A DNA stretch of 64,000 nt from Halofilum ochraceum (GTDB lineage: Bacteria; Pseudomonadota; Gammaproteobacteria; XJ16; Halofilaceae), in the NCBI RefSeq assembly GCF_001614315.2, contig NZ_LVEG02000008.1, positions 1 through 64,000 of the forward strand, given 5' to 3'. Each line of letters starts with the position of its first letter. Positions within the stretch are counted from its first letter, which is position 1. Below the pieces are notes generated by a model. That model did not search any database. It was given only the letters and a program-made list of their open reading frames with translations, and was not told where the DNA came from. Shown one piece after another: positions 1 to 64,000 of the stretch. A program made the position numbers and the translations under genes.

Positions 1-33
1 GCGAGAATCCAAAAACCACATATCCGCTGCCCC

Positions 34-1047
34 TCAAGGCAAAGCATTCGCACCATTGATGATGGCCGTAAATACGTCCATGTCGACCACGTTGCCGCTG
101 ATGATGCAGGCGACTGGGCCGGGGAGGGTGCCCGTGCGGCCAGCGACGAGGGCGGCGGGGCCGATGGCCGCGGAGCCCTCCGCGATCATGCGCTGGTTGC
201 GATAGACCGCGCGCATACCCCCGGCGATCTCGGCCTCGGACAGCAGGATCACGTCGTCGATCAGCTCGCGGCAGAGGCCGAACGTGCAGCGGTTCTCCAG
301 ACCGATGCCGCCGCCCAGACTGTCCGCGAGGCTGGGGGGCTCCGGTACCGGGACGGGCTGACCGGCCCGGATGCTTTCGTACATCGCCGCGCCGCCGTTA
401 TCGGTCGACAGGCCGATGATGCGGACATCCGGGGTGATCGATTTGAGGGCCAGCGCGGTGCCGCCGGCGAGGCCCCCGCCGGACAGGCCGACGAGGACGG
501 TGCCGATGTCCGGCAGCGCCTCGGCCAGTTCCAGCCCGATCGTCGCCTGCCCGGCAACGATCAACGGATCGTCGAAGGGCGGGACGAGCGTGAGGCCCTC
601 GTTGTCCGCCAACCGCTGCGCCTCTTCCTCGGCCTCGTCCTGGTTGCGCCCGACCACGCGGACATCGCCGCCGAGGCGGCGAATGGCCTCGCGGCGGTAT
701 TCCGGGACCAGTTCGGACAGACAGACGATCGCGCGCACGCCGGCCGCCGCGGCCGCGTAGGCCACGGCGCGGCCGTGGTTGCCGGTGGAGACGGTGACCA
801 CGCCCTTCGAACGCGCATCCGCATCCAGCGCCGCGATCGCGTTGGTCGCGCCGCGGATCTTGAACGCGCCGGTCGGGCTGACCGTCTCGTCCTTGAACCA
901 GACCGCTGCACCGGCCGCCTCATCGAGCCAGTCCGCACGGGCGATCGGGGAGTGCCCGATGCCGTGCGGGAGGCGCGAGCGCGCACGGAAGACGTCCTGG
1001 AGCGTGACGCCATGGGCGGCGCCGAGCGGGTGTGCGTCTCCCGCCAT
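34..1047 (-). CDS. PLP-dependent threonine/serine dehydratase family protein (EutB-like candidate)
   Basis: This 337-residue protein is a fold-type II PLP enzyme of the threonine/serine dehydratase family. The PLP lysine lies in PTGAFKIRGA near residue 62, a GNHGRAVA phosphate-contact segment follows, and the glycine-rich GLSGGGLAGG cofactor loop lies in the middle. No C-terminal ACT regulatory domain is present, so it is of the short, catabolic type. It is the last gene of a four-gene minus-strand operon and starts 3 bases after the aminotransferase stop. The neighbours suggest a role like EutB (hydroxyectoine utilisation dehydratase) or another beta-hydroxyamino-acid dehydratase; that is inference, because doeA/doeB ectoine hydrolase genes are not in the window. 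Plain threonine dehydratase is the alternative. Confidence 0.8.
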   Translation of the reverse strand: MAGDAHPLGAAHGVTLQDVFRARSRLPHGIGHSPIARADWLDEAAGAAVWFKDETVSPTGAFKIRGATNAIAALDADARSKGVVTVSTGNHGRAVAYAAAAAGVRAIVCLSELVPEYRREAIRRLGGDVRVVGRNQDEAEEEAQRLADNEGLTLVPPFDDPLIVAGQATIGLELAEALPDIGTVLVGLSGGGLAGGTALALKSITPDVRIIGLSTDNGGAAMYESIRAGQPVPVPEPPSLADSLGGGIGLENRCTFGLCRELIDDVILLSEAEIAGGMRAVYRNQRMIAEGSAAIGPAALVAGRTGTLPGPVACIISGNVVDMDVFTAIINGANALP

Positions 1048-1050
1048 GGC

Positions 1051-2469
1051 TCAGGCCGCCTTCATGCTGCCTTCGCGCACAAGCTCGTCGGTGACCGCGT
1101 CAACCGCCTCGCGCGAGATGGCGATGATCTGATCCACCTGCTCGCGGTTCACGATCAGCGGCGGTGCGTAGCCGAGGATGTCGCCGTGCGGCATCGCCCG
1201 GGCGATCAGGCCGCGCTCGTTGCACGCCGTCGACACCCGCGCACCGACCTTCAGTGACGGATCGAAGGCCTTGCGCTTCGCGCCGTCGGCGGCGAACTCG
1301 AGTGCGCTCAACAGACCCACACCGCGGACTTCGGCGACCAGCGGATGGTCGCCGAACGCCGCCTGCATCTGCTCCTGCATGTAGGCGCCCGTATCGCGGG
1401 CGTTGGCGGTCAGGCCCTCGCGCTCGATGATGTCGAGGTTGGCGTTGGCCGCGGCGACGCACAGCGGGTGCGCCGAGTAGGTGTAGCCGTGACCGATCGG
1501 GCCCATCTCGTCGGCGCCCTTTTCGAGCACCTCCCAGACCTTTTCGCCGACGATCACACCGGACAGCGGCAGGTAGCCGCTGGTGATGCCCTTGGCGACC
1601 GTCATCAGGTCCGGCTCCATGCCGTAGTAGTCCGAGCCGAAGTCGGCGCCGATGCGACCGAAGCCGGTCACGACCTCGTCGGCGATCAGCAACACGTCGT
1701 ATTTCTTCAGGACCTTCTGGATCTCGGCCCAGTAGCCCTTCGGCGGCGGGATGATGCCGCCGGTGCCGAGCACGGGCTCGGCGATGAAGGCGGCCACCGT
1801 CTCCGGCCCCTCGTCGAGGATCATCTTCTCGAGATCGTCGGCGCAGCGCTTCGAGAACTGCTCCTCGGTCTCGCCTTCCTCGTGGTTCCAGTACCAGTGC
1901 GGCGTCGTCGTGTGCTTGATCTGCGGCAACGGCAGATCAAACGCGTTATGGAAGACCGGCAGACCGGTCATCGAACCCGAGGTCACCGAAGAACCATGAT
2001 AGGCACGCTGGCGCGAGATGATCTTCTTCTTCTCGGGGCGACCAAGGATATTGCTGTAGTACCAGACCAGCTTGGCCTGGGTCTCGTTCGCGTCCGAACC
2101 CGACTGGCCGTAGTAGACCTTGCTCATGCCCTTCGGCGCCATGCGGATCAGGCGCTCGGAGAGGGTGATCAGCGGATCGTGCGAATGCCCGACATACGAA
2201 TGATAGAACGCCAGCTTCTCCGCCTGCTTAGAGATCGCCTCGGTGATCTCCTGGCGGTTGTAACCGACGTTGGTGCAGTACAGGCCCGCGAACGCGTCGA
2301 TGAGCTGTTTGCCCTGGCGGTCGGTGATGGTAATGCCGTCACCGCGATCGATGATGCGCGGCGTGCCGGCCTTGCCGTGGGCATGGTTCTTCAGATGCGT
2401 CGACGGGTGGAAGACCGTGCGCTGATCGATCTCTTCCGGCGTCATGTTCTTCGGTAGTTCGTTGGTCAT
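1051..2469 (-). CDS. class III aminotransferase, pyruvate/omega-amine type
   Basis: A 472-residue class III PLP aminotransferase, close in layout to taurine-pyruvate, putrescine-pyruvate and diaminobutyrate (DoeD-type) transaminases. Visible hallmarks are YYGQSGSDANETQ near the N-terminal third, RAYHGSS, the cofactor-binding LIADEVVTGFGR, and the PLP lysine in TVAKGITSGY. The ATG at 2469 was chosen because a GGGAG ribosome site precedes it; an in-frame start 39 bases upstream lacks one. It lies between a semialdehyde dehydrogenase and a dehydratase in one operon with alanine dehydrogenase. A transaminase that makes alanine from pyruvate, with Ald regenerating pyruvate, would explain the grouping. 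The amino donor cannot be read from the sequence. Confidence 0.87.
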   Translation of the reverse strand: MTNELPKNMTPEEIDQRTVFHPSTHLKNHAHGKAGTPRIIDRGDGITITDRQGKQLIDAFAGLYCTNVGYNRQEITEAISKQAEKLAFYHSYVGHSHDPLITLSERLIRMAPKGMSKVYYGQSGSDANETQAKLVWYYSNILGRPEKKKIISRQRAYHGSSVTSGSMTGLPVFHNAFDLPLPQIKHTTTPHWYWNHEEGETEEQFSKRCADDLEKMILDEGPETVAAFIAEPVLGTGGIIPPPKGYWAEIQKVLKKYDVLLIADEVVTGFGRIGADFGSDYYGMEPDLMTVAKGITSGYLPLSGVIVGEKVWEVLEKGADEMGPIGHGYTYSAHPLCVAAANANLDIIEREGLTANARDTGAYMQEQMQAAFGDHPLVAEVRGVGLLSALEFAADGAKRKAFDPSLKVGARVSTACNERGLIARAMPHGDILGYAPPLIVNREQVDQIIAISREAVDAVTDELVREGSMKAA

Positions 2470-2492
2470 GCAGTTCTCCCTCAGGTGCGGCG

Positions 2493-3959
2493 TCAAAACG
2501 CCATGCACACGTACTTGACTTCGGTGAATTCGGTAATGCCCTCGTGACCACCCTCGCGGCCCAGACCGGACTGTTTGAAACCACCGAACGGAATCGGTGC
2601 GCCCGTGATCTTCACGCAGTTGACCGCCACCATGCCGTACTCGAGGTACTCGGACAGGCGCAGGATGCGCGAATTGTCGTGGGTGAACAGATACGCCACA
2701 AGGCCGTACTCGGTGTCATTGGCGAGTTCGAGCACCTCGTCCTCGTCGTCGAATGCGGCGATCGAGGCGACCGGGCCGAACGTCTCTTCGCACGAGATCT
2801 GCATCTCGGGCGTGACATCGGCCAGCACGGTCGGCTGGTAGAACAGGCCGCCACGTTCGTGCAGGCCGCCACCGGCCAGCAGCCGCGCGCCCTTCGAGAC
2901 CGCGTCGTCGACATGGCTCTGGCATTTCTCCACGGCACCCTGATTCATCAGCGGGCCGAGCTCGACGCCTTCCTCGAAGCCGGAGCCGACCTTGAGGTTC
3001 GCGGTCGCCGCCTGGAAGTGCTGCAGGAACTCTTCGTAGATGCCGCGGTGCACGTAGATGCGGTTCGCCGCCAGGCAGTCCTGGCCCGTGGTCTGGAATT
3101 TCGCCGCCACGGCCATTTCCGCGGCCTCCTTCGGATCCATGTCGTCGAAGGCCAGAAAGGGCGCGTGCCCGCCGAGCTCCATCGACATCTTCTTCACTGT
3201 CTGCGCGCCCTGCTCGATGAGCAGGCGGCCGACTTCGGTGGAGCCGGTGAACGACATCGCCCGTACCCGCGTGTCGCGGAAGAACTCACCACACACCGGG
3301 CGCGCGTCACCGGTGACGACCGAGAATACGCCTTCCGGCAGCCCGGCCCGGTCGGCCAGTTCGGCCAGCGCCAGTGCCGAGTAGGGCGTCTCGGAGGCGG
3401 GCCGTACGATAACCGGGCAGCCCGCGGCGATCGCCGCCGCCGCCTTGCGCGTGATCATCGCCGAGGGGAAGTTCCAGGGCGTGATGCAGGCCACTACGCC
3501 GACCGGATCGTGTTGGCTGAACAGCGTGCGGCCATGCAGATGCGTCGGGATGGTGCAGCCGTACAGGCGCCGGGCTTCCTCGGCGTACCAGCGGATAAAG
3601 GATGCCGCGTAATCGATCTCGCCCCGCGATTCGCCGATCGGCTTGCCCTGCTCGAGGGTCATCAGGCGCGCCAGGTCCTCCTTGTGGGCGAGCATCTCCG
3701 CATGCCACGCCAGCAGGTGATCGGCGCGCTCATGGGCCAGCTCGCGGCGCCACGTGCCGAGTGCGGTATGCGCCGTGTCGATCGCGCGCGCGGTCTCGGC
3801 CGGCCCCATGTGCGGGATGCTGCCGAGCACGCTCTCATCGGCCGGGTTGGTGACGGTAATCACGCTGCCGTCATCGGCGGCGTACCACTTGCCATTGATA
3901 TAGGCCTGCTCGCGGAACAGGCGCATGTCGTCCAGTTGTACTGCGTTGCGCGAATCCAT
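2493..3959 (-). CDS. NAD(P)-dependent succinate-semialdehyde-type aldehyde dehydrogenase
   Basis: A 488-residue aldehyde dehydrogenase of the GabD/SSADH branch. It shows the ITPWNFPSAMITRK cofactor segment, the SFTGSTEVGRLL Rossmann turn, the catalytic glutamate in MELGGHAPF and the nucleophilic cysteine in TTGQDCLAANR. The start ATG overlaps the alanine dehydrogenase stop by one base (TGATG) with a GGAGG ribosome site in front, so translation is probably coupled. It would oxidise a semialdehyde produced by the downstream transaminase: succinate semialdehyde in a GABA/putrescine-type pathway, or aspartate semialdehyde (DoeC role) in ectoine breakdown. The family assignment is firm; the substrate is inferred from context only. 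Confidence 0.88.
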   Translation of the reverse strand: MDSRNAVQLDDMRLFREQAYINGKWYAADDGSVITVTNPADESVLGSIPHMGPAETARAIDTAHTALGTWRRELAHERADHLLAWHAEMLAHKEDLARLMTLEQGKPIGESRGEIDYAASFIRWYAEEARRLYGCTIPTHLHGRTLFSQHDPVGVVACITPWNFPSAMITRKAAAAIAAGCPVIVRPASETPYSALALAELADRAGLPEGVFSVVTGDARPVCGEFFRDTRVRAMSFTGSTEVGRLLIEQGAQTVKKMSMELGGHAPFLAFDDMDPKEAAEMAVAAKFQTTGQDCLAANRIYVHRGIYEEFLQHFQAATANLKVGSGFEEGVELGPLMNQGAVEKCQSHVDDAVSKGARLLAGGGLHERGGLFYQPTVLADVTPEMQISCEETFGPVASIAAFDDEDEVLELANDTEYGLVAYLFTHDNSRILRLSEYLEYGMVAVNCVKITGAPIPFGGFKQSGLGREGGHEGITEFTEVKYVCMAF

Positions 3960-5104
3960 CACGCTGCCTCCGCGTCGGGACCCTTGCCGTTATTGATGAA
4001 ACGCTGCGGGTCCGTGTACTCGCGCCCGAGGTCGCGCGCAGCGGCTTCATAGGTGACCTGACCGCGGCAGACATTGAGGCCGTTCGCCAGATGCCGGTCC
4101 TCGCCCAGCGCCGGCCACACGCCCTTGTTCGCGAGCTTCACCACGAACGGCAGCGTCGCGTTGTTCAGCGCGATGGTCGACGTGCGGGCGACCGCGCCAG
4201 GCATGTTGGCCACGCAATAGTGCACGACGTCATCGACGATGTAGGTCGGGTCGCTGTGCGTGGTGGCCTTGGTGGTCTCGCAGCAGCCGCCCTGGTCGAC
4301 CGACACGTCGACGATCACGGCGCCCGGTTTCATGTGCTTGATCATTTCCCGCTTGACCAGCTTCGGCGCCGCGGCGCCCGGGAGCAGGACCGTGCCGATG
4401 ACGAGGTCGGCCTCCAGCACACACTGTTCGACGGACTCGACCGTGGAGTAGAGCGTGCGGATCCGGCCCATGTACTGGTCGTCGAGCTGCGCGAGGCGGG
4501 GCAGGGACTTGTCGAGCACGGTCACGTCCGCGCCCATGCCGGTGGCCATGCGCGTGGCGTTGTTGCCCGCTACGCCGCCGCCGAGCACCGTCACTTTCGC
4601 TGGACCCACGCCCGGCACGCCGCCGAGCAGAAGGCCGCGACCACCCATGATCTTTTCGAGGCAACGCGCTCCCGCCTGGACCGCCATCCGACCGGCGACC
4701 TCGGACATCGGAGCGAGCAGCGGCAGACCGCCGCGGTCGCTGGTGACGGTTTCGTAGGCGATCGCCGTGCAGCCGGATTCCTGCAGGCCGGTGGTCTGTT
4801 CCGGGTCCGGGGCCAGATGCAGGAAGGTGAACAGGACCTGATCCGGGCGCAGCTGGCGCGTTTCGCTCGGCTGCGGCTCCTTGACCTTGACGATCATGTC
4901 CGCGCGGGCGAATACGGTTGCGGCGTCGTCGACGATCTCGGCACCGGCGGTGCGGTAATCGTCGTCGTAGAAATCGATGTTGGCGCCGGCCTGGGTCTCG
5001 ACGATGACCTGGTGGCCATGCTCGACCACTTCACGCACCGAGGTCGGCGTCAGCCCGACCCGGTTTTCGTTCGTCTTGATCTCTTTCGGCACACCCAGAA
5101 GCAT
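3959..5104 (-). CDS. ald: alanine dehydrogenase
   Basis: A 381-residue NAD-dependent alanine dehydrogenase, interconverting L-alanine and pyruvate plus ammonia. The N terminus [17 protein letters not shown], the KVKEPQPSE substrate-site stretch, HLAPDPEQT and the [14 protein letters not shown] nucleotide-binding turn are all characteristic. The ATG at 5104 follows a GGGGAG ribosome site and gives a slightly longer protein than the usual 371 or so residues. It is the first gene of the catabolic operon and is transcribed away from gltX. With the pyruvate-type transaminase downstream it likely recycles alanine and releases ammonium. It is not the EutC/ornithine-cyclodeaminase-like protein usual next to EutB. 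Confidence 0.93.
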
Positions 5105-5378
5105 CGCGATTCTCCCCATTGATTGATGAATCCGCACGGGCGGGCCTCGGTGGGCCCGCCGAATGCGCACAAGGTAGCAAACGGGCCGAAGATTTGGTCT
5201 TGGAACCTTCGGCGGGGGCGAGAAGGAGTTCCCGATTTCGCCGGGCTGCCAGAAAAAAATACCGCGATCCGGGGGCGCAGCCGGTCGCTCCGCGCCTGAT
5301 TGCAGAAAATCCGGCCGAATCGGGGCTGTGGCAGACGGAATCGCGGGCGACGTCCGGCGCGACTAGGCGTCAGCGGCG

Positions 5379-5407
5379 TTCAGTGCGGCGGGGCCTTTTG
5401 CTAGAAT
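5379..5407 (+). promoter_or_regulatory. possible sigma-70 promoter of gltX
   Basis: TAGAAT at 5402-5407 is a good -10 box and stands 30 bases before the gltX ATG. The best -35 at 17-base spacing is TTCAGT at 5379-5384, which matches the consensus poorly. The divergent spacer to ald (5105-5436) shows no other clear element. Seen as a pattern only; moderate to low certainty. Confidence 0.4.
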
Positions 5408-5436
5408 GCGCGACCGTTTTCAAGAGCCCCCTGCCC

Positions 5437-6852
5437 ATGAGTGTCGTCACCCGCTTCGCCCCGAGTCCGACCGGTTTCCTGCATATCGGCGGTGCCCGGA
5501 CCGCGCTGTTCTCCTGGCTGCACGCGCGCCGTCACGGCGGGCGGTTCATCCTGCGCGTCGAGGACACGGATCGCGACCGCTCCACGGAAGAGTCGACGCG
5601 CGCCATCCTCGACGGCATGCAGTGGCTGGGCCTCGACCATGATGAAGGCCCGTATTTCCAGAGCGAGCGCGGCGAGCGCTATCGCGAGGTGCTGGACGAC
5701 TGGCTCGAGACCGGCAAGGCGTATTACTGCTACCGCACGAAGGAAGAACTCGACGAACTGCGCGAGGCGCAGCGCGCGCGCGGCGAAAAGCCGCGCTATG
5801 ACGGCTACTGGCGCGACAACGACGAGACGCCGCCCGAGGGCGTCACCCCCTGTATCCGATTCAAGAACCCGCTCGATGGCGAGGTCGTCTTCGATGATCG
5901 GATCCGCGGTCGCGTGAGTGTCGCCAATGCCGAACTGGATGACCTGGTCATCTGTCGCTCCGATGGGTCGCCGACCTACAACTTCTGCGTGGTGGTCGAC
6001 GATTACGACATGGGTGTCACCGACGTCGTTCGCGGCGACGACCACGTGAGCAATACGCCGCGCCAGATCAACATGCTGCGCGCGCTGGGTGTCGAGCCGC
6101 CGAGCTACGCGCACGTGCCCATGATCCTGGGCCCGGACGGCAAACGCCTGTCGAAGCGCCACGGTGCGGTCAGCGTGATGCAGTACGCGGAAGAGGGGTA
6201 CCTGCCGGAGGCGCTGATGAACTACCTGGTGCGCCTCGGCTGGGCGCATGGCGACCAGGAGATCTTCTCGCGCGAGGAAATGATCGAGTACTTCGATCTC
6301 AGCGACGTGAACCATTCGGCGTCGACCTTCAACCCGGAAAAACTGCGCTGGCTCAACCAGCAGTACCTGAAGTCGCTGGAGCCGGACGATATCGCATGGC
6401 GGTTGCGGTATTACTTCGAGCAGGCCGACATCGATCCGGCCACGGGGCCTCATCTCGCGGATCTGGTGAAAGCGCAGCGCGAACGCAGCACGACCCTGGT
6501 GGATCTCGTCGAGAGCAGCCGTTTCCTGTTCCAGGACTTCGTGGAGTGGGATCAGAAAGCGGTCCGCAAGAATCTCAACAGCGCCGCCACGGCGCCGCTC
6601 GAGGCGGTCCGGGCCGCGCTCGCGGACCTGCCCGAAGCGGACGGCTGGAACGCCGAGTCGATCCACGGGGTGATCACCCGGGTAGCCGAGGCCCAGGAAC
6701 TGAAAATGGGCAAGGTGGCCCAGCCAATCCGGGTGGCCGTGTCCGGCACGGCCGTCTCACCGCCGATCGACGTCACGCTGGAGATGCTCGGCCGCGAGCG
6801 GACGCTGTACCGCATCGACCGCGCGATCGGTCTTACCCGGGAAGCGGCCTGA
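5437..6852 (+). CDS. gltX: glutamyl-tRNA synthetase
   Basis: A 471-residue class I aminoacyl-tRNA synthetase that charges tRNA-Glu. The N terminus VTRFAPSPTGFLHIGGARTA contains the HIGH-type motif and KRLSKRHG is the KMSKS-type loop; the length is normal. The ATG at 5437 gives the conserved N terminus, although the frame is open upstream. Unlike the E. coli enzyme, the zinc knuckle is incomplete: the segment reads C-Y-R where C-Y-C is expected, and the last cysteine position is tryptophan (YDGYW), so zinc is probably not bound. Such zinc-free GluRS occur naturally. It is followed by tRNA-Ala and runs opposite to ald. Confidence 0.97.
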   Translation: MSVVTRFAPSPTGFLHIGGARTALFSWLHARRHGGRFILRVEDTDRDRSTEESTRAILDGMQWLGLDHDEGPYFQSERGERYREVLDDWLETGKAYYCYRTKEELDELREAQRARGEKPRYDGYWRDNDETPPEGVTPCIRFKNPLDGEVVFDDRIRGRVSVANAELDDLVICRSDGSPTYNFCVVVDDYDMGVTDVVRGDDHVSNTPRQINMLRALGVEPPSYAHVPMILGPDGKRLSKRHGAVSVMQYAEEGYLPEALMNYLVRLGWAHGDQEIFSREEMIEYFDLSDVNHSASTFNPEKLRWLNQQYLKSLEPDDIAWRLRYYFEQADIDPATGPHLADLVKAQRERSTTLVDLVESSRFLFQDFVEWDQKAVRKNLNSAATAPLEAVRAALADLPEADGWNAESIHGVITRVAEAQELKMGKVAQPIRVAVSGTAVSPPIDVTLEMLGRERTLYRIDRAIGLTREAA

Positions 6853-6857
6853 ACCGC

Positions 6858-6886
6858 TTGACGAGGCCAGGGACGGCCAGTACCCT
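6858..6886 (+). promoter_or_regulatory. likely promoter of tRNA-Ala
   Basis: TTGACG (6858-6863) matches the -35 consensus at five of six positions and lies 17 bases before TACCCT (6881-6886), a weak -10. The predicted start of transcription is about 10 bases before the tRNA. The -35 box directly follows the gltX stop codon. Confidence 0.5.
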
Positions 6887-6901
6887 TCGCACTCTCTTCG
6901 T

Positions 6902-6977
6902 GGGGCCATAGCTCAGCCGGGAGAGCGCCTGCATGGCATGCAGGAGGTCGGCGGTTCGATCCCGCCTGGCTCCACCA
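6902..6977 (+). tRNA. tRNA-Ala (anticodon GGC)
   Basis: A complete 76-base cloverleaf can be folded. The acceptor stem GGGGCCA pairs with TGGCTCC (one G-U), the D arm is GCTC/GAGC, and the anticodon stem CCTGC/GCAGG encloses loop ATGGCAT with anticodon GGC, reading GCC/GCT alanine codons. The T arm contains GGTTCGATCC, and the CCA end is encoded. No other tRNA follows it in the window. Confidence 0.97.
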
Positions 6978-7087
6978 TATTTCTCCCCCTCGTATTCCCC
7001 GAATTATCTTGGCCGCATCGTGCCGAGCCGTGTGCAACATATCCTGCGGCGTTGCATGCTCGCGGGTGGTTTGCTATCTAGGCAGGC

Positions 7088-7909
7088 GTGAGTGCGGAAG
7101 AACAAAAACCCGTCTGGTACGTGCGTCGCAGCACGACTGTCCAGGGTCCCTACTCGGCCGATGTGATCCAGCGCTACCTGCTGCTGGGGCGTCTCCGCCT
7201 CAGTGACCGGGTCAGTGTGGACGGTCGTTGCTGGGAGCCCCTGACGCATCGTGCCGAGCTGATACCCGACGAGATGGGCGACCTCGGTACCGACGAGGGT
7301 CGTGCGCGGTTCGAGGCGGCTCGGCGTGCGGTCGATGAACGCGGTGCCGATCGCGAGGAATCCGTACCCGAACCCTCGTGGACAGGGCACGGGCGCAGAC
7401 GGCGGGGGACGATCATGGCACTGGCCGGTCTGGCCGTGGTGGTGATCATGCTGATCGGCATCGGCTGGTACCGTGATTTTGACGACGGGCTCATGCAGAC
7501 GGCCGATTGCAGTGCCGCGCCGGGCCCGGACATCGTCTGGAGTGGTTGCGTCAAGGACGGCGCCATTCTCGCCAACGGATCCACGCTGGAGGGGTTGCGG
7601 GCGCTCAATGCATCCCTGCGTGATGCCAGACTGTCGGGTGTGGATCTCTCCGGGGCCCGCCTTGATTACGCCGACCTGACCCGCGCCAGTCTGGCGGACG
7701 CCGATCTCGGCGGGGCGGTGCTCCGTGGCGCAACCCTGACCCGGGCGGACCTCCGGGGGGCCGATCTGAGTGACACGGATCTGCGCAACGCGGATCTGCG
7801 GGATGCCCGGATCGACGGGGCCGTATTCGACGGCGCGATGCTGGGTAATGCCCTCTGGATCGATGGGCATTCCTGCGCACCGGACGCCGTCGGTGTCTGT
7901 GACCCCTGA
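7088..7909 (+). CDS. GYF_2-domain, single-TM pentapeptide-repeat protein
   Basis: A 273-residue protein in three parts. Residues about 8-60 look like a GYF_2 (DUF4339) domain, with WYVRRSTTVQGPYSADVIQRYL and a following WEPL. Residues about 100-125 form one membrane helix (LAGLAVVVIMLIGIGWY). Residues about 170-260 are pentapeptide repeats of the A(D/N)Lxx kind, such as ADLRGADLSDTDLRNADLRD, which fold as a quadrilateral beta helix. The start is GTG at 7088 behind only a weak ribosome site, so the N terminus is uncertain. Topology suggests the repeat region lies on the periplasmic side of the inner membrane. The function is unknown; GYF-like domains often bind proline-rich peptides. Confidence 0.75.
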   Translation: MSAEEQKPVWYVRRSTTVQGPYSADVIQRYLLLGRLRLSDRVSVDGRCWEPLTHRAELIPDEMGDLGTDEGRARFEAARRAVDERGADREESVPEPSWTGHGRRRRGTIMALAGLAVVVIMLIGIGWYRDFDDGLMQTADCSAAPGPDIVWSGCVKDGAILANGSTLEGLRALNASLRDARLSGVDLSGARLDYADLTRASLADADLGGAVLRGATLTRADLRGADLSDTDLRNADLRDARIDGAVFDGAMLGNALWIDGHSCAPDAVGVCDP

Positions 7910-7933
7910 AGGCTTCGAGGCCTGGCCGGTGCC

Positions 7934-7960
7934 CCGGATTCCGGCTTCGCCTTAATCCGG
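7934..7960. terminator. weak hairpin between convergent genes
   Basis: CCGGATT (7934-7940) pairs with AATCCGG (7954-7960) across a 13-base loop. It lies between the convergent pentapeptide-repeat gene and alpha/beta hydrolase gene and may end either transcript. There is no T-run, so the call is weak. Confidence 0.3.
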
Positions 7961-8009
7961 CCATCATCCGCGACCGCGGTTTCAGTCGTCAGGCCGTGTT
8001 GCGCTCCCT

Positions 8010-8876
8010 TCAGTCAGCGACCATCCGCTCCAGCGCGCCGCCAATGGCTTTGACCGGCGTCGAGAAATGGCCCTCCTCCGGAAGGAATCGTGCCTCACAC
8101 TCTGGGAGGGCGGCGACAAGGCGCTCGCCGTGGCGGCTGGGCACGACCGTGTCATCCAGCCCGTGCCATAGCTCAACTGGCACCGCGACATCGTGCAGCG
8201 CGAACGGCCGCTTCGACACGTAGAGCCGCAATTCCGTGATCGCCCCGACGGCGCCCTGCATGACGCTGTCGTGCAGGGCCCGTGTCCAGCGGGACCGCGT
8301 GTGCGGATCATGGAACACGGCCCGGTCCGCCGGGCAGTGGCCGGCCGAGAGGAGCGAGAACAGGGTCTGTGGTGCGATCCGGATCAGGATGGCGAGGAGC
8401 CGGAATATCGCCGCCTGTCCCGGTGGGAAACGACGCGCCAGTCGGATCGAGACCTGACTCAGGGCCGCCATGTCGGCCTCGCTGCCCGGCTCGGCCAGCC
8501 AATCCAGGGACCCGAAGGTCGCTACGCGGGCAAAGCGCTCCGGCCGCCGCCAGGCGCAGGCGAGCGCGTACGGGCCGCCGCCGGAGAAACCGATCACCGG
8601 CGCGGTTTCGATTCCGTGGTGATCCAGGAGTGCCACGGCATCATCGACCCAGTCCGTCAGTGTGCGTCCGGGGGCGTGATCCGAGCGACCGTAACCCGGG
8701 CGGTCGGGCGCCAGTACGCGCGCACCGGTGGCATGGGCGGCCTCTTCCACAAACGCGGCTTCCAGACCGGTCGACGGGAACCCGTGACAGTAGAGTACCG
8801 GGCGACCATCGACTGGCCCGAACGCCACCCAGGCGAGGGCGCGTCCGTCGGCAAGGGTGATGGACTCGCGGTTCAC
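8010..8876 (-). CDS. alpha/beta hydrolase
   Basis: A 288-residue alpha/beta hydrolase. The catalytic triad is visible: nucleophile serine 98 in GFSGGGP, acid aspartate in HGLDDTVVP and histidine in EEGHFS near the C terminus; the oxyanion segment is CHGFPST. There is no signal peptide, so it is probably cytoplasmic. The start is GTG at 8876, overlapping the upstream yheT stop (GTGA), which makes it the third gene of an EamA-yheT-hydrolase operon. The substrate cannot be told; the closest general relatives are haloperoxidase/epoxide-hydrolase-like esterases. Confidence 0.85.
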   Translation of the reverse strand: MNRESITLADGRALAWVAFGPVDGRPVLYCHGFPSTGLEAAFVEEAAHATGARVLAPDRPGYGRSDHAPGRTLTDWVDDAVALLDHHGIETAPVIGFSGGGPYALACAWRRPERFARVATFGSLDWLAEPGSEADMAALSQVSIRLARRFPPGQAAIFRLLAILIRIAPQTLFSLLSAGHCPADRAVFHDPHTRSRWTRALHDSVMQGAVGAITELRLYVSKRPFALHDVAVPVELWHGLDDTVVPSRHGERLVAALPECEARFLPEEGHFSTPVKAIGGALERMVAD

Positions 8877-9850
8877 CGGGACGTCTCCATGGCTGGCAAT
8901 CGGGCGTCGAGCCAGTCGGTTATCGCCCGGGGCAGCCAGCGGGCGGGGCGACCGGCCCGTCCCGAGAGAAACCCGACATGGCCACCGTGCGGGCTCACCG
9001 CCCGCTCGGTGCTTGCGCCCACATCCGCCGCTCCAGGCACCGGCTCGGGGCCGACGAAGGGATCGTCCAGCGCCTGGATCAGCAGCGTTGGCGTTACGAC
9101 CCGCTGCAGCCAGGGGGCGGAACTCGCTCGGGCGTAATAGTCGTCGACGCCGTCGAACCCGTGCAGCGGTGCCGTAACGCAGTCGTCGAACTCGCGGAAC
9201 GTCCGCACCCGGTCCATTGCCGCGAGGTCGATCGGCAGGGCCCCGATCCGCCGCGCTCGGGCGTGCGTCGATCGCTTCATACGGTCGATCAGCCAGCGCT
9301 GATAGACCCTGGAAAATCCCTGGTTGATGCGCTCCGCGCAGGCCGCCAGGTCGAACGGCACGGACACCGCGACCGCGGCGTCGAGAGGCTGCGCGGCGGC
9401 GCGCTCGCCGAGATATTTCAGCAGCGCATTGCCGCCCAGCGAGAAGCCGATGGCCGCCATGGACACGGTCGCTTCACGCTCGCGAAGCATCGCCAGCAGG
9501 GCCTCGATATCGCCCGTATCACCGGAGTGGTAGGCCCGGGGCAGCCGATTCGGCTCGCCGCTGCAGCCGCGGAAGTGCATGAACGTGACGGCGTGTCCGC
9601 GCGCATTCAGTTCGCTCGCCAGCGCCCCGATGTATTGCGAGTCGATACAGCCCTCGAGGCCGTGGAACAGGCAGACCCGGGTGGCCCCTGTACCGGGCAG
9701 ATGCGCCAGATCGACGAAGTCGCCATCGGCGAGCTCCATGCGCTCCGGGCGCCATTCCGGGCGGGCGCCGGCGCCCATCAACCATGCCCCCAGGGTCTGG
9801 CGGTGGGGGCCGCGCAGGCCCACGGCCGGTTCGAATACCGGGGCACTCAT
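8873..9850 (-). CDS. yheT: YheT-family alpha/beta hydrolase
   Basis: A 325-residue member of the YheT/EMB8 hydrolase family (COG0429). Diagnostic segments are PHRQTLGAW near the N terminus, LFHGLEG (oxyanion hole), the family signature HFRGCSGEPNRLPRAYHSG, the nucleophile serine 137 in IGFSLGGN and the terminal histidine in SPHGGHVGFL. ATG at 9850 overlaps the EamA gene stop (ATGA) and is preferred over an in-frame start 39 bases upstream that would lie inside that gene. Members are predicted hydrolases of unknown bacterial substrate. Confidence 0.9.
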   Translation of the reverse strand: MSAPVFEPAVGLRGPHRQTLGAWLMGAGARPEWRPERMELADGDFVDLAHLPGTGATRVCLFHGLEGCIDSQYIGALASELNARGHAVTFMHFRGCSGEPNRLPRAYHSGDTGDIEALLAMLREREATVSMAAIGFSLGGNALLKYLGERAAAQPLDAAVAVSVPFDLAACAERINQGFSRVYQRWLIDRMKRSTHARARRIGALPIDLAAMDRVRTFREFDDCVTAPLHGFDGVDDYYARASSAPWLQRVVTPTLLIQALDDPFVGPEPVPGAADVGASTERAVSPHGGHVGFLSGRAGRPARWLPRAITDWLDARLPAMETSR

Positions 9851-10752
9851 TCGTGGGCCGCGATCGCTTGGCTGCGGCGCGCTGGCCATTGCTGGATCAC
9901 GTTGCCGACGACAATGAAGATCAGCCCGATGAAGGTCGCCGGGTGAATCGCCTCACCGACCAGGAAGTGGATGAAGACCAGCGACAGGAAAGGCGAGAGG
10001 AAGATCAGATTGCCCACCTTCGCGGTCGTGCTCGAACGTTTCAATGCCTGCAGCCAGCATACGAACGCGAGGCCCATCTCGAACATGCCGACATAGGCGG
10101 CGCCCAGTGCGCCCTGCCAGGGCGGGATTTCCAGCTCCGAGAACAGCGCCGTCGCGATGAGGATCAGTGGCAGACTGAAGCAGAACCCCGTGAACAGGCC
10201 AGCAACCGGATCGCCCGAATCGCGCGTGTTGTAGATCCAGTACAGCGCCCAGAATACCGTGCTACCGAGTGCCAGCAGGGCGCCGGTCAGGCTGGTGAAC
10301 TCCAGCGCGAGGACACGGCCTTCGGTCGCGATCACGACAACCCCCGCGTAGCTGACAAACAATGCGAGGAACGCCTTCGCGCCGATGCGCTGGCCCAATA
10401 GTGGCACCGAGAGCAGGGCGAGCGTAATCGCCCAGGTATAGTTCAGGGGCTGCGCCTGCTGCGCCGGGAGCAGGTCATACGCTTTGAACACCGTGATGTA
10501 GTAGAGGAACGGATTCAGCAGGCCAAGCAGGGCGAGCCGGCCGAGGTCGCGCGGCGCATAGTGGCGCAGTTGGTGCAGACGCCGCTGGCAGGCCAGCACC
10601 GTGAACAGCACGATGATGGAGACGATATTCGCCAACAGCAGCAGCTGCAGCGGATCCAGCCAGCGCAGGGACAACTTGAACGCAGAGGCGACCGTGGACC
10701 AGAGGAAGATCGCGGTGCCCGCGAACAGATAGGCCTGCGCCTGGCGGTTCAC
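9847..10752 (-). CDS. EamA/DMT-family transporter
   Basis: A 301-residue, ten-helix drug/metabolite transporter-family protein with two EamA repeats (about residues 5-140 and 150-290). Helices alternate through the protein, for example [17 protein letters not shown] at the start and [13 protein letters not shown] at the end. It is likely an inner-membrane exporter of an amino acid or small metabolite; the substrate is unknown. The start is GTG (10750-10752 on the plus strand as CAC) with GGAG in front. It heads the minus-strand operon with yheT and the second hydrolase and is transcribed away from msrB. Confidence 0.88.
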
Positions 10753-10871
10753 ATTCAGCTCCAGTGCAGCGGCGCGGATTGGCGCCGTGCGGGTGTAGCG
10801 GTAGCATGGATCAAGTCGTCGCCGAGCCTGGGCGTTTCCAGGCGAGCCGGCAGTCTAACGGAGGACGGAGC

Positions 10872-11294
10872 ATGAGCGAACCGAAAGAGACCGGCGACCA
10901 ACCGGTCAGCGACGCGGAGCTGCGCGAGCGGCTGACCCGCGAGCAGTACGACGTGACCCGGAAGGGTGCGACGGAGCGGCCTTTCTCCGGTGCCCTTGTG
11001 GACGAAAAACGGCCCGGCACGTATTGCTGTATCTGCTGCGGTCAGCCGCTGTTCGACGCCGGGACGAAATTCGAATCCGGCACCGGCTGGCCCAGCTTCT
11101 GGCAGCCGCTTTCGGCGGAGGCCGTTGGCGAGCACACCGACAAATCCCTCGGCATGACGCGCACCGAGGTCCACTGCAGCGCCTGCCAGGCGCATCTGGG
11201 CCATGTGTTCCCGGACGGGCCGGAGCCGACCGGGCTGCGGTACTGCCTCAACTCGGCAGCGCTCGAATTCGAGCCCGGGGACGGCGCCGCATGA
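10872..11294 (+). CDS. msrB: peptide-methionine (R)-S-oxide reductase
   Basis: A 140-residue MsrB that repairs oxidised methionine (R-sulfoxide form). The catalytic cysteine is C125 in RYCLNSAAL, and the structural zinc is held by two CxxC pairs (C53/C56 and C102/C105). [11 protein letters not shown] and [10 protein letters not shown] are family hallmarks. ATG at 10872 follows a GGAG ribosome site. The gene overlaps the next one (ATGA), so the two are probably co-translated as part of a small redox/glutathione-related pair. Confidence 0.96.
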
Positions 11295-11785
11295 GCGGGC
11301 AGGGCGAACTGCTGTATTTCGCGTACGGCTCCAACCTGCACGTCCCGCGCATGACGGCGCGTGTTCCCTCCGCGCGTACCGTCGCCGCCGCGCGCCTGCC
11401 GGGCTTTCGCCTCGCGTTCCGCAAGCGCGCCGCGGACGGCTCCATGAAATGCGACGTCGAGCCGGCGGAAGAGGGCACCGTCTGGGGCGTCGTCTACCGG
11501 CTGAATGTCGCCGATCTGCCGAATCTCGATGCCGCCGAAGGCGAGGGCTACGCCCGGGTCACCCATACCGTCATGCGCGCCGATGGCGAAACGCAGTATG
11601 ACGTATTCACCTACCGCGCCCGCGACGCATGGCTGGGTGAGGGCCGTCCCCACGACTGGTACCGTGATCTCGTGGTCGTCGGCGCCCGCAACCACCGCCT
11701 GCCGGACACCTGGGTCACCGCCATCGCCGAACAACAGGCCGACCCCGATCCGAACCCCGAACGCGCCCGCGCCAACCGCCCGTAA
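11291..11785 (+). CDS. gamma-glutamylcyclotransferase family protein
   Basis: A 164-residue AIG2/GGCT-like protein. The substrate-binding loop FAYGSNL occurs near residue 12, and the GYAR segment with the presumed catalytic glutamate ([10 protein letters not shown]) lies near residue 83. Such enzymes form 5-oxoproline from gamma-glutamyl amines or peptides. ATG at 11291 overlaps the msrB stop, suggesting a common transcript. The C-terminal tail is proline and asparagine rich. The family is likely; the actual substrate is not known. Confidence 0.85.
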
Positions 11786-11915
11786 CTCACGGCCGACACT
11801 CGACTCCACGCACCGACAGATTTACATTCCGTACTCCCGTTCCACCCGCGCGATCCGAACCCGGAAAGTCGAATACGACTGCGCGTCTCAGTTCGTGGTC
11901 GATGACCAGACGAGG

Positions 11916-12881
11916 TCATGCACTCAGGATGCGGCGGGGCAAGCGGGCGATCCCGCGCAGCAGGCGGGCGGCGCCGATACGATGGCGGGGATTCGTCCAT
12001 GTCGGGCGTGGGTGCGCGTGTGGCTGGATCAACTGCCGGGTCTCGAAACAGAATACCGGTCGGCCTGAGAGCCGTGCGATGCCCTCCGCCGTGTGTGGTG
12101 CGCTTTCGACGAACAGTTCGGCGCCCGTGGCGAGATAGGCGTCCGCCTTGAATCGGTCGTAGGCACGGGCCTGCTGTCGGGCCGCCTGATTCGGATAGTC
12201 CATCATCAGGAGGTCGCGGTAGCGCACGCCGTGGCGACTCAGCCAGTCTTCGGTCTCGGCCCGATAACGTTCCAGCCGCGAAGTCACCAGCCAGCCGACC
12301 TCATGCGTTGGCAAAGTCAACGGCCGTGCGCCGCGGAGGAAGCGGCGATACCTGCGTCCGTCATCGTTTTCCGCGGGGGCGGGATCGACGCAGAGCACCC
12401 CGTCGATGTCGATACAGAAGGCTCCCACATGCGGGCCCCGCATGATGTTCCATTCGAATAGTGGTGGATTCGCGACAGTCCGAGCCGGACGGAGCCGCCA
12501 CTCATCGTCCGCAGCCGTGGGGGGCCCGAAGACGACACTATATTCGACCTCGAGCTCAGGTCGTGCGGCTTCGATCTTCGTTCTGGCCTCCTCCAGACCA
12601 GGCGTCGACCATGCACTGTCGTTGACGACCAGTATCCGCGCAACGCGTCCCGGACTCTTCGTAACAGCGCTTTGGACACCGCGGCCTTCCCCCGAGCAAG
12701 GCGCGCGACCATCCAGTAGGCTTGAAAGATCGGTCACGGGCCGATTTCGGTGTAAGCCGATCAGATTCGCGACCAACAGTCCGCCCGGAGGAGCCGCGAC
12801 GATCAGATCAAAGTCCTGGGACAGTCGGGCCGACCACTCGATCAGGCACTCGTTGAGATCAGTAATGCTGCAATAATCCAC
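11916..12881 (-). CDS. phosphoribosyltransferase-like/HAD-like two-domain protein
   Basis: A 321-residue protein with two recognisable halves. Residues 1-150 resemble a type I phosphoribosyltransferase: a PPi-loop-like APPGGLLVANL at residues 30-40 and a PRPP-loop-like RILVVNDSAWSTPGLEEA near 82-99. Residues 155-270 resemble a HAD phosphatase, with the nucleophile motif CIDIDGVLC (D158 and D160), a TSR threonine/serine motif and a later FVES. The start is GTG at 12881. It is divergent from a polysaccharide flippase and near an asparagine-synthase-like gene, so a role in making or tailoring a surface glycan precursor is plausible. Both domain calls come from motifs only. Confidence 0.6.
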   Translation of the reverse strand: MDYCSITDLNECLIEWSARLSQDFDLIVAAPPGGLLVANLIGLHRNRPVTDLSSLLDGRAPCSGEGRGVQSAVTKSPGRVARILVVNDSAWSTPGLEEARTKIEAARPELEVEYSVVFGPPTAADDEWRLRPARTVANPPLFEWNIMRGPHVGAFCIDIDGVLCVDPAPAENDDGRRYRRFLRGARPLTLPTHEVGWLVTSRLERYRAETEDWLSRHGVRYRDLLMMDYPNQAARQQARAYDRFKADAYLATGAELFVESAPHTAEGIARLSGRPVFCFETRQLIQPHAHPRPTWTNPRHRIGAARLLRGIARLPRRILSA

Positions 12882-13202
12882 GCACTTTCGCCTTTTGAAG
12901 CGGGTCGTCGCCTACGCTGGGTATCAGCGCGAGACATTTCCGTCTTGTTGCCTTGTCGCGCACGCAAGCCGCGACTATCTTTCGTTCGGGCCGGATTTTT
13001 ACGGCCGGCGTCCAAGAAGTGTGCCGGTCGCCAGGACGCGTCGCGGATCGTTCGCACTCTATAGACCAATCGCCGCGGCCGCACACGACTTTCCGGTCAC
13101 CGCTCACACGCTTACGGGGAAGTGCCATGAGCCCGACAGAGGTTTCAGTGACGGCACGGGCATGCCGATATGCCTTGATGCAGCCCATGCAGGGGCGTGC
13201 GC
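12882..13202. other. divergent intergenic region, no gene seen
   Basis: About 320 bases separate the phosphoribosyltransferase-HAD gene (minus) from the flippase gene (plus). It must hold both promoters, but no convincing -35/-10 pair, palindrome or conserved coding frame was found. An AGGGG ribosome site occurs at 13191-13195, serving the flippase start. Confidence 0.5.
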
Positions 13203-14753
13203 GTGCATGAGCCCTCCGGTGTGTCCGCGGATCCCGCCGGTTCCCCGGAGCCGATAGTCGTCCGCGATGCGGATAGCCAGCGTCATGCGCTGACACACGG
13301 TGTGCGGTGGACCGCCGCCGCACAGGCGCTGACCGCGATTCTCAATTTCGGTGTCGTCATTGTCCTTGCGCGGATGCTCGTACCCGCCGATTTCGGTCTG
13401 CTGGCCATGGCGACAGCCATCATCTCGATCGTGACCGCGCTCCAGACCCTGGGTACGCACGGACCGCTGATCCAGCGCGAGGAGATCACGCCGGCGCTCA
13501 TCGATACGGTGTTTCTGCTCAATCTGGTGCTTGGGATCTTGTTGATGGGCGGCCTGATACTGACGGCACCGCTGCTCGCTGATCTGTATCGCACGCCCGA
13601 GGTGGAGCCGTTGATCCAGGTGATCGCGCTGTCGCTCGTGCTCTACTCATTCAGCGGCGTGCCCGGAGCTCTGCTGTACCGTCGGATGCAGTTCGGTTTC
13701 GTCGCGCTGACCGATACCCTCGGAGCGATCGTCTACGCCGTCGTCGCCGTCGCCCTGGCATGGTCCGGACATGGCGTGTGGTCACTGGTCATCGCCATGC
13801 TCTGCGCTGCCACGCTGGAGGCGATCTGTCTGCTGTGGGCTGCGCGGTTCCGCCCGCGTGCGCGCTTTTCCTGGCCTGAACTTCGCGGCATCGCGCGGTA
13901 CTCCGCCAATATGACCGGCGTCAACCTGCTGCATCTGTCCCTGCGCAATGCCGACAGCCTGATCATCGGCCGCTGGCTGGGGCCGGGCGCGCTCGGTCTT
14001 TTCGGTATGGCTACACGTTTTACCCGCCAGCCGGTGGAGATGTTCGTCAGCGCCGTGCTGGAGCCGGTCCTTTTCCCGGCCTATTCGCGCATGCAGCAGG
14101 ACGATGCGTTGACGGCGAAGACCATGCAGCGAGCCCTCGCCGGAGCCAGTGTCGTCATGTTCCCCATCCTGGGCGGGATGGCGGCGATTTCACGACCGTT
14201 CGTGGAGGGCGTTCTTGGCCCGGACTGGTCGCCGGCGATCGTATTGATTCTGATCATGGTGCCGATCGGTATGGCGCGGACTCTGCTTTCGACGGTCATC
14301 TCGCTGTTCCTCGCGCGGGATCGTACCGGCCTGCTGTTCGGGCTGCGGCTGGGCGGTGGTCTGTTACTGGTTACGGCTTATCTGGCCGGCGTACAGGTGG
14401 GGCTGGTCGGGGTCGTGATCGCGTTGCTTGTGGTCGAGTCGCTGATCGCTGGGATCGAACTCGCGATCTGCGCGCGCATGGTGCGCATGCGTTTTACTGC
14501 GCTGCTTGCAGGAGCGCTTGCGCCGCTCATTGCGACGAGCGTGATGGCGGCTGTGGTGCTCGCCCTTGACGGTCTGCTCGTCGCCCGGGGATGGAGCGAT
14601 CCATGGATTGTCGCGACGGCGATCCCCGTTGGCGCCATAGTCTACGGAGCGCTGGTGATCGGCCTGCGCCTCAGGGCGGTGGAAGACTTGGTCGAACTGC
14701 TGCCATCGGCCCTGTCACGCCGCATCGGCATGTTGCTGCCGCGCCGGGCCTGA
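13203..14753 (+). CDS. polysaccharide flippase (MOP superfamily, WzxC-like)
   Basis: A roughly 516-residue integral membrane protein with 12-14 predicted helices across its whole length, of the polysaccharide-export/oligosaccharide flippase branch of the MOP superfamily. The first helix pair contains GVRWTAAAQALTAILNFGVV and a typical PADFGLLAMA loop, seen in many lipid-linked glycan flippases. GTG at 13203 is preferred because AGGGG stands 7 bases upstream; GTG at 13197 is in frame but too close. It would move a lipid-linked oligosaccharide across the inner membrane. It ends only 5 bases from the convergent asparagine-synthase-like gene. Confidence 0.87.
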   Translation: MHEPSGVSADPAGSPEPIVVRDADSQRHALTHGVRWTAAAQALTAILNFGVVIVLARMLVPADFGLLAMATAIISIVTALQTLGTHGPLIQREEITPALIDTVFLLNLVLGILLMGGLILTAPLLADLYRTPEVEPLIQVIALSLVLYSFSGVPGALLYRRMQFGFVALTDTLGAIVYAVVAVALAWSGHGVWSLVIAMLCAATLEAICLLWAARFRPRARFSWPELRGIARYSANMTGVNLLHLSLRNADSLIIGRWLGPGALGLFGMATRFTRQPVEMFVSAVLEPVLFPAYSRMQQDDALTAKTMQRALAGASVVMFPILGGMAAISRPFVEGVLGPDWSPAIVLILIMVPIGMARTLLSTVISLFLARDRTGLLFGLRLGGGLLLVTAYLAGVQVGLVGVVIALLVVESLIAGIELAICARMVRMRFTALLAGALAPLIATSVMAAVVLALDGLLVARGWSDPWIVATAIPVGAIVYGALVIGLRLRAVEDLVELLPSALSRRIGMLLPRRA

Positions 14754-14758
14754 AGCGC

Positions 14759-16534
14759 TCAGACCGCCGGAATGCGCCACACCGGGACGCTGCGCGCCGG
14801 CTGCAGTGTCGTGTCCAGGATTGGTCGCAGGGCCCAGTACCAGCGCTGCGTTATTGCGGGCGCCACGCGCGTCAATGCGCACAGCGTCAGGGTACGCGGT
14901 GAGACGATCGACTCGAGGCAGTCGTACTGGCGGCGCACCGGCAGGTCGCGTGCGGCCCGCGCCACGCAGGCACGCTCGCGCGCGCGCTGGAGTCGGGTCG
15001 GGGGTGCCGGTTTCCGATCGACGTAATCCGGTGAGTTATCGAATTCGGCAAGGCGCGGATGATAGCGCTCGATGAACAGCCGGCGGACCGGTTGCTGTAC
15101 CCTGATCCGCGGATCGACATCGAATATCGCCTGGATGAAATCCAGATCGAAAAATGGGCGGACCTGCAGATGCCGCGGCGGCACGAAACGTGATCCCAGC
15201 CCGATTCCCCGGCGCATATCCGTCACCAGTTCGGCCAGATCGGTGATATGGCGACGGTCAGAATATGGGGCTAACTGTGTGCGCACGCGCTCGGCAAGCT
15301 CGCTGCTGTACTGCAGCATGTCGCGGGCCAGCCAGGGTCCCGGTTCTTCCGCCAGTTTCATGGCGAAGCGTTCGAGGTCGGCGGCCGGTGATGCGTACGT
15401 GTCCTTCCAGTGCGGCAGGGGCTCCTGAAGAGTATCTCCGATAAAACCCTCGAAGATCATCGCCGGGGCATCCGGGTAGAGGCGCTGAAGTGTGGGCGAC
15501 CAGTCGTGCATGGTCGTCTCACTGCCGACCAGCCGGCAGCGCAGCTCATCGTCGCGCGCATACTGTGCCGGTCCTGGCAGCTCCGACGTCGTGTGCCTCA
15601 GTCCGAATCGGGTAGCGATGCGGGAGGCGACCGTGGCGTCCAGATCTTCGCCGTCGGTCCGTATCCGCACCGTCATGGTCGCCGGGCGATGGCCGCTGTC
15701 GAGCAGGGCGCCCAGTACACGCCGGCTGTCGAGGCCGGCCGTCAGGGTCATGACCGGTTCGCTGTAATCCAACGCAAGGCAACGCTCGACGGCCTGGTGA
15801 AAAAGCCCCTGGATGCGGTCCATATCCCGGTGCGTGAACGTGCCCTCACCACTGCCTGCCACCTTGAGGTCGAAGCGCACTCTGCGTGACTCGAGCGTGG
15901 TCCCGGTGAAGGTCAGACAGCCGCCCAGCGGGGTGCGATGGATGCCGTCATATAACGTCTGATCGGCGACAATGAAGCCGTTGTTCAGCACGCTCAGGAG
16001 CGATGCCCGGTCGATTGTTTCATCGCCGAGCAGCAGATAATCGGGACTCGTACCAAACAGCACGAGTTCGTCGATGACGCGGTAGTACAGCGGCGTGAGA
16101 CCGAAGGCATCCGTGCGCAGCGTCAGTGCCGCGCCCCGCGAATCGATGATCGCAGCGGCGAAATTGCCGTTGACCCGCTTTTCGAGCCGATCCTCCCAGA
16201 ATGCGGTGATCTTCGCGGGCGCGGAGCGATGGTGCAGCGGCGGGTCAACGACGTAACCGTCGAATGCCACCAGCCGATCGCCCGCAGTCCGCGCATGAAC
16301 CCGTTGTCCGGCGCCGGGCTCCGATGCACCGAGCAGAAATCCGTGCTCATTGGCTACCGTATGCCCGGGACCGCCTGCGGTGACCTGTAGCGCCTGCCCG
16401 GGGCACCATGCACCGACGAACCCGTGATTGATCCATCCGCTCTTCGCGAACGGCGAGGTGATATGAATCCGCCGCGCTGGGCGCTCGCGGGTTTCCGTGT
16501 TGAAGCCGATTTCGGGTGTATGAACCGCACTCAT
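14759..16534 (-). CDS. asparagine synthase-like protein lacking the glutaminase cysteine
   Basis: A 591-residue protein with the AsnB layout: an Ntn-hydrolase-like N-terminal domain (to about residue 200, including NGNFAAAIID and DAFGLTPLYY) and a C-terminal ATP-pyrophosphatase domain with the PP-loop-like LTAGLDSRR at residues 264-272 (SGGLDS in true AsnB). The N terminus does not begin with Met-Cys, so the glutamine-hydrolysing nucleophile is absent and real glutamine-dependent asparagine synthesis is unlikely. Proteins of this kind occur in capsule and lasso-peptide loci, where they adenylate a carboxyl group to form an amide. Next to the flippase it may amidate a glycan uronic acid; that is inference. 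Confidence 0.75.
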   Translation of the reverse strand: MSAVHTPEIGFNTETRERPARRIHITSPFAKSGWINHGFVGAWCPGQALQVTAGGPGHTVANEHGFLLGASEPGAGQRVHARTAGDRLVAFDGYVVDPPLHHRSAPAKITAFWEDRLEKRVNGNFAAAIIDSRGAALTLRTDAFGLTPLYYRVIDELVLFGTSPDYLLLGDETIDRASLLSVLNNGFIVADQTLYDGIHRTPLGGCLTFTGTTLESRRVRFDLKVAGSGEGTFTHRDMDRIQGLFHQAVERCLALDYSEPVMTLTAGLDSRRVLGALLDSGHRPATMTVRIRTDGEDLDATVASRIATRFGLRHTTSELPGPAQYARDDELRCRLVGSETTMHDWSPTLQRLYPDAPAMIFEGFIGDTLQEPLPHWKDTYASPAADLERFAMKLAEEPGPWLARDMLQYSSELAERVRTQLAPYSDRRHITDLAELVTDMRRGIGLGSRFVPPRHLQVRPFFDLDFIQAIFDVDPRIRVQQPVRRLFIERYHPRLAEFDNSPDYVDRKPAPPTRLQRARERACVARAARDLPVRRQYDCLESIVSPRTLTLCALTRVAPAITQRWYWALRPILDTTLQPARSVPVWRIPAV

Positions 16535-17025
16535 TGTTCCCGGATTCCGTTGGCTGATGTAGGTTTTATGTTGAACTCCGATCCGTTATAGGTCGTATTC
16601 GACGATCGCGGAAGGCAATAAACGGAATTTGTCCAAGTCGTCCGTGCGCGAGTACCTCGCCGAATCCGTACGCCCAGACGTCCCGTTTATAGCCGATCTG
16701 AACTGCACGGCCGGGACATCGGGCGGTTGTACGCGTGGCGGCGCCGAAGCTGTGGCCCGGTTTACGGAATAGGTGAATGGCTGTTCATCACCCACACGTT
16801 CGGTCTGCACGCCGAGTGGGAACAGCATGACCTGGATGACGAATAGGTGGGCCTGTTCTCGATCGGAGTCGAGCTACGATTTTGAGGGCCCGGATCCGGG
16901 AGGCCGGCCTATTGGGTGCCGGTCCAGCCGAGCCCTGGTTGGCGGAGCCTGTTGGCAGACAGAGACGGTAAGTGGTGGGTCCGGAGGAAATCGTGGGGGA
17001 CCGAACGCGGTGCGTCGGGCGCTAC
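16535..17025. other. intergenic region with no supported gene
   Basis: Nearly 500 bases between the asparagine-synthase-like gene (minus, starting at 16534) and the acs terminator hairpin. It should contain the promoter of the former. Only short, low-quality frames occur and none shows a domain, so no gene is called. Confidence 0.5.
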
Positions 17026-17052
17026 AGGCCGGGCGGCGTCGCCGCCCGGCCT
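17026..17052 (-). terminator. strong hairpin downstream of acs
   Basis: A perfect 12-base-pair stem (17026-17037 with 17041-17052) closes a 3-base loop, starting 8 bases after the acs stop codon. It has no T-run on the minus strand, so it may act as an RNA-stabilising 3' end or a non-canonical terminator. Confidence 0.6.
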
Positions 17053-17060
17053 GGTTGGCG

Positions 17061-19022
<1,962 letters not shown>

Positions 19023-19298
19023 GGCACTCTCCCGTTGTTCGCGGGTGCATGACCCTCGCGGGCGCACCCGATTTCCTGTACTCGACACGACCATGCTGCC
19101 CGAATTCGCGTCCGACGACGAGAGATTCGGGCCGTGGCGGGAAAATCCGCGCGATTACCCGCCGTTGCCGGTGCGTTTTGTTCCCATGCCCCGGGCGCGG
19201 AGGCGGATTTTCGGTGCACCGCGGAGGCTGCCGCGTGGCACGCGAGACAGGCCCGGTGAGCGGCATTTGCCGGCGCCACGCGCCGGTCGCGGGCGCCG

Positions 19299-20051
19299 TC
19301 AGATGGCGAGGTACTGGTCCCGGAGCTCGCGGTTGTCGAGCACCTCTTTCGCGGTGCCGGTAAACACGACCTCGCCCATGTCGATGATGATCGCCCGATC
19401 CGCGAGTTCCAGTGCGGCCAGGGCATTCTGTTCGACGATGATCGTAGTGATCCCGAGGCGTTTCACCTCCTCGACGATGCGTTCGATCTCCTGGACGATC
19501 TGCGGTGCGAGGCCCTCGTACGGTTCGTCCAGCAGGAACAGACGGACGTCGCGGGCTAGCGCGCGCGCGACCGCCAGCATCTGTTGCTCACCGCCGGAGA
19601 GCGTGGTCGCCTCCTGGCGCCGGCGTTCGGCCAGACGCGGGAAATGCTCATAGATCCGCTCCGTGGTCCAGCCGACCGATGGCGCGATCTGGGCAAGGAC
19701 CAGATTTTCCTCGACCGTGATGCCCGGAATGATGCGCCGGTCCTCTGGTACCAGTGCGACCCCGGCCCGCGCCGCCTGATAATCCTTCATCGTGTGCAGG
19801 GCTTCACCGCCAAGCTCGATCGAGCCGCGGCGGAGCTGCGGCTGGGGTGCACGGGCGATCGTGCGCAGGATCGAAGTCTTGCCGGCGCCATTGCGCCCGA
19901 GCAGGGCGACGACTTCTTTCTCGGCGACCTCGAACGAAGCCCCCTGAACGATGTAGCTCTCGCCGTAATAGGCGTGCATATCGCGGCACGAGAGAAAGGC
20001 ATCCGGCGAGGGAACCGTTGCGGCATCTGCGGTGGCTTCGGAACGGCTCAT
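19299..20051 (-). CDS. branched-chain/amide-type ABC transporter ATPase (LivF-like)
   Basis: A 250-residue ATPase of the HAAT family (LivF/UrtE type). Walker A GRNGAGKTS, signature LSGGEQQ, Walker B LFLLDEP and the H-loop-like position in IIVEQN are visible. EDRRIIPGITVEENL matches the LivF-type Q-loop region. It overlaps the preceding LivG-like gene by ATGA and is the last gene of the five-gene transporter operon. The solute is not known; the location beside acs and a symporter-fused kinase suggests a short carboxylate, amide or amino acid. Confidence 0.92.
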   Translation of the reverse strand: MSRSEATADAATVPSPDAFLSCRDMHAYYGESYIVQGASFEVAEKEVVALLGRNGAGKTSILRTIARAPQPQLRRGSIELGGEALHTMKDYQAARAGVALVPEDRRIIPGITVEENLVLAQIAPSVGWTTERIYEHFPRLAERRRQEATTLSGGEQQMLAVARALARDVRLFLLDEPYEGLAPQIVQEIERIVEEVKRLGITTIIVEQNALAALELADRAIIIDMGEVVFTGTAKEVLDNRELRDQYLAI

Positions 20052-20824
20052 TCTCTTGCTCCTCCCAGATAGGCCTCGATCACCTGTTGATTGTTCCGGA
20101 CTTCCTCCGGTGTGCCCTCGGCGATGACACCGCCCTGGTGCAATACCGTGAGGCGTTCGGCCAGCGAGAATACGAGGTGCATGTCGTGCTCGATCACGAC
20201 CTTGGTCACGCCCGTCGAGGCGATCTGCTTCAGCAGATCGATGGTGGCCTCGGTCTCGTGGCGCGACATACCGGCCGTCGGCTCATCCAGAAGCAGCAGC
20301 CGCGGATCGGCCGCGAGGCAGATCGCCAGCTCCAGGCGCCGTTTGTCGCCGCGGGACAGGTGCTGTGCCTCGGTATGGCGCTGATCGGCCAGGCCGACGG
20401 CCTCCAGTTTTTCTTCGGCATGTTTCCAGGCGGGGCCCATGCGGCTGCGGGGCTGGAAGAGATTGAAACGGAACTTGCCGTCGCGCTTGGCCAGCGCCGC
20501 AATCGCCACGTTGTCGCGCAGGGACATCTCGTCGAAGATCGACGGCGACTGAAACACCCGGGTGATCCCGCGCTGGTTGATATCGTGCGGGCGCACGGCA
20601 TCAAGCGATTGACCGGCGAAGCGGACATGGCCCTCGTTGGGCCGGAGCTGGCCCGTCAGCACGTTGACGAGGGTCGATTTGCCGGCCCCGTTCGGACCGA
20701 TGATGCAATGCGTTGAGCCCTCTTTGACCCGCAGATCGACATTCTGCAGGGCCGCCACGCCACCGAAATGCACCGATACCGAATCGACCTCGAGGAGGTG
20801 TGCCGCTGCGTTGGCCTCAGCCAT
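20048..20824 (-). CDS. branched-chain/amide-type ABC transporter ATPase (LivG-like)
   Basis: A 258-residue ATPase of the LivG/UrtD type. Walker A is GPNGAGKST and Walker B is LLLLDEPTAGMSRHE; the signature motif is slightly unusual (LSRGDKRRLELA instead of LSGGQ), which is common in UrtD-type subunits. ATG at 20824 gives the normal N terminus and overlaps the LivM-like gene by 8 bases. It pairs with the LivF-like ATPase to energise the transporter. Confidence 0.92.
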   Translation of the reverse strand: MAEANAAAHLLEVDSVSVHFGGVAALQNVDLRVKEGSTHCIIGPNGAGKSTLVNVLTGQLRPNEGHVRFAGQSLDAVRPHDINQRGITRVFQSPSIFDEMSLRDNVAIAALAKRDGKFRFNLFQPRSRMGPAWKHAEEKLEAVGLADQRHTEAQHLSRGDKRRLELAICLAADPRLLLLDEPTAGMSRHETEATIDLLKQIASTGVTKVVIEHDMHLVFSLAERLTVLHQGGVIAEGTPEEVRNNQQVIEAYLGGARE

Positions 20825-21836
20825 GGGTATCGTTCTCCTCGGGGGTTGGGGCATCTGCGATGCCGCGGCGGTGACGGAACCAGGCGCGCAGGCGGCGTCC
20901 GCCCTCCATGAAACCGCCCGGCATGTACATCATGATGAGCACGAACAGCAGGCCCAGCACGAGCAGCCACTGTTCGCCGATCCAGGCCGAGGCCACGTTC
21001 TCGAAGTACATCATGAAGCCCGCGCCGATCATCGGCCCGATCAGGGTGCCGACGCCGCCGATCACGGCCATGATCACGACCTCACCGGACATGGTCCAGT
21101 GCAGGAAGTGCGTGGCCACGTAGGGCTCGTAGATCACCATCAATGATCCGGCGACGCCGCCGTAGAGCCCGCTGACGATGAAGCCCCACAGCTTGTAGAG
21201 GCTGACGTCCACGCCGGTGTAGGCGAGTCGCTCCTGGTTCGACTTGATGGCGCGTAGCATCAGGCCGAACGGCGAGCGGGCGATGCGCAGCGCGATCCAG
21301 AAGCCCAGGATCGCGAAGGCGGCGACCAGCAGGAACATCGGGGTGTCGTGCAGTGGTTGACCGAACAGCACCGGCGTCGGCAGTCCGGTGAGCCCGTTGT
21401 CGCCGCCGGTCCAGTCGGAGAAGATCGACAGCGCGGCTCGGTAGAGCATCGAGGCGAACGCGAGCGTGAGGATCGCGAAGTAGATGCCCGTGCGTTTGGT
21501 CAGAAGCAGACCGATCAGCAGCGCGAGCACGAAGGTCACGAGCACGCTCATCAGCATCGCCGGGATGATCTCGGCCGAGAAGTGAAGCAGCGTCAGGCCG
21601 GTCGTGTACGCCGAGGTGCCGAAGAACGCGGCGTGGCCGAACGACAGGTAGCCGGTAAACCCGAGCAGCAGGTCGAAGCCGAGCACGAAGATCACGAAGA
21701 TCAGGATTTTCGTGTCGAGCCCCGAGTAACCGCCGATCCACGGGAACCACAGCGGCATCGTGAGCGCGATCGCCGCGAAGATGGCGACCGGCAAGACCTC
21801 GCCGCGGAGGGCGTTCGTATCTCCCGGGTCGCTCAT
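20817..21836 (-). CDS. branched-chain/amide-type ABC transporter permease (LivM-like)
   Basis: A 339-residue inner-membrane permease of the LivM/UrtC type, with about nine helices and the family sequence LLLGFTGYLSFGHAAFFGTSAY near residue 60. ATG at 21836 overlaps the LivH-like stop by ATGA. It forms the translocation pore with the LivH-like protein. Confidence 0.92.
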   Translation of the reverse strand: MSDPGDTNALRGEVLPVAIFAAIALTMPLWFPWIGGYSGLDTKILIFVIFVLGFDLLLGFTGYLSFGHAAFFGTSAYTTGLTLLHFSAEIIPAMLMSVLVTFVLALLIGLLLTKRTGIYFAILTLAFASMLYRAALSIFSDWTGGDNGLTGLPTPVLFGQPLHDTPMFLLVAAFAILGFWIALRIARSPFGLMLRAIKSNQERLAYTGVDVSLYKLWGFIVSGLYGGVAGSLMVIYEPYVATHFLHWTMSGEVVIMAVIGGVGTLIGPMIGAGFMMYFENVASAWIGEQWLLVLGLLFVLIMMYMPGGFMEGGRRLRAWFRHRRGIADAPTPEENDTHG

Positions 21837-22723
21837 TCCAGTACTCCCTTTTTGCCAAGCAGGCCGCGTGGGCGGACCAGCAGCACGATGACGGCGATGA
21901 GATAGATGATGATCTGCTGGATGTTCGAGTACTCGGCCGAGAACGAAAGCGCCATGCCGAGCAGCAGCGCGGCGAGTACCGCACCCGGTACCGAGCCCAT
22001 GCCGCCGATCACGACGACGAGGAACGACGGCACGAGATAGGCCATGCCGATGCCCGGATAGACCTGTGTCACTGGGCCGCCGAACAGCCCGGCGATACCG
22101 GCGATCCCGGCGCCCAGACCGAAGACGATCGCGAAACGCCGTTCGATGTTGATGCCGAGAAAGCGCAGGATTTCCGAATCACGCATCCCTGCCCGCACGA
22201 CCAGCCCGAAGCGGGTGAACTGCAGCAGGCCGAACAGCGCGAGCACGGTGACGAGCGATACGACGACCAGGATCAGGCGCCACTGCGGGTACACCACGAT
22301 GCCATCCAGGAAAGGCAGGTACTCGTGGAGCATCACGACGCCGCTGCCCCAGGAGGGCGTGGGGAAGGGGATATTGTTGGCGCCGAAGATCCACTTGAGC
22401 GCCTCCTGGACAACGATCGCGATACCGAACGTCACCAGGATCTGGTCGGTATGCGGTCGGTCGTAAAAATGCTGGATGATGCCGCGCTCGAGCAGCAGCC
22501 CGATCAGGAACAGCAGCGGCGGCACCAGCAGGATCGCGAGCAGAAAGCCCGTTTCGCCGGCGATGATCACCCCGAGATAGGCCCCCAGCATGAACAGCGC
22601 GCCGTGCGCGAAGTTGACGACCCCGAGGGTGCCGAAGATCAGCGTCAGCCCGAGTGCGATCAGCATGTAGATCGCGCCCAGCTGGAGGCCGGTCAGGAGT
22701 TGCAGGAACACGGCATTCGACAT
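21833..22723 (-). CDS. branched-chain/amide-type ABC transporter permease (LivH-like)
   Basis: A 296-residue inner-membrane permease of the LivH/UrtB type, with about eight helices. The segment LGLTLIFGTLGVVNFAHG is the LivH-type signature. It starts 200 bases after the binding-protein gene; this spacer holds a strong hairpin that probably lets the binding protein be made in excess over the permeases. Confidence 0.92.
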   Translation of the reverse strand: MSNAVFLQLLTGLQLGAIYMLIALGLTLIFGTLGVVNFAHGALFMLGAYLGVIIAGETGFLLAILLVPPLLFLIGLLLERGIIQHFYDRPHTDQILVTFGIAIVVQEALKWIFGANNIPFPTPSWGSGVVMLHEYLPFLDGIVVYPQWRLILVVVSLVTVLALFGLLQFTRFGLVVRAGMRDSEILRFLGINIERRFAIVFGLGAGIAGIAGLFGGPVTQVYPGIGMAYLVPSFLVVVIGGMGSVPGAVLAALLLGMALSFSAEYSNIQQIIIYLIAVIVLLVRPRGLLGKKGVLE

Positions 22724-22852
22724 CCGTTGACTCCCGGTTCAGGCGCTATGAGCGCGGTTTGATGATCGTGTCAGGCCCGCAGATCGCGCTGCTTCGGTCG
22801 CGGGCGATCCGGTTCGGCTGTATACCGCCGTAGAACCGGCGGCTCCGGGGAA

Positions 22853-22880
22853 ACGCCGGCCCGGCGGGCCGGGCCGGCGT
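22853..22880 (-). terminator. strong intra-operon hairpin between binding-protein and permease genes
   Basis: A perfect 12-base-pair GC-only stem (22853-22864 with 22869-22880) with loop CGGG. It sits 44 bases after the binding-protein stop. It lacks a T-run. In many ABC operons such a structure acts as a partial terminator or 3' stabiliser for the abundant binding-protein message. Confidence 0.6.
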
Positions 22881-22923
22881 CCTTGTCGTGGCGGGGCCCC
22901 CGACGGCCCCGGTACGCCCGGGG

Positions 22924-24306
22924 TCACGCCGGGCGATACGGCCCCAGCTTGCCGGGGAAGGTGTCGACGGGATAGGTGACATCCTCGCGCGGCACCTGCT
23001 GGTAGATCTTGAGCAGATCGTACTCGCCTTCCTTCTCCGCCGGGCCTTTGCCCTGCACGACCAGCATGTCCTTGAAGCACTGATGGTCGCCCTTGCGGTA
23101 GTGGGCCTCGCCGGGGCCGATACCGGTGATCCGGTGATCCTCGAGGGCCTTGATGACCTCCGGCGGATAGAACGTGCCGGCCCGCTCGCAGGCGTCGGCG
23201 TAGAGCAGCGTCTGCACGTAGCAGGTCTGCGCGGCCTGTGACGGCGGGAAGCCGTATTCCGCCTCGAAGGTCTTGGTGAAGGCCTGCGAGCCTTCATCCT
23301 CGAGCGCCCAGTTCCATGCGGTGGAACCGAACACGCCATCGATGTTCTCGGCGCCGGCGCCCTGTGCCATCAGGCGGCTGTAGAGCGGCACGACGATCTG
23401 CATGTCCTTGCCGTTCTTCTGCATGTCGCGCATGCCGAACTGCACCGCCTGGGTCAGCGAGTTGACCATGTCCTGGCCGTAGTGGTTCAGGACCAGCACG
23501 TCGGCATCGGAGTTCAGTACCTGCGTGAGGAACTGTGAATAATCCGAGCTCCCGAGCGGCGTCATGATGTTGTTCACCGTGGTCCAGCCTTCGGCCTCGG
23601 TGAACTGCTTGATGGAGTCGTACTGGGTGTGGCCCCAGGTGTAGTCCGCCGTCAGGTGATAGGCGCGCCGGTCGGTGCCGTAGGCATCCGCCAGCACGGG
23701 GCCGAGCGCCTTGCCGGACATGTAGGCGTTGAAGAAGTGCCGGAAGCCGTAGCGGCGCCGGTCCTTGCCGGTCGTGTCGTTGGAGTGGGTCAGCCCGCAC
23801 ATGTACACGACGCCCATCTCCTGCGCCAGGTACTGCTGGGCGATCGCGGTGGCGCTGGATGACCCGCCACCCCACATGATCACCTTGTCACGCTCGATCA
23901 TGCGGCGTGCACTGGTGCGCGCGGCGTCCGGATCGGTCTGCGTATCGCCGCTCACGTACTCGACCTTCTTGCCGAGCACGCCCTGGCCGGTCAATTCGTT
24001 GGGCGCCATCGTCTCGAGCATGCCGCCGCCGTTGTTCAGGTGCTTCACGGCGAGTTTGTAGGCGCGGAGTTCGTCCGCACCCTCATCGGCATAGGCGCCG
24101 GTCTGCGGCACGTTGAACCCGAAGGTGACGGCCTTGCCCTTGACGGGGTAGTTGCCGATCGCCTCGCGCTCCGCCCATGCATTGCGCGTGAACACGGTCG
24201 GCCCGGCGCCGGCGATGGCCCCGGTGACGGCACTGGTCTTGAGGAAATCGCGACGGCTGAAGCCCTTGCCGCGATTGTTCTTCGGATCGTCTGGACGGTC
24301 GCTCAT
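22924..24306 (-). CDS. Tat-exported substrate-binding protein of a HAAT-family ABC transporter
   Basis: A 460-residue periplasmic binding protein (Peripla_BP_6 type, related to LivK, UrtA and AmiC). The N terminus has a twin-arginine signal: SRRDFLK at about residues 17-23, a short hydrophobic stretch and a likely cut after NAWA. The mature part begins VTFGFNVPQTGAYADEGADEL, typical of the family. ATG at 24306 is chosen because it gives the Tat signal and follows an AGGGGC ribosome-like site; the upstream in-frame starts lie in the leader. A sigma-54 promoter stands about 140 bases upstream. Tat export suggests folding in the cytoplasm or avoidance of mis-metallation. The ligand is unknown. 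Confidence 0.9.
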   Translation of the reverse strand: MSDRPDDPKNNRGKGFSRRDFLKTSAVTGAIAGAGPTVFTRNAWAEREAIGNYPVKGKAVTFGFNVPQTGAYADEGADELRAYKLAVKHLNNGGGMLETMAPNELTGQGVLGKKVEYVSGDTQTDPDAARTSARRMIERDKVIMWGGGSSSATAIAQQYLAQEMGVVYMCGLTHSNDTTGKDRRRYGFRHFFNAYMSGKALGPVLADAYGTDRRAYHLTADYTWGHTQYDSIKQFTEAEGWTTVNNIMTPLGSSDYSQFLTQVLNSDADVLVLNHYGQDMVNSLTQAVQFGMRDMQKNGKDMQIVVPLYSRLMAQGAGAENIDGVFGSTAWNWALEDEGSQAFTKTFEAEYGFPPSQAAQTCYVQTLLYADACERAGTFYPPEVIKALEDHRITGIGPGEAHYRKGDHQCFKDMLVVQGKGPAEKEGEYDLLKIYQQVPREDVTYPVDTFPGKLGPYRPA

Positions 24307-24448
24307 GCTGCCCCTCCTTTGTTCCCGTGTAACGGGGTCGACCCGGTAACCGGGCCGGATGGGACGGACGTGGATTCGCCCGTTCCGTGTGGATCGTTTG
24401 CAAGTGCGGCGTGGCTGCACGCCTGGGACGTATGCCAATAATTCTGAT

Positions 24449-24464
24449 AGCGATTATCGTGCCA
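24449..24464 (-). promoter_or_regulatory. sigma-54 (RpoN) promoter of the ABC transporter operon
   Basis: On the minus strand the sequence is TGGCACGATAATCGCT. Against the consensus TGGCACG-N4-TTGCW it differs at one position only, and the invariant GG (-24) and GC (-12) have exact spacing. It reads toward the binding-protein gene at 24306. An NtrC-type activator is encoded immediately upstream, as expected for a sigma-54 promoter. Confidence 0.85.
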
Positions 24465-24528
24465 GACCAATAACCTCAGCATGAACAGATAGTTGGGACT
24501 TTTTCCCGGGGGGTGGAATTATGTGCAT

Positions 24529-24543
24529 GTTACAACTCGTAAC
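24529..24543. promoter_or_regulatory. inverted repeat GTTAC-N5-GTAAC, likely activator site
   Basis: A perfect 5-5-5 inverted repeat lies about 65 bases upstream of the -24 element of the sigma-54 promoter, the usual place for an NtrC-type enhancer site. The same GTTAC-N5-GTAAC pattern occurs at 29123-29137 before the kinase/regulator operon. A related element, GTAACGCTTAC, follows at 24571-24581. Confidence 0.65.
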
Positions 24544-24570
24544 AGAGGTCTCGCGTGTACGGGTAGGTCC

Positions 24571-24581
24571 GTAACGCTTAC
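24571..24581. promoter_or_regulatory. second half-site element GTAACGCTTAC
   Basis: The 10-mer GTAACGCTTA is also found on the minus strand at 29118-29127, joined to the inverted repeat there. Its occurrence in both control regions suggests that it belongs to the operator of the response regulator. Confidence 0.45.
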
Positions 24582-24600
24582 GTTTATGACGTGCCGGGCG

Positions 24601-25944
24601 TCATGCGTACTGCCTGCCGGGGCGCGGCAGGTCCATGCGCTGGCGGCGTTCCCAGAGCGCTTTGCGGCTGATACCGAGGCGCTTGGCCAGTTCCGTCTCG
24701 GTCAGCGTGTCCTGATGCGTGAGCACGAACTGACGGAAGTATTCGTCCAGACTCAGGTTGAAGGCGGGGGCAGCCCGTTCGGGGGCGCGGTCGTGTTCCA
24801 CCGGGATGCCGAGCTGTTCGGGTCGGATCTCTTCGTCGTCGCAGAGGATGACCGCCCGCTCGACCGCGTTTTCGAGCTCGCGGACGTTGCCGGGCCAGTC
24901 GTAGCGGGCGATCGCGTCCAGTGCCTCTTTCGACAGCCGCGGGGGTGTCCGGTTAGTCGCACGCGCGGCCTTGTCCAGCATGAATTCCGTGAGTTCCCGC
25001 AGGTCGTCCTGGCGGTCGCGCAAGGGGTTCAGGCGGACCTCCATCTTCTGCAGGCGGTAGAAAAGGTCGGGCCGGAACAGGCCCTTGGTGGCCATGGCAT
25101 CGAGGTCGCGGTGTGTCGCGGCGATGAGGCGGATGTCGATCTTTCGGGTCTGTGAGCCGCCCACCGGACGGATCTCGCCGTCTTCGATTACCCGCAGCAG
25201 CTGAGCCTGGGCGGCCAGGGGCAGTTCGCCGATTTCGTCGAGGAAGAGTGTGCCGCCGCTGGCCGCTTCCACCAGGCCGATGCGTTTGCCGGTGGCGCCG
25301 GTGAAGGCGCCTTTCTCGTGGCCGAAGAGCTCCGATTCGATCAGGCTCTCGGGAATGGCGGCACAGTTGACGGCGATCAGCGGCGCTTCATGGCGCCAGC
25401 TCTGTTCATGGATGGCGCGCGCAACCAGTTCCTTGCCGGTACCGGATTCGCCCAGGATCAGGACGGTCATGTCGGTCGGTGCGACGCGGGCGATCCGTTC
25501 ATGGACCTCGCGCATGGCCGGGCCGGAGCCGACCATTCCGGTGATGGGGTAGTCGCGCTGGATGTCCTGTTTCAGGGCGGCGTTCTGGCGCGACATGCGC
25601 TCTTGGCGAAGCGCGCGATCGACGATCATCAGCAGTTCGTCGTGGTCGAAGGGCTTGGCGATGTAATCCACGGCACCGCGTTTCATCGAATCCACGGCGG
25701 ACTGCACGCTGGCGTAACTCGTCATGACCAGCACTGGAACGTCCGGTGCGTGTTCGATGATGTCCGTGCCGTCGGCACCGGGCAGCTTGAGATCCGCGAT
25801 GATGAAATCGAAGTGCTCCGGCGCGCACGCGCGGGCAGTCGGCAGATCGCCCGCGGTCTGGACCTCGTGGCCGTGATGCTCCAGCAGGCGCTGAAGCGCG
25901 TCACGGATGACCTGTTCGTCGTCGATGACCAGGATTCGACTCAT
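24601..25944 (-). CDS. NtrC-type sigma-54 response regulator
   Basis: A 447-residue response regulator in three domains. The receiver (1-115) has the acidic pair in VIDDE and the phosphorylation site D51 in IIADLKLPG. The AAA+ domain (about 140-370) has Walker A GESGTGKE, the sigma-54-contacting GAFTGA loop and the Walker B-type GGTLFLDEIGELP. The C terminus (about 400-440) is a Fis-type helix-turn-helix (TETELAKRLGISRKALWERR). ATG at 25944 overlaps the kinase stop (ATGA). It most likely activates the sigma-54 promoter just downstream at 24449-24464, and possibly acs. Confidence 0.95.
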   Translation of the reverse strand: MSRILVIDDEQVIRDALQRLLEHHGHEVQTAGDLPTARACAPEHFDFIIADLKLPGADGTDIIEHAPDVPVLVMTSYASVQSAVDSMKRGAVDYIAKPFDHDELLMIVDRALRQERMSRQNAALKQDIQRDYPITGMVGSGPAMREVHERIARVAPTDMTVLILGESGTGKELVARAIHEQSWRHEAPLIAVNCAAIPESLIESELFGHEKGAFTGATGKRIGLVEAASGGTLFLDEIGELPLAAQAQLLRVIEDGEIRPVGGSQTRKIDIRLIAATHRDLDAMATKGLFRPDLFYRLQKMEVRLNPLRDRQDDLRELTEFMLDKAARATNRTPPRLSKEALDAIARYDWPGNVRELENAVERAVILCDDEEIRPEQLGIPVEHDRAPERAAPAFNLSLDEYFRQFVLTHQDTLTETELAKRLGISRKALWERRQRMDLPRPGRQYA

Positions 25945-28910
25945 GCATGGGCCCCTTCGTCGGCTGATGCAACGGGCGTCGCGATCGGCAGGTACACGAC
26001 CACGCGCGTACCGCATTCGCTGCGCGGCGCGATGCTGATGCTGCCGCCGTGCTCGCTGATGATCGAATGGATCAGCGAGAGCCCGAGTCCGGTCCCCTCG
26101 CCGACGTCTTTGGTGGTGAAAAACGGATCGAATACGCGGTCGGTATGTTCCGGATCAATACCGATGCCCTCGTCGATCACCTCGATGCGCACCCGTTCGG
26201 GATCGTCGGTCGCTGCCCGGACGGTGACGGTCGCGCCACCGGGGGATGCGTCCGCGGCGTTGGTCAGCAGGTTCACGAACACCTGCTGAAGCAGTTGTGG
26301 ATCGCCCGGTACGACGAGTGACGCGGGGCATTCGTTGACGAACTCGATATCGCGCGCGGCGCGGGCGAGCTGAACCAGGTGGATCGCCTCATCGATCGCC
26401 CGGGAGAGCTCGACATCGCGCCGGTCCAGCGGGCGTGGACGCCCGCCGTGCGAGAACGCCAGCAGCGAGTCGACAATGGCCGATATGCGGCGCGTCTGTT
26501 CGAGGATGGCGCGCGCGGTCTCACGGCGGTGCTCGGGCGTGTCGTCATAATCCAGGTTCTGGGTGAGGCTGGCGATCCCGGTCAACGGATTGCCGATCTC
26601 GTGGGCCAGTCCGGAGGCGAGGCGGCCGATTGATGCCAGGCGCTCGCTGTGGCGCAGCTCTGTCTCCAGGTGTTCCAGTTCGGTGCGGTCTTCGACCAGC
26701 AGTACGGTGCCGCCGTGGCCGTGCGCGCGAGCGGTGTCCGGATGACCGATGCTGGCCTTGTGCAGGTTGCACCAGCGTTCCGAGTCGTCGCGATCGAGGC
26801 GCAGTTTGAAGCGGTGGTCGTCATCGGCCTCGGCGAAGTCCGCCAGGCCGTGCGCCCAGGGTGTATCCAACTGGCGCAGGTGTTTGCCGATGGCTCTGTG
26901 GCCGGGGATGCCGGACAGCTGCACCATCGCCTGGTTCCAGATCACGACTTCGCCGTCGGGGGCGAGGGAGCAGACGCCCAGGGGCAGTTCGTGCAGGACG
27001 TCGCGATGGTAGCGCTGCAGCGAGTGGAGCTGGGCGGTCAGTCCGCGCAGGCGATCGCGCGAGTCCGCCAGCCGTTCTTCCATGTAGCGCATGCCCTCGG
27101 CGAGCGCGATATGCGAGCGCTGCCTGAGCTGCAGACGATCGTCGACGATCAGCTGGGCGAGACCGGGGCCGACCAGGCCGGACAGGTTGCGGTGGATCTG
27201 CTCACGCAGCAGGCGCAGGTCGGTCGCCCGCAGGTCCTGCTCTTCCATGTCGAGTTCGGCGAGTGCCTTGCGGACCTCGGTGTGGGCGGTCTCCTCACCG
27301 ATGAGGCGGGCGAGCCGCCGCACGAAGTCCTCCGGAGAGGCGGCGGCGACCCGGCCGGCCAGCGGCATCAGGCGCTGCTCGGCGCAGGCGCGGGCCGCCT
27401 TTGCCTCGGCCTCGCCGGGGCGAGTCAGTAGTGAGCCGATCACGAAGCCGAGGGTGTTGACCGCCAGCGACCAGAAGGTCGAAGCCGTCCACAGGCTGGT
27501 CCCCTCGGGCGCCAGCAGCGCGGCCAGATCGGCCTCGCCGCCGAGCGAACCGGCTTGACCGATGAGGGGCAGGATCAGCATCGCGAACCAGATGGTCGCG
27601 CCGCCGATCAGCCCCACGGTGAACCCGACCGCCGTGGCGCGGCGCCAGAACAGGACACCGACGATCCCGGGCAGCAGCTGGGCAGCGGCCACGAACGAGA
27701 TCAGGCCCAGCTGGACCAGGCCCTGGTTGTGCACCATGACGAGGTAGAACCCATAGGCCGCCAGGACGATCAGGGCGATCAGGATGCGTTTGCCCCAGAG
27801 GACCTGGCGGTAGAGATGCGTCTGTTGGCGGAACCCGCGGAACCGCAGGGGCAGCACCAGGTGATTCATGCACATCGATGCCAGTGCGAGCGTGCTGACG
27901 ATCACCATCGCGCTGGCGGCGGACAGGCCGCCGATGAAGGTGGCCACCGGCAGCAGTTCGAAGCCGGATTCCAGTGTGATCGCCAGACCGTAGTAGTCGG
28001 GAGGCGCGTTCGGGGTGAGCTGGCGCCCGGCCCAGAGAATCGGAATGATGGGCAGGTTCAGCAGCAGCAGATACAGCGGAAACAGCCAGCTTGCACGGCG
28101 CAGGCCACCGGGGCCGGTATTCTCCGTGAAGGCCATGTGGAACTGACGCGGCAACAGGAAGGCGGCGCCGAAGGCGAGCACGATCAGCGTCAGCCACGGG
28201 CCCTCGGCGACCGGCCGGTAGAGTTCCGCCGTCGCCTCGGGGTGGCGCGCGGTCCAGTCACTGAATGCCGCCGGACCCCCGAATACGCCCCAGACGGCGA
28301 ATGCGCCCACCGCGAGTAGCGCGACCAGCTTGACGGCCGACTCGAAAGCGATCGCGGCGACCAGACCGCTGTGTTTCTCGCGCGGGGTGAGGTGGCGCGC
28401 GCCGAACAGGATGGCGAATACGATCAGCGTGCCGCAGAAGGCCAGTCCGGCCTCATGGGGTGCCGGGCGCTGTGTGAGGACCTGCACCGACTGGATGACG
28501 GCGTGAATCTGCAGCGACAGGTACGGCAGGATGCCGATCAGCATGAACCCCGTGACCAGGAAACCGGTGCCCGCGCCGGGAAACCGGAACGCGAACAGAT
28601 CCGCGATCGAGGTGAGCTGGTATTCGCGCACCAGCCGCAGGATCGGCATCAGCAGGACCGGCGTCAGCAGGAAGGCGATGGTGACGCCGAGATAGATGGT
28701 CAGGAAGTTGAAGCCCGACTCGTGGGCGAAGCCGACGCTGCCGTAGAAGGTCCAGGAGCTGGCGTAGACGCCGAGCGAGAGGGTGACGGTGATCGGGTGT
28801 CGGATCAGACCGCCCGGCAACCAGCCATGCTCGGCCAGCCATGCGATCAGGAACAGCAGCGCCAGATACGCGACGCCGACCGCGAGGAGTTGCCACGGCT
28901 CAAGCGTCAT
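25941..28910 (-). CDS. sodium:solute symporter-fused sensor histidine kinase (CrbS-like)
   Basis: A 989-residue membrane kinase. Residues about 8-490 are a full SLC5/SSS-type symporter domain with some 13 helices; a linker of about 100 residues (possibly a STAC-type module) is followed by a PAS-like domain (about 625-735), a HisKA dimerisation domain with the phospho-acceptor H770 in LAHEIGNPLTG, and an ATPase domain with N-box NLLTNAADAS and G-boxes DEGIGID and GEGTGLGLS. This is the architecture of CrbS/MxtR, which control acs and acetate use in Vibrio and Pseudomonas, but the partner here is NtrC-type rather than LuxR-type. The symporter part probably senses or transports a small carboxylate. 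ATG at 28910 is chosen; the small upstream gene overlaps it by 11 bases. Confidence 0.93.
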   Translation of the reverse strand: MTLEPWQLLAVGVAYLALLFLIAWLAEHGWLPGGLIRHPITVTLSLGVYASSWTFYGSVGFAHESGFNFLTIYLGVTIAFLLTPVLLMPILRLVREYQLTSIADLFAFRFPGAGTGFLVTGFMLIGILPYLSLQIHAVIQSVQVLTQRPAPHEAGLAFCGTLIVFAILFGARHLTPREKHSGLVAAIAFESAVKLVALLAVGAFAVWGVFGGPAAFSDWTARHPEATAELYRPVAEGPWLTLIVLAFGAAFLLPRQFHMAFTENTGPGGLRRASWLFPLYLLLLNLPIIPILWAGRQLTPNAPPDYYGLAITLESGFELLPVATFIGGLSAASAMVIVSTLALASMCMNHLVLPLRFRGFRQQTHLYRQVLWGKRILIALIVLAAYGFYLVMVHNQGLVQLGLISFVAAAQLLPGIVGVLFWRRATAVGFTVGLIGGATIWFAMLILPLIGQAGSLGGEADLAALLAPEGTSLWTASTFWSLAVNTLGFVIGSLLTRPGEAEAKAARACAEQRLMPLAGRVAAASPEDFVRRLARLIGEETAHTEVRKALAELDMEEQDLRATDLRLLREQIHRNLSGLVGPGLAQLIVDDRLQLRQRSHIALAEGMRYMEERLADSRDRLRGLTAQLHSLQRYHRDVLHELPLGVCSLAPDGEVVIWNQAMVQLSGIPGHRAIGKHLRQLDTPWAHGLADFAEADDDHRFKLRLDRDDSERWCNLHKASIGHPDTARAHGHGGTVLLVEDRTELEHLETELRHSERLASIGRLASGLAHEIGNPLTGIASLTQNLDYDDTPEHRRETARAILEQTRRISAIVDSLLAFSHGGRPRPLDRRDVELSRAIDEAIHLVQLARAARDIEFVNECPASLVVPGDPQLLQQVFVNLLTNAADASPGGATVTVRAATDDPERVRIEVIDEGIGIDPEHTDRVFDPFFTTKDVGEGTGLGLSLIHSIISEHGGSISIAPRSECGTRVVVYLPIATPVASADEGAHA

Positions 28911-29100
28911 CGTCGCCCTCGAACCGATCGTAGGTGGCGACAAGACCGATCAGCAGGGCCCAGAGCAGGAACGGGACCAACCAGTGCAGGCCGGCCCGCG
29001 CCCACCAGGCCGTCAGTGGCGAAAAGAACAGGAACAGCGCAAGCAGTAGCAGCAGGATCACGAGATCCGGGCGGCCTCTGCTGGAATCCGGATCGCTCAT
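28900..29100 (-). CDS. small two-helix membrane protein upstream of the kinase
   Basis: A 66-residue protein with two hydrophobic helices (LVILLLLLALFLFFSPLTAWW and LVPFLLWALLIGLVATY) and an acidic C-terminal tail. It overlaps the symporter-kinase start by 11 bases, so the two are translated together. Small membrane proteins in this position occur before SSS-type proteins and may assist assembly or sensing. No function is known to me. Confidence 0.7.
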   Translation of the reverse strand: MSDPDSSRGRPDLVILLLLLALFLFFSPLTAWWARAGLHWLVPFLLWALLIGLVATYDRFEGDDDA

Positions 29101-29122
29101 ACGCGCCTGACCGGTCTTAAGC

Positions 29123-29137
29123 GTTACCTAAGGTAAC
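29123..29137. promoter_or_regulatory. palindrome GTTAC-N5-GTAAC before the kinase/regulator operon
   Basis: The core is part of a longer perfect palindrome, CGTTACCT-A-AGGTAACG (29122-29138), 23 bases upstream of the ATG of the small membrane protein. It matches the 24529-24543 repeat in half-site sequence and spacing. In this position it would overlap the promoter, suggesting autoregulation. Confidence 0.6.
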
Positions 29138-29168
29138 GTCCCCCGGGCGTCGCCGGCAACCGGCGGTT

Positions 29169-30098
29169 TCAGGCCCCTTCCCGGCGCAGACCGCCACCCG
29201 GCCCGCCGGCCACGAGACGCTCGCCCGGCGGGATGCGGGTCTCCTCCCAGCGCGGGAGCGCCCAGGCGAGGAATTCCGCTGGGGTGTCGGGTGTCTCGGG
29301 CGGTGCCGTCTGCCCCAGGAAACACCAGGCATCGACGAGCGGGGTGACTGGATCGTGCGCCGGATCCACGGCCTGGGCGCCGGTCTGTTTGCTCAGCTTG
29401 TCAGTGCCGTCCGGGGTCATCATCACCGGCAGGTGGGCCCAGGCGGGCGCGGGCAGGTCGAGCTGGCGCTGGAGTTCGTTCTGGATCACCGCGGCCGGCA
29501 GGAGGTCGCTGCCGCGCACGATGTCGGTGACCCCGAGGAACGCGTCGTCGACGGTGGTGGCGAGGTGATAGCCGGTCACCCCGTTGCGCCGGCGCACGAT
29601 CACGTCACCGATCCGGTCGGCATCGGTGGACCAGGTGCCCTGGATGCGGTCCGCGATCTCGTGTCGGCCTGCGGGCAGCCGCAGTCGCAGAGCGGCGGCG
29701 CGCTCCGGATGGGTGGGGCCCCCGCGGCAGGTCCCTGCGTAGATCGCGCCGAGCGGCCCGTACCGCGCTCCGGCGCCAATCTCGCGTCGGGTACAGGTGC
29801 AGCGGTACACCGCGCCGCTCGCTTTGAGCCGGTCCAGCGCGGCGGCGTAGGCATCGCCACGCTCGCTCTGGTACAGCACGGGGCCATCCCAGGTCAGCCC
29901 AAAGGCCTCGAGCTGCACCTGGATGGTGTTGGTCATGGCCGCGATGCTGCGGTCGGGATCCAGGTCGTCGATGCGCAGATGCCAGCGGCCGCCGGTGGCA
30001 CGGGCGCTCAGCCAGCTGCCGAGCGCGGCGATCAGCGATCCGAAATGCAGTGGCCCGGTCGGCGAGGGCGCGAAGCGGCCGATGATCCGCCCGTTCAT
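29169..30098 (-). CDS. gluQ: glutamyl-Q tRNA(Asp) synthetase
   Basis: A 309-residue paralogue of the GluRS catalytic core that attaches glutamate to the queuosine base of tRNA-Asp. It has GRFAPSPTGPLHFGSL, the KMSKS-like DKLSKQTGA and the zinc set CTC...Y...C (VYRCTCTR and IYAGTC), which the window's GltX has partly lost. It lacks an anticodon-binding domain, as expected. ATG at 30098 overlaps the RND permease stop (ATGA), so the gene is translationally coupled to an efflux operon. Confidence 0.94.
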   Translation of the reverse strand: MNGRIIGRFAPSPTGPLHFGSLIAALGSWLSARATGGRWHLRIDDLDPDRSIAAMTNTIQVQLEAFGLTWDGPVLYQSERGDAYAAALDRLKASGAVYRCTCTRREIGAGARYGPLGAIYAGTCRGGPTHPERAAALRLRLPAGRHEIADRIQGTWSTDADRIGDVIVRRRNGVTGYHLATTVDDAFLGVTDIVRGSDLLPAAVIQNELQRQLDLPAPAWAHLPVMMTPDGTDKLSKQTGAQAVDPAHDPVTPLVDAWCFLGQTAPPETPDTPAEFLAWALPRWEETRIPPGERLVAGGPGGGLRREGA

Positions 30099-33000
30099 GA
30101 TCGCCGTACCCGCCAGGAGCGTTTCATGCTCATGCCGTACAGGGTAGGGATGACGAACAGCGTCAGCAGCGTCGACACGACAAGGCCCCAGACGATCGCC
30201 GTCGCGACCGGTCCCCAGAGCAGCGACTCACCGCCGAGGCCGGCCGCGAGGGAGAACAGGCCGGCGACCGTCGTGGTCGAGGTGATCAGGATCGGGATGA
30301 CCCGGCGCCGGGCCGCGAACAGCGTCGCATGCGTGAGCGACATACCGCGGTCCAGCCGTTCGTTGGCGGCGGAAACCAGCACGATGGCGGCGTTCACCGC
30401 GATACCGGCCAGCGCGATGATCCCGTACATGGTGAACAGCGACAGCGGGTTGCCGGTCGCGATCAGCCCGGCGGTAACGCCGGTGAAGGCCATGGGGACC
30501 GTGGTCAGGATCATCAGGGGCTGGAAATAGCTCCGGAACTGGGTGCCGAGGATCAGATACATCAGGCCCAGACCGAACAGGAAGAGGATCCCCATCGAGT
30601 TGAGGCTCTCCTGAATATCGTCCAGCAGGCCGGAGAAATCCAGCGATACATCGGGGTGGCGCGAGCGGATGTCCTCCCATTCCTCACGGATCCAGTCGTT
30701 CGCCTCGATGGTATCCATCTGCGTCTTGTCGAGATTGGCCTCGACCGTAATCGTGCGCCGGAAGTCGTAATGGTTGATGGAGGCCAGCCCGGGGCTGCGT
30801 TCGACATCGACCAGCTCGCGCAGCGGCACTCGGCCGCCGTCCGGTGTCGGCAGGGCGATCTCCAGGACCTCATCGATCGACTGCAGGGTGCTGTCGCGCC
30901 CGGCGAAGACGCGGATCTCGCGTTCCTCGCCGGCGTCCTGGAAGGCGGTGGCGATCTCGCCGTCCACCATGAGCTTGACCGTGCGCGCGACGCGCGCGGT
31001 CGACACGCCAGCCCGGCGCGCCGCCTGCGCATCGACATCGACGTCGAGCGTCATCTGCCCGCTCGTGTCGTCATCGGATATGTCGCGAATGGCGTCGTTG
31101 CGCTCCATCAGGGCCTTGAGATCCGCGACGGCGGCGCGCAGATCGTCGAAGTCATCGCCGCGGACCTTGACGCTGATCGGGTTGGTCGCCGGCGGCCCAC
31201 CCGCGATCTCGAGGAACGTGACGGATTCCGGGCCGGGCAGCGACGCGACCCGCGGCCGCAGATCACCGATCATCGTCTCGACATCGCGCAGTTCCCCATT
31301 GTCGGGATTGAGCGCGACCAGCACCTGACCGTAATGCTCCCCGCGCCGTGGGGAGGTGTCCGTGTACTGACGGCCGGCGTAGCTGACGATGGCGCGGACC
31401 TCGCCCTCGCGCACGCCGGCGCGGATGCGCTCCTCGACCTCCCGGGTCTGCTCCAGCGTGTTCGCGAGTGGCGTGCCGACCGGCATCTCGATGTTCACGT
31501 AGAACAGCCGGATCGGATCGCTGGCGAAGAAGTCGCGGCGGATGCCGGTCTCGGTCGCGACCGCCGCGGCCGCCAGTCCGACCAATACGACGCCGATCAC
31601 CAGCATGCGCCCGGGTGCCCGCATGATCCGCGCCAGCAGGCCGGTATAGAGGCTGCGGATCCGTCGCAGCGTGCGGCGGCGCAGCCGCTGGACGCGGGAG
31701 GGGCGGTTGAGATCGATGCGGGCCGCAGCGATATGCGCCGGCAGCATCCAGAAGGCCTCGATCAGGCTGATCAGCAGCGCGGTGGTCACCACCAGCGGGA
31801 CGATGTACATGAACTTGCCGAGGATGCCCGGCAGCAGCATCAGCGGCAGGAACGCGGCGATCGTCGTCGCCACCGCGGTAACGACCGGGGTGCCCACCTC
31901 GCGGATGCCATCGATGGCCGCATCCAGCGCCGCCGCGCCGCGCTCCATGCGGTAATAGATCGATTCGACGACGACGACCGCATCGTCGACCAGCATGCCG
32001 AGCGCGATCACGACGCCCAGCAGGACCGTGACGTTGAGCGTCTGATCCAGCCCCCAGAGCGCCCAGAAGGTGCCCGCCAGGATGAACGGGATCGCGATCG
32101 CGGTCAGGAGCGAGATCCCGGTCCCGAGGAACAGCCAGGCCACCAACAGCACCAGGCCGAGGCCGATCAGCAGGTTGGTCTGCATGATCGACAGGGCCTC
32201 GCGCGTGATCTCGGTGCGGTCATCGGCGACGATGAGCCGGGCACCGGTGCTGTCGCTGAGGGCGTTGCGCTCGTCGACGTACGCGTTGATCCGCTCGACC
32301 AGTGTGAGTGTGTTCGCCTGTCCCTCTTTGCTGACGCCCAGCATCACGGCCGGCTGGCCACCGTAGCGCACCAGTTCCGCGTTCTCGCTGCGTCCGCGTG
32401 CGACCGTTGCGAGGCGATCGAGCGGGACCTCGCCGCGGAGCGTCTCCACCGGTATCGAACCGAGATTCTCAGGGTCGCCCGAAGTCCCGGTGATACTCAC
32501 CAGCCAGCCCTGGTCGCCGACCTCGATACCGCCGGCCGCGAGGTCGCGCGCGTAACTGCGCACGGTGTCGACGAGATCGCCCGGGGCGATGCCGTGTGCT
32601 TCGACCGCGGCCGGATCGAAGCGAACGTGGAGTTCGGGTTCGTTGAGGCCGGTGGCGAGCACCTGATCGACCCCGCGCATCCGTTGCAGGTCCTCGAGTG
32701 TCGACTGCGCCTGTCGTCGCAGCTGCTCGCCGTCGCCGGGGGTCGTGACGATGACCGTCGCGGTGGGAAACGCGTTGGCGGTCGTGATCTCGGTGATGTC
32801 CGGCTCTTCGGCGTCGTCGGGCAGTTCATCCTCGGCCGATCGGATCTCGCGCCGCAGATCGGCCACGCGCTCGGCGAACCTGGCGTCACTGATGTCCTCG
32901 AACCGCACGAGGATCGAGGAGATGCTCTCGCGGCTGGTACTGGAGACGAACTTGACGTCCGATACGCTCTCCAGGGCCCGCTCGAGGGGGTCCGTCACGC

Positions 33001-33181
33001 GCTTCTCGATGTCGCGTGCCGTCGCACCGGGCAGGATCGTGGTGATGTCGATCCAGTTGAAGTTGATGGTCGGGTCCTGCTGCCGCGGCATCATCAGGTA
33101 GCTCGCGATGCCCAGCGCCAGTACCAGCGCGAACGTCACGTTCGCGAGCACATGGTTGTTGAGCAGGCGCCGGTAGAACAA
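30095..33181 (-). CDS. RND-family efflux permease (AcrB/HAE1-like)
   Basis: A 1028-residue inner-membrane RND transporter with 12 helices in the 1+5+1+5 arrangement and two large periplasmic loops. The proton-relay aspartate pair is present in GMLVDDAVVVVESI (fourth helix), and GILGKFMYIVPLV and GIIALAGIAVNAAIVLV mark the sixth and eleventh helix regions. Length is normal for the family. It starts 6 bases after the adaptor gene, forming a pump operon whose outer-membrane channel is not in the window. Substrates are likely drugs, solvents or lipids; the family does not fix which. Confidence 0.93.
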   Translation of the reverse strand: MFYRRLLNNHVLANVTFALVLALGIASYLMMPRQQDPTINFNWIDITTILPGATARDIEKRVTDPLERALESVSDVKFVSSTSRESISSILVRFEDISDARFAERVADLRREIRSAEDELPDDAEEPDITEITTANAFPTATVIVTTPGDGEQLRRQAQSTLEDLQRMRGVDQVLATGLNEPELHVRFDPAAVEAHGIAPGDLVDTVRSYARDLAAGGIEVGDQGWLVSITGTSGDPENLGSIPVETLRGEVPLDRLATVARGRSENAELVRYGGQPAVMLGVSKEGQANTLTLVERINAYVDERNALSDSTGARLIVADDRTEITREALSIMQTNLLIGLGLVLLVAWLFLGTGISLLTAIAIPFILAGTFWALWGLDQTLNVTVLLGVVIALGMLVDDAVVVVESIYYRMERGAAALDAAIDGIREVGTPVVTAVATTIAAFLPLMLLPGILGKFMYIVPLVVTTALLISLIEAFWMLPAHIAAARIDLNRPSRVQRLRRRTLRRIRSLYTGLLARIMRAPGRMLVIGVVLVGLAAAAVATETGIRRDFFASDPIRLFYVNIEMPVGTPLANTLEQTREVEERIRAGVREGEVRAIVSYAGRQYTDTSPRRGEHYGQVLVALNPDNGELRDVETMIGDLRPRVASLPGPESVTFLEIAGGPPATNPISVKVRGDDFDDLRAAVADLKALMERNDAIRDISDDDTSGQMTLDVDVDAQAARRAGVSTARVARTVKLMVDGEIATAFQDAGEEREIRVFAGRDSTLQSIDEVLEIALPTPDGGRVPLRELVDVERSPGLASINHYDFRRTITVEANLDKTQMDTIEANDWIREEWEDIRSRHPDVSLDFSGLLDDIQESLNSMGILFLFGLGLMYLILGTQFRSYFQPLMILTTVPMAFTGVTAGLIATGNPLSLFTMYGIIALAGIAVNAAIVLVSAANERLDRGMSLTHATLFAARRRVIPILITSTTTVAGLFSLAAGLGGESLLWGPVATAIVWGLVVSTLLTLFVIPTLYGMSMKRSWRVRRS

Positions 33182-33187
33182 CGCGGT

Positions 33188-34207
33188 TTACTCGATGATC
33201 CGCACGCGGTCGCCGTCGTGGAGTCCGTAACGGCCCTCCACGGCGAGACGGGTGTCGGCGGGTAGGCTGGTCGGAGCCGGGCGGCCCTCGATGGCCTTCG
33301 GCAGGCTCCGGAAACGGGCGCGGCCGTCAGCGATGATGAAGACCCCAAGGGCGCCATCGCGGCGGATCAGCAGATCCGCCGGAATCGACCGCGGGTGAGC
33401 CGTCCAGTGCACGCGCCCGGCCGTGCCGGGGATAGGCGACGCCCCTTCGAATGCGAGCCGCGCCTCGCGCGTCCGGCTGGCGCTGTCGGCGCTCGCGACG
33501 ATGGTCACCAGGCTCACCGACCAGCGCTCTCCGCCCGCCCGGAACGTGGCGTTACCGGTGGCCTCCAGGGACTTGGCATCGCCGTCGGTGAGTAGTGCGC
33601 GCAACTCGAGCCGGTCGGTTGACACTAGTTCCATCAGTGCAGTGCCCGGCTGAACATACGCACCCCGTTCGCCGGTGCGGGCGGTAATCAGCCCGTCGAA
33701 CGGGGCGTTGACCGAGCAGCGCTCGACATCGCGCCGGGCCATCGCGACACGCGTGCGCTGCGCCCGCAGGTTCGCCCGGAGGGCGTTGCGTTCCGCTTCG
33801 GCCTCGTCGAGCTGATCGGCCGAAGCGGCGTTTTCGCGCCGCAGCCGCTCGGTCCGGTCCAGCCGGATACCGGCCAGGCGCAGGCGGGCCTCGAGTTCAT
33901 CCAGGGTCGCCTCGGCCTGTGCCAGCGCGTCTTCGAAGTCCGTGCAGTCGAGGCGCGCGAGGACATCCCCCGCCGCGACGCGCTCGCCGGTCTCCACGGG
34001 GATGGAATCGATCTCGGCCGCGAGCCGGGCGGCGATCGTGGTGCGCGTCAGGGCCTCGACCTCGGCCGGCGCGGAGCGCTCCAGCGGGATGGCGACATCG
34101 GCCAGGCGCGCCACGGTGATCGGTCTGCCGTCGTCCTCGTCCGCGGCCGGCAGCGGAGCACCCGCGAACAGTGTCAGTGCAAGCAGGCAGTATCGAACTG
34201 GGCGCAT
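33188..34207 (-). CDS. RND periplasmic adaptor (HlyD/AcrA-like)
   Basis: A 339-residue membrane fusion protein. An N-terminal signal peptide (CLLALTLFAGAPLPA) leads to a barrel-sandwich/lipoyl region (IPVETGERVAAGDVLARLD), an alpha-helical hairpin (about residues 95-150, rich in Leu, Ala and Arg), the return lipoyl segment NAPFDGLITARTGERG, and a beta-barrel. No lipobox cysteine is present, so it is probably anchored by its uncleaved signal or is soluble. It is the first gene of the adaptor-permease-gluQ operon. Confidence 0.9.
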   Translation of the reverse strand: MRPVRYCLLALTLFAGAPLPAADEDDGRPITVARLADVAIPLERSAPAEVEALTRTTIAARLAAEIDSIPVETGERVAAGDVLARLDCTDFEDALAQAEATLDELEARLRLAGIRLDRTERLRRENAASADQLDEAEAERNALRANLRAQRTRVAMARRDVERCSVNAPFDGLITARTGERGAYVQPGTALMELVSTDRLELRALLTDGDAKSLEATGNATFRAGGERWSVSLVTIVASADSASRTREARLAFEGASPIPGTAGRVHWTAHPRSIPADLLIRRDGALGVFIIADGRARFRSLPKAIEGRPAPTSLPADTRLAVEGRYGLHDGDRVRIIE

Positions 34208-34574
34208 CCGTATGCTCCATGCGGCCCGGTCGCAACCGGGAAGGGACGGTGGACTGCGGGATCGGCCGGATTGGGCCGATGCAAGCGTATACCGACCGGG
34301 CTCGTGAAAAAACCTCGTCCGGATTCAGGGCCGGCCTTCCGCTCGCGGTTGCCGGGCCGCACGAGGGCGCCGGAGACCGTTGCCGGCAACGGGCCCCGGG
34401 ACACGCTGGGCATGAATGCTGCAAGCTCACTGGACGCCGGCTCACGGCTTGCGCATGATCCGCGCTCTGCCAGTGGCGGGCGACAGTGCGCGGTCGTGGG
34501 GGCAACCGCGGTTGCCCGTAACAAGGAGGCGCGGCGAGGGATACGGTGACGGCACGATGATTCGGGAGCAGGCG
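34208..34574. other. divergent control region with a 16-base palindrome
   Basis: The 367-base gap between the pump operon (minus) and the lytic-transglycosylase-like gene (plus) has no convincing gene. A perfect palindrome, CCGTTGCCGGCAACGG, lies at 34377-34392 and a shorter inverted element occurs around 34491-34515. These may be operators for the pump, but no regulator gene is adjacent. Confidence 0.5.
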
Positions 34575-35225
34575 ATGCGGGTGCGCAGGGTGCTGACGGC
34601 AATCGGACAGTCGGTGTGTGCGGCGCTCGTTTTCGCCGCGCTGGCCGCGCCGTCGTCACCGGCACACGCGAACGATCTCGATTTCGACGGCAGTGCCTGG
34701 GCACGCGCGGCCGGCCCTCACGGTCTGGACCCGGCGCTGCTGTACGCGCTCACGCTGGTCGAGAGCCGGCGCACGATCGCGCCGGAGATGATCGGCCCAT
34801 GGCCGTGGGTGATCCGCACCCCGACCGGGGGGTACTGGTTCAATTCACGCGAGCGCGCCGAGCAGGGGCTCGAGGCGGTGCTGGCCAAATGGCCGGCGAA
34901 GCGGGTCGATGTCGGTATCGCCCAGGTGAACGTCGGCTGGCATGCGGACCGTTTCGACGATCCGATGAAGCTGCTGGGTATGGAATACAACCTCGAGATC
35001 GCGGCCGGTATCCTGGCCGATGCGATCGATTCCACGCGCGACACCGTCATCGGCGTGGGCCGGTACCACCACTGGGCCAGCGAGTCCCGTTCCCGCGCCT
35101 ATGGCCAACGCGTGTGGTCGACCTACCGCGACGTCACCTTCGGCAACCCCAACCCTGCCGGCCGCTTCCTCCTGGCCACCGAAGCCGACCTTGTCTCGGT
35201 CGCCGCTGAACTCGCTCGCGAGTGA
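34575..35225 (+). CDS. secreted lytic transglycosylase-like protein
   Basis: A 216-residue protein with a signal peptide (RRVLTAIGQSVCAALVFAALA, cut near AHA) and an SLT-like domain. DPALLYALTLVESRR carries the presumed catalytic glutamate, VDVGIAQVNVGWHADRF is the GLMQ-like segment, and YNLEIAAGIL and YHHW follow the family order. It would cleave peptidoglycan glycan strands in the periplasm. ATG at 34575 is favoured by a GGGAG ribosome site and by placing the basic residues of the signal peptide first; ATG at 34557 is the alternative. It is convergent with xseA across a long inverted repeat. Confidence 0.8.
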   Translation: MRVRRVLTAIGQSVCAALVFAALAAPSSPAHANDLDFDGSAWARAAGPHGLDPALLYALTLVESRRTIAPEMIGPWPWVIRTPTGGYWFNSRERAEQGLEAVLAKWPAKRVDVGIAQVNVGWHADRFDDPMKLLGMEYNLEIAAGILADAIDSTRDTVIGVGRYHHWASESRSRAYGQRVWSTYRDVTFGNPNPAGRFLLATEADLVSVAAELARE

Positions 35226-35254
35226 TCGGGCGAGGTGCCGGGACTGTAAATCTG

Positions 35255-35609
35255 GAACCACGAATGAACACGAATGAACACGAATGGGGTTGGGGCTCCC
35301 GGAGGCTTCTGGAGCTACGCTGTCACGGAGTGGGAGCGCCAGGGAGCAAATTCATAACCAAAAGATGAACTAAAAATGGACGAAAAATAGGCTTTACGGA
35401 TTGAGGCAAAAGAAAAACAGGCAGCTACAGCTACAACTGCCGCTTCGGTTCAAGCGCTGTAAAAAACACCAAACTACGAACGGGACCATTTTTCGTGCAT
35501 TTTTAGTCCATTTTTTGGTTATGCATTTTTCGAGATCTGAACAGCGAAGCTCCAGAAGCCTCCGGGAGCCCCAACCCCATTCGTGTTCATTCGTGTTCAT
35601 TCGTGGTTC
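35255..35609. repeat. long inverted repeat between convergent genes (62-base perfect arms)
   Basis: The left arm 35255-35316 is the exact reverse complement of the right arm 35548-35609, and pairing extends with one mismatch to about 35323 and 35541. Each arm carries tandem ACGAATGAAC-type units. The interior is AT-rich, unlike the surroundings, and is itself partly self-complementary (near 35350-35395 and 35480-35530, ATAACCAAAA-type segments), so the whole element can fold into one very long hairpin. The right arm contains the xseA stop codon. It may be a non-autonomous mobile or REP-like element that serves as a two-way terminator. Confidence 0.85.
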
Positions 35610-36993
35610 TATCGCCGTTCCCGTCACCCGGTTCCGCCCTGGTAACGTCGGCTTCGAGGCGCCCGTGGGCAAGGTGGATGTCGAGGTGCTGGCCGGGTTC
35701 GACCTGGCGGGCGTCGGTGATGGCGCGGCCGTCTTCGGCGGCGCGGACGAGGGCGTAGCCGCGGCCGAGGGTGGCGAGCGGGCTGACGGCCTCCAGGGCG
35801 CGGGAGAGGGCGGCTACGCGGGCGTCGCGGTGCTTGAGGTCGGCGCGGATCGCGCCGTCGAGGCGGCGGCGGTTGCTGTCCAGGCGTTCGCGCAGGCGCT
35901 CGATCCGCGCGAGCGGGGAAGCGCGGCGCAGGCGGGCATCGATCCGTTCCAGCCGCTCACGGCGTGTGGTGATCGCGCGTGTGCCGATGCGCCGCAGGCG
36001 TAATTCCAGTTCGTCGCGCCGCTGCTGCAGCTGTTGCAGACGCCGCTCGGGGTGCTGGCGGCGCAGGCGTGATTCGACGTTCCGGCGGCGTTCTTCGCGG
36101 CGGCGCAGGGAGGCGCTTGCCGCGGCCTGCAGGCGGCGGCGCAGGCGTTCAAGCGTCTGCAGGAGTTCGCCCGCGTCGGGTACCACCAGTTCGGCCGCGG
36201 CGGATGGCGTCGGCGCGCGGACGTCCGCGGCGAAATCCGCGATCGTGACATCCACTTCGTGGCCGACCCCGCTGACGATCGGGATCGGACTGGCAACGAC
36301 CGCCCGGGCGACCGCTTCCTCGTTGAACGGCCACAGGTCCTCCAGTGAGCCCCCTCCGCGCACGAGCAGCAGCACATCGCAGTCGGCCCGGCGCCCGGCG
36401 GTCTCAATCATCCGGGCAATCGCCGGCGCCGCGCGCTCGCCCTGCACCTGGACCGGATAGATCACGACCGGGATCGCGGGGAAACGGCGCGCGAGCACCT
36501 TGAGGACGTCGCGCACCGCCGCTCCGGACGCGGAGGTGACGATGCCGATCCGGCGCGGCATGCGCGGTAAACCACGCTTGCGCTCCTGGGCGAACAGGCC
36601 TTCCGCGTCGAGGCGTTTTTTCAGTTCCTCGAAGGCACGGGCGAGGGCACCGGCACCGGCCGGCTCCATCTGCTCCACGATCAATTGATAATCGCCGCGG
36701 GCCTCGTACAGGCTGACCCGCGCGCGGGCCCGGACCTGCATGCCGGCGTCCGGGCGGAAATCCATCAGGCGATTGCGGCCCCGGAACATGGCGCAGCGCA
36801 CCTGCGCGTCGCGATCCTTGAGCGAGAAATACAGATGCCCCGAAGCCGGCCGGGCGATATTCGACAGTTCGCCCTCGATCCACACCGCCCCCAGGCCGCC
36901 TTCGAGCAGGTCGCGTACGGTGCGGTTCAGTTCGCTGACCGTGAATACGTGGGGGCCTGAATCAGCCGGTGCGGTGCCGGGACGAGTGGCCAT
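35587..36993 (-). CDS. xseA: exodeoxyribonuclease VII large subunit
   Basis: A 468-residue ExoVII large subunit that degrades single-stranded DNA together with XseB. It has the N-terminal OB-fold (VFTVSELNRTVRDLLE, LYFSLKD), the catalytic region with IGIVTSASGAAVRDVL and LLLVRGGGSLEDLWPFN and GVGHEVDVTIADFAADVRAPTPS, and a long arginine-rich coiled coil (about 275-400). The last few residues (TTNEHE) and the stop codon are supplied by the arm of the inverted repeat, so the C terminus has probably been altered by insertion of that element. No xseB is seen nearby. Confidence 0.95.
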   Translation of the reverse strand: MATRPGTAPADSGPHVFTVSELNRTVRDLLEGGLGAVWIEGELSNIARPASGHLYFSLKDRDAQVRCAMFRGRNRLMDFRPDAGMQVRARARVSLYEARGDYQLIVEQMEPAGAGALARAFEELKKRLDAEGLFAQERKRGLPRMPRRIGIVTSASGAAVRDVLKVLARRFPAIPVVIYPVQVQGERAAPAIARMIETAGRRADCDVLLLVRGGGSLEDLWPFNEEAVARAVVASPIPIVSGVGHEVDVTIADFAADVRAPTPSAAAELVVPDAGELLQTLERLRRRLQAAASASLRRREERRRNVESRLRRQHPERRLQQLQQRRDELELRLRRIGTRAITTRRERLERIDARLRRASPLARIERLRERLDSNRRRLDGAIRADLKHRDARVAALSRALEAVSPLATLGRGYALVRAAEDGRAITDARQVEPGQHLDIHLAHGRLEADVTRAEPGDGNGDRTTNEHE

Positions 36994-37124
36994 TCACTGT
37001 TTCCCTTCACTGTTTTCGTGGGTTGGTCCGGACCGGCGGCGCCGTTGCGCCGCGCGGGGGTGGGTGCCTGCTCCGGGCAGCGACGGTTCGCAGCCGGAAA
37101 CTGGTACGCCTGCGTCCCGCTGCG

Positions 37125-37130
37125 TACAAT
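37125..37130 (+). promoter_or_regulatory. candidate -10 box for the pigment ABC/ACP/KS operon
   Basis: TACAAT is the best -10 element in the 218-base space between xseA and the ABC transporter. No good -35 is found at 16-18 bases upstream (TGGTAC is the nearest), so the promoter may need an activator. Pattern evidence only. Confidence 0.35.
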
Positions 37131-37211
37131 CCGGGGCCGCTCGCGCGCCCGCTTTCGTCATCAGGAACCAGCCATATTAACGCCGATACCGCCATCGATG
37201 AGAGGGATCCA

Positions 37212-38132
37212 TTGATCTCGGTGGAAGGGCTCACCCACCGTTATCCAGGCATGGAGCGGGATGCCCTGCATGCAGTCGATTTCCAGGTCACGCGCGGCTC
37301 CCTGGCCGGCCTGCTGGGGCCGAACGGCGCCGGCAAGAGTACCTTGCTGGCGATCCTGAACGGAGTCACTTCCCTGCAGCAGGGGCGCGTAACGATCGCC
37401 GGGCGCACGCCGGCCGAGCGTGGCTGGCTGAAATCCGCCAGCTCGCTGGTGCCCCAGGCCTGCGCCTTCTACGCCACGTTGACCGCGCGCGAAAACCTCG
37501 CGTTCTTCGCCGGCGTCCATGGCTTGACGGGGAACCGGTGGCGCGAGGGCCTCGAATACTGCGTGGAGGTCGCCGGACTCGGCGACGTGCTCGACCAGCG
37601 CGCGGGTACGCTCTCCGGCGGGCTCCAGCGGCGGCTGAATCTTGCGGTCGGGCTGATCAATCGCCCGCAAATCCTGTACCTCGACGAGCCCACGGTCGGT
37701 GTCGATGCCGAGTCGCGGCGATGCATCACCGCCGCCATCGCGACGCTGCGGCGCGACGGTACGACGATCGTTTACACCTCGCACTATATGGAGGAGGTCG
37801 AGGCCCTCTGCGACCATCTGACCGTCATCGATCAGGGACGAACGGTCGCCGCCGGGGCTACCGATGAACTGCTGGAGCGCTTCGGCGGTACCTCGATGGT
37901 GGTGACGCTGCGCTCGATCCCCACGGCGGATCTCGATGCGGCGCTGCAGCCGTGGTCGCCGGTATGGCTGGACGCGCGCCGGGTGCGCCTGGAGGCCACC
38001 GATACCGTGGCCGCGACCGCGATCATGCGCGCGCTGGATGGGCAGGGCGTGGCGATCGAGCGCATTCGTTACGGAGTGGAACGGCTGGAGGACGTGTATC
38101 TGCGCCTGCTCCGCCACCGGGAGGCGGCATGA
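37212..38132 (+). CDS. ABC transporter ATPase in the pigment cluster
   Basis: A 306-residue ATPase of the ABC-2 (drug/lipid/polysaccharide exporter) type. Walker A GPNGAGKST, signature LSGGLQRR, Walker B ILYLDEPTVGVD and the switch histidine in YTSHYMEE are intact. No ATG exists near the conserved N terminus; TTG at 37212 follows an AGAGGG ribosome site and gives the protein LISVEGLTHRYPG. It overlaps the permease gene by ATGA. Exporters of this type accompany the DarA/DarB genes of flexirubin clusters, so moving the resorcinol or finished pigment is a plausible role. Confidence 0.88.
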   Translation: MISVEGLTHRYPGMERDALHAVDFQVTRGSLAGLLGPNGAGKSTLLAILNGVTSLQQGRVTIAGRTPAERGWLKSASSLVPQACAFYATLTARENLAFFAGVHGLTGNRWREGLEYCVEVAGLGDVLDQRAGTLSGGLQRRLNLAVGLINRPQILYLDEPTVGVDAESRRCITAAIATLRRDGTTIVYTSHYMEEVEALCDHLTVIDQGRTVAAGATDELLERFGGTSMVVTLRSIPTADLDAALQPWSPVWLDARRVRLEATDTVAATAIMRALDGQGVAIERIRYGVERLEDVYLRLLRHREAA

Positions 38133-39328
38133 AACGGCTGGTGGTGGCGGCCTGTGCGCGGAAGGAGATGCTCCTGCTGTGGCGCGATCCGCAGACCCTG
38201 CTGCTGCTGTTCCTGATGCCCGCGGTGTTTATCCTCGTCATGTCGCTGGCGCTGCAGGACCGGTTCGAGCAGGGCGGTGGCACGGTGGCGACCGCGCTGG
38301 TGGTCAACGAGGACGACAGTGACAGTGCCGGCACGGTCATCGAGTCGCTGCGGCGCAACGAGGGTTTCGAGGTGGTCGAGCTCGAGGGCCCGGTCGACGA
38401 CGACGCGTTCCGCGAACGCATCCACGCCCGCGACGCCGGCTTTGGCCTGCGGATCGACGCCGGTTTCGAGCAGGCCGTGTACGCGGACGGTGGAGAGCCG
38501 GCGAGGCATGTTCATGTCCTCGTGGCCCCCAAGATCGACCGGCAGCGCGAGGCCCTGCTGGTGGCCGCCGTGCGCCAGGGGCTCGGCCAGGCCCGCATGG
38601 AGGCGCTGTCGGAGCGACTGGCGCCGCTGGTCCAGTTCGATGCGGGCGGTATCGGCGCCGACCTTGATGTCGCCTACCTGTACGGCGGTGAGCGCGACGG
38701 CGCCGCGCCATCCTCCGTCCAGCAGAACGTCCCGGCCTGGCTCGTCTTCGGCATCTTTTTCGTGGTGATACCGCTGTCGAATACGATGATCCGGGAGCGC
38801 CAGTCGGGTACGGAGCAGCGTCTGCGCACGACGCCGGCCGGTGCGGCACCGATCCTGGCGGGCAAACTGCTCCCGTATTTCGCGTTGAATCAATTGCAGG
38901 CGGTGGCGATGCTGCTGGTCGGTCTGTTGCTGGTGCCGGCGCTCGGCGGCGCGGCGCTCGAGGTCGCCGGCGTCCCCGTGGCGACGCTGCTGCTGATGGC
39001 GGTCGCGGTGAGCGTGGCGGCGCTGGGATACGCGCTGCTGGTGGCGGCGCTGTCGTCGACCACCGAACAGGCGGCGATGCTCGGCGGTGGCGGCAATATT
39101 ATACTGGCGGCCATCGGTGGCATCATGGTGCCGGAATTCGTCATGCCGCCGGCCCTCCAGGCCGTGACCCGGCTGTCACCGATGGCCTGGGGCCTCGACG
39201 GATTCCTTCTGGCTTTTCTCGAGCGCGCCGGACCCGCCGAAGTCCTCGGCTACGCGGGCGCGCTGATCGCCTTCGGATTGGCCGGTGTCGCACTGGCCGG
39301 CTGGCGCCAGGCGCGCCGCAGTGAGTGA
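38129..39328 (+). CDS. ABC-2 type exporter permease
   Basis: A 399-residue permease with one N-terminal helix (LLLLFLMPAVFILVMSLAL), a periplasmic domain of about 160 residues and five to six C-terminal helices containing the ABC-2 signature region (MIRERQSGTEQRLRTTPAG). This is the YhgE/YbhS-like layout of half-size exporters. It is coupled to the ATPase gene by an ATGA overlap and is followed 16 bases later by an ACP gene, which supports membership of the pigment operon. Confidence 0.88.
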   Translation: MKRLVVAACARKEMLLLWRDPQTLLLLFLMPAVFILVMSLALQDRFEQGGGTVATALVVNEDDSDSAGTVIESLRRNEGFEVVELEGPVDDDAFRERIHARDAGFGLRIDAGFEQAVYADGGEPARHVHVLVAPKIDRQREALLVAAVRQGLGQARMEALSERLAPLVQFDAGGIGADLDVAYLYGGERDGAAPSSVQQNVPAWLVFGIFFVVIPLSNTMIRERQSGTEQRLRTTPAGAAPILAGKLLPYFALNQLQAVAMLLVGLLLVPALGGAALEVAGVPVATLLLMAVAVSVAALGYALLVAALSSTTEQAAMLGGGGNIILAAIGGIMVPEFVMPPALQAVTRLSPMAWGLDGFLLAFLERAGPAEVLGYAGALIAFGLAGVALAGWRQARRSE

Positions 39329-39344
39329 ACGACGGGATGACGCG

Positions 39345-39617
39345 ATGACCGGGACGGAGACGGAAGATCTGAATGCCGCGCTCAAGGCATTGATCGTCGA
39401 GGAATGTGACAAGGATGTGCCGCCGGAGAGCATCGGGGACGACGACGTCCTGATCGGTGGCGCCCTGGATCTGGATTCGCTCGACGCATTGCAGATTTGT
39501 ATCGCTGTGCAGAATCGCTACGGTGTGCGGATCAAGGCGGGTCCCGAGGCGCGGCGAGCGCTGGAGAGCGTCAACACGCTCGCCCGGACTATCCGCGAGC
39601 GCCAGCCGGCCGCCTGA
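39345..39617 (+). CDS. acyl carrier protein (DAR branch, DarC-like position)
   Basis: A 90-residue ACP. The phosphopantetheine serine is S45 in LDLDSLDALQ and the protein is acidic, as usual. ATG at 39345 is assumed; a GTG at 39321 overlapping the permease stop is possible. Its place beside the ketosynthase at 39682 and within reach of the darA/darB operon suggests that it carries the fatty 3-oxoacyl chains for dialkylresorcinol formation. It needs a phosphopantetheinyl transferase from elsewhere in the genome. Confidence 0.9.
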   Translation: MTGTETEDLNAALKALIVEECDKDVPPESIGDDDVLIGGALDLDSLDALQICIAVQNRYGVRIKAGPEARRALESVNTLARTIRERQPAA

Positions 39618-39681
39618 TGCGCGCGTGTCGCCGGACCCACTTGCTCGGGATCGATCGCGCGGTGGCCGCAGGGGGCTGCCG

Positions 39682-40833
39682 ATGAGGCGTGCGTGGTTCG
39701 TCGGCGGTGGCGCGCATACGGCCCTGGGCACGGACCTGGCCGCCGCGGTCGGCGCGTTCGATCAGTTGAGCGAGCCCGTACGCGTGCCGCTGCAGTACGG
39801 TGATGCCACCGACGAGATTCCCTATCGCCTGCTGGCGGATCGCCCGCTGGAGCGGCTCGAGGAGCGCCTGTACGAGGTCCTGGCCGGCGTGATCGAGCGC
39901 GCGCTCGACGAGGCTGCGATCAGCGCCGATGAGCGGCTGCGCATGGGGCTCTTCCTGGGCAGTTCGTCGGCCGATGTGTCCGTGTCCGAGGCCCGATTCC
40001 GGCGTGAACTCGCGGAAACCGACGATGCGATCGCGCTGATCGCGAGCAACAGTATCGCCAATCTCGCGCTGCATCTGCGGCGGCGTTTCGGTCTGCGGGG
40101 CCCCGACTACAGCTTCAATACCGCATGCACGGCGAGCGCCAATGCGCTCGTGACGGCGTCGGACATGATCGCCCGGGGCCGGCTCGATAACGCGCTGGTG
40201 GTCGGCGTGGAGCTGTTCAACGTGGTGACCGCCGCCGGTTTCCAGAGCCTGGGACTGCTGGCACCGGGGAACATGCGGCCGTTCGACCGCGACCGTGATG
40301 GGCTCACGCCCGGCGAGGGCTGCTCCGCGCTGGTCCTGTCGGCCCGCCAGCGCTCGCCCGACGACCTGTATCTCCGCGGTGCGGCCACACTCTGCGACAC
40401 CTACAGCATGTCGACCACCAACCCCGACGGCTCGACCGTCGCGACGGTGATCGAACGCGCGATCGAACGCGCCTGCGTGCCATCCTCGGAGATCGCCGCG
40501 ATCAAGGTGCATGGCACGGCGAGCCTGCACTCGGATGAGGCCGAGGCCGCGGGCATGCAGGCCGTGTTCGATCGGGTACCGCCGATCTTCGCGCTCAAGC
40601 CGCATATCGGCCATACGCTCGGCGCCTGTGGTCTGAATGAATTGCTCCTGTTCCGCGCGGCCGCCGCGCAGGGCGTCCTGCCGGGCACGCCGGGGATCGC
40701 CTCGCCGGAGCGCAGCGATTCGGGTCTCGCCCTCAATCAGCGCAACCGCGCGATCGACCCCGGCCACTTCATGCTCAATTACTTCGGGTTCGGCGGCAAC
40801 AATACGTCGCTGATCGTTTCCAATGTCGATTGA
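39682..40833 (+). CDS. 3-oxoacyl-ACP synthase (FabF-like ketosynthase)
   Basis: A 383-residue thiolase-fold ketosynthase with a complete C-H-H triad: C149 in FNTACTASANAL, histidine in IKVHGTASLHSDE and histidine in KPHIGHTLGACG. PFDRDRDGLTPGEG and NYFGFGGNNTSL are FabF hallmarks. It is shorter than usual FabF (about 410). ATG at 39682 follows AGGGGGC. It overlaps the ketosynthase-like gene at 40823 by 11 bases; the pair looks like a ketosynthase/chain-length-factor heterodimer. Confidence 0.9.
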   Translation: MRRAWFVGGGAHTALGTDLAAAVGAFDQLSEPVRVPLQYGDATDEIPYRLLADRPLERLEERLYEVLAGVIERALDEAAISADERLRMGLFLGSSSADVSVSEARFRRELAETDDAIALIASNSIANLALHLRRRFGLRGPDYSFNTACTASANALVTASDMIARGRLDNALVVGVELFNVVTAAGFQSLGLLAPGNMRPFDRDRDGLTPGEGCSALVLSARQRSPDDLYLRGAATLCDTYSMSTTNPDGSTVATVIERAIERACVPSSEIAAIKVHGTASLHSDEAEAAGMQAVFDRVPPIFALKPHIGHTLGACGLNELLLFRAAAAQGVLPGTPGIASPERSDSGLALNQRNRAIDPGHFMLNYFGFGGNNTSLIVSNVD

Positions 40834-41746
40834 AAGCCCGCGACACCAGGTCTGGATACGGGGCACCGGCGATTATCGCGAGGCCGTCGAAGGGGATACG
40901 CCGGCGCCGCTGAAGACGCTGGTCCAGGAATCGCTGGGCGTGCCGGTCCGTCGGATCGGGCGTTTCATCCAGCTCGCGCTGATCGGCGCGGGACGCTGCG
41001 CGGGCGATCGCACGCCGGGCTCCGACACCGCCGTTTATATGAGTTCGGCGCGTGGCGACCTGGAGACGACGCTCGATGTGGTGGAGACCCTGTTCCGGCA
41101 CGGCATGCCGCCGATGCCGCTCAGTTTCGTCAACACGGTCAGCAACGCGCCGTGCTATTACGTCGCCCGCCACTTCGACCTCGCCGGGCGCAGCAACTTC
41201 GTCTGCAGCCGCAGCTTCGCCTTCGAGTCCGTGCTCGATCTGGCCCTTCTGGATATCGAATCGGGGTACATGGATTCGGCCCTGGTGGGGTCGGTGGATA
41301 TCGCGACCAGCCCCGTTTCGGACCATCGGCGCCGTCTGCAGATCGGCCGCGACGAACCGATCGCCGAGGGCAGTCACTGGATTTGGCTGTATGCGGGCGA
41401 ATGCCCGGAAGACGCGATCGGCGAACTGGTGGCCGCGCGTGAATTCGGCGATCGCGACGAACTGATCGAGTGGCTGACCGCGCAGCCGTTGCCGATCCCG
41501 GATACCTGCATGGCTGCGGGCCAGTTCGCCGCCCGCGAGGACATCGCCACCGTGCGCGAGGCGACCGGCATCGAACGCCGCTTCGAACCGCCGAAATCCC
41601 CGGGCTTCTACGACAGCCAGAGCGGCGGCACCATCAACGCCTTCCTGCACCAGGGCCGCCAGCGTTGGCTCGTCCACATCAACGGCGAAATCGACGGCGC
41701 CCGCTGCACGGCCACGATCGTCCGACGCCTGGATCGGGCGGCCTGA
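40823..41746 (+). CDS. ketosynthase-like partner protein (chain length factor candidate)
   Basis: A 307-residue degenerate ketosynthase-fold protein. The N-terminal half is recognisable (PLSFVNTVSNAPCYYVARHFDLAG and a Cys in NFVCSRSFAFES at the nucleophile position), but neither catalytic histidine motif (HGT or GHT) is present, and the C-terminal half is short. It therefore cannot be a normal condensing enzyme and may be a chain length factor or a decarboxylative/structural partner for the ketosynthase at 39682. It is the last gene of the left operon and runs up to a long inverted repeat. Confidence 0.7.
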   Translation: MSIESPRHQVWIRGTGDYREAVEGDTPAPLKTLVQESLGVPVRRIGRFIQLALIGAGRCAGDRTPGSDTAVYMSSARGDLETTLDVVETLFRHGMPPMPLSFVNTVSNAPCYYVARHFDLAGRSNFVCSRSFAFESVLDLALLDIESGYMDSALVGSVDIATSPVSDHRRRLQIGRDEPIAEGSHWIWLYAGECPEDAIGELVAAREFGDRDELIEWLTAQPLPIPDTCMAAGQFAAREDIATVREATGIERRFEPPKSPGFYDSQSGGTINAFLHQGRQRWLVHINGEIDGARCTATIVRRLDRAA

Positions 41747-41751
41747 ACCCT

Positions 41752-42184
41752 GAAAGTCAAAGGCGCCTCACGCAGAGCCGCAGAGCGCGCGGAGAGAACG
41801 TCAAAATCGTTTTCTCGCCAAGACGCCAAGCGCGCCAAGGAAAATTCATAAAGGGCCTGAATCATCGAAATTGAATGGTGTAACGAGGGATTGGCCGCAT
41901 TGCCGATTAGCTCGGACGGAGGCTAAGCGGTAGGCGGCGATGTCGGCATCCCCGGGCTCGCGCTTTTACCGAACTGCATCAACGCATCTACAGGCGTAGG
42001 TCGGACTTCCAGTCCGACACGTCGAAGGCTTCGACTGTCGGACTGGAAGTCCGACCTACACTCGCATCAGCGCTGTCATTTTCATTTTTTTGCTTTCTTG
42101 GCGCGCTTGGCGTCTTGGCGAGAAAACGATTTTGACGTTCTCTCCGCGCGCTCTGCGGCTCTGCGTGAGCCGCCTTTGACTTTC
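41752..42184. repeat. long inverted repeat between convergent genes (88-base arms)
   Basis: The left arm 41752-41839 and right arm 42097-42184 are reverse complements with one mismatch. Each contains the core CGCCAAGACGCCAAGCGCG, which also occurs in the element at 63511-63771. About 260 bases lie between the arms, including a second, REP-like palindrome. The element fills nearly the whole gap between two convergent genes of the pigment cluster and probably ends transcription from both sides. Confidence 0.85.
41996..42059. repeat. nested REP-like palindrome
   Basis: Two perfect 24-base arms (41996-42019 and 42036-42059, beginning GTAGGTCGGACTTCC) enclose a loop that is itself a small palindrome (GTCGAAG-G-CTTCGAC). 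It lies inside the larger inverted repeat 41752-42184. The form is that of REP elements moved by RAYT transposases; no such gene is in the window. Confidence 0.75.
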
Positions 42185-42207
42185 GGCGACAGGAACCCGT
42201 CCGGGTA

Positions 42208-43239
42208 TCAGGAAGCGGTAGCCGTCCGGGCGGGGTGGGTGCCGTAGTCGCGGAGGAGTTTCCAGACGTCGGCCTCGCGTTCGGCGCAGTCGCGGAGGAC
42301 GTCGGCGAGGCCGGCGACCTCCATTTCGCTCTTGCGGCGCGACACCTTGGTCGCATGCACGGCGAACTCGCGCCAGCCGTCGCCTGCCGCCGTGAGCGAC
42401 TGTGCGGCCTCGGCGAGGCGGTCGTCGCCCAGGGTGTCCGCGGCCTCCTGCAGGAACGAGGCGTAGACGAACCGGAAACCCGCCCCGCCGGTGCCGATCT
42501 CTTCCTGCATGCGCACGATGTGCGCCAGATATAGCGGCAGCCGCCGGCGGCCGTCGTGGGTGCGCGTGCTCTTGACCAGATTATTGGCGAGATAGCGGAT
42601 CCCGCGGATGCCGATGATGGGCAGCGGCGAGCGATTCATGATGCGCTCGTTCGCCTTGATCGCCTTCGGGATCACGCGTTCGTAATCGATCGCTTCGGGG
42701 ATCCGCTCCGGGTAATACAGCAGGCCGTTGGCCGCCATCGCACCGCGGGTGAAGCGGGCCTTGCGCAGGTCCGCCCTCGGGCAGCGCACGGGCTCCTCGA
42801 ATACCGGATCACTGATCAGGTAATCGTCGCCGTCGCGCCCGTAGACAATGAGGTTGTGCGCATTGAAGTGGAAACGCATTTCCTCGGGGAAGAAGGGCAG
42901 CCAGTAGACCGAAGCCTGTACGCCGACGATCCGGCCGGCGTCGAGCAGTTCGTCGAGCGCCGCCATGCCCTTGTCCGCGTCGCGGAATTTGCGGAAGACG
43001 AAGCGGGCGCCGATGCGGCGGCTCGCCTTCGAAATGATCCAGCGCGGCGGCATGCGATAGGCGATCAGTGGCATGCCGCCGATCTTGATGATCGGGAGAT
43101 AGGCGAACGTCAGTGCGTTGGCGAGGCCGAACGCCATCGGTTCGCTGATGGGCAGGCCATGGTGCGTAAGCATGCTCGACACCACGCCGCTCTCGCAGTG
43201 GGCCGATTGCAGATGCCGGAAGTCGTTTACGGTATTCAT
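42208..43239 (-). CDS. BtrH-like cysteine acyltransferase (BtrH_N plus DUF4872)
   Basis: A 343-residue protein resembling the BtrH family, in which BtrH moves an acyl group from an ACP to an amine in butirosin synthesis. The N terminus has the presumed nucleophile C15 in SAHCESGVVSSML, and a histidine/aspartate pair in NAHNLIVYGRDGDDYLISDP completes a peptidase-C39-like site. The C-terminal half matches DUF4872 in length and position. It closes the minus-strand dehydratase-darA-darB operon and overlaps the preceding gene by ATGA. In this cluster it is a good candidate for joining the aryl polyene acid to the dialkylresorcinol as an ester; that is inference. Confidence 0.78.
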   Translation of the reverse strand: MNTVNDFRHLQSAHCESGVVSSMLTHHGLPISEPMAFGLANALTFAYLPIIKIGGMPLIAYRMPPRWIISKASRRIGARFVFRKFRDADKGMAALDELLDAGRIVGVQASVYWLPFFPEEMRFHFNAHNLIVYGRDGDDYLISDPVFEEPVRCPRADLRKARFTRGAMAANGLLYYPERIPEAIDYERVIPKAIKANERIMNRSPLPIIGIRGIRYLANNLVKSTRTHDGRRRLPLYLAHIVRMQEEIGTGGAGFRFVYASFLQEAADTLGDDRLAEAAQSLTAAGDGWREFAVHATKVSRRKSEMEVAGLADVLRDCAEREADVWKLLRDYGTHPARTATAS

Positions 43240-43652
43240 TCTTCCGGTCCCTCGCGGGGTGGTACGCGCTGCAGGCGCTCGATGTCGAGACCAAGGGCCT
43301 CGCAGTAACGGTCCAGGACGCGCCGCGGCAGTCGGGCGAAGCGCCCGGGGTCGAAGTGGCGCCGCACGCGCCAGCGCCAGAGACCCGCGGCACCGGCGAG
43401 CAGCGGCAGATCCATGCGGCAGTCGTGCATGTGAACCTCCAGCGGCGAGGTCTGACCGGCGTGTGCCCGCTGCCAGGCGTCGTCGCGCTGGCGCGCGATC
43501 TCTTCGAGCGCGGTGCGCGTGGCGGTCGCCTCGACCTCCCAGCCCGCCGAGCGGACGCTCGTGTAACGGCCCTGCTCGTCAACGGCGTACAGCAGCTTGC
43601 GGACGCCCGCGTGCGTGCTGTCTTCGTCCTGCGGCGTTTCCCGGCGATCCAT
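43236..43652 (-). CDS. conserved small protein of the DAR operon, function unknown
   Basis: A 138-residue soluble protein with no domain I recognise. It has a segment KLLYAVDEQGRYTSVRSAGWEVE near residue 19, a predicted helix rich in charged residues (about 45-65) and a basic stretch (WRWRVRRHFDPGRFARLPRR). It begins immediately after the darB stop (TAAATG) and overlaps the BtrH-like gene by ATGA, so it is made with them. It may be a partner of the acyltransferase or of DarB. Confidence 0.7.
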   Translation of the reverse strand: MDRRETPQDEDSTHAGVRKLLYAVDEQGRYTSVRSAGWEVEATATRTALEEIARQRDDAWQRAHAGQTSPLEVHMHDCRMDLPLLAGAAGLWRWRVRRHFDPGRFARLPRRVLDRYCEALGLDIERLQRVPPREGPEE

Positions 43653-44804
43653 TTACTCCACCGTAAGGGAAATGAATGCCGTCGAGAACCGGCCACTCTC
43701 GGGGATGTAACACAGGATCCGCTGGCCGCGCTTGAGATCCCCCGAATTGAACAGGTCCGACAGCATGATGTAGATCGATGCCGAGCCGGTATTGCCCTTG
43801 GTGGACAGGTTCGTGAACCAGCGCTCCGAGGGGATTTCCATGCCGGCCCGCTGCATACGGTCGTATACCTGATCGCGGAAGTACTGTGAGGAGTAGTGCG
43901 GCAGGAACCAGTCGTAGTCCTGCGGCTGGACGCCATGCTTTTCACGGATCCGTGTCATCGCGTGGTACACGGTGTAGTCCATGACGTGTTCGTTCAGCAG
44001 TTTGACGTCCTGCTTGACCGCCATCGCCGATGTGTTCGCCCGTTCCTCCTGACTCATGAGGGGCCAGCCCCGCAGTGATCCGTCCTCGTTCTTTACCGCG
44101 CCGATGTACATGCAGGTTTCCATCTGGCCGGCGAACGAGATCACCTCGATCCAGTCGACGCGGAGGTTGACGGGACCGGGGCCGGGCTGCGGTTCGAGCA
44201 GCATGGCACCGGCACCGTCGGACAGCATCCAGCGCAGGAAGTCCTTCTCGAAGGCCAGTTCGGGGCGCGCCTCCAGTGCTTCGAGCTGATGCTGCGCCTC
44301 GGCGCTGAAGTTCTCCGAGCGCAACAGCGGCGAGACCAGTTCGGAACCGGTGGCCACACTGCGCCGGTGCTCCCCGGTGGCGATACCCATGCAGGCGTAT
44401 TTGAGCGCGCTGATGCCGGACAGGCAGATCCCGGAGGTGCCGACGACCTCGCAGGGCGGCAGTCCGAGTTCGCCCTGCACCATGAGCCCGTGACTCGGGG
44501 CGACCTGATCCGCGACCGTGGTTCCGGCGGCGAGGCAGTCGACGGCGTCGATCGGCTGGCCGTCGCGGGCCAGGCCACGGATGGCCTCGGCGGTCATTGC
44601 GGCATTCGTGTGGGTGTACTCGCCGGTCTGCGGATCGATGGCGTAATGCCGCGATTTGATGCCGTTGTTGCGCAGGATCGTACGGCGCACGCGCGACGGC
44701 CGCGGCCCGACCTGCCCGAGCACGGATTCCATCTCGTCGTTGCCGACCGGATCATTGGGCAGGAACGACGCGAGATTGGTGATGTATACGGGATTGGTGG
44801 TCAT
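43653..44804 (-). CDS. darB: DarB-type 3-oxoacyl-ACP synthase III
   Basis: A 383-residue ketosynthase III. The nucleophile is C127 in GTSGICLSGISALKYA, the histidine lies in WFLPHYSSQYF and the asparagine in TKGNTGSASIY, giving the C-H-N triad of FabH-like enzymes. In characterised DAR pathways DarB condenses two 3-oxoacyl chains, and DarA then aromatises the ring. Its position right after darA with ATGA overlap fits that pairing. The alternative is a general KAS III, but the operon context argues for DarB. Confidence 0.85.
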   Translation of the reverse strand: MTTNPVYITNLASFLPNDPVGNDEMESVLGQVGPRPSRVRRTILRNNGIKSRHYAIDPQTGEYTHTNAAMTAEAIRGLARDGQPIDAVDCLAAGTTVADQVAPSHGLMVQGELGLPPCEVVGTSGICLSGISALKYACMGIATGEHRRSVATGSELVSPLLRSENFSAEAQHQLEALEARPELAFEKDFLRWMLSDGAGAMLLEPQPGPGPVNLRVDWIEVISFAGQMETCMYIGAVKNEDGSLRGWPLMSQEERANTSAMAVKQDVKLLNEHVMDYTVYHAMTRIREKHGVQPQDYDWFLPHYSSQYFRDQVYDRMQRAGMEIPSERWFTNLSTKGNTGSASIYIMLSDLFNSGDLKRGQRILCYIPESGRFSTAFISLTVE

Positions 44805-45760
44805 GCAGTGTGATCCAGGAGTTCGGTCGATTCACCCGATGGGGCCGCATAATACCGCCGTTGGCGGGCGGTACGCTTGCGCGTGAGCGGCGCGATCAGG
44901 CGCTTGATGACGGCGCTGAGCGGCACGACCGTGATGATCAGTGTGAACAGGAACAGGAAATAAACGGCCAGCACCGCGCGCCGCAGTGGCGTGTTCGGTG
45001 GACCGAGCGCGCGCAGCAGCGCCCCCCAGATCCGGAAACTGCGATGGGCGATGCGCTCCGAAGCGATCATGCGCTCGTTCACGTGGACCGCGCCCAGTCC
45101 CTTCAGCATCGGCGTCAAATCATCGCGCGCGCGGCCGGGCAGCTGGCGGGCGATCGCCTCGCCGAAGCGGGCGGCCGCATCGATGTCCTCTCGGGACACG
45201 CCGGCGGCGGGGATCAGGCCACCGAGAAACGGGCCACGATGACCCGTGAGCACCCAGACCGGTGTCGAAACGAAGGTCGCCGCGCTGTGGGCGCGGTCCG
45301 TGAGGACCACGTTGTCGACGAGGTGCCCGCCGATGTACTCGATGTGCCGCTTGAAGGTCTCGTAGGCGCTGAGCCACATGTTGCGGCAGGCGATGACCGA
45401 AACGATCGGTTTGCCGGCAAGCACGCGTCGGGCCTTCGGGTGCTGCAGGAAGGCCATCGCCGGCATCGCCGGTGACAGGAACCAGACCTGCCACGAAAAA
45501 ATGATCAGGTCGAAGTCCTCGTCGCCCCGGATATTCGGCTCGCGGATTGGCGCGGGTTCCTCATAGACGCATTCGGGGAATGTGTCGAAGAACCGCCAGA
45601 ATGGCCACGGGAACGGAAACGCCTCGACCGGCTCCAGTTCGAGTTCCGTGACTTCGATTTCGCTGGATGCCCGCAGCGGACCGAGAATGGAGTCCAGCAC
45701 CGAGCGTGATTGTCCCGTCTGGGAAAACCCGATCGCCAGCACGCGCTTCACTTCAGTCAT
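44801..45760 (-). CDS. darA: DarA-type dialkylresorcinol condensing enzyme
   Basis: A 319-residue flavodoxin-fold protein like DarA. The N terminus KRVLAIGFSQTGQSRSVLDSI is the phosphate-binding-loop-like start, followed by the family's aromatic segment EAFPFPWPFWRFFDTFPE and DFDLIIFSWQVWFLSP. A hydrophobic C-terminal helix (VLAVYFLFLFTLIITVVPL) suggests membrane attachment. ATG at 45760 follows GGAG; the frame is open further upstream but lacks a ribosome site. With DarB it would form and aromatise the cyclic 1,3-dione to a 2,5-dialkylresorcinol. Confidence 0.85.
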   Translation of the reverse strand: MTEVKRVLAIGFSQTGQSRSVLDSILGPLRASSEIEVTELELEPVEAFPFPWPFWRFFDTFPECVYEEPAPIREPNIRGDEDFDLIIFSWQVWFLSPAMPAMAFLQHPKARRVLAGKPIVSVIACRNMWLSAYETFKRHIEYIGGHLVDNVVLTDRAHSAATFVSTPVWVLTGHRGPFLGGLIPAAGVSREDIDAAARFGEAIARQLPGRARDDLTPMLKGLGAVHVNERMIASERIAHRSFRIWGALLRALGPPNTPLRRAVLAVYFLFLFTLIITVVPLSAVIKRLIAPLTRKRTARQRRYYAAPSGESTELLDHTA

Positions 45761-45921
45761 CCCGTCTCCATTGCCACACGCCATGCGCGGCGAGTAGCCG
45801 GCCGTGTCCTTTTCCGTATTCGAATGCATGCCATCATCGTGCCACAGTCGGCTCCCGGCGAAACCCGGTTTCCGCGGGTGCCGGTCGCGCGCTGGGCGGG
45901 GGAGCGCGGCGAGCGGCGCTG

Positions 45922-46224
45922 TCAGCCGTCCACCGATTCCTGCCCGAGCGTCAGCCGTCCCTGAACCACGATGGTGTCCGCGGTGCGGCAGACGAATTTC
46001 AGGGAATCCCCGGTGGGTGCGTCGAGTTCGATACGGAATGGCTCGTCAGGCGCCACCCGCTGCACGAACTTGGCCTTGCGGATCCCGGTGACCCGGGTAT
46101 CCGGCCACGAATCCCGTACGGCGTCGATTACCCGCGACAGAATAACCGCCGCCGGCACGACCGGCTGCCCGGGGAAATGCCCGGGAAGTGCGGGGTGATC
46201 GGAACCGATGACGACTTCCGGCAT
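45922..46224 (-). CDS. hotdog-fold 3-hydroxyacyl-ACP dehydratase, FabZ/ApeI-like
   Basis: A 100-residue single hotdog protein. The catalytic histidine is H16 in HPALPGHFPGQPVVPA, the FabZ-type signature. It is shorter than FabZ (about 145 residues) and similar to the small ApeI-type dehydratases of aryl polyene systems. It leads the minus-strand operon ahead of darA, 161 bases upstream, and is divergent from the main APE operon. It could serve either the polyene chain or the resorcinol alkyl chain. Confidence 0.82.
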   Translation of the reverse strand: MPEVVIGSDHPALPGHFPGQPVVPAAVILSRVIDAVRDSWPDTRVTGIRKAKFVQRVAPDEPFRIELDAPTGDSLKFVCRTADTIVVQGRLTLGQESVDG

Positions 46225-46588
46225 AGGGCCACCATTACCATCCCGGGAAGGACCGCTTTCCGGCCTGCGTTCGCGGGGCGCGTAACCACTCGTTCACGTT
46301 CGCCGCGAAATGGCCCCGGGCCGCAAGGGCTGGTGCCGCCATGGGGGCTCGAATACGGCGACGAAGGTTCTCAACGCCGGGCGGAATCCGCTAAAGTGTG
46401 ACAGATTATTAAATCGCCGTCGGTGTGTACAGCAACGGCGCCATAAAGTGAGGTGCGGTCCGGTGACGCGCCGCCGGGCCGGGTTGCCCGGGATCGTCGA
46501 CGGAACGGGGCGAGCCTGGCTCGCCGGAGTATCGGGGGAATGTGCGCGCGGGATGGCCAGCGGCGGTCTGGCGTGCGGGGTGGCGACA
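46225..46588. other. divergent control region of the two pigment operons
   Basis: The 364 bases between the minus-strand dar operon and the plus-strand APE operon should hold both promoters. A short AT-rich patch at about 46390-46415 (AAAGTGTGACAGATTATTAAAT region) stands out from the GC-rich surroundings and is the most likely promoter zone, but no clear -35/-10 pair was found. No coding frame here is convincing. Confidence 0.5.
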
Positions 46589-46843
46589 ATGGTCAGCAAT
46601 CGCGAAGAACTGTTCGACGAACTGCGCACGATCCTCGTGGAAATGTTCGAGCTCGATGCGGCTGATGTCGTGCCCGGGGCCCGTCTGTATGAGGATCTCG
46701 ATATCGACAGCATCGACGCGGTCGATCTCGTCATCCGTCTCCGCGAGCTGACCGGCACGCGGGTCGACCCCGAGGATTTCCGGTCCGTGCGCACGGTCCA
46801 GGATGTTGTCGACACGACCGCCAGACTACTGGCAACCGCCTGA
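46589..46843 (+). CDS. acyl carrier protein 1 of the APE operon (ApeE/F-like)
   Basis: An 84-residue ACP with phosphopantetheine serine S41 in LDIDSIDAVDL. ATG at 46589 follows a GGGGTGG ribosome site; the longer upstream frame is not protein-like. It is the first gene of the 18-gene plus-strand operon and overlaps the next gene at TGATG. Aryl polyene systems use two ACPs; the second here is at 60276. Confidence 0.9.
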   Translation: MVSNREELFDELRTILVEMFELDAADVVPGARLYEDLDIDSIDAVDLVIRLRELTGTRVDPEDFRSVRTVQDVVDTTARLLATA

Positions 46844-47403
46844 TGAATCGCTGGCTCGCGCGGGCGATCGCGGCGATCGCCGCGATCTACCCGTTCATTG
46901 TCTGGTTCTCGCTCGATACGCTGCCCGTCGCATTCCTCGGGCTGCTCCTGCTCGCGCTCGCGCTCGGTCGCCTGGTGCTGCTGGGGCGAGCCCCGGGTGA
47001 ACCGCTGCTGGTAGCGGCCGGGGTGATCGCGATGGCCGCGGCGGGGATCTACACGCTCATCAGCAGCAGCAGCGAGGGGCTGCGCTTCTACCCGGTGCTG
47101 ATGAGTGCGGCGATGCTGTGCCTGTTCGGCTGGTCGTTGAGACAGCCGCAGTCGATCGTCGAGCGCTTCGCCCGGATCATTTACCGCGAATTCCCCCCCG
47201 AGGCGGCCGTCTACGCGCGTCGCGTGACGGCCGTATGGTGTGCATTCTTCCTGATCAATGGGCTGATCGCGCTGTGGACCGCCGTGGCCGGCAGCTGGGC
47301 GGTCTGGACGCTCTACAACGGGTTCATTTCCTACATGCTGATGGGGCTGCTGTTCGTGGGCGAATATGCGGTCCGGCAGAGGCTGCTGGGCGCAACCTCG
47401 TGA
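46843..47403 (+). CDS. COG4648-type membrane protein (ApeG-like position)
   Basis: A 186-residue integral membrane protein with five to six helices, including AIYPFIVWFSLDTLPVAFLGLLL, LLVAAGVIAMAAAGIYTLI and FISYMLMGLLFVGEYAV. REFPPEAAVYARRVTAVWCAFFLING resembles the COG4648 proteins that follow the ACP in aryl polyene clusters. Its biochemical role is not established. It overlaps both neighbours (TGATG and GTGA). Confidence 0.78.
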   Translation: MNRWLARAIAAIAAIYPFIVWFSLDTLPVAFLGLLLLALALGRLVLLGRAPGEPLLVAAGVIAMAAAGIYTLISSSSEGLRFYPVLMSAAMLCLFGWSLRQPQSIVERFARIIYREFPPEAAVYARRVTAVWCAFFLINGLIALWTAVAGSWAVWTLYNGFISYMLMGLLFVGEYAVRQRLLGATS

Positions 47404-49115
47404 GCATCCCCGTGGTCCCGCTCGCGCGGCTCCATGCCGCTGATCGCGACCCTGCGCGCCCGGCGTTCATCCATCGCGGCCGGATGATCGATCACGCCAC
47501 GCTCCAGGCCGATGTCGCTGCGCTGGCATCCGATCTGCAGACACGGGGTGCGCGCGACTGGGCGCTGCACCACGAAGATGCGTATCCGTTCACGGTTGCG
47601 CTGCTGGCGATCCTGGCGACGGGTGGCCGTGCCTGGTTGCCGGCCAACGCGACGGCGGGCACCGAGGAGAGCCTGCGGGCGTATTGCGACGGCTGGCTCG
47701 GGCCTGACTGGTCCACCGGGCGCCCGATCCCGGTGGCAACGGATGCCGGGCCCTCGCCACTGCCCGCGCTGAGCGGACGGATCGTCGTATTCACTTCGGG
47801 CTCGACCGGCGAACCGCAGCCCATTTCCAGGACGCTGGCGCAGTTCGATTGCGAGGTCGAGGCGCTGGAGCGTCTGTGGGGTGGAACGCTCGGTGACGCA
47901 CGGATTCTGGGCACGGTCAGCCATCAGCATATCTACGGTCTGCTGTTCCGGGTGTGGTGGCCCCTCGCGGTGGGGCGCACGTCCTGCAGTGAGCGCTTCT
48001 TCGAGGCACGCGATGTACTGGCCGCGGCGGCGGACGCGCCGACTGCGGCATGGGTCGCCAGCCCGGCCCATCTGCGCCGACTCCAGCAGGATCTCCCGTG
48101 GGACCGCGCCGACGGCCATCTGCGGATGATTTTCTCCTCCGGCGGACCGCTGCCGGCGGAGGCGGCGGGTGAGTGCGCCCGATTCTCGGGGCTCTGGCCG
48201 ACCGAGATCTATGGCAGTTCGGAGAGCGGCGGCATCGCCTGGCGCACGCAGGCCGACGGGAACGCCTGGTGGCGGCCCCTGCCGGGCGTCGATGTCCGCG
48301 CCGCGGCGGACGGTGCACTGGAACTGCGGTCTCCGCACCTGGCGGATGGTGGGCCGCTCACCCTCAGTGATTCGATCGAATGCGCGCCCGATGGCGGTTT
48401 CCGGCTCGGGGAGCGGCTCGACCGGATCGTCAAGGTCGAGGGCAAGCGCCTGTCCCTGTCGCAGCTCGAGACCGCGCTGCAGGAACACCCCTGGATCGCC
48501 GAGGCCCGTGCGCTGCTGTTGCGCCGGCGCCGCGAGTCGATCGCCGCGGTCGCCGTGCCGACCGCCGAAGGGGCCGCGGAACTGGAGCGGGTCGGTCGAC
48601 ACCCGTTCACGCGCCGGCTGCGCGAGGCGCTGCTCGCGCGCTTCGAGCCGGTCACGGTGCCGCGTCTGTGGCGATTCCCGGATGCGCTGCCGGTGAATGC
48701 GCAGGGCAAGGTCAGCGAACGCGAGCTGCGCGATCTTTTTGAAACCGCTGCGCCGCGCCGCCTGCCGCAGACCCTGGCGATCGATGGCGACGGACACTCG
48801 TGCGAGGCCCGCCTGCGCGTGCCGGACGATCTCGGCTGTTTCGAAGGCCATTTCCCCGGCCGCCCCGTGGTGCCGGGCGTCGTCCTGATCGGGTGGGCCG
48901 AACACGTCGCGCGACACCATTTCGCGGTTACGGGCGAAGTGCGGGATGTCGAGCGCATCAAGTTCAGCCGGCCGGTCCAGCCCGGGCACGAACTGGTCCT
49001 GCGGCTGGTGCACGATGACGTTCGTCACTGCATCGGTTACCGTTTCCGCTCCGCGGGGGGCGTCGAGGAGTTCGCATCCGGGCGCCTGGTGTTCGCCGAT
49101 GCGCCGGGGCCCTGA
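47400..49115 (+). CDS. AMP-dependent acyl ligase fused to a FabZ-like dehydratase
   Basis: A 571-residue two-domain protein. Residues 1-455 are an ANL-type adenylating enzyme: P-loop FTSGSTGEPQ at 131-140, EIYGSSESGGIAWR, the hinge region GERLDRIVKVEGKRLS and the terminal lysine in NAQGKVSER. Residues about 465-571 are a hotdog dehydratase with H484 in GHFPGRPVVPGVVL. In aryl polyene synthesis the ligase (ApeH role) loads the aryl acid starter on an ACP and the dehydratase (ApeI role) makes the double bonds; here both are on one chain. The start is GTG at 47400, overlapping the previous stop. Confidence 0.87.
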   Translation: MSIPVVPLARLHAADRDPARPAFIHRGRMIDHATLQADVAALASDLQTRGARDWALHHEDAYPFTVALLAILATGGRAWLPANATAGTEESLRAYCDGWLGPDWSTGRPIPVATDAGPSPLPALSGRIVVFTSGSTGEPQPISRTLAQFDCEVEALERLWGGTLGDARILGTVSHQHIYGLLFRVWWPLAVGRTSCSERFFEARDVLAAAADAPTAAWVASPAHLRRLQQDLPWDRADGHLRMIFSSGGPLPAEAAGECARFSGLWPTEIYGSSESGGIAWRTQADGNAWWRPLPGVDVRAAADGALELRSPHLADGGPLTLSDSIECAPDGGFRLGERLDRIVKVEGKRLSLSQLETALQEHPWIAEARALLLRRRRESIAAVAVPTAEGAAELERVGRHPFTRRLREALLARFEPVTVPRLWRFPDALPVNAQGKVSERELRDLFETAAPRRLPQTLAIDGDGHSCEARLRVPDDLGCFEGHFPGRPVVPGVVLIGWAEHVARHHFAVTGEVRDVERIKFSRPVQPGHELVLRLVHDDVRHCIGYRFRSAGGVEEFASGRLVFADAPGP

Positions 49116-49193
49116 GCGCCGCACCTGCCCGCAGGGTCCGCGGGTCGGGCAATACCGATTTCAGTACCCGTTTACGTTATCCGGAGCATACGC

Positions 49194-50735
49194 ATGCAGG
49201 AAATGCCGCAGGTGGTGTTCGATGGGACGCCCCTGAGCGCCGCCGCGATCACCGCGATCGCCGAACGGCGCCAGCCGTCCGTACTCAGTGGCGAACCCGC
49301 CTTCGTCGAGCGGATCGACCGCGGGGCCGAGTTCATCGACCGCGTCTGGCAGGAGGAGGGGGTCGTATACGGGGTCACGACCGGCTACGGCGATTCGTGC
49401 AGCGTGTCGATCCCGCCTGGGCTCGTGGAGGAACTGCCGCAGCATCTGTATACCTTCCATGGCTGCGGGCTCGGCGATATTTTCGATGAATCCGAAACGC
49501 GGGCCATCCTCGCGGCGCGCCTCGCGAGTCTGGCGCAGGGATTCTCGGGCGTGCGGTACACGCTGCTCGCACAGATCCACCTCCTGATCGAGCACGACGT
49601 CCTGCCCGTGATCCCGAAAGAGGGCTCGGTAGGCGCCAGCGGCGATCTCACGCCATTGTCGTACGTGGCGGCCGTGCTCGCGGGGGAGCGCGAAGTGATC
49701 CATGCGGGCCGCCGGCGTCCGACCGCGGAGGTGTTCGGCGAACTCGGCATCGAGCCGATCGTGCTGCGGCCCAAGGAAACGCTCGCCATCATGAACGGCA
49801 CGGCCGTCATGACGGCGCTGGCCTGTCTCGCGCTCGAGCGGGCCCGCTACCTGTGCCGACTCGCGAGTCGGATTACATCGCTCTCCGTGCTGGCCCTGCA
49901 GGGCAACGCCAATCATTTCGACCCGCGCCTGTTCTCGGTCAAGCCGCATCCCGGCCAGGGCGAGGTCGCACGGCGTATCCATGACGATCTGGGCGGCGGT
50001 GATCACCGCCGCCAGAGTTCGCGTCTGCAGGACCGCTACTCGCTGCGCTGTGCACCGCACGTGGTCGGGGTACTCGAGGATTCGCTGCCGTGGCTCACGC
50101 AGTTCATCGAGACCGAACTCAACAGTGCCAACGATAACCCGATCATCGATCCCGAGCAGGAACGGGTGCTCCACGGCGGGCACTTCTACGGAGGCCATAT
50201 CACGTTCGCGATGGACTCGCTCAAGACCGCCGTAGCGAACGTGGCCGATCTGCTCGATCGCCAGCTGGCGCAGCTCGTCGATCCGAAATTCAATCACGGT
50301 CTGCCGGCGAACCTGTCCGGCGCGCAGGGCGCGCGGCGGCCGCTGAACCATGGCTTCAAGGCGGTGCAGATCGGGACCTCCGCTTGGGCGGCGGAGGCGC
50401 TGAAGCTGACCATGCCGGCCAGCGTCTTCTCGCGCTCGACCGAGAGTCACAACCAGGACAAGGTGAGCATGGGCACGATCGGGGCCCGTGATTGCCTGCG
50501 GGTGCTGACGCTCACCGAGCAGGTCGCGGCGGCGACCCTGATCGGCACGAGTCAGGGCGTGTGGCTGCGTGAACGTTCGGAAGAGATCGACGTGACCGCG
50601 ACGGCCGGCGTCCGCACCACGCTCGAAGAAGTCGCGGCGGTGTTCCCGATGCTGATCGAGGACCGCCCCCTGGAGACGACCCTCCGCGATCTGCTCGGAC
50701 GTATCGGGCGCCGGGAATTCACGCTGTATGAGTGA
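49194..50735 (+). CDS. aromatic amino acid ammonia-lyase (HAL/PAL/TAL family), probable starter enzyme
   Basis: A 513-residue MIO-dependent lyase. The self-forming cofactor triad Ala-Ser-Gly is at 148-150 in GSVGASGDLTPLSY, and the catalytic tyrosine lies in VVYGVTTGYG. The selectivity segment reads YTFHGCGLG, with Phe88-His89 at the pair that separates tyrosine, phenylalanine and histidine users; a histidine there fits tyrosine, but the exact substrate cannot be read with certainty. In APE/flexirubin clusters such a lyase makes 4-hydroxycinnamate as starter. ATG at 49194 follows GGAG. Confidence 0.88.
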   Translation: MQEMPQVVFDGTPLSAAAITAIAERRQPSVLSGEPAFVERIDRGAEFIDRVWQEEGVVYGVTTGYGDSCSVSIPPGLVEELPQHLYTFHGCGLGDIFDESETRAILAARLASLAQGFSGVRYTLLAQIHLLIEHDVLPVIPKEGSVGASGDLTPLSYVAAVLAGEREVIHAGRRRPTAEVFGELGIEPIVLRPKETLAIMNGTAVMTALACLALERARYLCRLASRITSLSVLALQGNANHFDPRLFSVKPHPGQGEVARRIHDDLGGGDHRRQSSRLQDRYSLRCAPHVVGVLEDSLPWLTQFIETELNSANDNPIIDPEQERVLHGGHFYGGHITFAMDSLKTAVANVADLLDRQLAQLVDPKFNHGLPANLSGAQGARRPLNHGFKAVQIGTSAWAAEALKLTMPASVFSRSTESHNQDKVSMGTIGARDCLRVLTLTEQVAAATLIGTSQGVWLRERSEEIDVTATAGVRTTLEEVAAVFPMLIEDRPLETTLRDLLGRIGRREFTLYE

Positions 50736-51141
50736 CTGGACCGCGGAAGTCACTTTCGACATCCCGTTCCACGACGTGGACCTCATGGGGATCGTGTGGC
50801 ATGGCCACTATGCCAAGTACTTCGAGTTCGCACGATCGAAACTGCTCGGGGGGCTCGACTACGACTACCGGCAGATGAAGGCATCGGGCTATGCCTGGCC
50901 GGTGATCGAGATGCGGATCCGGTATGCGCAGCCCATGCGGTTTGAGCAGCGCGTCGTGGTCCGGGCGAGTATCGTCGAATACGAGTCGCGGCTGCGGATC
51001 GCCTACGAAATCCGGGACGCCGGTTCGGGCCGGCGCCTGACGCGGGCCCATACCGACCAGGTCGCGCTCGATATGGAGAGCGGCGAGATGTGTTACGCCT
51101 CGCCGCCGGTGCTGCTCGAGAAACTCGGGGTAGCAGACTGA
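50728..51141 (+). CDS. 4HBT-family thioesterase (ApeK-like)
   Basis: A 137-residue hotdog thioesterase of the 4-hydroxybenzoyl-CoA type. The active-site region is FHDVDLMGIVWHGHYAKYFE, with the Asp near residue 18. It overlaps the lyase gene by 8 bases. In aryl polyene synthesis the ApeK-type thioesterase releases or proofreads chains on the ACP. Confidence 0.88.
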   Translation: MSDWTAEVTFDIPFHDVDLMGIVWHGHYAKYFEFARSKLLGGLDYDYRQMKASGYAWPVIEMRIRYAQPMRFEQRVVVRASIVEYESRLRIAYEIRDAGSGRRLTRAHTDQVALDMESGEMCYASPPVLLEKLGVAD

Positions 51142-51725
51142 TGCGGGGCGTGATCCTGATCGCGCTGCTGGTGCTGTTCGGCCCCGCGCCGGCGGTCAGC
51201 GCTCCCGGGGAGTTGCCCGAGCTCGTGCAGCGCGAGACCGCGGTCGGGCGTTTTATTCAGCGGCGTCAGCTGCCGGAACTCGAGCGCCCGATCGTCTCGC
51301 GCGGCCGCTTCGCCTACAGCGCCGGGCGCGGGCTCCTGTGGCTGATCGAAGACCCGGTCGAGTCGCGTCTGGTGATCGACTCGGAAGGCGTCTATCAGGA
51401 CGGAGAGCCGATCCGCGGCAGTGGTGCCTTCGGCGCGATCCGGCCGTTGTTCGAAAGCCTGTTCAGCGGCGACCTGGCGCCGCTTGAGCGCGATTTCGGG
51501 GTCACCCGGGAAGCCGGGGAAGCGGGCTGGCGGTTGTTGCTGAATCCACGCGGTGAGCGACTCGCGGGGGCCCTGGACCGGATCATCATCGAGGGTGCCG
51601 ACACACCCCGGCGACTCGTGATCGAGGCCAGTGACGGCAGCCGGACCGAGATGGAGTTCGCGGACGTCACCCACCCGGAACGACTCGACGAAGCCCTGAT
51701 CCAGGCCTTCGATCGTGCCCGCTGA
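51141..51725 (+). CDS. LolA-like outer-membrane lipoprotein carrier protein (ApeL-like)
   Basis: A 194-residue periplasmic protein with a signal peptide (GVILIALLVLFGPAPAVSA) and LolA-like sequence features, such as GRFAYSAGRGLLWLIEDPVESRLVID and the later GVTREAGEAGWRLLLNPR. It has no lipobox. LolA-like proteins with an MMPL exporter in APE clusters are thought to move the lipid-linked pigment to the outer membrane. It overlaps its neighbours on both sides (TGATG; 11 bases). Confidence 0.82.
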   Translation: MRGVILIALLVLFGPAPAVSAPGELPELVQRETAVGRFIQRRQLPELERPIVSRGRFAYSAGRGLLWLIEDPVESRLVIDSEGVYQDGEPIRGSGAFGAIRPLFESLFSGDLAPLERDFGVTREAGEAGWRLLLNPRGERLAGALDRIIIEGADTPRRLVIEASDGSRTEMEFADVTHPERLDEALIQAFDRAR

Positions 51726-54024
51726 CGGCAATCCCGCCGCGCGCCGGCTTCGGGCGGTTCTCTGGCTGTTCGCCGTGGTTGCCGTGGTGGCAGTCACGGT
51801 TGCCGCATGGCCCGGGGCGGGCTGGTTGCGGACCGATGTGCGTGCACTGCTGCCGGATCCCGGTGGCGGTGCCCGGGTGGCCGAGGCCGCGCGGAGCCTC
51901 GCGGCGCCATTCGAGCAGCGTACCGTCTGGCTCGTCGGCGCCGACAGCGGCGAGCGGGCCGCCGACGCCGGCCGGGCGCTGGCTTCACGGCTGGGCGCGA
52001 CCGGCGTGTTCGAGGGGGTTGATGCGGTAGTCGACCGTACCGCCTACGAGCGGGTCGCGCGCGAACTCTATTCCTACCGCCACGGCCTGATCGCGCCGCA
52101 TACGGCGCGGCGACTGGAACAGGCCCCGAAGGCCTTCCTGCAGGAGCGCCTGGCCCGGCAGTACAGCGTCGCGGGTGCCGCCGGTGGATCGCTCGTGAAG
52201 GACCCGCTGGGCCTCTACAACGGATTCCTGCAGGAGGCGCTGGCGGGGCCCGCGCAGGCTGTAACCACGGTCGACGGGGTCGCGATCGTCGAGGGCCATG
52301 GGCGCCACTATGCGATCGTCACCGCGGATGCACGGCAGGCGGGTTTCGAGGCCCGTGCCGAGCCGCCACTGATCGGCGTCTGGCGCGATTCGCTCGCCTG
52401 GGCCGATGCCGAATCCCTGACCCTGCACGCGACCGGGGCGCCGCTGTACAGTGCTTGGGCGGCGATGAGCGCGCACGGCGAGATCAGCCTCATCGGCGGG
52501 GTCTCGCTGCTGGCGATCGCGCTCCTGCTGATCGGTCGTTTCCGCTCGCCGCGACCGCTGGCGATCGCGGTGATCGTGATCGCGGCCGGGGTGGGGGGTG
52601 GCTTCGCCGGTACGGTGCTGACCTTCGGCGGCATGCACCTGATCACGCTCGTGTTCGGCGCGACGGTGATCGGCGTATCGGTGGATTACGCGTTTCACTA
52701 TTTCAGCGACAGCCTGCGGCCTGACTGGACCCCGGAGGCGGGGCTGCGCCATGTCCTGCCGGCGTTGCGGCTGGCACTCGCGACGAGTGCAATCGCGTTC
52801 CTGTCGCTGGCGCTGGCGCCGTTCCCGGCCCTGCGCGAGGTGGCGGTCTTCACCGTCTCCGGCCTGCTGGCGAGCTGGACCACGGTGGTTCTCCTGTTGC
52901 CCATGCTCGTGCGGCCGCCGGCCTCCGCGCCCCCACCGCGGCATTGGCCGCTTCGATTCGCACCGCGTTTCGTAGTGCTGGTCCCCATCGTGCTGGTCCT
53001 GTCCCTGCCGGGGATTCTCCTGCTGGAACCGGAAGACGACATCCGGCTGCTGTACGCGACGCCCGAGCGCCTGAGCGCCGATGATGAACGGATCGGCGAG
53101 TTGCTGCCGCGCCCGGACGCCAATCGCTTTCTGCTGGTGACCGCGGATTCGGAGCAGGCGGTGCTGGAGCGCGAGGAGGCACTCCGGCCCGAACTCGAGC
53201 GACTCATGCAGGCGGGTGCGCTCGACGGCTTTCGGGCCGTCACCGATTGGCTGCCATCGCTCCAGCGTCAACGTGCCAATGAGCGCCTGCTGCGTGGACT
53301 GGTCGACAGTGGGCGACTCGGCGGCTATCTGCGCAGGCTCGGTTTCGGTGAGGCCGGGATCGACCGCCGGGAGGCGGCCATCCGCGAGCCGGGGCCGTAT
53401 CTGGAGCCAGCCGTCGCTGTCGATATCGCGCTGGAGCGCCAGCGCGTGCAATGGCTCGGCTGTGCCGACGGCGAGTGCGCCACGGCGATAGTGGTGATCG
53501 GGGCCGGCGAGGGCGCGGCGCTCGGACGCCTGGCGGCGGACCGGGATGGCGTGCGCTGGGTAAACCGGATCGCGGCGGTCAACGAAGGGATGCGGGAACA
53601 CCGTCACCTGAGTCTGGGCCTGCTCGCGCTCGCCCTGGTACTCGTGGCGCTGGTGCTGTCGCTGACGCTCGGGGTCGCGCGCGGCCTGCGCGTGGTGGCC
53701 GTACCCGCGCTAGCACTGGCGGTGAGCCTTGCCGCGGTCGGCTACAGCGGTGCGCTTTTCAGCGTGTTCAATCTGATGGCGCTGCTCCTGGTGTTGGGTG
53801 TCGGCATCGATTACGCTCTGTTTTATCACTGTGCGCCGACCGAAGGGCGACCGACCGCGGCCCTCGGCATCGGCATGGCGGCGCTGACGACGATTCTCGC
53901 GTTCGGGTTGCTGGTCTTCTCGGACACGCCCGTCATCAGCGCATTCGGTATGACGCTGTTACCCGGCCTGACGGCGGCATGGCTACTGGCTCTCGTCACC
54001 GGGTCCGAGGCATGGAAGGAGTAA
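51715..54024 (+). CDS. MMPL/RND-type lipid exporter (ApeM-like)
   Basis: A 769-residue inner-membrane transporter of the MMPL branch of the RND superfamily, with about 12 helices arranged as 1+5+1+5 and two periplasmic loops of moderate size. The conserved stretches TLVFGATVIGVSVDYAFHYFSD and LLLVLGVGIDYALFYH carry the fourth- and tenth-helix aspartates. The start is GTG at 51715, inside the LolA-like gene. It should export the pigment or its lipid precursor toward the outer membrane, working with the LolA-like protein and the lipoprotein at 55258. Confidence 0.87.
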   Translation: MPADGNPAARRLRAVLWLFAVVAVVAVTVAAWPGAGWLRTDVRALLPDPGGGARVAEAARSLAAPFEQRTVWLVGADSGERAADAGRALASRLGATGVFEGVDAVVDRTAYERVARELYSYRHGLIAPHTARRLEQAPKAFLQERLARQYSVAGAAGGSLVKDPLGLYNGFLQEALAGPAQAVTTVDGVAIVEGHGRHYAIVTADARQAGFEARAEPPLIGVWRDSLAWADAESLTLHATGAPLYSAWAAMSAHGEISLIGGVSLLAIALLLIGRFRSPRPLAIAVIVIAAGVGGGFAGTVLTFGGMHLITLVFGATVIGVSVDYAFHYFSDSLRPDWTPEAGLRHVLPALRLALATSAIAFLSLALAPFPALREVAVFTVSGLLASWTTVVLLLPMLVRPPASAPPPRHWPLRFAPRFVVLVPIVLVLSLPGILLLEPEDDIRLLYATPERLSADDERIGELLPRPDANRFLLVTADSEQAVLEREEALRPELERLMQAGALDGFRAVTDWLPSLQRQRANERLLRGLVDSGRLGGYLRRLGFGEAGIDRREAAIREPGPYLEPAVAVDIALERQRVQWLGCADGECATAIVVIGAGEGAALGRLAADRDGVRWVNRIAAVNEGMREHRHLSLGLLALALVLVALVLSLTLGVARGLRVVAVPALALAVSLAAVGYSGALFSVFNLMALLLVLGVGIDYALFYHCAPTEGRPTAALGIGMAALTTILAFGLLVFSDTPVISAFGMTLLPGLTAAWLLALVTGSEAWKE

Positions 54025-54028
54025 CTGC

Positions 54029-55273
54029 ATGAGTGCGGATCACGATGTCGTCATCATCGGCGCGGGCCCGTCGGGGGCGATCGCCGCGGCCCTGTTGATC
54101 AAGCGCGGCTACCACCCTTTGGTGCTGGAGCGGGCGCAGTTCCCGCGTTTCTCCATCGGTGAAAGCCTGCTGCCGCAGTGCATGGAATTCATCGAGGAGG
54201 CCGGCATGCTGGATGCGGTCCGGGCCGCGGCGCCGGAGTGCGGGTTCCAGTACAAGGATGGCGCCGCTTTCGACTGGGGGGAGCTGCACGAGAGTTTCCA
54301 CTTCGAGGACAAGTTCTCCCCGGGCCACGGCACCACGTACCAGGTACGGCGCGCCGAGTTCGACAAGGTGCTGGCCGACGAAGCGGCGGCGGCGGGGGCC
54401 GATATCCGCTATCGCCATGAGATCGTGGATGTCGATTTCGGCGGCGACCAGCCGCGGGTGACCGCCCGAGATCTGAATGACGACTCGCTGCACTCGTGGA
54501 CCTGCAGTTTCGTGCTCGACGCCAGCGGCTTCGCGCGCGTGCTGCCACGGCTGCTCGACCTCGACCGGCCCTCCGACTTCCCGGTCCGCCAGGCCATCTT
54601 CACGCACGTCGAGGACCGCATCGCCAGCGATGATTTCGACCGCGACAAGATCCTGATCACGGTCCATCCGGACCATTATCACGTCTGGTTCTGGCTGATC
54701 CCCTTCAGCGATGGCCGCAGTTCCCTCGGCGTCGTGGCTTCCCAGGAATTCCTCGACGGCGTGCCGGGCGAACCGAAAGATAAACTGCGGAAGCTGGTCG
54801 CGGATTGCCCCGATCTCAGCCGCCACCTCGCACAGGCGGAGTACGACACGCCCGCCAGTCATATCACCGGCTACAGCGCGAACGTGAAATCGCTCTGGGG
54901 CCCGGGTTACGCGCTGCTCGGCAACGCCGGCGAATTCCTGGATCCGGTCTTCTCCTCCGGGGTGACGGTTGCCATGAAATCGGCGAGCCTGGCGGCCGAC
55001 ACGCTCGGTCGCCAATTGAGCGGTGAGGCGGTGGACTGGCAGAAGGATTTCGCGGAGCCGCTCCAGCAGGGCGTCGATACCTTCCGGACCTACGTGGAGG
55101 CCTGGTACGAAGGGACGTTCCAGGACGTGATCTTCCACGAGGAGAAGCCGGCGGAGATCAAGGCGCAGATCTGTTCGATTCTGGCCGGCTATGCCTGGGA
55201 TACGGATAATCCGTATGTGCGCGAGAGTCGTCGTCGCCTGAAGGTGCTCGCGAGCGTATGCCAGCGCGTGTGA
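54029..55273 (+). CDS. FAD-dependent oxidoreductase with flavin-halogenase motifs
   Basis: A 414-residue flavoprotein of the tryptophan-halogenase/geranylgeranyl-reductase-like group. The FAD-binding GAGPSG is at 11-16, and the family motif PRFSIGESLLP is at 39-49. A lysine (K76) in GFQYKDGAAFDWG lies where halogenases carry the essential lysine, and W220-F-W222-L-I224-P225 matches the WxWxIP motif of flavin halogenases. A second FAD-contact segment is GPGYALLGNAGEFLDPVFSSG. Halogenated aryl polyenes (brominated xanthomonadins, chlorinated flexirubins) are known. Non-halogenating relatives also exist in APE clusters, so the activity is open. Confidence 0.8.
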   Translation: MSADHDVVIIGAGPSGAIAAALLIKRGYHPLVLERAQFPRFSIGESLLPQCMEFIEEAGMLDAVRAAAPECGFQYKDGAAFDWGELHESFHFEDKFSPGHGTTYQVRRAEFDKVLADEAAAAGADIRYRHEIVDVDFGGDQPRVTARDLNDDSLHSWTCSFVLDASGFARVLPRLLDLDRPSDFPVRQAIFTHVEDRIASDDFDRDKILITVHPDHYHVWFWLIPFSDGRSSLGVVASQEFLDGVPGEPKDKLRKLVADCPDLSRHLAQAEYDTPASHITGYSANVKSLWGPGYALLGNAGEFLDPVFSSGVTVAMKSASLAADTLGRQLSGEAVDWQKDFAEPLQQGVDTFRTYVEAWYEGTFQDVIFHEEKPAEIKAQICSILAGYAWDTDNPYVRESRRRLKVLASVCQRV

Positions 55274-55848
55274 GCGCGCGCCGCCCGCTTACCGCGCTGT
55301 CCCTGCTGCTGCTGACCGCCTGCACCCTGACCGGTGTGGGGCACCCGCCGGAGCGGGCGCTTGCGCCGCCCGCGGCGGTCGGGGACCGCTCCTTCCAGCA
55401 GGTATTGACCGTGCGCACCGATGGGAGCGAGCGACGGCTGATCGCGGCCGGCCAGGTCCGCGATGGCGTGCTGGTCCTGGCCCTGCTGACGCCCGAGGGG
55501 GTGGAGCTGCTGCGCTTGCGCCAGGACGCCGCCGGGCTGGACGTCCGGCGCGAGCGTGATCTGCCGCCGGGGATGACGCCGCGCGCCGTTGTCGCGGACT
55601 TCCAGTTGATTCACTGGCCGGTGTCGGCCCTGCGGACTGCGTGGGATGGCCGCTGGGATCTGACCGAGCACGCACGGCAACGGATTCTGTCGTACCGGGG
55701 CGATCCACGGGTTCGCGTCGCGTATGGTGATCGCCCCTGGGGCGAGCCGGTCACGCTCGAGCATCTGCGATACGGGTACCGCCTGGAAGTGAAGACGCTA
55801 TCGCACGATCGGCGCCCGCGGGATGGCGCGCCCGCGACCGGCGAATGA
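55258..55848 (+). CDS. DUF3261-type outer-membrane lipoprotein (ApeN-like)
   Basis: A 196-residue lipoprotein. The signal peptide ends in a lipobox LLTAC, with the acylated cysteine near residue 22. The following residue is not Asp, so sorting to the outer membrane is expected. The rest is a mixed alpha/beta domain (QQVLTVRTDGSERRLIAAGQV, ADFQLIHWP) of the DUF3261 type found beside LolA-like and MMPL proteins in APE clusters. It overlaps the flavoprotein gene by 16 bases. Confidence 0.78.
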   Translation: MPARVSARRPLTALSLLLLTACTLTGVGHPPERALAPPAAVGDRSFQQVLTVRTDGSERRLIAAGQVRDGVLVLALLTPEGVELLRLRQDAAGLDVRRERDLPPGMTPRAVVADFQLIHWPVSALRTAWDGRWDLTEHARQRILSYRGDPRVRVAYGDRPWGEPVTLEHLRYGYRLEVKTLSHDRRPRDGAPATGE

Positions 55849-56321
55849 CGATGTCCGACCGGTCGCTGGACGCGTTGCTGGCGCACGCCGGCCCGATGGT
55901 CCTGCTCGATGAGGTCCTCGCGATCGGAGACGAGACCGTGCGCGCGCTTGCCACCGTTCGCCGCGACGGTCTCTTCGCGGGGCCCCATGAGGCCGGTGTG
56001 CCGGCGTGGGTGGGCATGGAATATCTCGCTCAGGCTATCGCGGCCTGGTCGGGATTCCATGAACGCGCCCGGGGCCGCTCCGTGCACCCGGGGTTCCTGG
56101 TCGGTGCCCGGTCATTCCACAGTTCCGTCGGGGCGATCCCTTATGGTGTCGTATTGACGCTCGAAGCCGAGCGCCTGATGGAGGATGGTGACGGCATCAG
56201 CGTATTCGACGGGCGCGTTACGGGAGTCGGGGTCGAACAGACCGTCCGGCTCAAGGTGTACCTGCCCGTGGACCCGGATCGATACTGGGCGGGGCAGCCA
56301 ACGCAGGGAAACGATCAATGA
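55845..56321 (+). CDS. hotdog 3-hydroxyacyl-ACP dehydratase (ApeP-like), copy 1
   Basis: A 158-residue predicted dehydratase of the COG4706 hotdog group. LLAHAGPMVLLDEVLAIGDETV at residues 10-31 and VGMEYLAQAIAAWSGFHE near 57-74 are family features. It has no HFPG motif. ATG at 55845 overlaps the lipoprotein stop. It is one of four dehydratase-like units in the cluster; a sequence of the same group occurs at 58317. Confidence 0.82.
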   Translation: MTMSDRSLDALLAHAGPMVLLDEVLAIGDETVRALATVRRDGLFAGPHEAGVPAWVGMEYLAQAIAAWSGFHERARGRSVHPGFLVGARSFHSSVGAIPYGVVLTLEAERLMEDGDGISVFDGRVTGVGVEQTVRLKVYLPVDPDRYWAGQPTQGNDQ

Positions 56322-57043
56322 CGGAACGCGTGCTGGTAACCGGTTCGAGCCGCGGCCTGGGGCGCGCCATGGCACTGCGGCTCGCGCGCGACGGGTTCGA
56401 TATCGCATTGCACTGCCGATCGCGCATGGAAGAGGCGGAGGCGGTCGCCGCGGAAATCCGCGCACTCGGTCGCACGGCCTGGATTCTGCAGTTCGATATC
56501 AGCGATCGCGATTCCGCGCGCTCGGTCCTCGAGGGTGATGTCGAGGCGCACGGGGCGTATTACGGCGTCGTCTGCAACGCCGGCGTCTCGCGTGACGGGG
56601 CCTTCCCGGCGCTCACCGGCGAGGATTGGGATGGCGTGGTCCATACCAATCTCGACGGCTTCTACAACGTCCTCAATCCGCTGGTCATGCCCATGATCCG
56701 CCGGCGCCGGCCGGGACGGATCGTCACCCTGGCATCGGTCTCCGGGCTCATGGGGAATCGCGGCCAGGTGAACTATTCCGCGGCCAAGGCCGGTATCATC
56801 GGGGCCACCAAGGCCCTGGCGCTGGAGCTGGCCACCCGGCGGATCACCGTCAACTGTGTCGCGCCCGGATTGATCGAGACCGATATGACCGAAGACCTGC
56901 CGGTGGAGGAGATGCTGTCGATGATCCCCGCGCGCCGCGCCGGTCAACCGGAGGAAGTGGCCGCGGCGGTCAGCTTCCTCATGGCGGAGGACGCTGGTTA
57001 CATCACGCGGCAGGTGATCTCCGTGAACGGGGGACTCTGCTGA
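56318..57043 (+). CDS. 3-oxoacyl-ACP reductase (FabG-like, ApeQ role)
   Basis: A 241-residue short-chain dehydrogenase. The NADP loop is TGSSRGLGRA near residue 8, with CNAGVSRDG, the catalytic serine in LASVSGLMGN and YSAAKAGIIGATKAL carrying the Tyr-Lys pair, and the FabG-like C terminus VISVNGGLC. It reduces the keto group at each extension cycle. It overlaps both neighbours (ATGA; TGATG). Confidence 0.93.
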   Translation: MTERVLVTGSSRGLGRAMALRLARDGFDIALHCRSRMEEAEAVAAEIRALGRTAWILQFDISDRDSARSVLEGDVEAHGAYYGVVCNAGVSRDGAFPALTGEDWDGVVHTNLDGFYNVLNPLVMPMIRRRRPGRIVTLASVSGLMGNRGQVNYSAAKAGIIGATKALALELATRRITVNCVAPGLIETDMTEDLPVEEMLSMIPARRAGQPEEVAAAVSFLMAEDAGYITRQVISVNGGLC

Positions 57044-58272
57044 TGAAGCGGGTCGTGGTCACCGGCATGAGTGGCCTGTCGTCGATCGGCCAGGACTGGG
57101 ATACGGTACGCGATAACCTGCGCGCCGGCCGGACCGGAATCCAGCGTATGCCGGAGTGGTCGCGCTTCGAGGGGCTTCTGACCGGCCTCGGCGCGCCGCT
57201 GCCCGACTTCGAGTTCCCGGCGCATTATCCCCGCAAGGCGACGCGGAGCATGGGCCGGGTGGCGTTGATGGCGACGCGTGCGGCCGAACTCGCGCTGGGC
57301 GAGGCCGGCCTGCTCGATGACCCGATACTCAAAAGCGGGCGCGCGGGCGTGTCCTACGGGTCCTCGACCGGGAGTACCGCCGCGACCGCCGAATTCGCCG
57401 GCATGCTGCTGGATCAGACCACCGCGGGCCTCAGCGCCACCACCTACATCCGCATGATGGCCCACACCACGGCGGTGAACATCGGTGTGTTCTTCGGCCT
57501 GCGCGGGCGTGTCTACACGACCAGCAGCGCCTGCACTTCCGGGAGCCAGGGGATCGGTTACGCGTTCGAGGCGATCCGCAGCGGCGCCCAGACGGTAATG
57601 GTGGCGGGTGGAGCCGAGGAACTGTGTGCGACCGAGGCGGCCGTGTTCGATGCGCTCTATGCCACGTCGACCCGCAACGACGCCCCGGGCGCGACGCCGC
57701 GGCCGTTCGACGCCGATCGCGACGGGCTCGTGATCGGGGAGGGCGCGGGCACCCTGATTCTGGAGGAACTGGAACACGCCCGCGCACGCGGCGCGACCAT
57801 CCATGCCGAAGTGGTGGGCTTCGGGACCAATTCCGACGGCCAGCATGTCACCCAGCCCGAACACGATACGATGCGCATCGCGATGGAGCTCGCGCTGGAG
57901 AGCGCGGAGCTCGATCCGGGCGCGGTCGGCTACGTCAGCGCCCACGGGACCGCGACCGCCCGGGGCGATCTGGCCGAGAGCGAGGCCACGCGCGCGGCCT
58001 TCGGTCGTGCGGTCCCGATCAGCGCCCTGAAGAGTTACACCGGCCACACGCTGGGTGCGTGCGGGGCGCTCGAGGCGTGGGTCGCGATCGAATCGATGAA
58101 AGCGGGCTGGTTCCATGGGACCATGAATCTCGACCGCATCGATCCCGAGTGCGCCGAGCTCGATTTTATTGTCGGTACGGCCGGGCGAACGCTCGACTGC
58201 GAATATGTCATGAGCAACAATTTCGCTTTCGGCGGGATCAACACCTCGCTCCTGTTTCGCCGCTGGCACTGA
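57043..58272 (+). CDS. 3-oxoacyl-ACP synthase II (FabF-like, ApeR role)
   Basis: A 409-residue ketosynthase with a complete triad: C164 in SSACTSGSQG, His in VSAHGTATARGD and His in SYTGHTLGACG. PFDADRDGLVIGEG and NNFAFGGINTSL follow. It follows the reductase gene with a 1-base overlap. In this operon it can elongate or start the aryl polyene, depending on how labour is split with the ketosynthase at 62284. Confidence 0.92.
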   Translation: MKRVVVTGMSGLSSIGQDWDTVRDNLRAGRTGIQRMPEWSRFEGLLTGLGAPLPDFEFPAHYPRKATRSMGRVALMATRAAELALGEAGLLDDPILKSGRAGVSYGSSTGSTAATAEFAGMLLDQTTAGLSATTYIRMMAHTTAVNIGVFFGLRGRVYTTSSACTSGSQGIGYAFEAIRSGAQTVMVAGGAEELCATEAAVFDALYATSTRNDAPGATPRPFDADRDGLVIGEGAGTLILEELEHARARGATIHAEVVGFGTNSDGQHVTQPEHDTMRIAMELALESAELDPGAVGYVSAHGTATARGDLAESEATRAAFGRAVPISALKSYTGHTLGACGALEAWVAIESMKAGWFHGTMNLDRIDPECAELDFIVGTAGRTLDCEYVMSNNFAFGGINTSLLFRRWH

Positions 58273-58316
58273 CCGCGAGTCGGTCGCCGGCCACGCCCCG
58301 GATATCACTGACGACC

Positions 58317-58766
58317 ATGACCGAGAACGCCGCTAGCCTCGATCGTGCCGCCATCGAGGGCCTCATCCCGCACGCCGGCAGCATGTGTCTGCTCGAACGT
58401 GTCGTACAGTGGGATCAGGAATCGATCGAATGCCGCAGCCGAAGCCAGCTGGATATGGACAACCCTCTGCGCGTCGATGGCGGTGTACCGATCGAGGCCG
58501 GTATCGAGTATGCGGCCCAGGCCATGGCGGTGCACGGCGGTCTCCGCGCTACCGGCGACGGCGGCCCGCGGCGTGGATTCGTGGCGGTGCTGAACCGGGT
58601 AGCCTGGAACACCGAATGGCTCGATGAGGACCCCGGCGAGCTGTGTATCCATGCGCACGCCCTGCAGGGCGACGACGACGGTCGCCAGTATGCGTTCCGG
58701 ATCGACCGGGATGACCGGACCCTGATCGAGGGAACGGCGCTGGTCATGCTCGAAAGTCGGGACTGA
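58317..58766 (+). CDS. hotdog 3-hydroxyacyl-ACP dehydratase (ApeP-like), copy 2
   Basis: A 149-residue dehydratase of the same COG4706 group as the gene at 55845: IEGLIPHAGSMCLLERVVQWDQESI and PIEAGIEYAAQAMAVHGG match it position by position. ATG at 58317 is preceded by 44 bases after the ketosynthase stop. A second copy in the same operon suggests different chain lengths or a heterodimer. Confidence 0.82.
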   Translation: MTENAASLDRAAIEGLIPHAGSMCLLERVVQWDQESIECRSRSQLDMDNPLRVDGGVPIEAGIEYAAQAMAVHGGLRATGDGGPRRGFVAVLNRVAWNTEWLDEDPGELCIHAHALQGDDDGRQYAFRIDRDDRTLIEGTALVMLESRD

Positions 58767-58777
58767 CGGAGACCGCG

Positions 58778-59509
58778 ATGTCGAGGCTTTCCTTCTCGAT
58801 CGAGCACTGGGCGGCCTGGGCGCCGGGCGTGGAGACCGCGGCCCAGTGGACGGAATGGAGTGCCGGAACAAGGCCGATCGCCGAGGAACCCGACCGCCCG
58901 GACGTCGGTTTCCTGCCCGCGATGCTGCGCCGGCGCACCAGCCGAATCACGAAGGCGGCGCTGTGGGCGGCCCATCAGTGCGGAGCCGGCGAAAACGCCT
59001 GGCCGACCGTGTTCAGTTCCCGCCACGGTGAACTGCACCGCAGCCACGGGCTGTTGTCGGAACTGGCCCAGGACGAACCGTTGTCGCCGAATGCGTTCAG
59101 CCTCTCGGTGCACAACACCGCGTCGGGTCTGAATTCCATCGCCACCGGCAACCGCGCGCCGTCGACCGCGCTGGCGGCAGGGAAAGACACCGTTGCCGCC
59201 GGCGTGATCGAGGCCGTCGGTCGACTGCAGGCGGGCGCGGATCGCGTCCTGCTGGTCCATGCGGATGAGCGCATGCCGGAGTTCTATCGCCCATGGGCCG
59301 AGGAGCGTCCGGTCGTGTTCGCGTTCGGGGCGTTGCTGCGCGCGCCGGTACCCGGTGCGGCGTGGTCGCTGGAGCGTTACCGCGGGGACACGGACGAGGC
59401 CAGTCCGGAGAGCGCTCCCGGACTGGCCTTCATGCACATTCTCGCCGGTGGCCGGGACCGGCTCCTCATGGCCGGAGAACGGAATTCCTGGCTGTGGGGT
59501 CGGGATTGA
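58778..59509 (+). CDS. beta-ketoacyl synthase chain length factor (ApeC-like)
   Basis: A 243-residue N-terminal-only ketosynthase-like protein of the Ketoacyl-synt_2 (PF13723) type. PLSPNAFSLSVHNTASGLNSIATG is the family signature, and the catalytic cysteine is replaced (APSTALAAG). Such proteins pair with a full ketosynthase and set the chain length in aryl polyene synthesis; the partner is probably the ketosynthase at 62284 or 57043. ATG at 58778 follows GGAG. Confidence 0.85.
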   Translation: MSRLSFSIEHWAAWAPGVETAAQWTEWSAGTRPIAEEPDRPDVGFLPAMLRRRTSRITKAALWAAHQCGAGENAWPTVFSSRHGELHRSHGLLSELAQDEPLSPNAFSLSVHNTASGLNSIATGNRAPSTALAAGKDTVAAGVIEAVGRLQAGADRVLLVHADERMPEFYRPWAEERPVVFAFGALLRAPVPGAAWSLERYRGDTDEASPESAPGLAFMHILAGGRDRLLMAGERNSWLWGRD

Positions 59510-60279
59510 GACGGATCGGATACTACTGGCGGCTCGTCGCGACGGGTTACAATTTCGTCGTCTTCGGGGTCGGCGGTCTGCTGACGGCGATCTTCGTCAT
59601 GCCGGTGGTGCGCGTCTGGCCTGGAGGTACCCAGCGGCGCAACGCGCGCGCACGCCAGGTGGTGCACTACCTGTTCCGCTACTTCGTCTGGCAGATGCGG
59701 GCGACCGGCGTGCTGGCGCTGACCGTGAATGATGTCGAGCGCCTGCGCGAACAGAGCGCGGGACGGCTCGTGGTCGTCAATCACCCCACGCTGATCGATG
59801 TCGTCGTGGTCATATCGCTGCTGCCGTACAGTTGCTGTGTCGTCAAAAGCTCGCTGTGGCGGAATCCGTTGCTGGGCGGCGTGATCCGGTCCGCCGGTTA
59901 CATCAGCAATTCCGACAGCTCGCGCAATTTTCTGGCACGCAGCGCGCGTGTGCTCCGCGCCGGGTATCCGATCGTCATGTTTCCCGAGGGGACCCGCACG
60001 GTGCCCGGAGACCCGATCGAGTTCCAGCGCGGGGCGGCGAATATCGCGGTGCGCAACCGCGTGGCGGTGCTGCCGGTGGTGGTACGCTGCGATCCACCGA
60101 CGCTGCGCAAACATGAGCGCTGGTATCACATACCGCCGCGGCGGGCGGACTTTTCGGTGACCGTGCATGAGCCGGTCGATCCCGCATCGGTTACGGACGC
60201 CTCGCGCGGTCCGGCCGTTGCCACGCGCCAGTTCAATCGCTGGCTGGAAGAATTCTACAGGGGGGAATTGCAGGCATGA
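59506..60279 (+). CDS. 1-acyl-glycerol-3-phosphate-type acyltransferase (ApeD-like)
   Basis: A 257-residue PlsC-type acyltransferase. It has an N-terminal helix, then NHPTLID (H-x4-D catalytic motif) and FPEGTR (substrate motif). No ATG is available; TTG at 59506, overlapping the previous stop, follows a GGGG ribosome site and is preferred to GTG at 59494. It would attach the polyene to a lipid or glycerol-like anchor at the inner membrane. Confidence 0.85.
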   Translation: MRRIGYYWRLVATGYNFVVFGVGGLLTAIFVMPVVRVWPGGTQRRNARARQVVHYLFRYFVWQMRATGVLALTVNDVERLREQSAGRLVVVNHPTLIDVVVVISLLPYSCCVVKSSLWRNPLLGGVIRSAGYISNSDSSRNFLARSARVLRAGYPIVMFPEGTRTVPGDPIEFQRGAANIAVRNRVAVLPVVVRCDPPTLRKHERWYHIPPRRADFSVTVHEPVDPASVTDASRGPAVATRQFNRWLEEFYRGELQA

Positions 60280-60539
60280 GTAAAGACCTGGGCAGGGAAC
60301 TGAAGGAACTGATCATCGAATCGCTGGATCTCGAGGACGTCACGCCCGAGGACATCGACGACGACGAACCCCTGTTCGTCGATGGGCTGGGGCTCGATTC
60401 GATCGACGCGCTTGAACTGGGCATGCAGATCCAGAAGAAATACAACCTCAAGCTGGATGCGAACAACGAGGCCAACAAGCAGCACTTCGCCTCGGTCAAC
60501 GCGCTGCGCCGGTTCATCGAATCCCAGCAGGCGACCTGA
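60276..60539 (+). CDS. acyl carrier protein 2 of the APE operon (ApeE/F-like)
   Basis: An 87-residue, strongly acidic ACP with phosphopantetheine serine S42 in GLDSIDALEL. ATG at 60276 overlaps the acyltransferase stop (ATGA). It is the third ACP in the pigment region. Confidence 0.92.
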   Translation: MSKDLGRELKELIIESLDLEDVTPEDIDDDEPLFVDGLGLDSIDALELGMQIQKKYNLKLDANNEANKQHFASVNALRRFIESQQAT

Positions 60540-60590
60540 GCGCGGGCCGACGGCGCGCCCGTTCCGCAGCCACGCACGGAGATCGACCGT

Positions 60591-62303
60591 TTGGTGTTCC
60601 AGCCGGCCCTGCTTGTTCCCTGTTACAACCATGGTGACCAGATCGCTGACACGGTACCCCGTCTGGCGCACCATGACCTGCCGTGCCTCATCGTGGATGA
60701 CGGCAGCGATGCGGCGACCGCCGCGGTACTCGACCGGCTGGTGGCCGAGCATGACCTGCTGACGCTGGTCCGCCTGTCCGAAAACCGGGGCAAGGGCGCT
60801 GCGGTGGCCGCGGGTGTGGACGCCGCCGCCGAACACGGCTGGACCCATGTGCTGCAGATCGACGCCGATGGGCAGCACGACACGGACGACATCCCGCGCC
60901 TGCTGGATACCGCCCGCCAGCACCCCGAGGCGCTGGTGAGCGGCAGGCCCATCTACGGTGACGACATACCATGGGTGCGGTTCTACGGCCGTTACCTGAC
61001 CCACGCCCTGGTGTGGCTGGAGACCCTGTCGTTCGCGATCCGCGATTCCATGTGCGGGTTCCGCGTGTACCCGGTCACCGCGAGCAGGCGTCTGTTTCAG
61101 TCGCACCGGATCGGCCGGCGGATGGACTTCGATACGGACATCATGGTGCGCCTGTATTGGCGCGGCACACCGGTCATGTTCGTGCCGACGCGGGTGCGCT
61201 ATCCGCGCGGTGGCGTCTCGCATTTCGATATGCTGGGTGACAACCTCCGCATCGCGTGGATGCACACGAGGCTACTGTGCGGGATGCTGCTGCGTGCGCC
61301 GGTCCTGCTCGCGCGGCGATTTCGCGGCGGTCAAGAGAGGACCCACTGGACGCGTCAGGTCGAGCGGGGTACCTATGGCCTGATGTGGCTGGGTCTCCAG
61401 CTGTATCGCGTATTCGGTCGCAGTGGTGCCCGGCTGGTGCTGTATCCGCTTGTGACCTGGTACTGGCTGAGCAATGCCGAGGGGCGGCGGGCCTCCCGGG
61501 ATTTTCTCCAGCGGGTATACGAGCACGGCGGGGCCCAGAAGCGGCCGCCGCGCGCGATCGATGTTTTCCGCCACTTCTTCATGTTCTCCGATTGCATCGT
61601 CGATCGGCTCGAGTCATGGCGCGGACGGCTGCGTCACGAGCACGTGCAGTTCAACGGCCAGCAGTACCTGCTCGACGAGGCCGCACGTGGACGCGGGGCG
61701 ATTCTGATGACCTCGCATCTGGGCAATATCGAATTGTGCCGTGGTCTCAACGATCAGCTGCGCAATCTGCGCATGAACGTGGCCGTCTACAATCACCATG
61801 CGCCGCTCATCAACCGGATCATCGAGAAGAGCAATCCGAACTCGCGCCTGAAACTGGTCGATATCCGCGAGTTCGGGATGCAGACGGCGGCCATGCTCGA
61901 GCAGCAGGTGCGCGACGGCGAGTTCCTGGCGATCGCCGCGGACCGCACGCCACCGAGCCTGAACGAGAATGTCGTGCCGGCCCGCTTTCTCGGCAGCGAG
62001 GCGCCGTTTCCGACCGGACCGTTCATCATCGCGGCGCTGCTCCATTGCCCGGTCTATCTGATGACCTGTGTGCGCGTCGAAGGACGCTACCGCATCGATG
62101 TGGTGCACTTTGCCGAGGAGATTACGCTGTCGCGCAAAAACCGGGATGCGGATCTGCAATACTGGGCGCAGCGATACGCGGACGATCTCGAGGCGAGGGC
62201 ACTCGAGACGCCCATGCAGTGGTTCAATTTCTATGATTTCTGGGGGCATCCGGTGACGGGCGAGGGCGCAGCCCGGAAGCGGGATGGGCATGGCGGTGAC
62301 TGA
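60591..62303 (+). CDS. glycosyltransferase family 2 fused to LpxL-like acyltransferase (ApeJ-like)
   Basis: A 570-residue bifunctional protein. Residues 1-240 are a GT2 domain: PALLVPCYNHGDQI, the first acid motif LIVDDGSDAA, the sugar-nucleotide DAD in QIDADGQHD, and SMCGFRVYP. Residues about 300-560 are an LpxL/HtrB-type acyltransferase, with the H-x4-E-like SHLGNIE and a following GEFLAIAADRTPPSL. The start is TTG at 60591 or GTG at 60594; GGAG stands nearer to the former. Same-type fusions occur in APE clusters and may glycosylate and acylate the carrier lipid. Confidence 0.87.
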   Translation: MVFQPALLVPCYNHGDQIADTVPRLAHHDLPCLIVDDGSDAATAAVLDRLVAEHDLLTLVRLSENRGKGAAVAAGVDAAAEHGWTHVLQIDADGQHDTDDIPRLLDTARQHPEALVSGRPIYGDDIPWVRFYGRYLTHALVWLETLSFAIRDSMCGFRVYPVTASRRLFQSHRIGRRMDFDTDIMVRLYWRGTPVMFVPTRVRYPRGGVSHFDMLGDNLRIAWMHTRLLCGMLLRAPVLLARRFRGGQERTHWTRQVERGTYGLMWLGLQLYRVFGRSGARLVLYPLVTWYWLSNAEGRRASRDFLQRVYEHGGAQKRPPRAIDVFRHFFMFSDCIVDRLESWRGRLRHEHVQFNGQQYLLDEAARGRGAILMTSHLGNIELCRGLNDQLRNLRMNVAVYNHHAPLINRIIEKSNPNSRLKLVDIREFGMQTAAMLEQQVRDGEFLAIAADRTPPSLNENVVPARFLGSEAPFPTGPFIIAALLHCPVYLMTCVRVEGRYRIDVVHFAEEITLSRKNRDADLQYWAQRYADDLEARALETPMQWFNFYDFWGHPVTGEGAARKRDGHGGD

Positions 62304-63492
62304 TCGGCGCGAACCCGTATACCTGAATACCCTTGGCGTGGTGAATGCGCTCGGCCGGGGCTGCGAGGCCGTTTTCGCGAACCTGCTGCGGGGGCACGCC
62401 CCCGGCATGCAGCCCCGGAGCGGCTGGATCCCCGAGCGCAGCGTCCACGTCGGCCTCGTGACGGATGAACTGCCCGCCTGGCCCGAAGAGCTCGGTGCCT
62501 TCCATTCCCGCAATAATCGACTGCTCGCGGCGGCCGCCGAGGAGATCGCCGCACCGCTGACGGCGGCGCGCGAGCGCTTTGGTGCCGATCGGATCGGTGT
62601 GGTCCTCGGTTCCAGCACTTCGGGGATCGCGGAAGGTGAGGCGGCCATCGCCGCGCATGCGAAGACCGGTGCGGTGCCGCCCGGCTTCGACTACCGCCAG
62701 CAGGAGATCGCGAGCCCGTCCGAGGGCCTGGCCCGGCTGCTCGGGCTGGAGGGCATCGCCTACACGATCTCCACTGCCTGTTCGTCCAGCGCGAAGGCGT
62801 TCGGCGCCGCGCGCAATCTCCTCGAGATGGATCAGTGCGATGCGGTAGTCGTCGGCGGCGCCGATTCCCTCTGTCGCCTGACGCTGAATGGCTTCGCTGC
62901 CCTGGAATCCGTCGCCGCCGGTCCCTGCAGGCCGTTCTCCAGCGAGCGCGACGGTATCAACATCGGTGAAGGCGCCGCGTTGTTCCTGATGACGCGTGAT
63001 CCCGGACCCATTCGCCTCGTCGGGGTGGGCGAGTCCTGCGATGCCCACCACATCTCGGCACCCGAGCCGGACGGCATCGGGGCCGAAGCGGCGATGCGCG
63101 CGGCCCTGGATGAGGGCGGGGTAGATCCCGAGGCGGTCGGCTATCTGAACCTCCACGGTACCGCCACCCCGAAGAACGACGAGATGGAGAGCGCGGCGGT
63201 AGCGCGCGTGCTCGGCCCCGACACACCCTGCAGTTCGACCAAGTCGCTGACCGGCCACACCCTCGGCCCGGCCGGGGCGATCGAAGTCGCCCTGTGCTGG
63301 CTGCTGCTCAGCGAATACAACAAGGGCAACGTCCTGCCGGCGCACATATTCAACGGCCCGCGCGACGAGTCGCTGGCCCGGATCGGCCTGCTTGAAGAAC
63401 CCGGGAAACTGCCCACCGGCAGCCCGCGCTACTGCCTCAGCAACTCCTTCGCCTTCGGCGGCAACAACTGCTCCGTGTTGATTGCGGGGTAG
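62284..63492 (+). CDS. 3-oxoacyl-ACP synthase (FabF-like, ApeO role)
   Basis: A roughly 400-residue ketosynthase with full triad: C166 in STACSSSAKAF (numbered from the ATG at 62284), His in NLHGTATPKND and His in KSLTGHTLGPAG. LNTLGVVNALGRG is its N terminus. ATG at 62284 or 62290 are both possible. It overlaps the fusion gene by 20 bases and is the last gene of the operon, ending just before an inverted repeat. Confidence 0.92.
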   Translation: MGMAVTDRREPVYLNTLGVVNALGRGCEAVFANLLRGHAPGMQPRSGWIPERSVHVGLVTDELPAWPEELGAFHSRNNRLLAAAAEEIAAPLTAARERFGADRIGVVLGSSTSGIAEGEAAIAAHAKTGAVPPGFDYRQQEIASPSEGLARLLGLEGIAYTISTACSSSAKAFGAARNLLEMDQCDAVVVGGADSLCRLTLNGFAALESVAAGPCRPFSSERDGINIGEGAALFLMTRDPGPIRLVGVGESCDAHHISAPEPDGIGAEAAMRAALDEGGVDPEAVGYLNLHGTATPKNDEMESAAVARVLGPDTPCSSTKSLTGHTLGPAGAIEVALCWLLLSEYNKGNVLPAHIFNGPRDESLARIGLLEEPGKLPTGSPRYCLSNSFAFGGNNCSVLIAG

Positions 63493-63510
63493 GCCTTTTC
63501 GCGAATCCGG

Positions 63511-63771
63511 GAAAGTCAACGGCGATCTCTCGCCAAGACGCCAAGCGCGCCAAGTAAGGTCAAAGACAATTTCTCGCCGAGGCGCGGAGCCCGCCAGGAA
63601 AGGCATAAAGGTTTGGCCGGCGAGGAACTCACACAGGGACAGACTGACGATCAGGGCCCTAAAGCGTGCCCCTTAACCCGATACATCAACGCGCCCACTC
63701 ACCCACTCTTTACAGATTTCGACTTTCCTTGGCGCGCTTGGCGTCTTGGCGAGAGATCGCCTTTGACTTTC
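63511..63771. repeat. long inverted repeat between convergent genes (44-base arms)
   Basis: The arms 63511-63554 and 63728-63771 are reverse complements with one mismatch and contain the same CGCCAAGACGCCAAGCGCG core as the element at 41752-42184. A degraded extra copy follows the left arm at about 63559-63610. It separates the last ketosynthase gene from a convergent gene, as in the other two elements. Confidence 0.82.
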
Positions 63772-63778
63772 GGGCATT

Positions 63779-64000
63779 TCACTCACCATCCACGCCGTGG
63801 CGCACCCCCGCCAGATCTGCGGTAACGGTCATCGGTTCCGGTGTTTCACCGGGGCGGATCCAGTAGACGTCGGGCGGGGTGCCGTCGCCCGCCAGGTGGG
63901 AGAGGGCGAGGCTGTAGTCGTCGCCGGCGTCGAAATGCCACCAGGCGACCGGGGCGCAGCACTCGGCCTTTCCCGAGAGGCGCAGGTCCGGGCGGCCCGT
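63779..64000 (-). CDS. unknown gene truncated by the window edge (C terminus only)
   Basis: The last 73 codons of a minus-strand gene reach the right edge without a start; the stop is at 63779-63781. The readable part (KAECCAPVAWWHFDAGDDYS, then DVYWIRPGETPEPMTV) shows no motif that I recognise. It is convergent with the ketosynthase gene at 62284, with the inverted repeat in between. Coding use is like the neighbours. Confidence 0.55.
   Translation of the reverse strand, partial: TGRPDLRLSGKAECCAPVAWWHFDAGDDYSLALSHLAGDGTPPDVYWIRPGETPEPMTVTADLAGVRHGVDGE

Follow-up and report, generated by a model that had tools for sequence, protein, structure and literature searches.

The closest described counterpart of the genes considered here is found in Azoarcus BH72, in which darA-darB-darD-darE were listed in 2014 and darE was called a 'BtrH-like peptidase' and given no role (Schoener et al., PMC3949708). 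Azoarcus DarE and DarD (azo0290/azo0291) belong to the same families as the proteins DarH and DarG, with the same gene order and the same setting of dar and polyene genes, and the Azoarcus pigment was deduced by MS to be an ester of an aryl polyene (APE) and a dialkylresorcinol (DAR) (PMC3949708). For Chitinophaga, Schoener et al. proposed that the 'ligase-like' FlxW is responsible for ester formation (PMC3992019). DarA and DarB suffice for DAR production in E. coli (PMC3992019), and P. chlororaphis, with darA-darB-darC, makes free 2-hexyl-5-propylresorcinol (PMC6403133). APE clusters without DAR also have genes for a PlsC-like acyltransferase, a glycosyltransferase, LolA and an exporter (PMC3949708).

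In the literature that we searched, the joining of the two halves of flexirubins was left open, FlxW being the sole suggestion. The 2014 Azoarcus paper alone was relevant to DarH or DarG together with flexirubin or BtrH, and BtrH is unmentioned in the celluxanthene paper; no biochemical or knockout experiment on DarG or DarH was found in this literature, and their function is the name given by curators. The two genes are not new, being Azoarcus darD/darE and the DarG and DarH of NCBIfam. In the present study, we analyzed them in a window of 64,000 nucleotides of the Halofilum ochraceum genome (the whole stretch, contig NZ_LVEG02000008.1). Among the enzymes that could link the polyene to the resorcinol in flexirubin-like pigments, DarG and DarH are the best candidates; DarH is probably the acyltransferase that forms the ester in APE-DAR pigments, and DarG its small subunit.

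The dar operon and the surrounding clusters

An earlier sequence-only reading had proposed that a BtrH-like protein and a protein of 138 residues are translated together with DarA and DarB. Its coordinates for the two open reading frames are exact (Table 1), and the coupling was confirmed at every junction: the darA stop and the darB start share ATGA (4-bp overlap), the TAA of darB is directly followed by the ATG of darG, and the darG stop and the darH start again share ATGA (4-bp overlap). The order darA-darB-darG-darH on one strand was found at 77 of 89 loci, and several of the others are cut by contig ends.

Table 1. Features of the dar operon, the dar cassette and the aryl-polyene cluster in the window
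Feature	Position	Strand	Remarks
ABC transporter ATPase, dar cassette	36969..38132	+	Actual start probably further in
ABC-2 permease, dar cassette	37952..39328	+	
Ketosynthase, dar cassette	39457..40833	+	Azoarcus DarJ-like; rival acyl-transfer candidate
Second ketosynthase-like, dar cassette	40823..41746	+	Degenerate
darH	42208..43239	-	343 aa; BtrH_N + DUF4872; predicted carrier-protein-dependent acyltransferase; predicted catalytic C15, H128, D144
darG	43236..43652	-	138 aa; N-terminal hairpin, long helix and C-terminal HTH-like bundle (model)
darB	43653..44804	-	StlD/DarB family ketosynthase-like dialkylresorcinol cyclase; NF005293, 586 bits (cut-off 450)
darA	44801..45829	-	Dialkylresorcinol condensing/aromatase; 39-53% identity to DarA neighbours elsewhere
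Hotdog-fold dehydratase-like	45922..46224	-	Upstream of darA; weak FabA/FabZ match
Acyl carrier protein (ACP)	46589..46843	+	One candidate carrier of the aryl-polyenoyl donor
Rest of aryl-polyene cluster	47118..63606		AMP-ligase/ApeI-like, ammonia-lyase, thioesterase, LolA, exporter, FAD protein
Further members of the same cluster	47118..63606		ApeP, KR, KS (57040-58272), Ketoacyl-synt_2, PlsC-like acyltransferase, ACP, glycosyltransferase/acyltransferase-like ORF
Second ACP-like ORF	60276-60539		

The darB product scores below the 550-bit cut-off of NF053539, and the actual start of darA is probably at M24 (about 45760). The gene for the hotdog dehydratase-like protein is also found upstream of darA at four other loci (L099-L101 and L131). 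On the other side of the operon, the ABC-2 transporter and the ketosynthase (KS) pair (36969-41746, +) are part of a dar cassette conserved across proteobacteria; an ABC-2 ATPase gene lies within the fetched flanks of 77 of the 89 DarH loci and directly downstream of darH at 34 of them.

In one ORF of the polyene cluster (47118-49115, +), an AMP-ligase domain is fused to a dehydratase domain resembling ApeI. An aromatic ammonia-lyase of the histidine/tyrosine lyase family is encoded at 49194-50735 (+), and its presence suggests that the starter is flexirubin-like and derived from tyrosine, and not a hydroxybenzoate of the xanthomonadin type. The ORF at 60591-62303 (+), in which a family-2 glycosyltransferase is followed by an LpxL-like acyltransferase as judged by eye, is another possible acyl-transfer enzyme.

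Conservation and predicted fold of DarH

Residues 14-145 of DarH match BtrH_N (PF14399, 162.1 bits; Pfam cut-off 29.7) and residues 157-328 match DUF4872 (PF16169, 176.3 bits; cut-off 28), that is, both Pfam domains of the BtrH_N + DUF4872 family score above the cut-off. In NCBIfam release 20.0, from which the DarH and DarG models were taken, the protein scores 473.1 bits (cut-off 300) with the equivalog NF053550 (DarH_acyl, 'BtrH-related acyltransferase DarH') over model positions 1-324 of 325. We gathered orthologues in the class survey described below and by scanning 84,980 species genomes; the 80 loci kept from the scan span alpha-, beta-, gamma-, delta- and epsilonproteobacteria.

The sequence-only reading had pointed out Cys15 and a His/Asp pair in the BtrH-like protein, and had named loss of the cysteine in orthologues as an outcome that would speak against its proposal. 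We looked for such a loss and found that H14, C15, H128 and D144 are invariant in all 89 DarH sequences. H124 is kept in 86 of the 89, the three exceptions, all deltaproteobacterial, having Gln. When two divergent BtrH-like sequences (L014 and L015, about 25% identity) were added, C15, H128 and D144 were still invariant, and likewise the motif E246...G249-T250-G251-G252 of the DUF4872 domain. Judged from these sequences, the conservation of Cys15 and the His/Asp pair is far beyond chance.

The AlphaFold2 model of DarH (mean pLDDT 93.9, pTM 0.92) was compared with solved structures by Foldseek and VIA-align. It matches, over the full length, AziU3 from the AziU2-U3 complexes (Z 24.6, rmsd 4.5, 313 residues), CtaG (Z 23.9, rmsd 3.5, 294 residues) and CcbD (Z 21.2, rmsd 4.5, 306 residues), and thus has the full-length fold of the CcbD/CtaG-type acyltransferases (Z 21-24 over about 294-308 residues). 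C39 peptidases match the N-terminal domain only (Z about 16, 130-150 residues), clearly below the transferases. By sequence, a profile search of solved structures with DarH returned only 8gs1 (AziU3), weakly (E 0.98), and a phmmer search of the same structures returned no relative.

The titles of PDB entries list the CtaG variants C11A, H128A and D144N, in which a Cys, a His and an Asp are replaced, the residue types also seen in DarH. These variants point to a Cys-His-Asp triad in CtaG, and from domain placement and conservation the three residues of DarH may be equivalent. CtaG has been proposed to transfer hydroxybenzoate from the carrier protein CtaH (PMC6772006), BtrH is described as an ACP:aminoglycoside acyltransferase (PMC10318531), and CcbD is described as using a ping-pong mechanism with a Cys-His-Glu triad to transfer an acyl group from a carrier protein onto a small acceptor (PMC12945683). 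By analogy, a thioester donor, a small nucleophilic acceptor and a Cys-His-acid site would be what DarH shares with the chemistry of its solved fold relatives. The NCBIfam name, the CcbD/CtaG/AziU3 fold and the invariant Cys-His-Asp support the assignment of DarH as a carrier-protein-dependent acyltransferase.

DarG as a companion of DarH

The 138-residue protein had been taken as unknown; however, NCBI already names it DarG, and it matches NF053536 ('DarG family dialkylresorcinol biosynthesis protein') with 156.8 bits against a cut-off of 70. The flexirubin-specific DarG equivalog NF053545 was missed (121.8 bits, cut-off 170). No Pfam domain exceeds its cut-off in DarG, including the HTH family HTH_26 (14.1 bits, curated cut-off 22), and a sequence search found no clear relative among solved structures. 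In the model (pLDDT 84, with an uncertain N-terminus), residues ~63-130 form an HTH-like bundle, and the most conserved part of the protein includes an N-terminal P-Q...Y...G...G-W motif outside it.

The DarG-DarH pair is kept where darAB is inverted (L094) or non-adjacent (L161, L164 and L168), and two DarG-DarH pairs are present in one genome of Syntrophaceae (G274, loci L225 and L226). Because the pair stays together without adjacent darAB and is duplicated jointly in G274, DarG is tied to DarH and not to DarA/DarB. The overlap of the two genes is usually 4 bp across the DarH loci. At one locus (L089, genome G253), a gene that is RhuM-like by eye lies between darG and darH (L089:11575-12591), and at L151, L167, L173 and L176, mostly from Pasteurellaceae, a gap of 0.2-2.2 kb takes the place of the usual overlap. 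The mirror-tree correlation of DarG and DarH is 0.92, but all genes of the operon correlate at 0.83-0.92, so that the pair is not singled out.

One possible explanation of the HTH-like bundle is that DarG is a transcription regulator of the Xre type and not an enzyme subunit, whatever DarH does. The C-terminal half indeed resembles SinR, DdrO and NGO0477 (best Z 9.0, rmsd 2.8, 84 residues); however, the HTH-like domains of the enzymes HppE, HEPD and MPnS match it nearly as well as the Xre regulators do, and the conserved N-terminal motif would not be expected in a plain DNA-binding protein. The strict one-to-one presence with DarH, the overlapping genes, the persistence of the pair apart from darAB and its joint duplication also argue against a regulator, a reading that we regard as doubtful. 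We favour DarG as an enzyme subunit, probably a partner of DarH that perhaps presents the ACP or DAR. The suggestion that the small protein could be a partner is therefore borne out as far as its presence in the same genomes as DarH (see below), gene overlap and duplication as a pair are concerned, while physical binding is presumed.

Co-occurrence with DAR and polyene genes, and the proposed role

We surveyed 274 genomes drawn from the class, with Ketoacyl-synt_2 as the marker of polyene clusters. Pfam ApeP was dropped as a marker; it misses some clusters, with no hits in G073, G074, G133 and G242. DarH was above the cut-off in 12 of the 274 genomes, and the genomes with DarG are exactly these 12; DarB exceeded its cut-off in these and in three others (G106, G199 and G222). 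The polyene marker was present in 65 genomes, which include all 15 with DarB above the cut-off. DarH thus occurs in 12/15 genomes with both DAR and APE markers and in 0/259 of the others (Fisher p about 1.6e-18, a value uncorrected for relatedness), including 0/50 with the polyene marker only and 0/3 in which DarB is weaker and the polyene marker is absent. Among 198 genomes of Pseudomonadaceae, DarB was found in 19, all with the polyene marker, and 18 of the 19 have DarH.

In the exception in Pseudomonadaceae (G417, 7 Mb), darA-darB-ACP, the arrangement of P. chlororaphis, is followed by neither DarG nor DarH, and we infer that G417 is this species. This pattern agrees with a role of DarGH in turning free DAR into the ester, as far as gene content can tell. 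G417 and the three genomes of the class survey are the four with DAR and APE genes and without the pair; completeness is only 82-85% for G106 and G222. The loci concerned in G199, G222 and G106 (L086, L087 and L088, respectively) have darA and darB but no darGH and belong to genomes with polyene genes as well, and at L088 darA and darB are on opposite strands. The presence of DAR and APE genes together need not imply the ester.

Some DarGH loci of Desulfobacterota come from genomes without the polyene marker. Five such genomes were checked for DarB: none was seen in two MAGs, one of which is G275 with its DarGH, and DarB is present in full or in part in the other three. A different donor or acceptor is possible in these organisms. 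At three loci of Syntrophaceae/deltaproteobacteria (L161, L164 and L166), DarGH is not adjacent to darAB and DarH has H124Q. The pair lies beside ACP, KS and PlsC-like genes at L161 and L164, together with plsY at the former and a B12/radical-SAM gene at the latter. These H124Q enzymes, apart from darAB and accompanied by lipid genes, may act on another acceptor.

DarGH is not needed for the resorcinol, because DAR production in E. coli requires only DarA and DarB, nor for the polyene in the class sample, because polyene clusters without DAR lack the pair; therefore, the step that remains is the joining of the two halves. Given the families, operon coupling, conservation, fold and co-occurrence observed in this analysis, we infer that DarGH forms the ester. 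In the mechanism that we propose, Cys15 in the papain-like BtrH_N domain would accept the completed aryl-polyenoyl chain from the polyene ACP, forming a thioester, and His128 and Asp144 would activate a phenolic hydroxyl on the DAR that DarA/DarB produce; this hydroxyl would then attack the acyl-enzyme (ping-pong, as in CcbD) and give an ester of the flexirubin/arcuflavin type. The helical DUF4872 domain would cover the active site and probably docks the ACP, and DarG would bind to DarH. The sequence-only reading had likewise proposed transfer of the ACP-bound polyene to the resorcinol; the carrier-dependent transferase (name, fold and triad) and the restriction, in the class sample, to genomes with DAR and APE speak for it, while its acyl group and acceptor stay putative. 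Counting against an ester-forming role are the best-known homologues, BtrH, CcbD and CtaG, which make amides and not phenolic esters, and the four DAR and APE genomes without the pair.

An alternative possibility could be that DarH does depend on a carrier protein, but acylates an acceptor other than DAR, or puts a fatty acyl group instead of the polyene on DAR. Relatives of DarH span several donors and acceptors, one of the two pairs of G274 has H124Q and lies beside KS, ACP, PlsC-like and PlsY genes with no adjacent darAB, and G275 has DarGH with no DarB detected. However, in the class sample DarH occurs only with both markers, its gene belongs to the darAB operon, and the Azoarcus pigment is an APE-DAR ester by MS, so that we consider this improbable. 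The ester might also be made by another enzyme of the cluster, namely the DarJ-like KS pair, the PlsC-like acyltransferase, the glycosyltransferase/acyltransferase-like ORF or an AMP-ligase such as FlxW, with DarH as a thioesterase or proofreading enzyme. All these kinds of gene are present in the window, the KS pair of the dar cassette weakly resembles the acyltransferase subunit AmcF, and FlxW has been proposed for this step in Chitinophaga (PMC3992019); the earlier statement that no other obvious enzyme exists was thus too strong. Since the PlsC-like, glycosyltransferase, LolA and exporter genes are not specific to DAR (PMC3949708) and the full-length fold matches of DarH are transferases, this explanation nevertheless seems quite unlikely to us. 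Least credible, and in our opinion very improbable, is the reading of DarH as a C39-type peptidase that works for the neighbouring ABC transporter. Such a function would suit the frequent ABC-2 ATPase gene nearby, the resemblance of the N-terminal domain to C39 peptidases and the wording 'BtrH-like peptidase' of Schoener et al. (PMC3949708); however, matches that include the C-terminal domain are transferases with higher Z, DarH is a stand-alone protein of 343 aa with DUF4872 and no fused ABC transporter, and from the ORFs of the window there would be no gene for a substrate peptide in the dar operon.

The preferred reading, an acyltransferase DarH with DarG as its small subunit, may be extended tentatively: the pair could represent a two-subunit, carrier-protein-dependent O-acyltransferase that has a cysteine-protease fold, makes a phenolic ester and needs an accessory with the HTH fold, the H124Q branch of Desulfobacterota having a different acceptor. 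If DarGH forms the ester, ester formation would be added to a fold that serves amide synthesis in the butirosin, lincosamide and closthioamide pathways, and DarGH would be a genomic marker that splits the makers of free DAR from the makers of APE-DAR esters.

Among the known systems, AziU3 of azinomycin biosynthesis has the fold closest to that of DarH and was crystallised with a small partner, AziU2. The two proteins belong to the aziridine pathway. AziU2 was absent from the fold and sequence matches of DarG, among the matches listed. CtaG of closthioamide biosynthesis also has the fold of DarH, but its proposed reaction is an amide/peptidyl transfer of hydroxybenzoate, and it is 10% identical. 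The lincosamide condensing enzymes CcbD and LmbD are like DarH in their full-length fold, nucleophilic Cys, His-acid pair and carrier-protein donor; however, CcbD gives an amide product, has Glu where DarH has Asp and shows 12% identity, and the accessible part of PMC12945683 reports no DarG-like partner for these enzymes. BtrH of butirosin biosynthesis has the BtrH_N domain in common with DarH, but it makes an amide on an aminoglycoside, whereas DarH is predicted to make a phenolic ester, with DarG as a separate companion.
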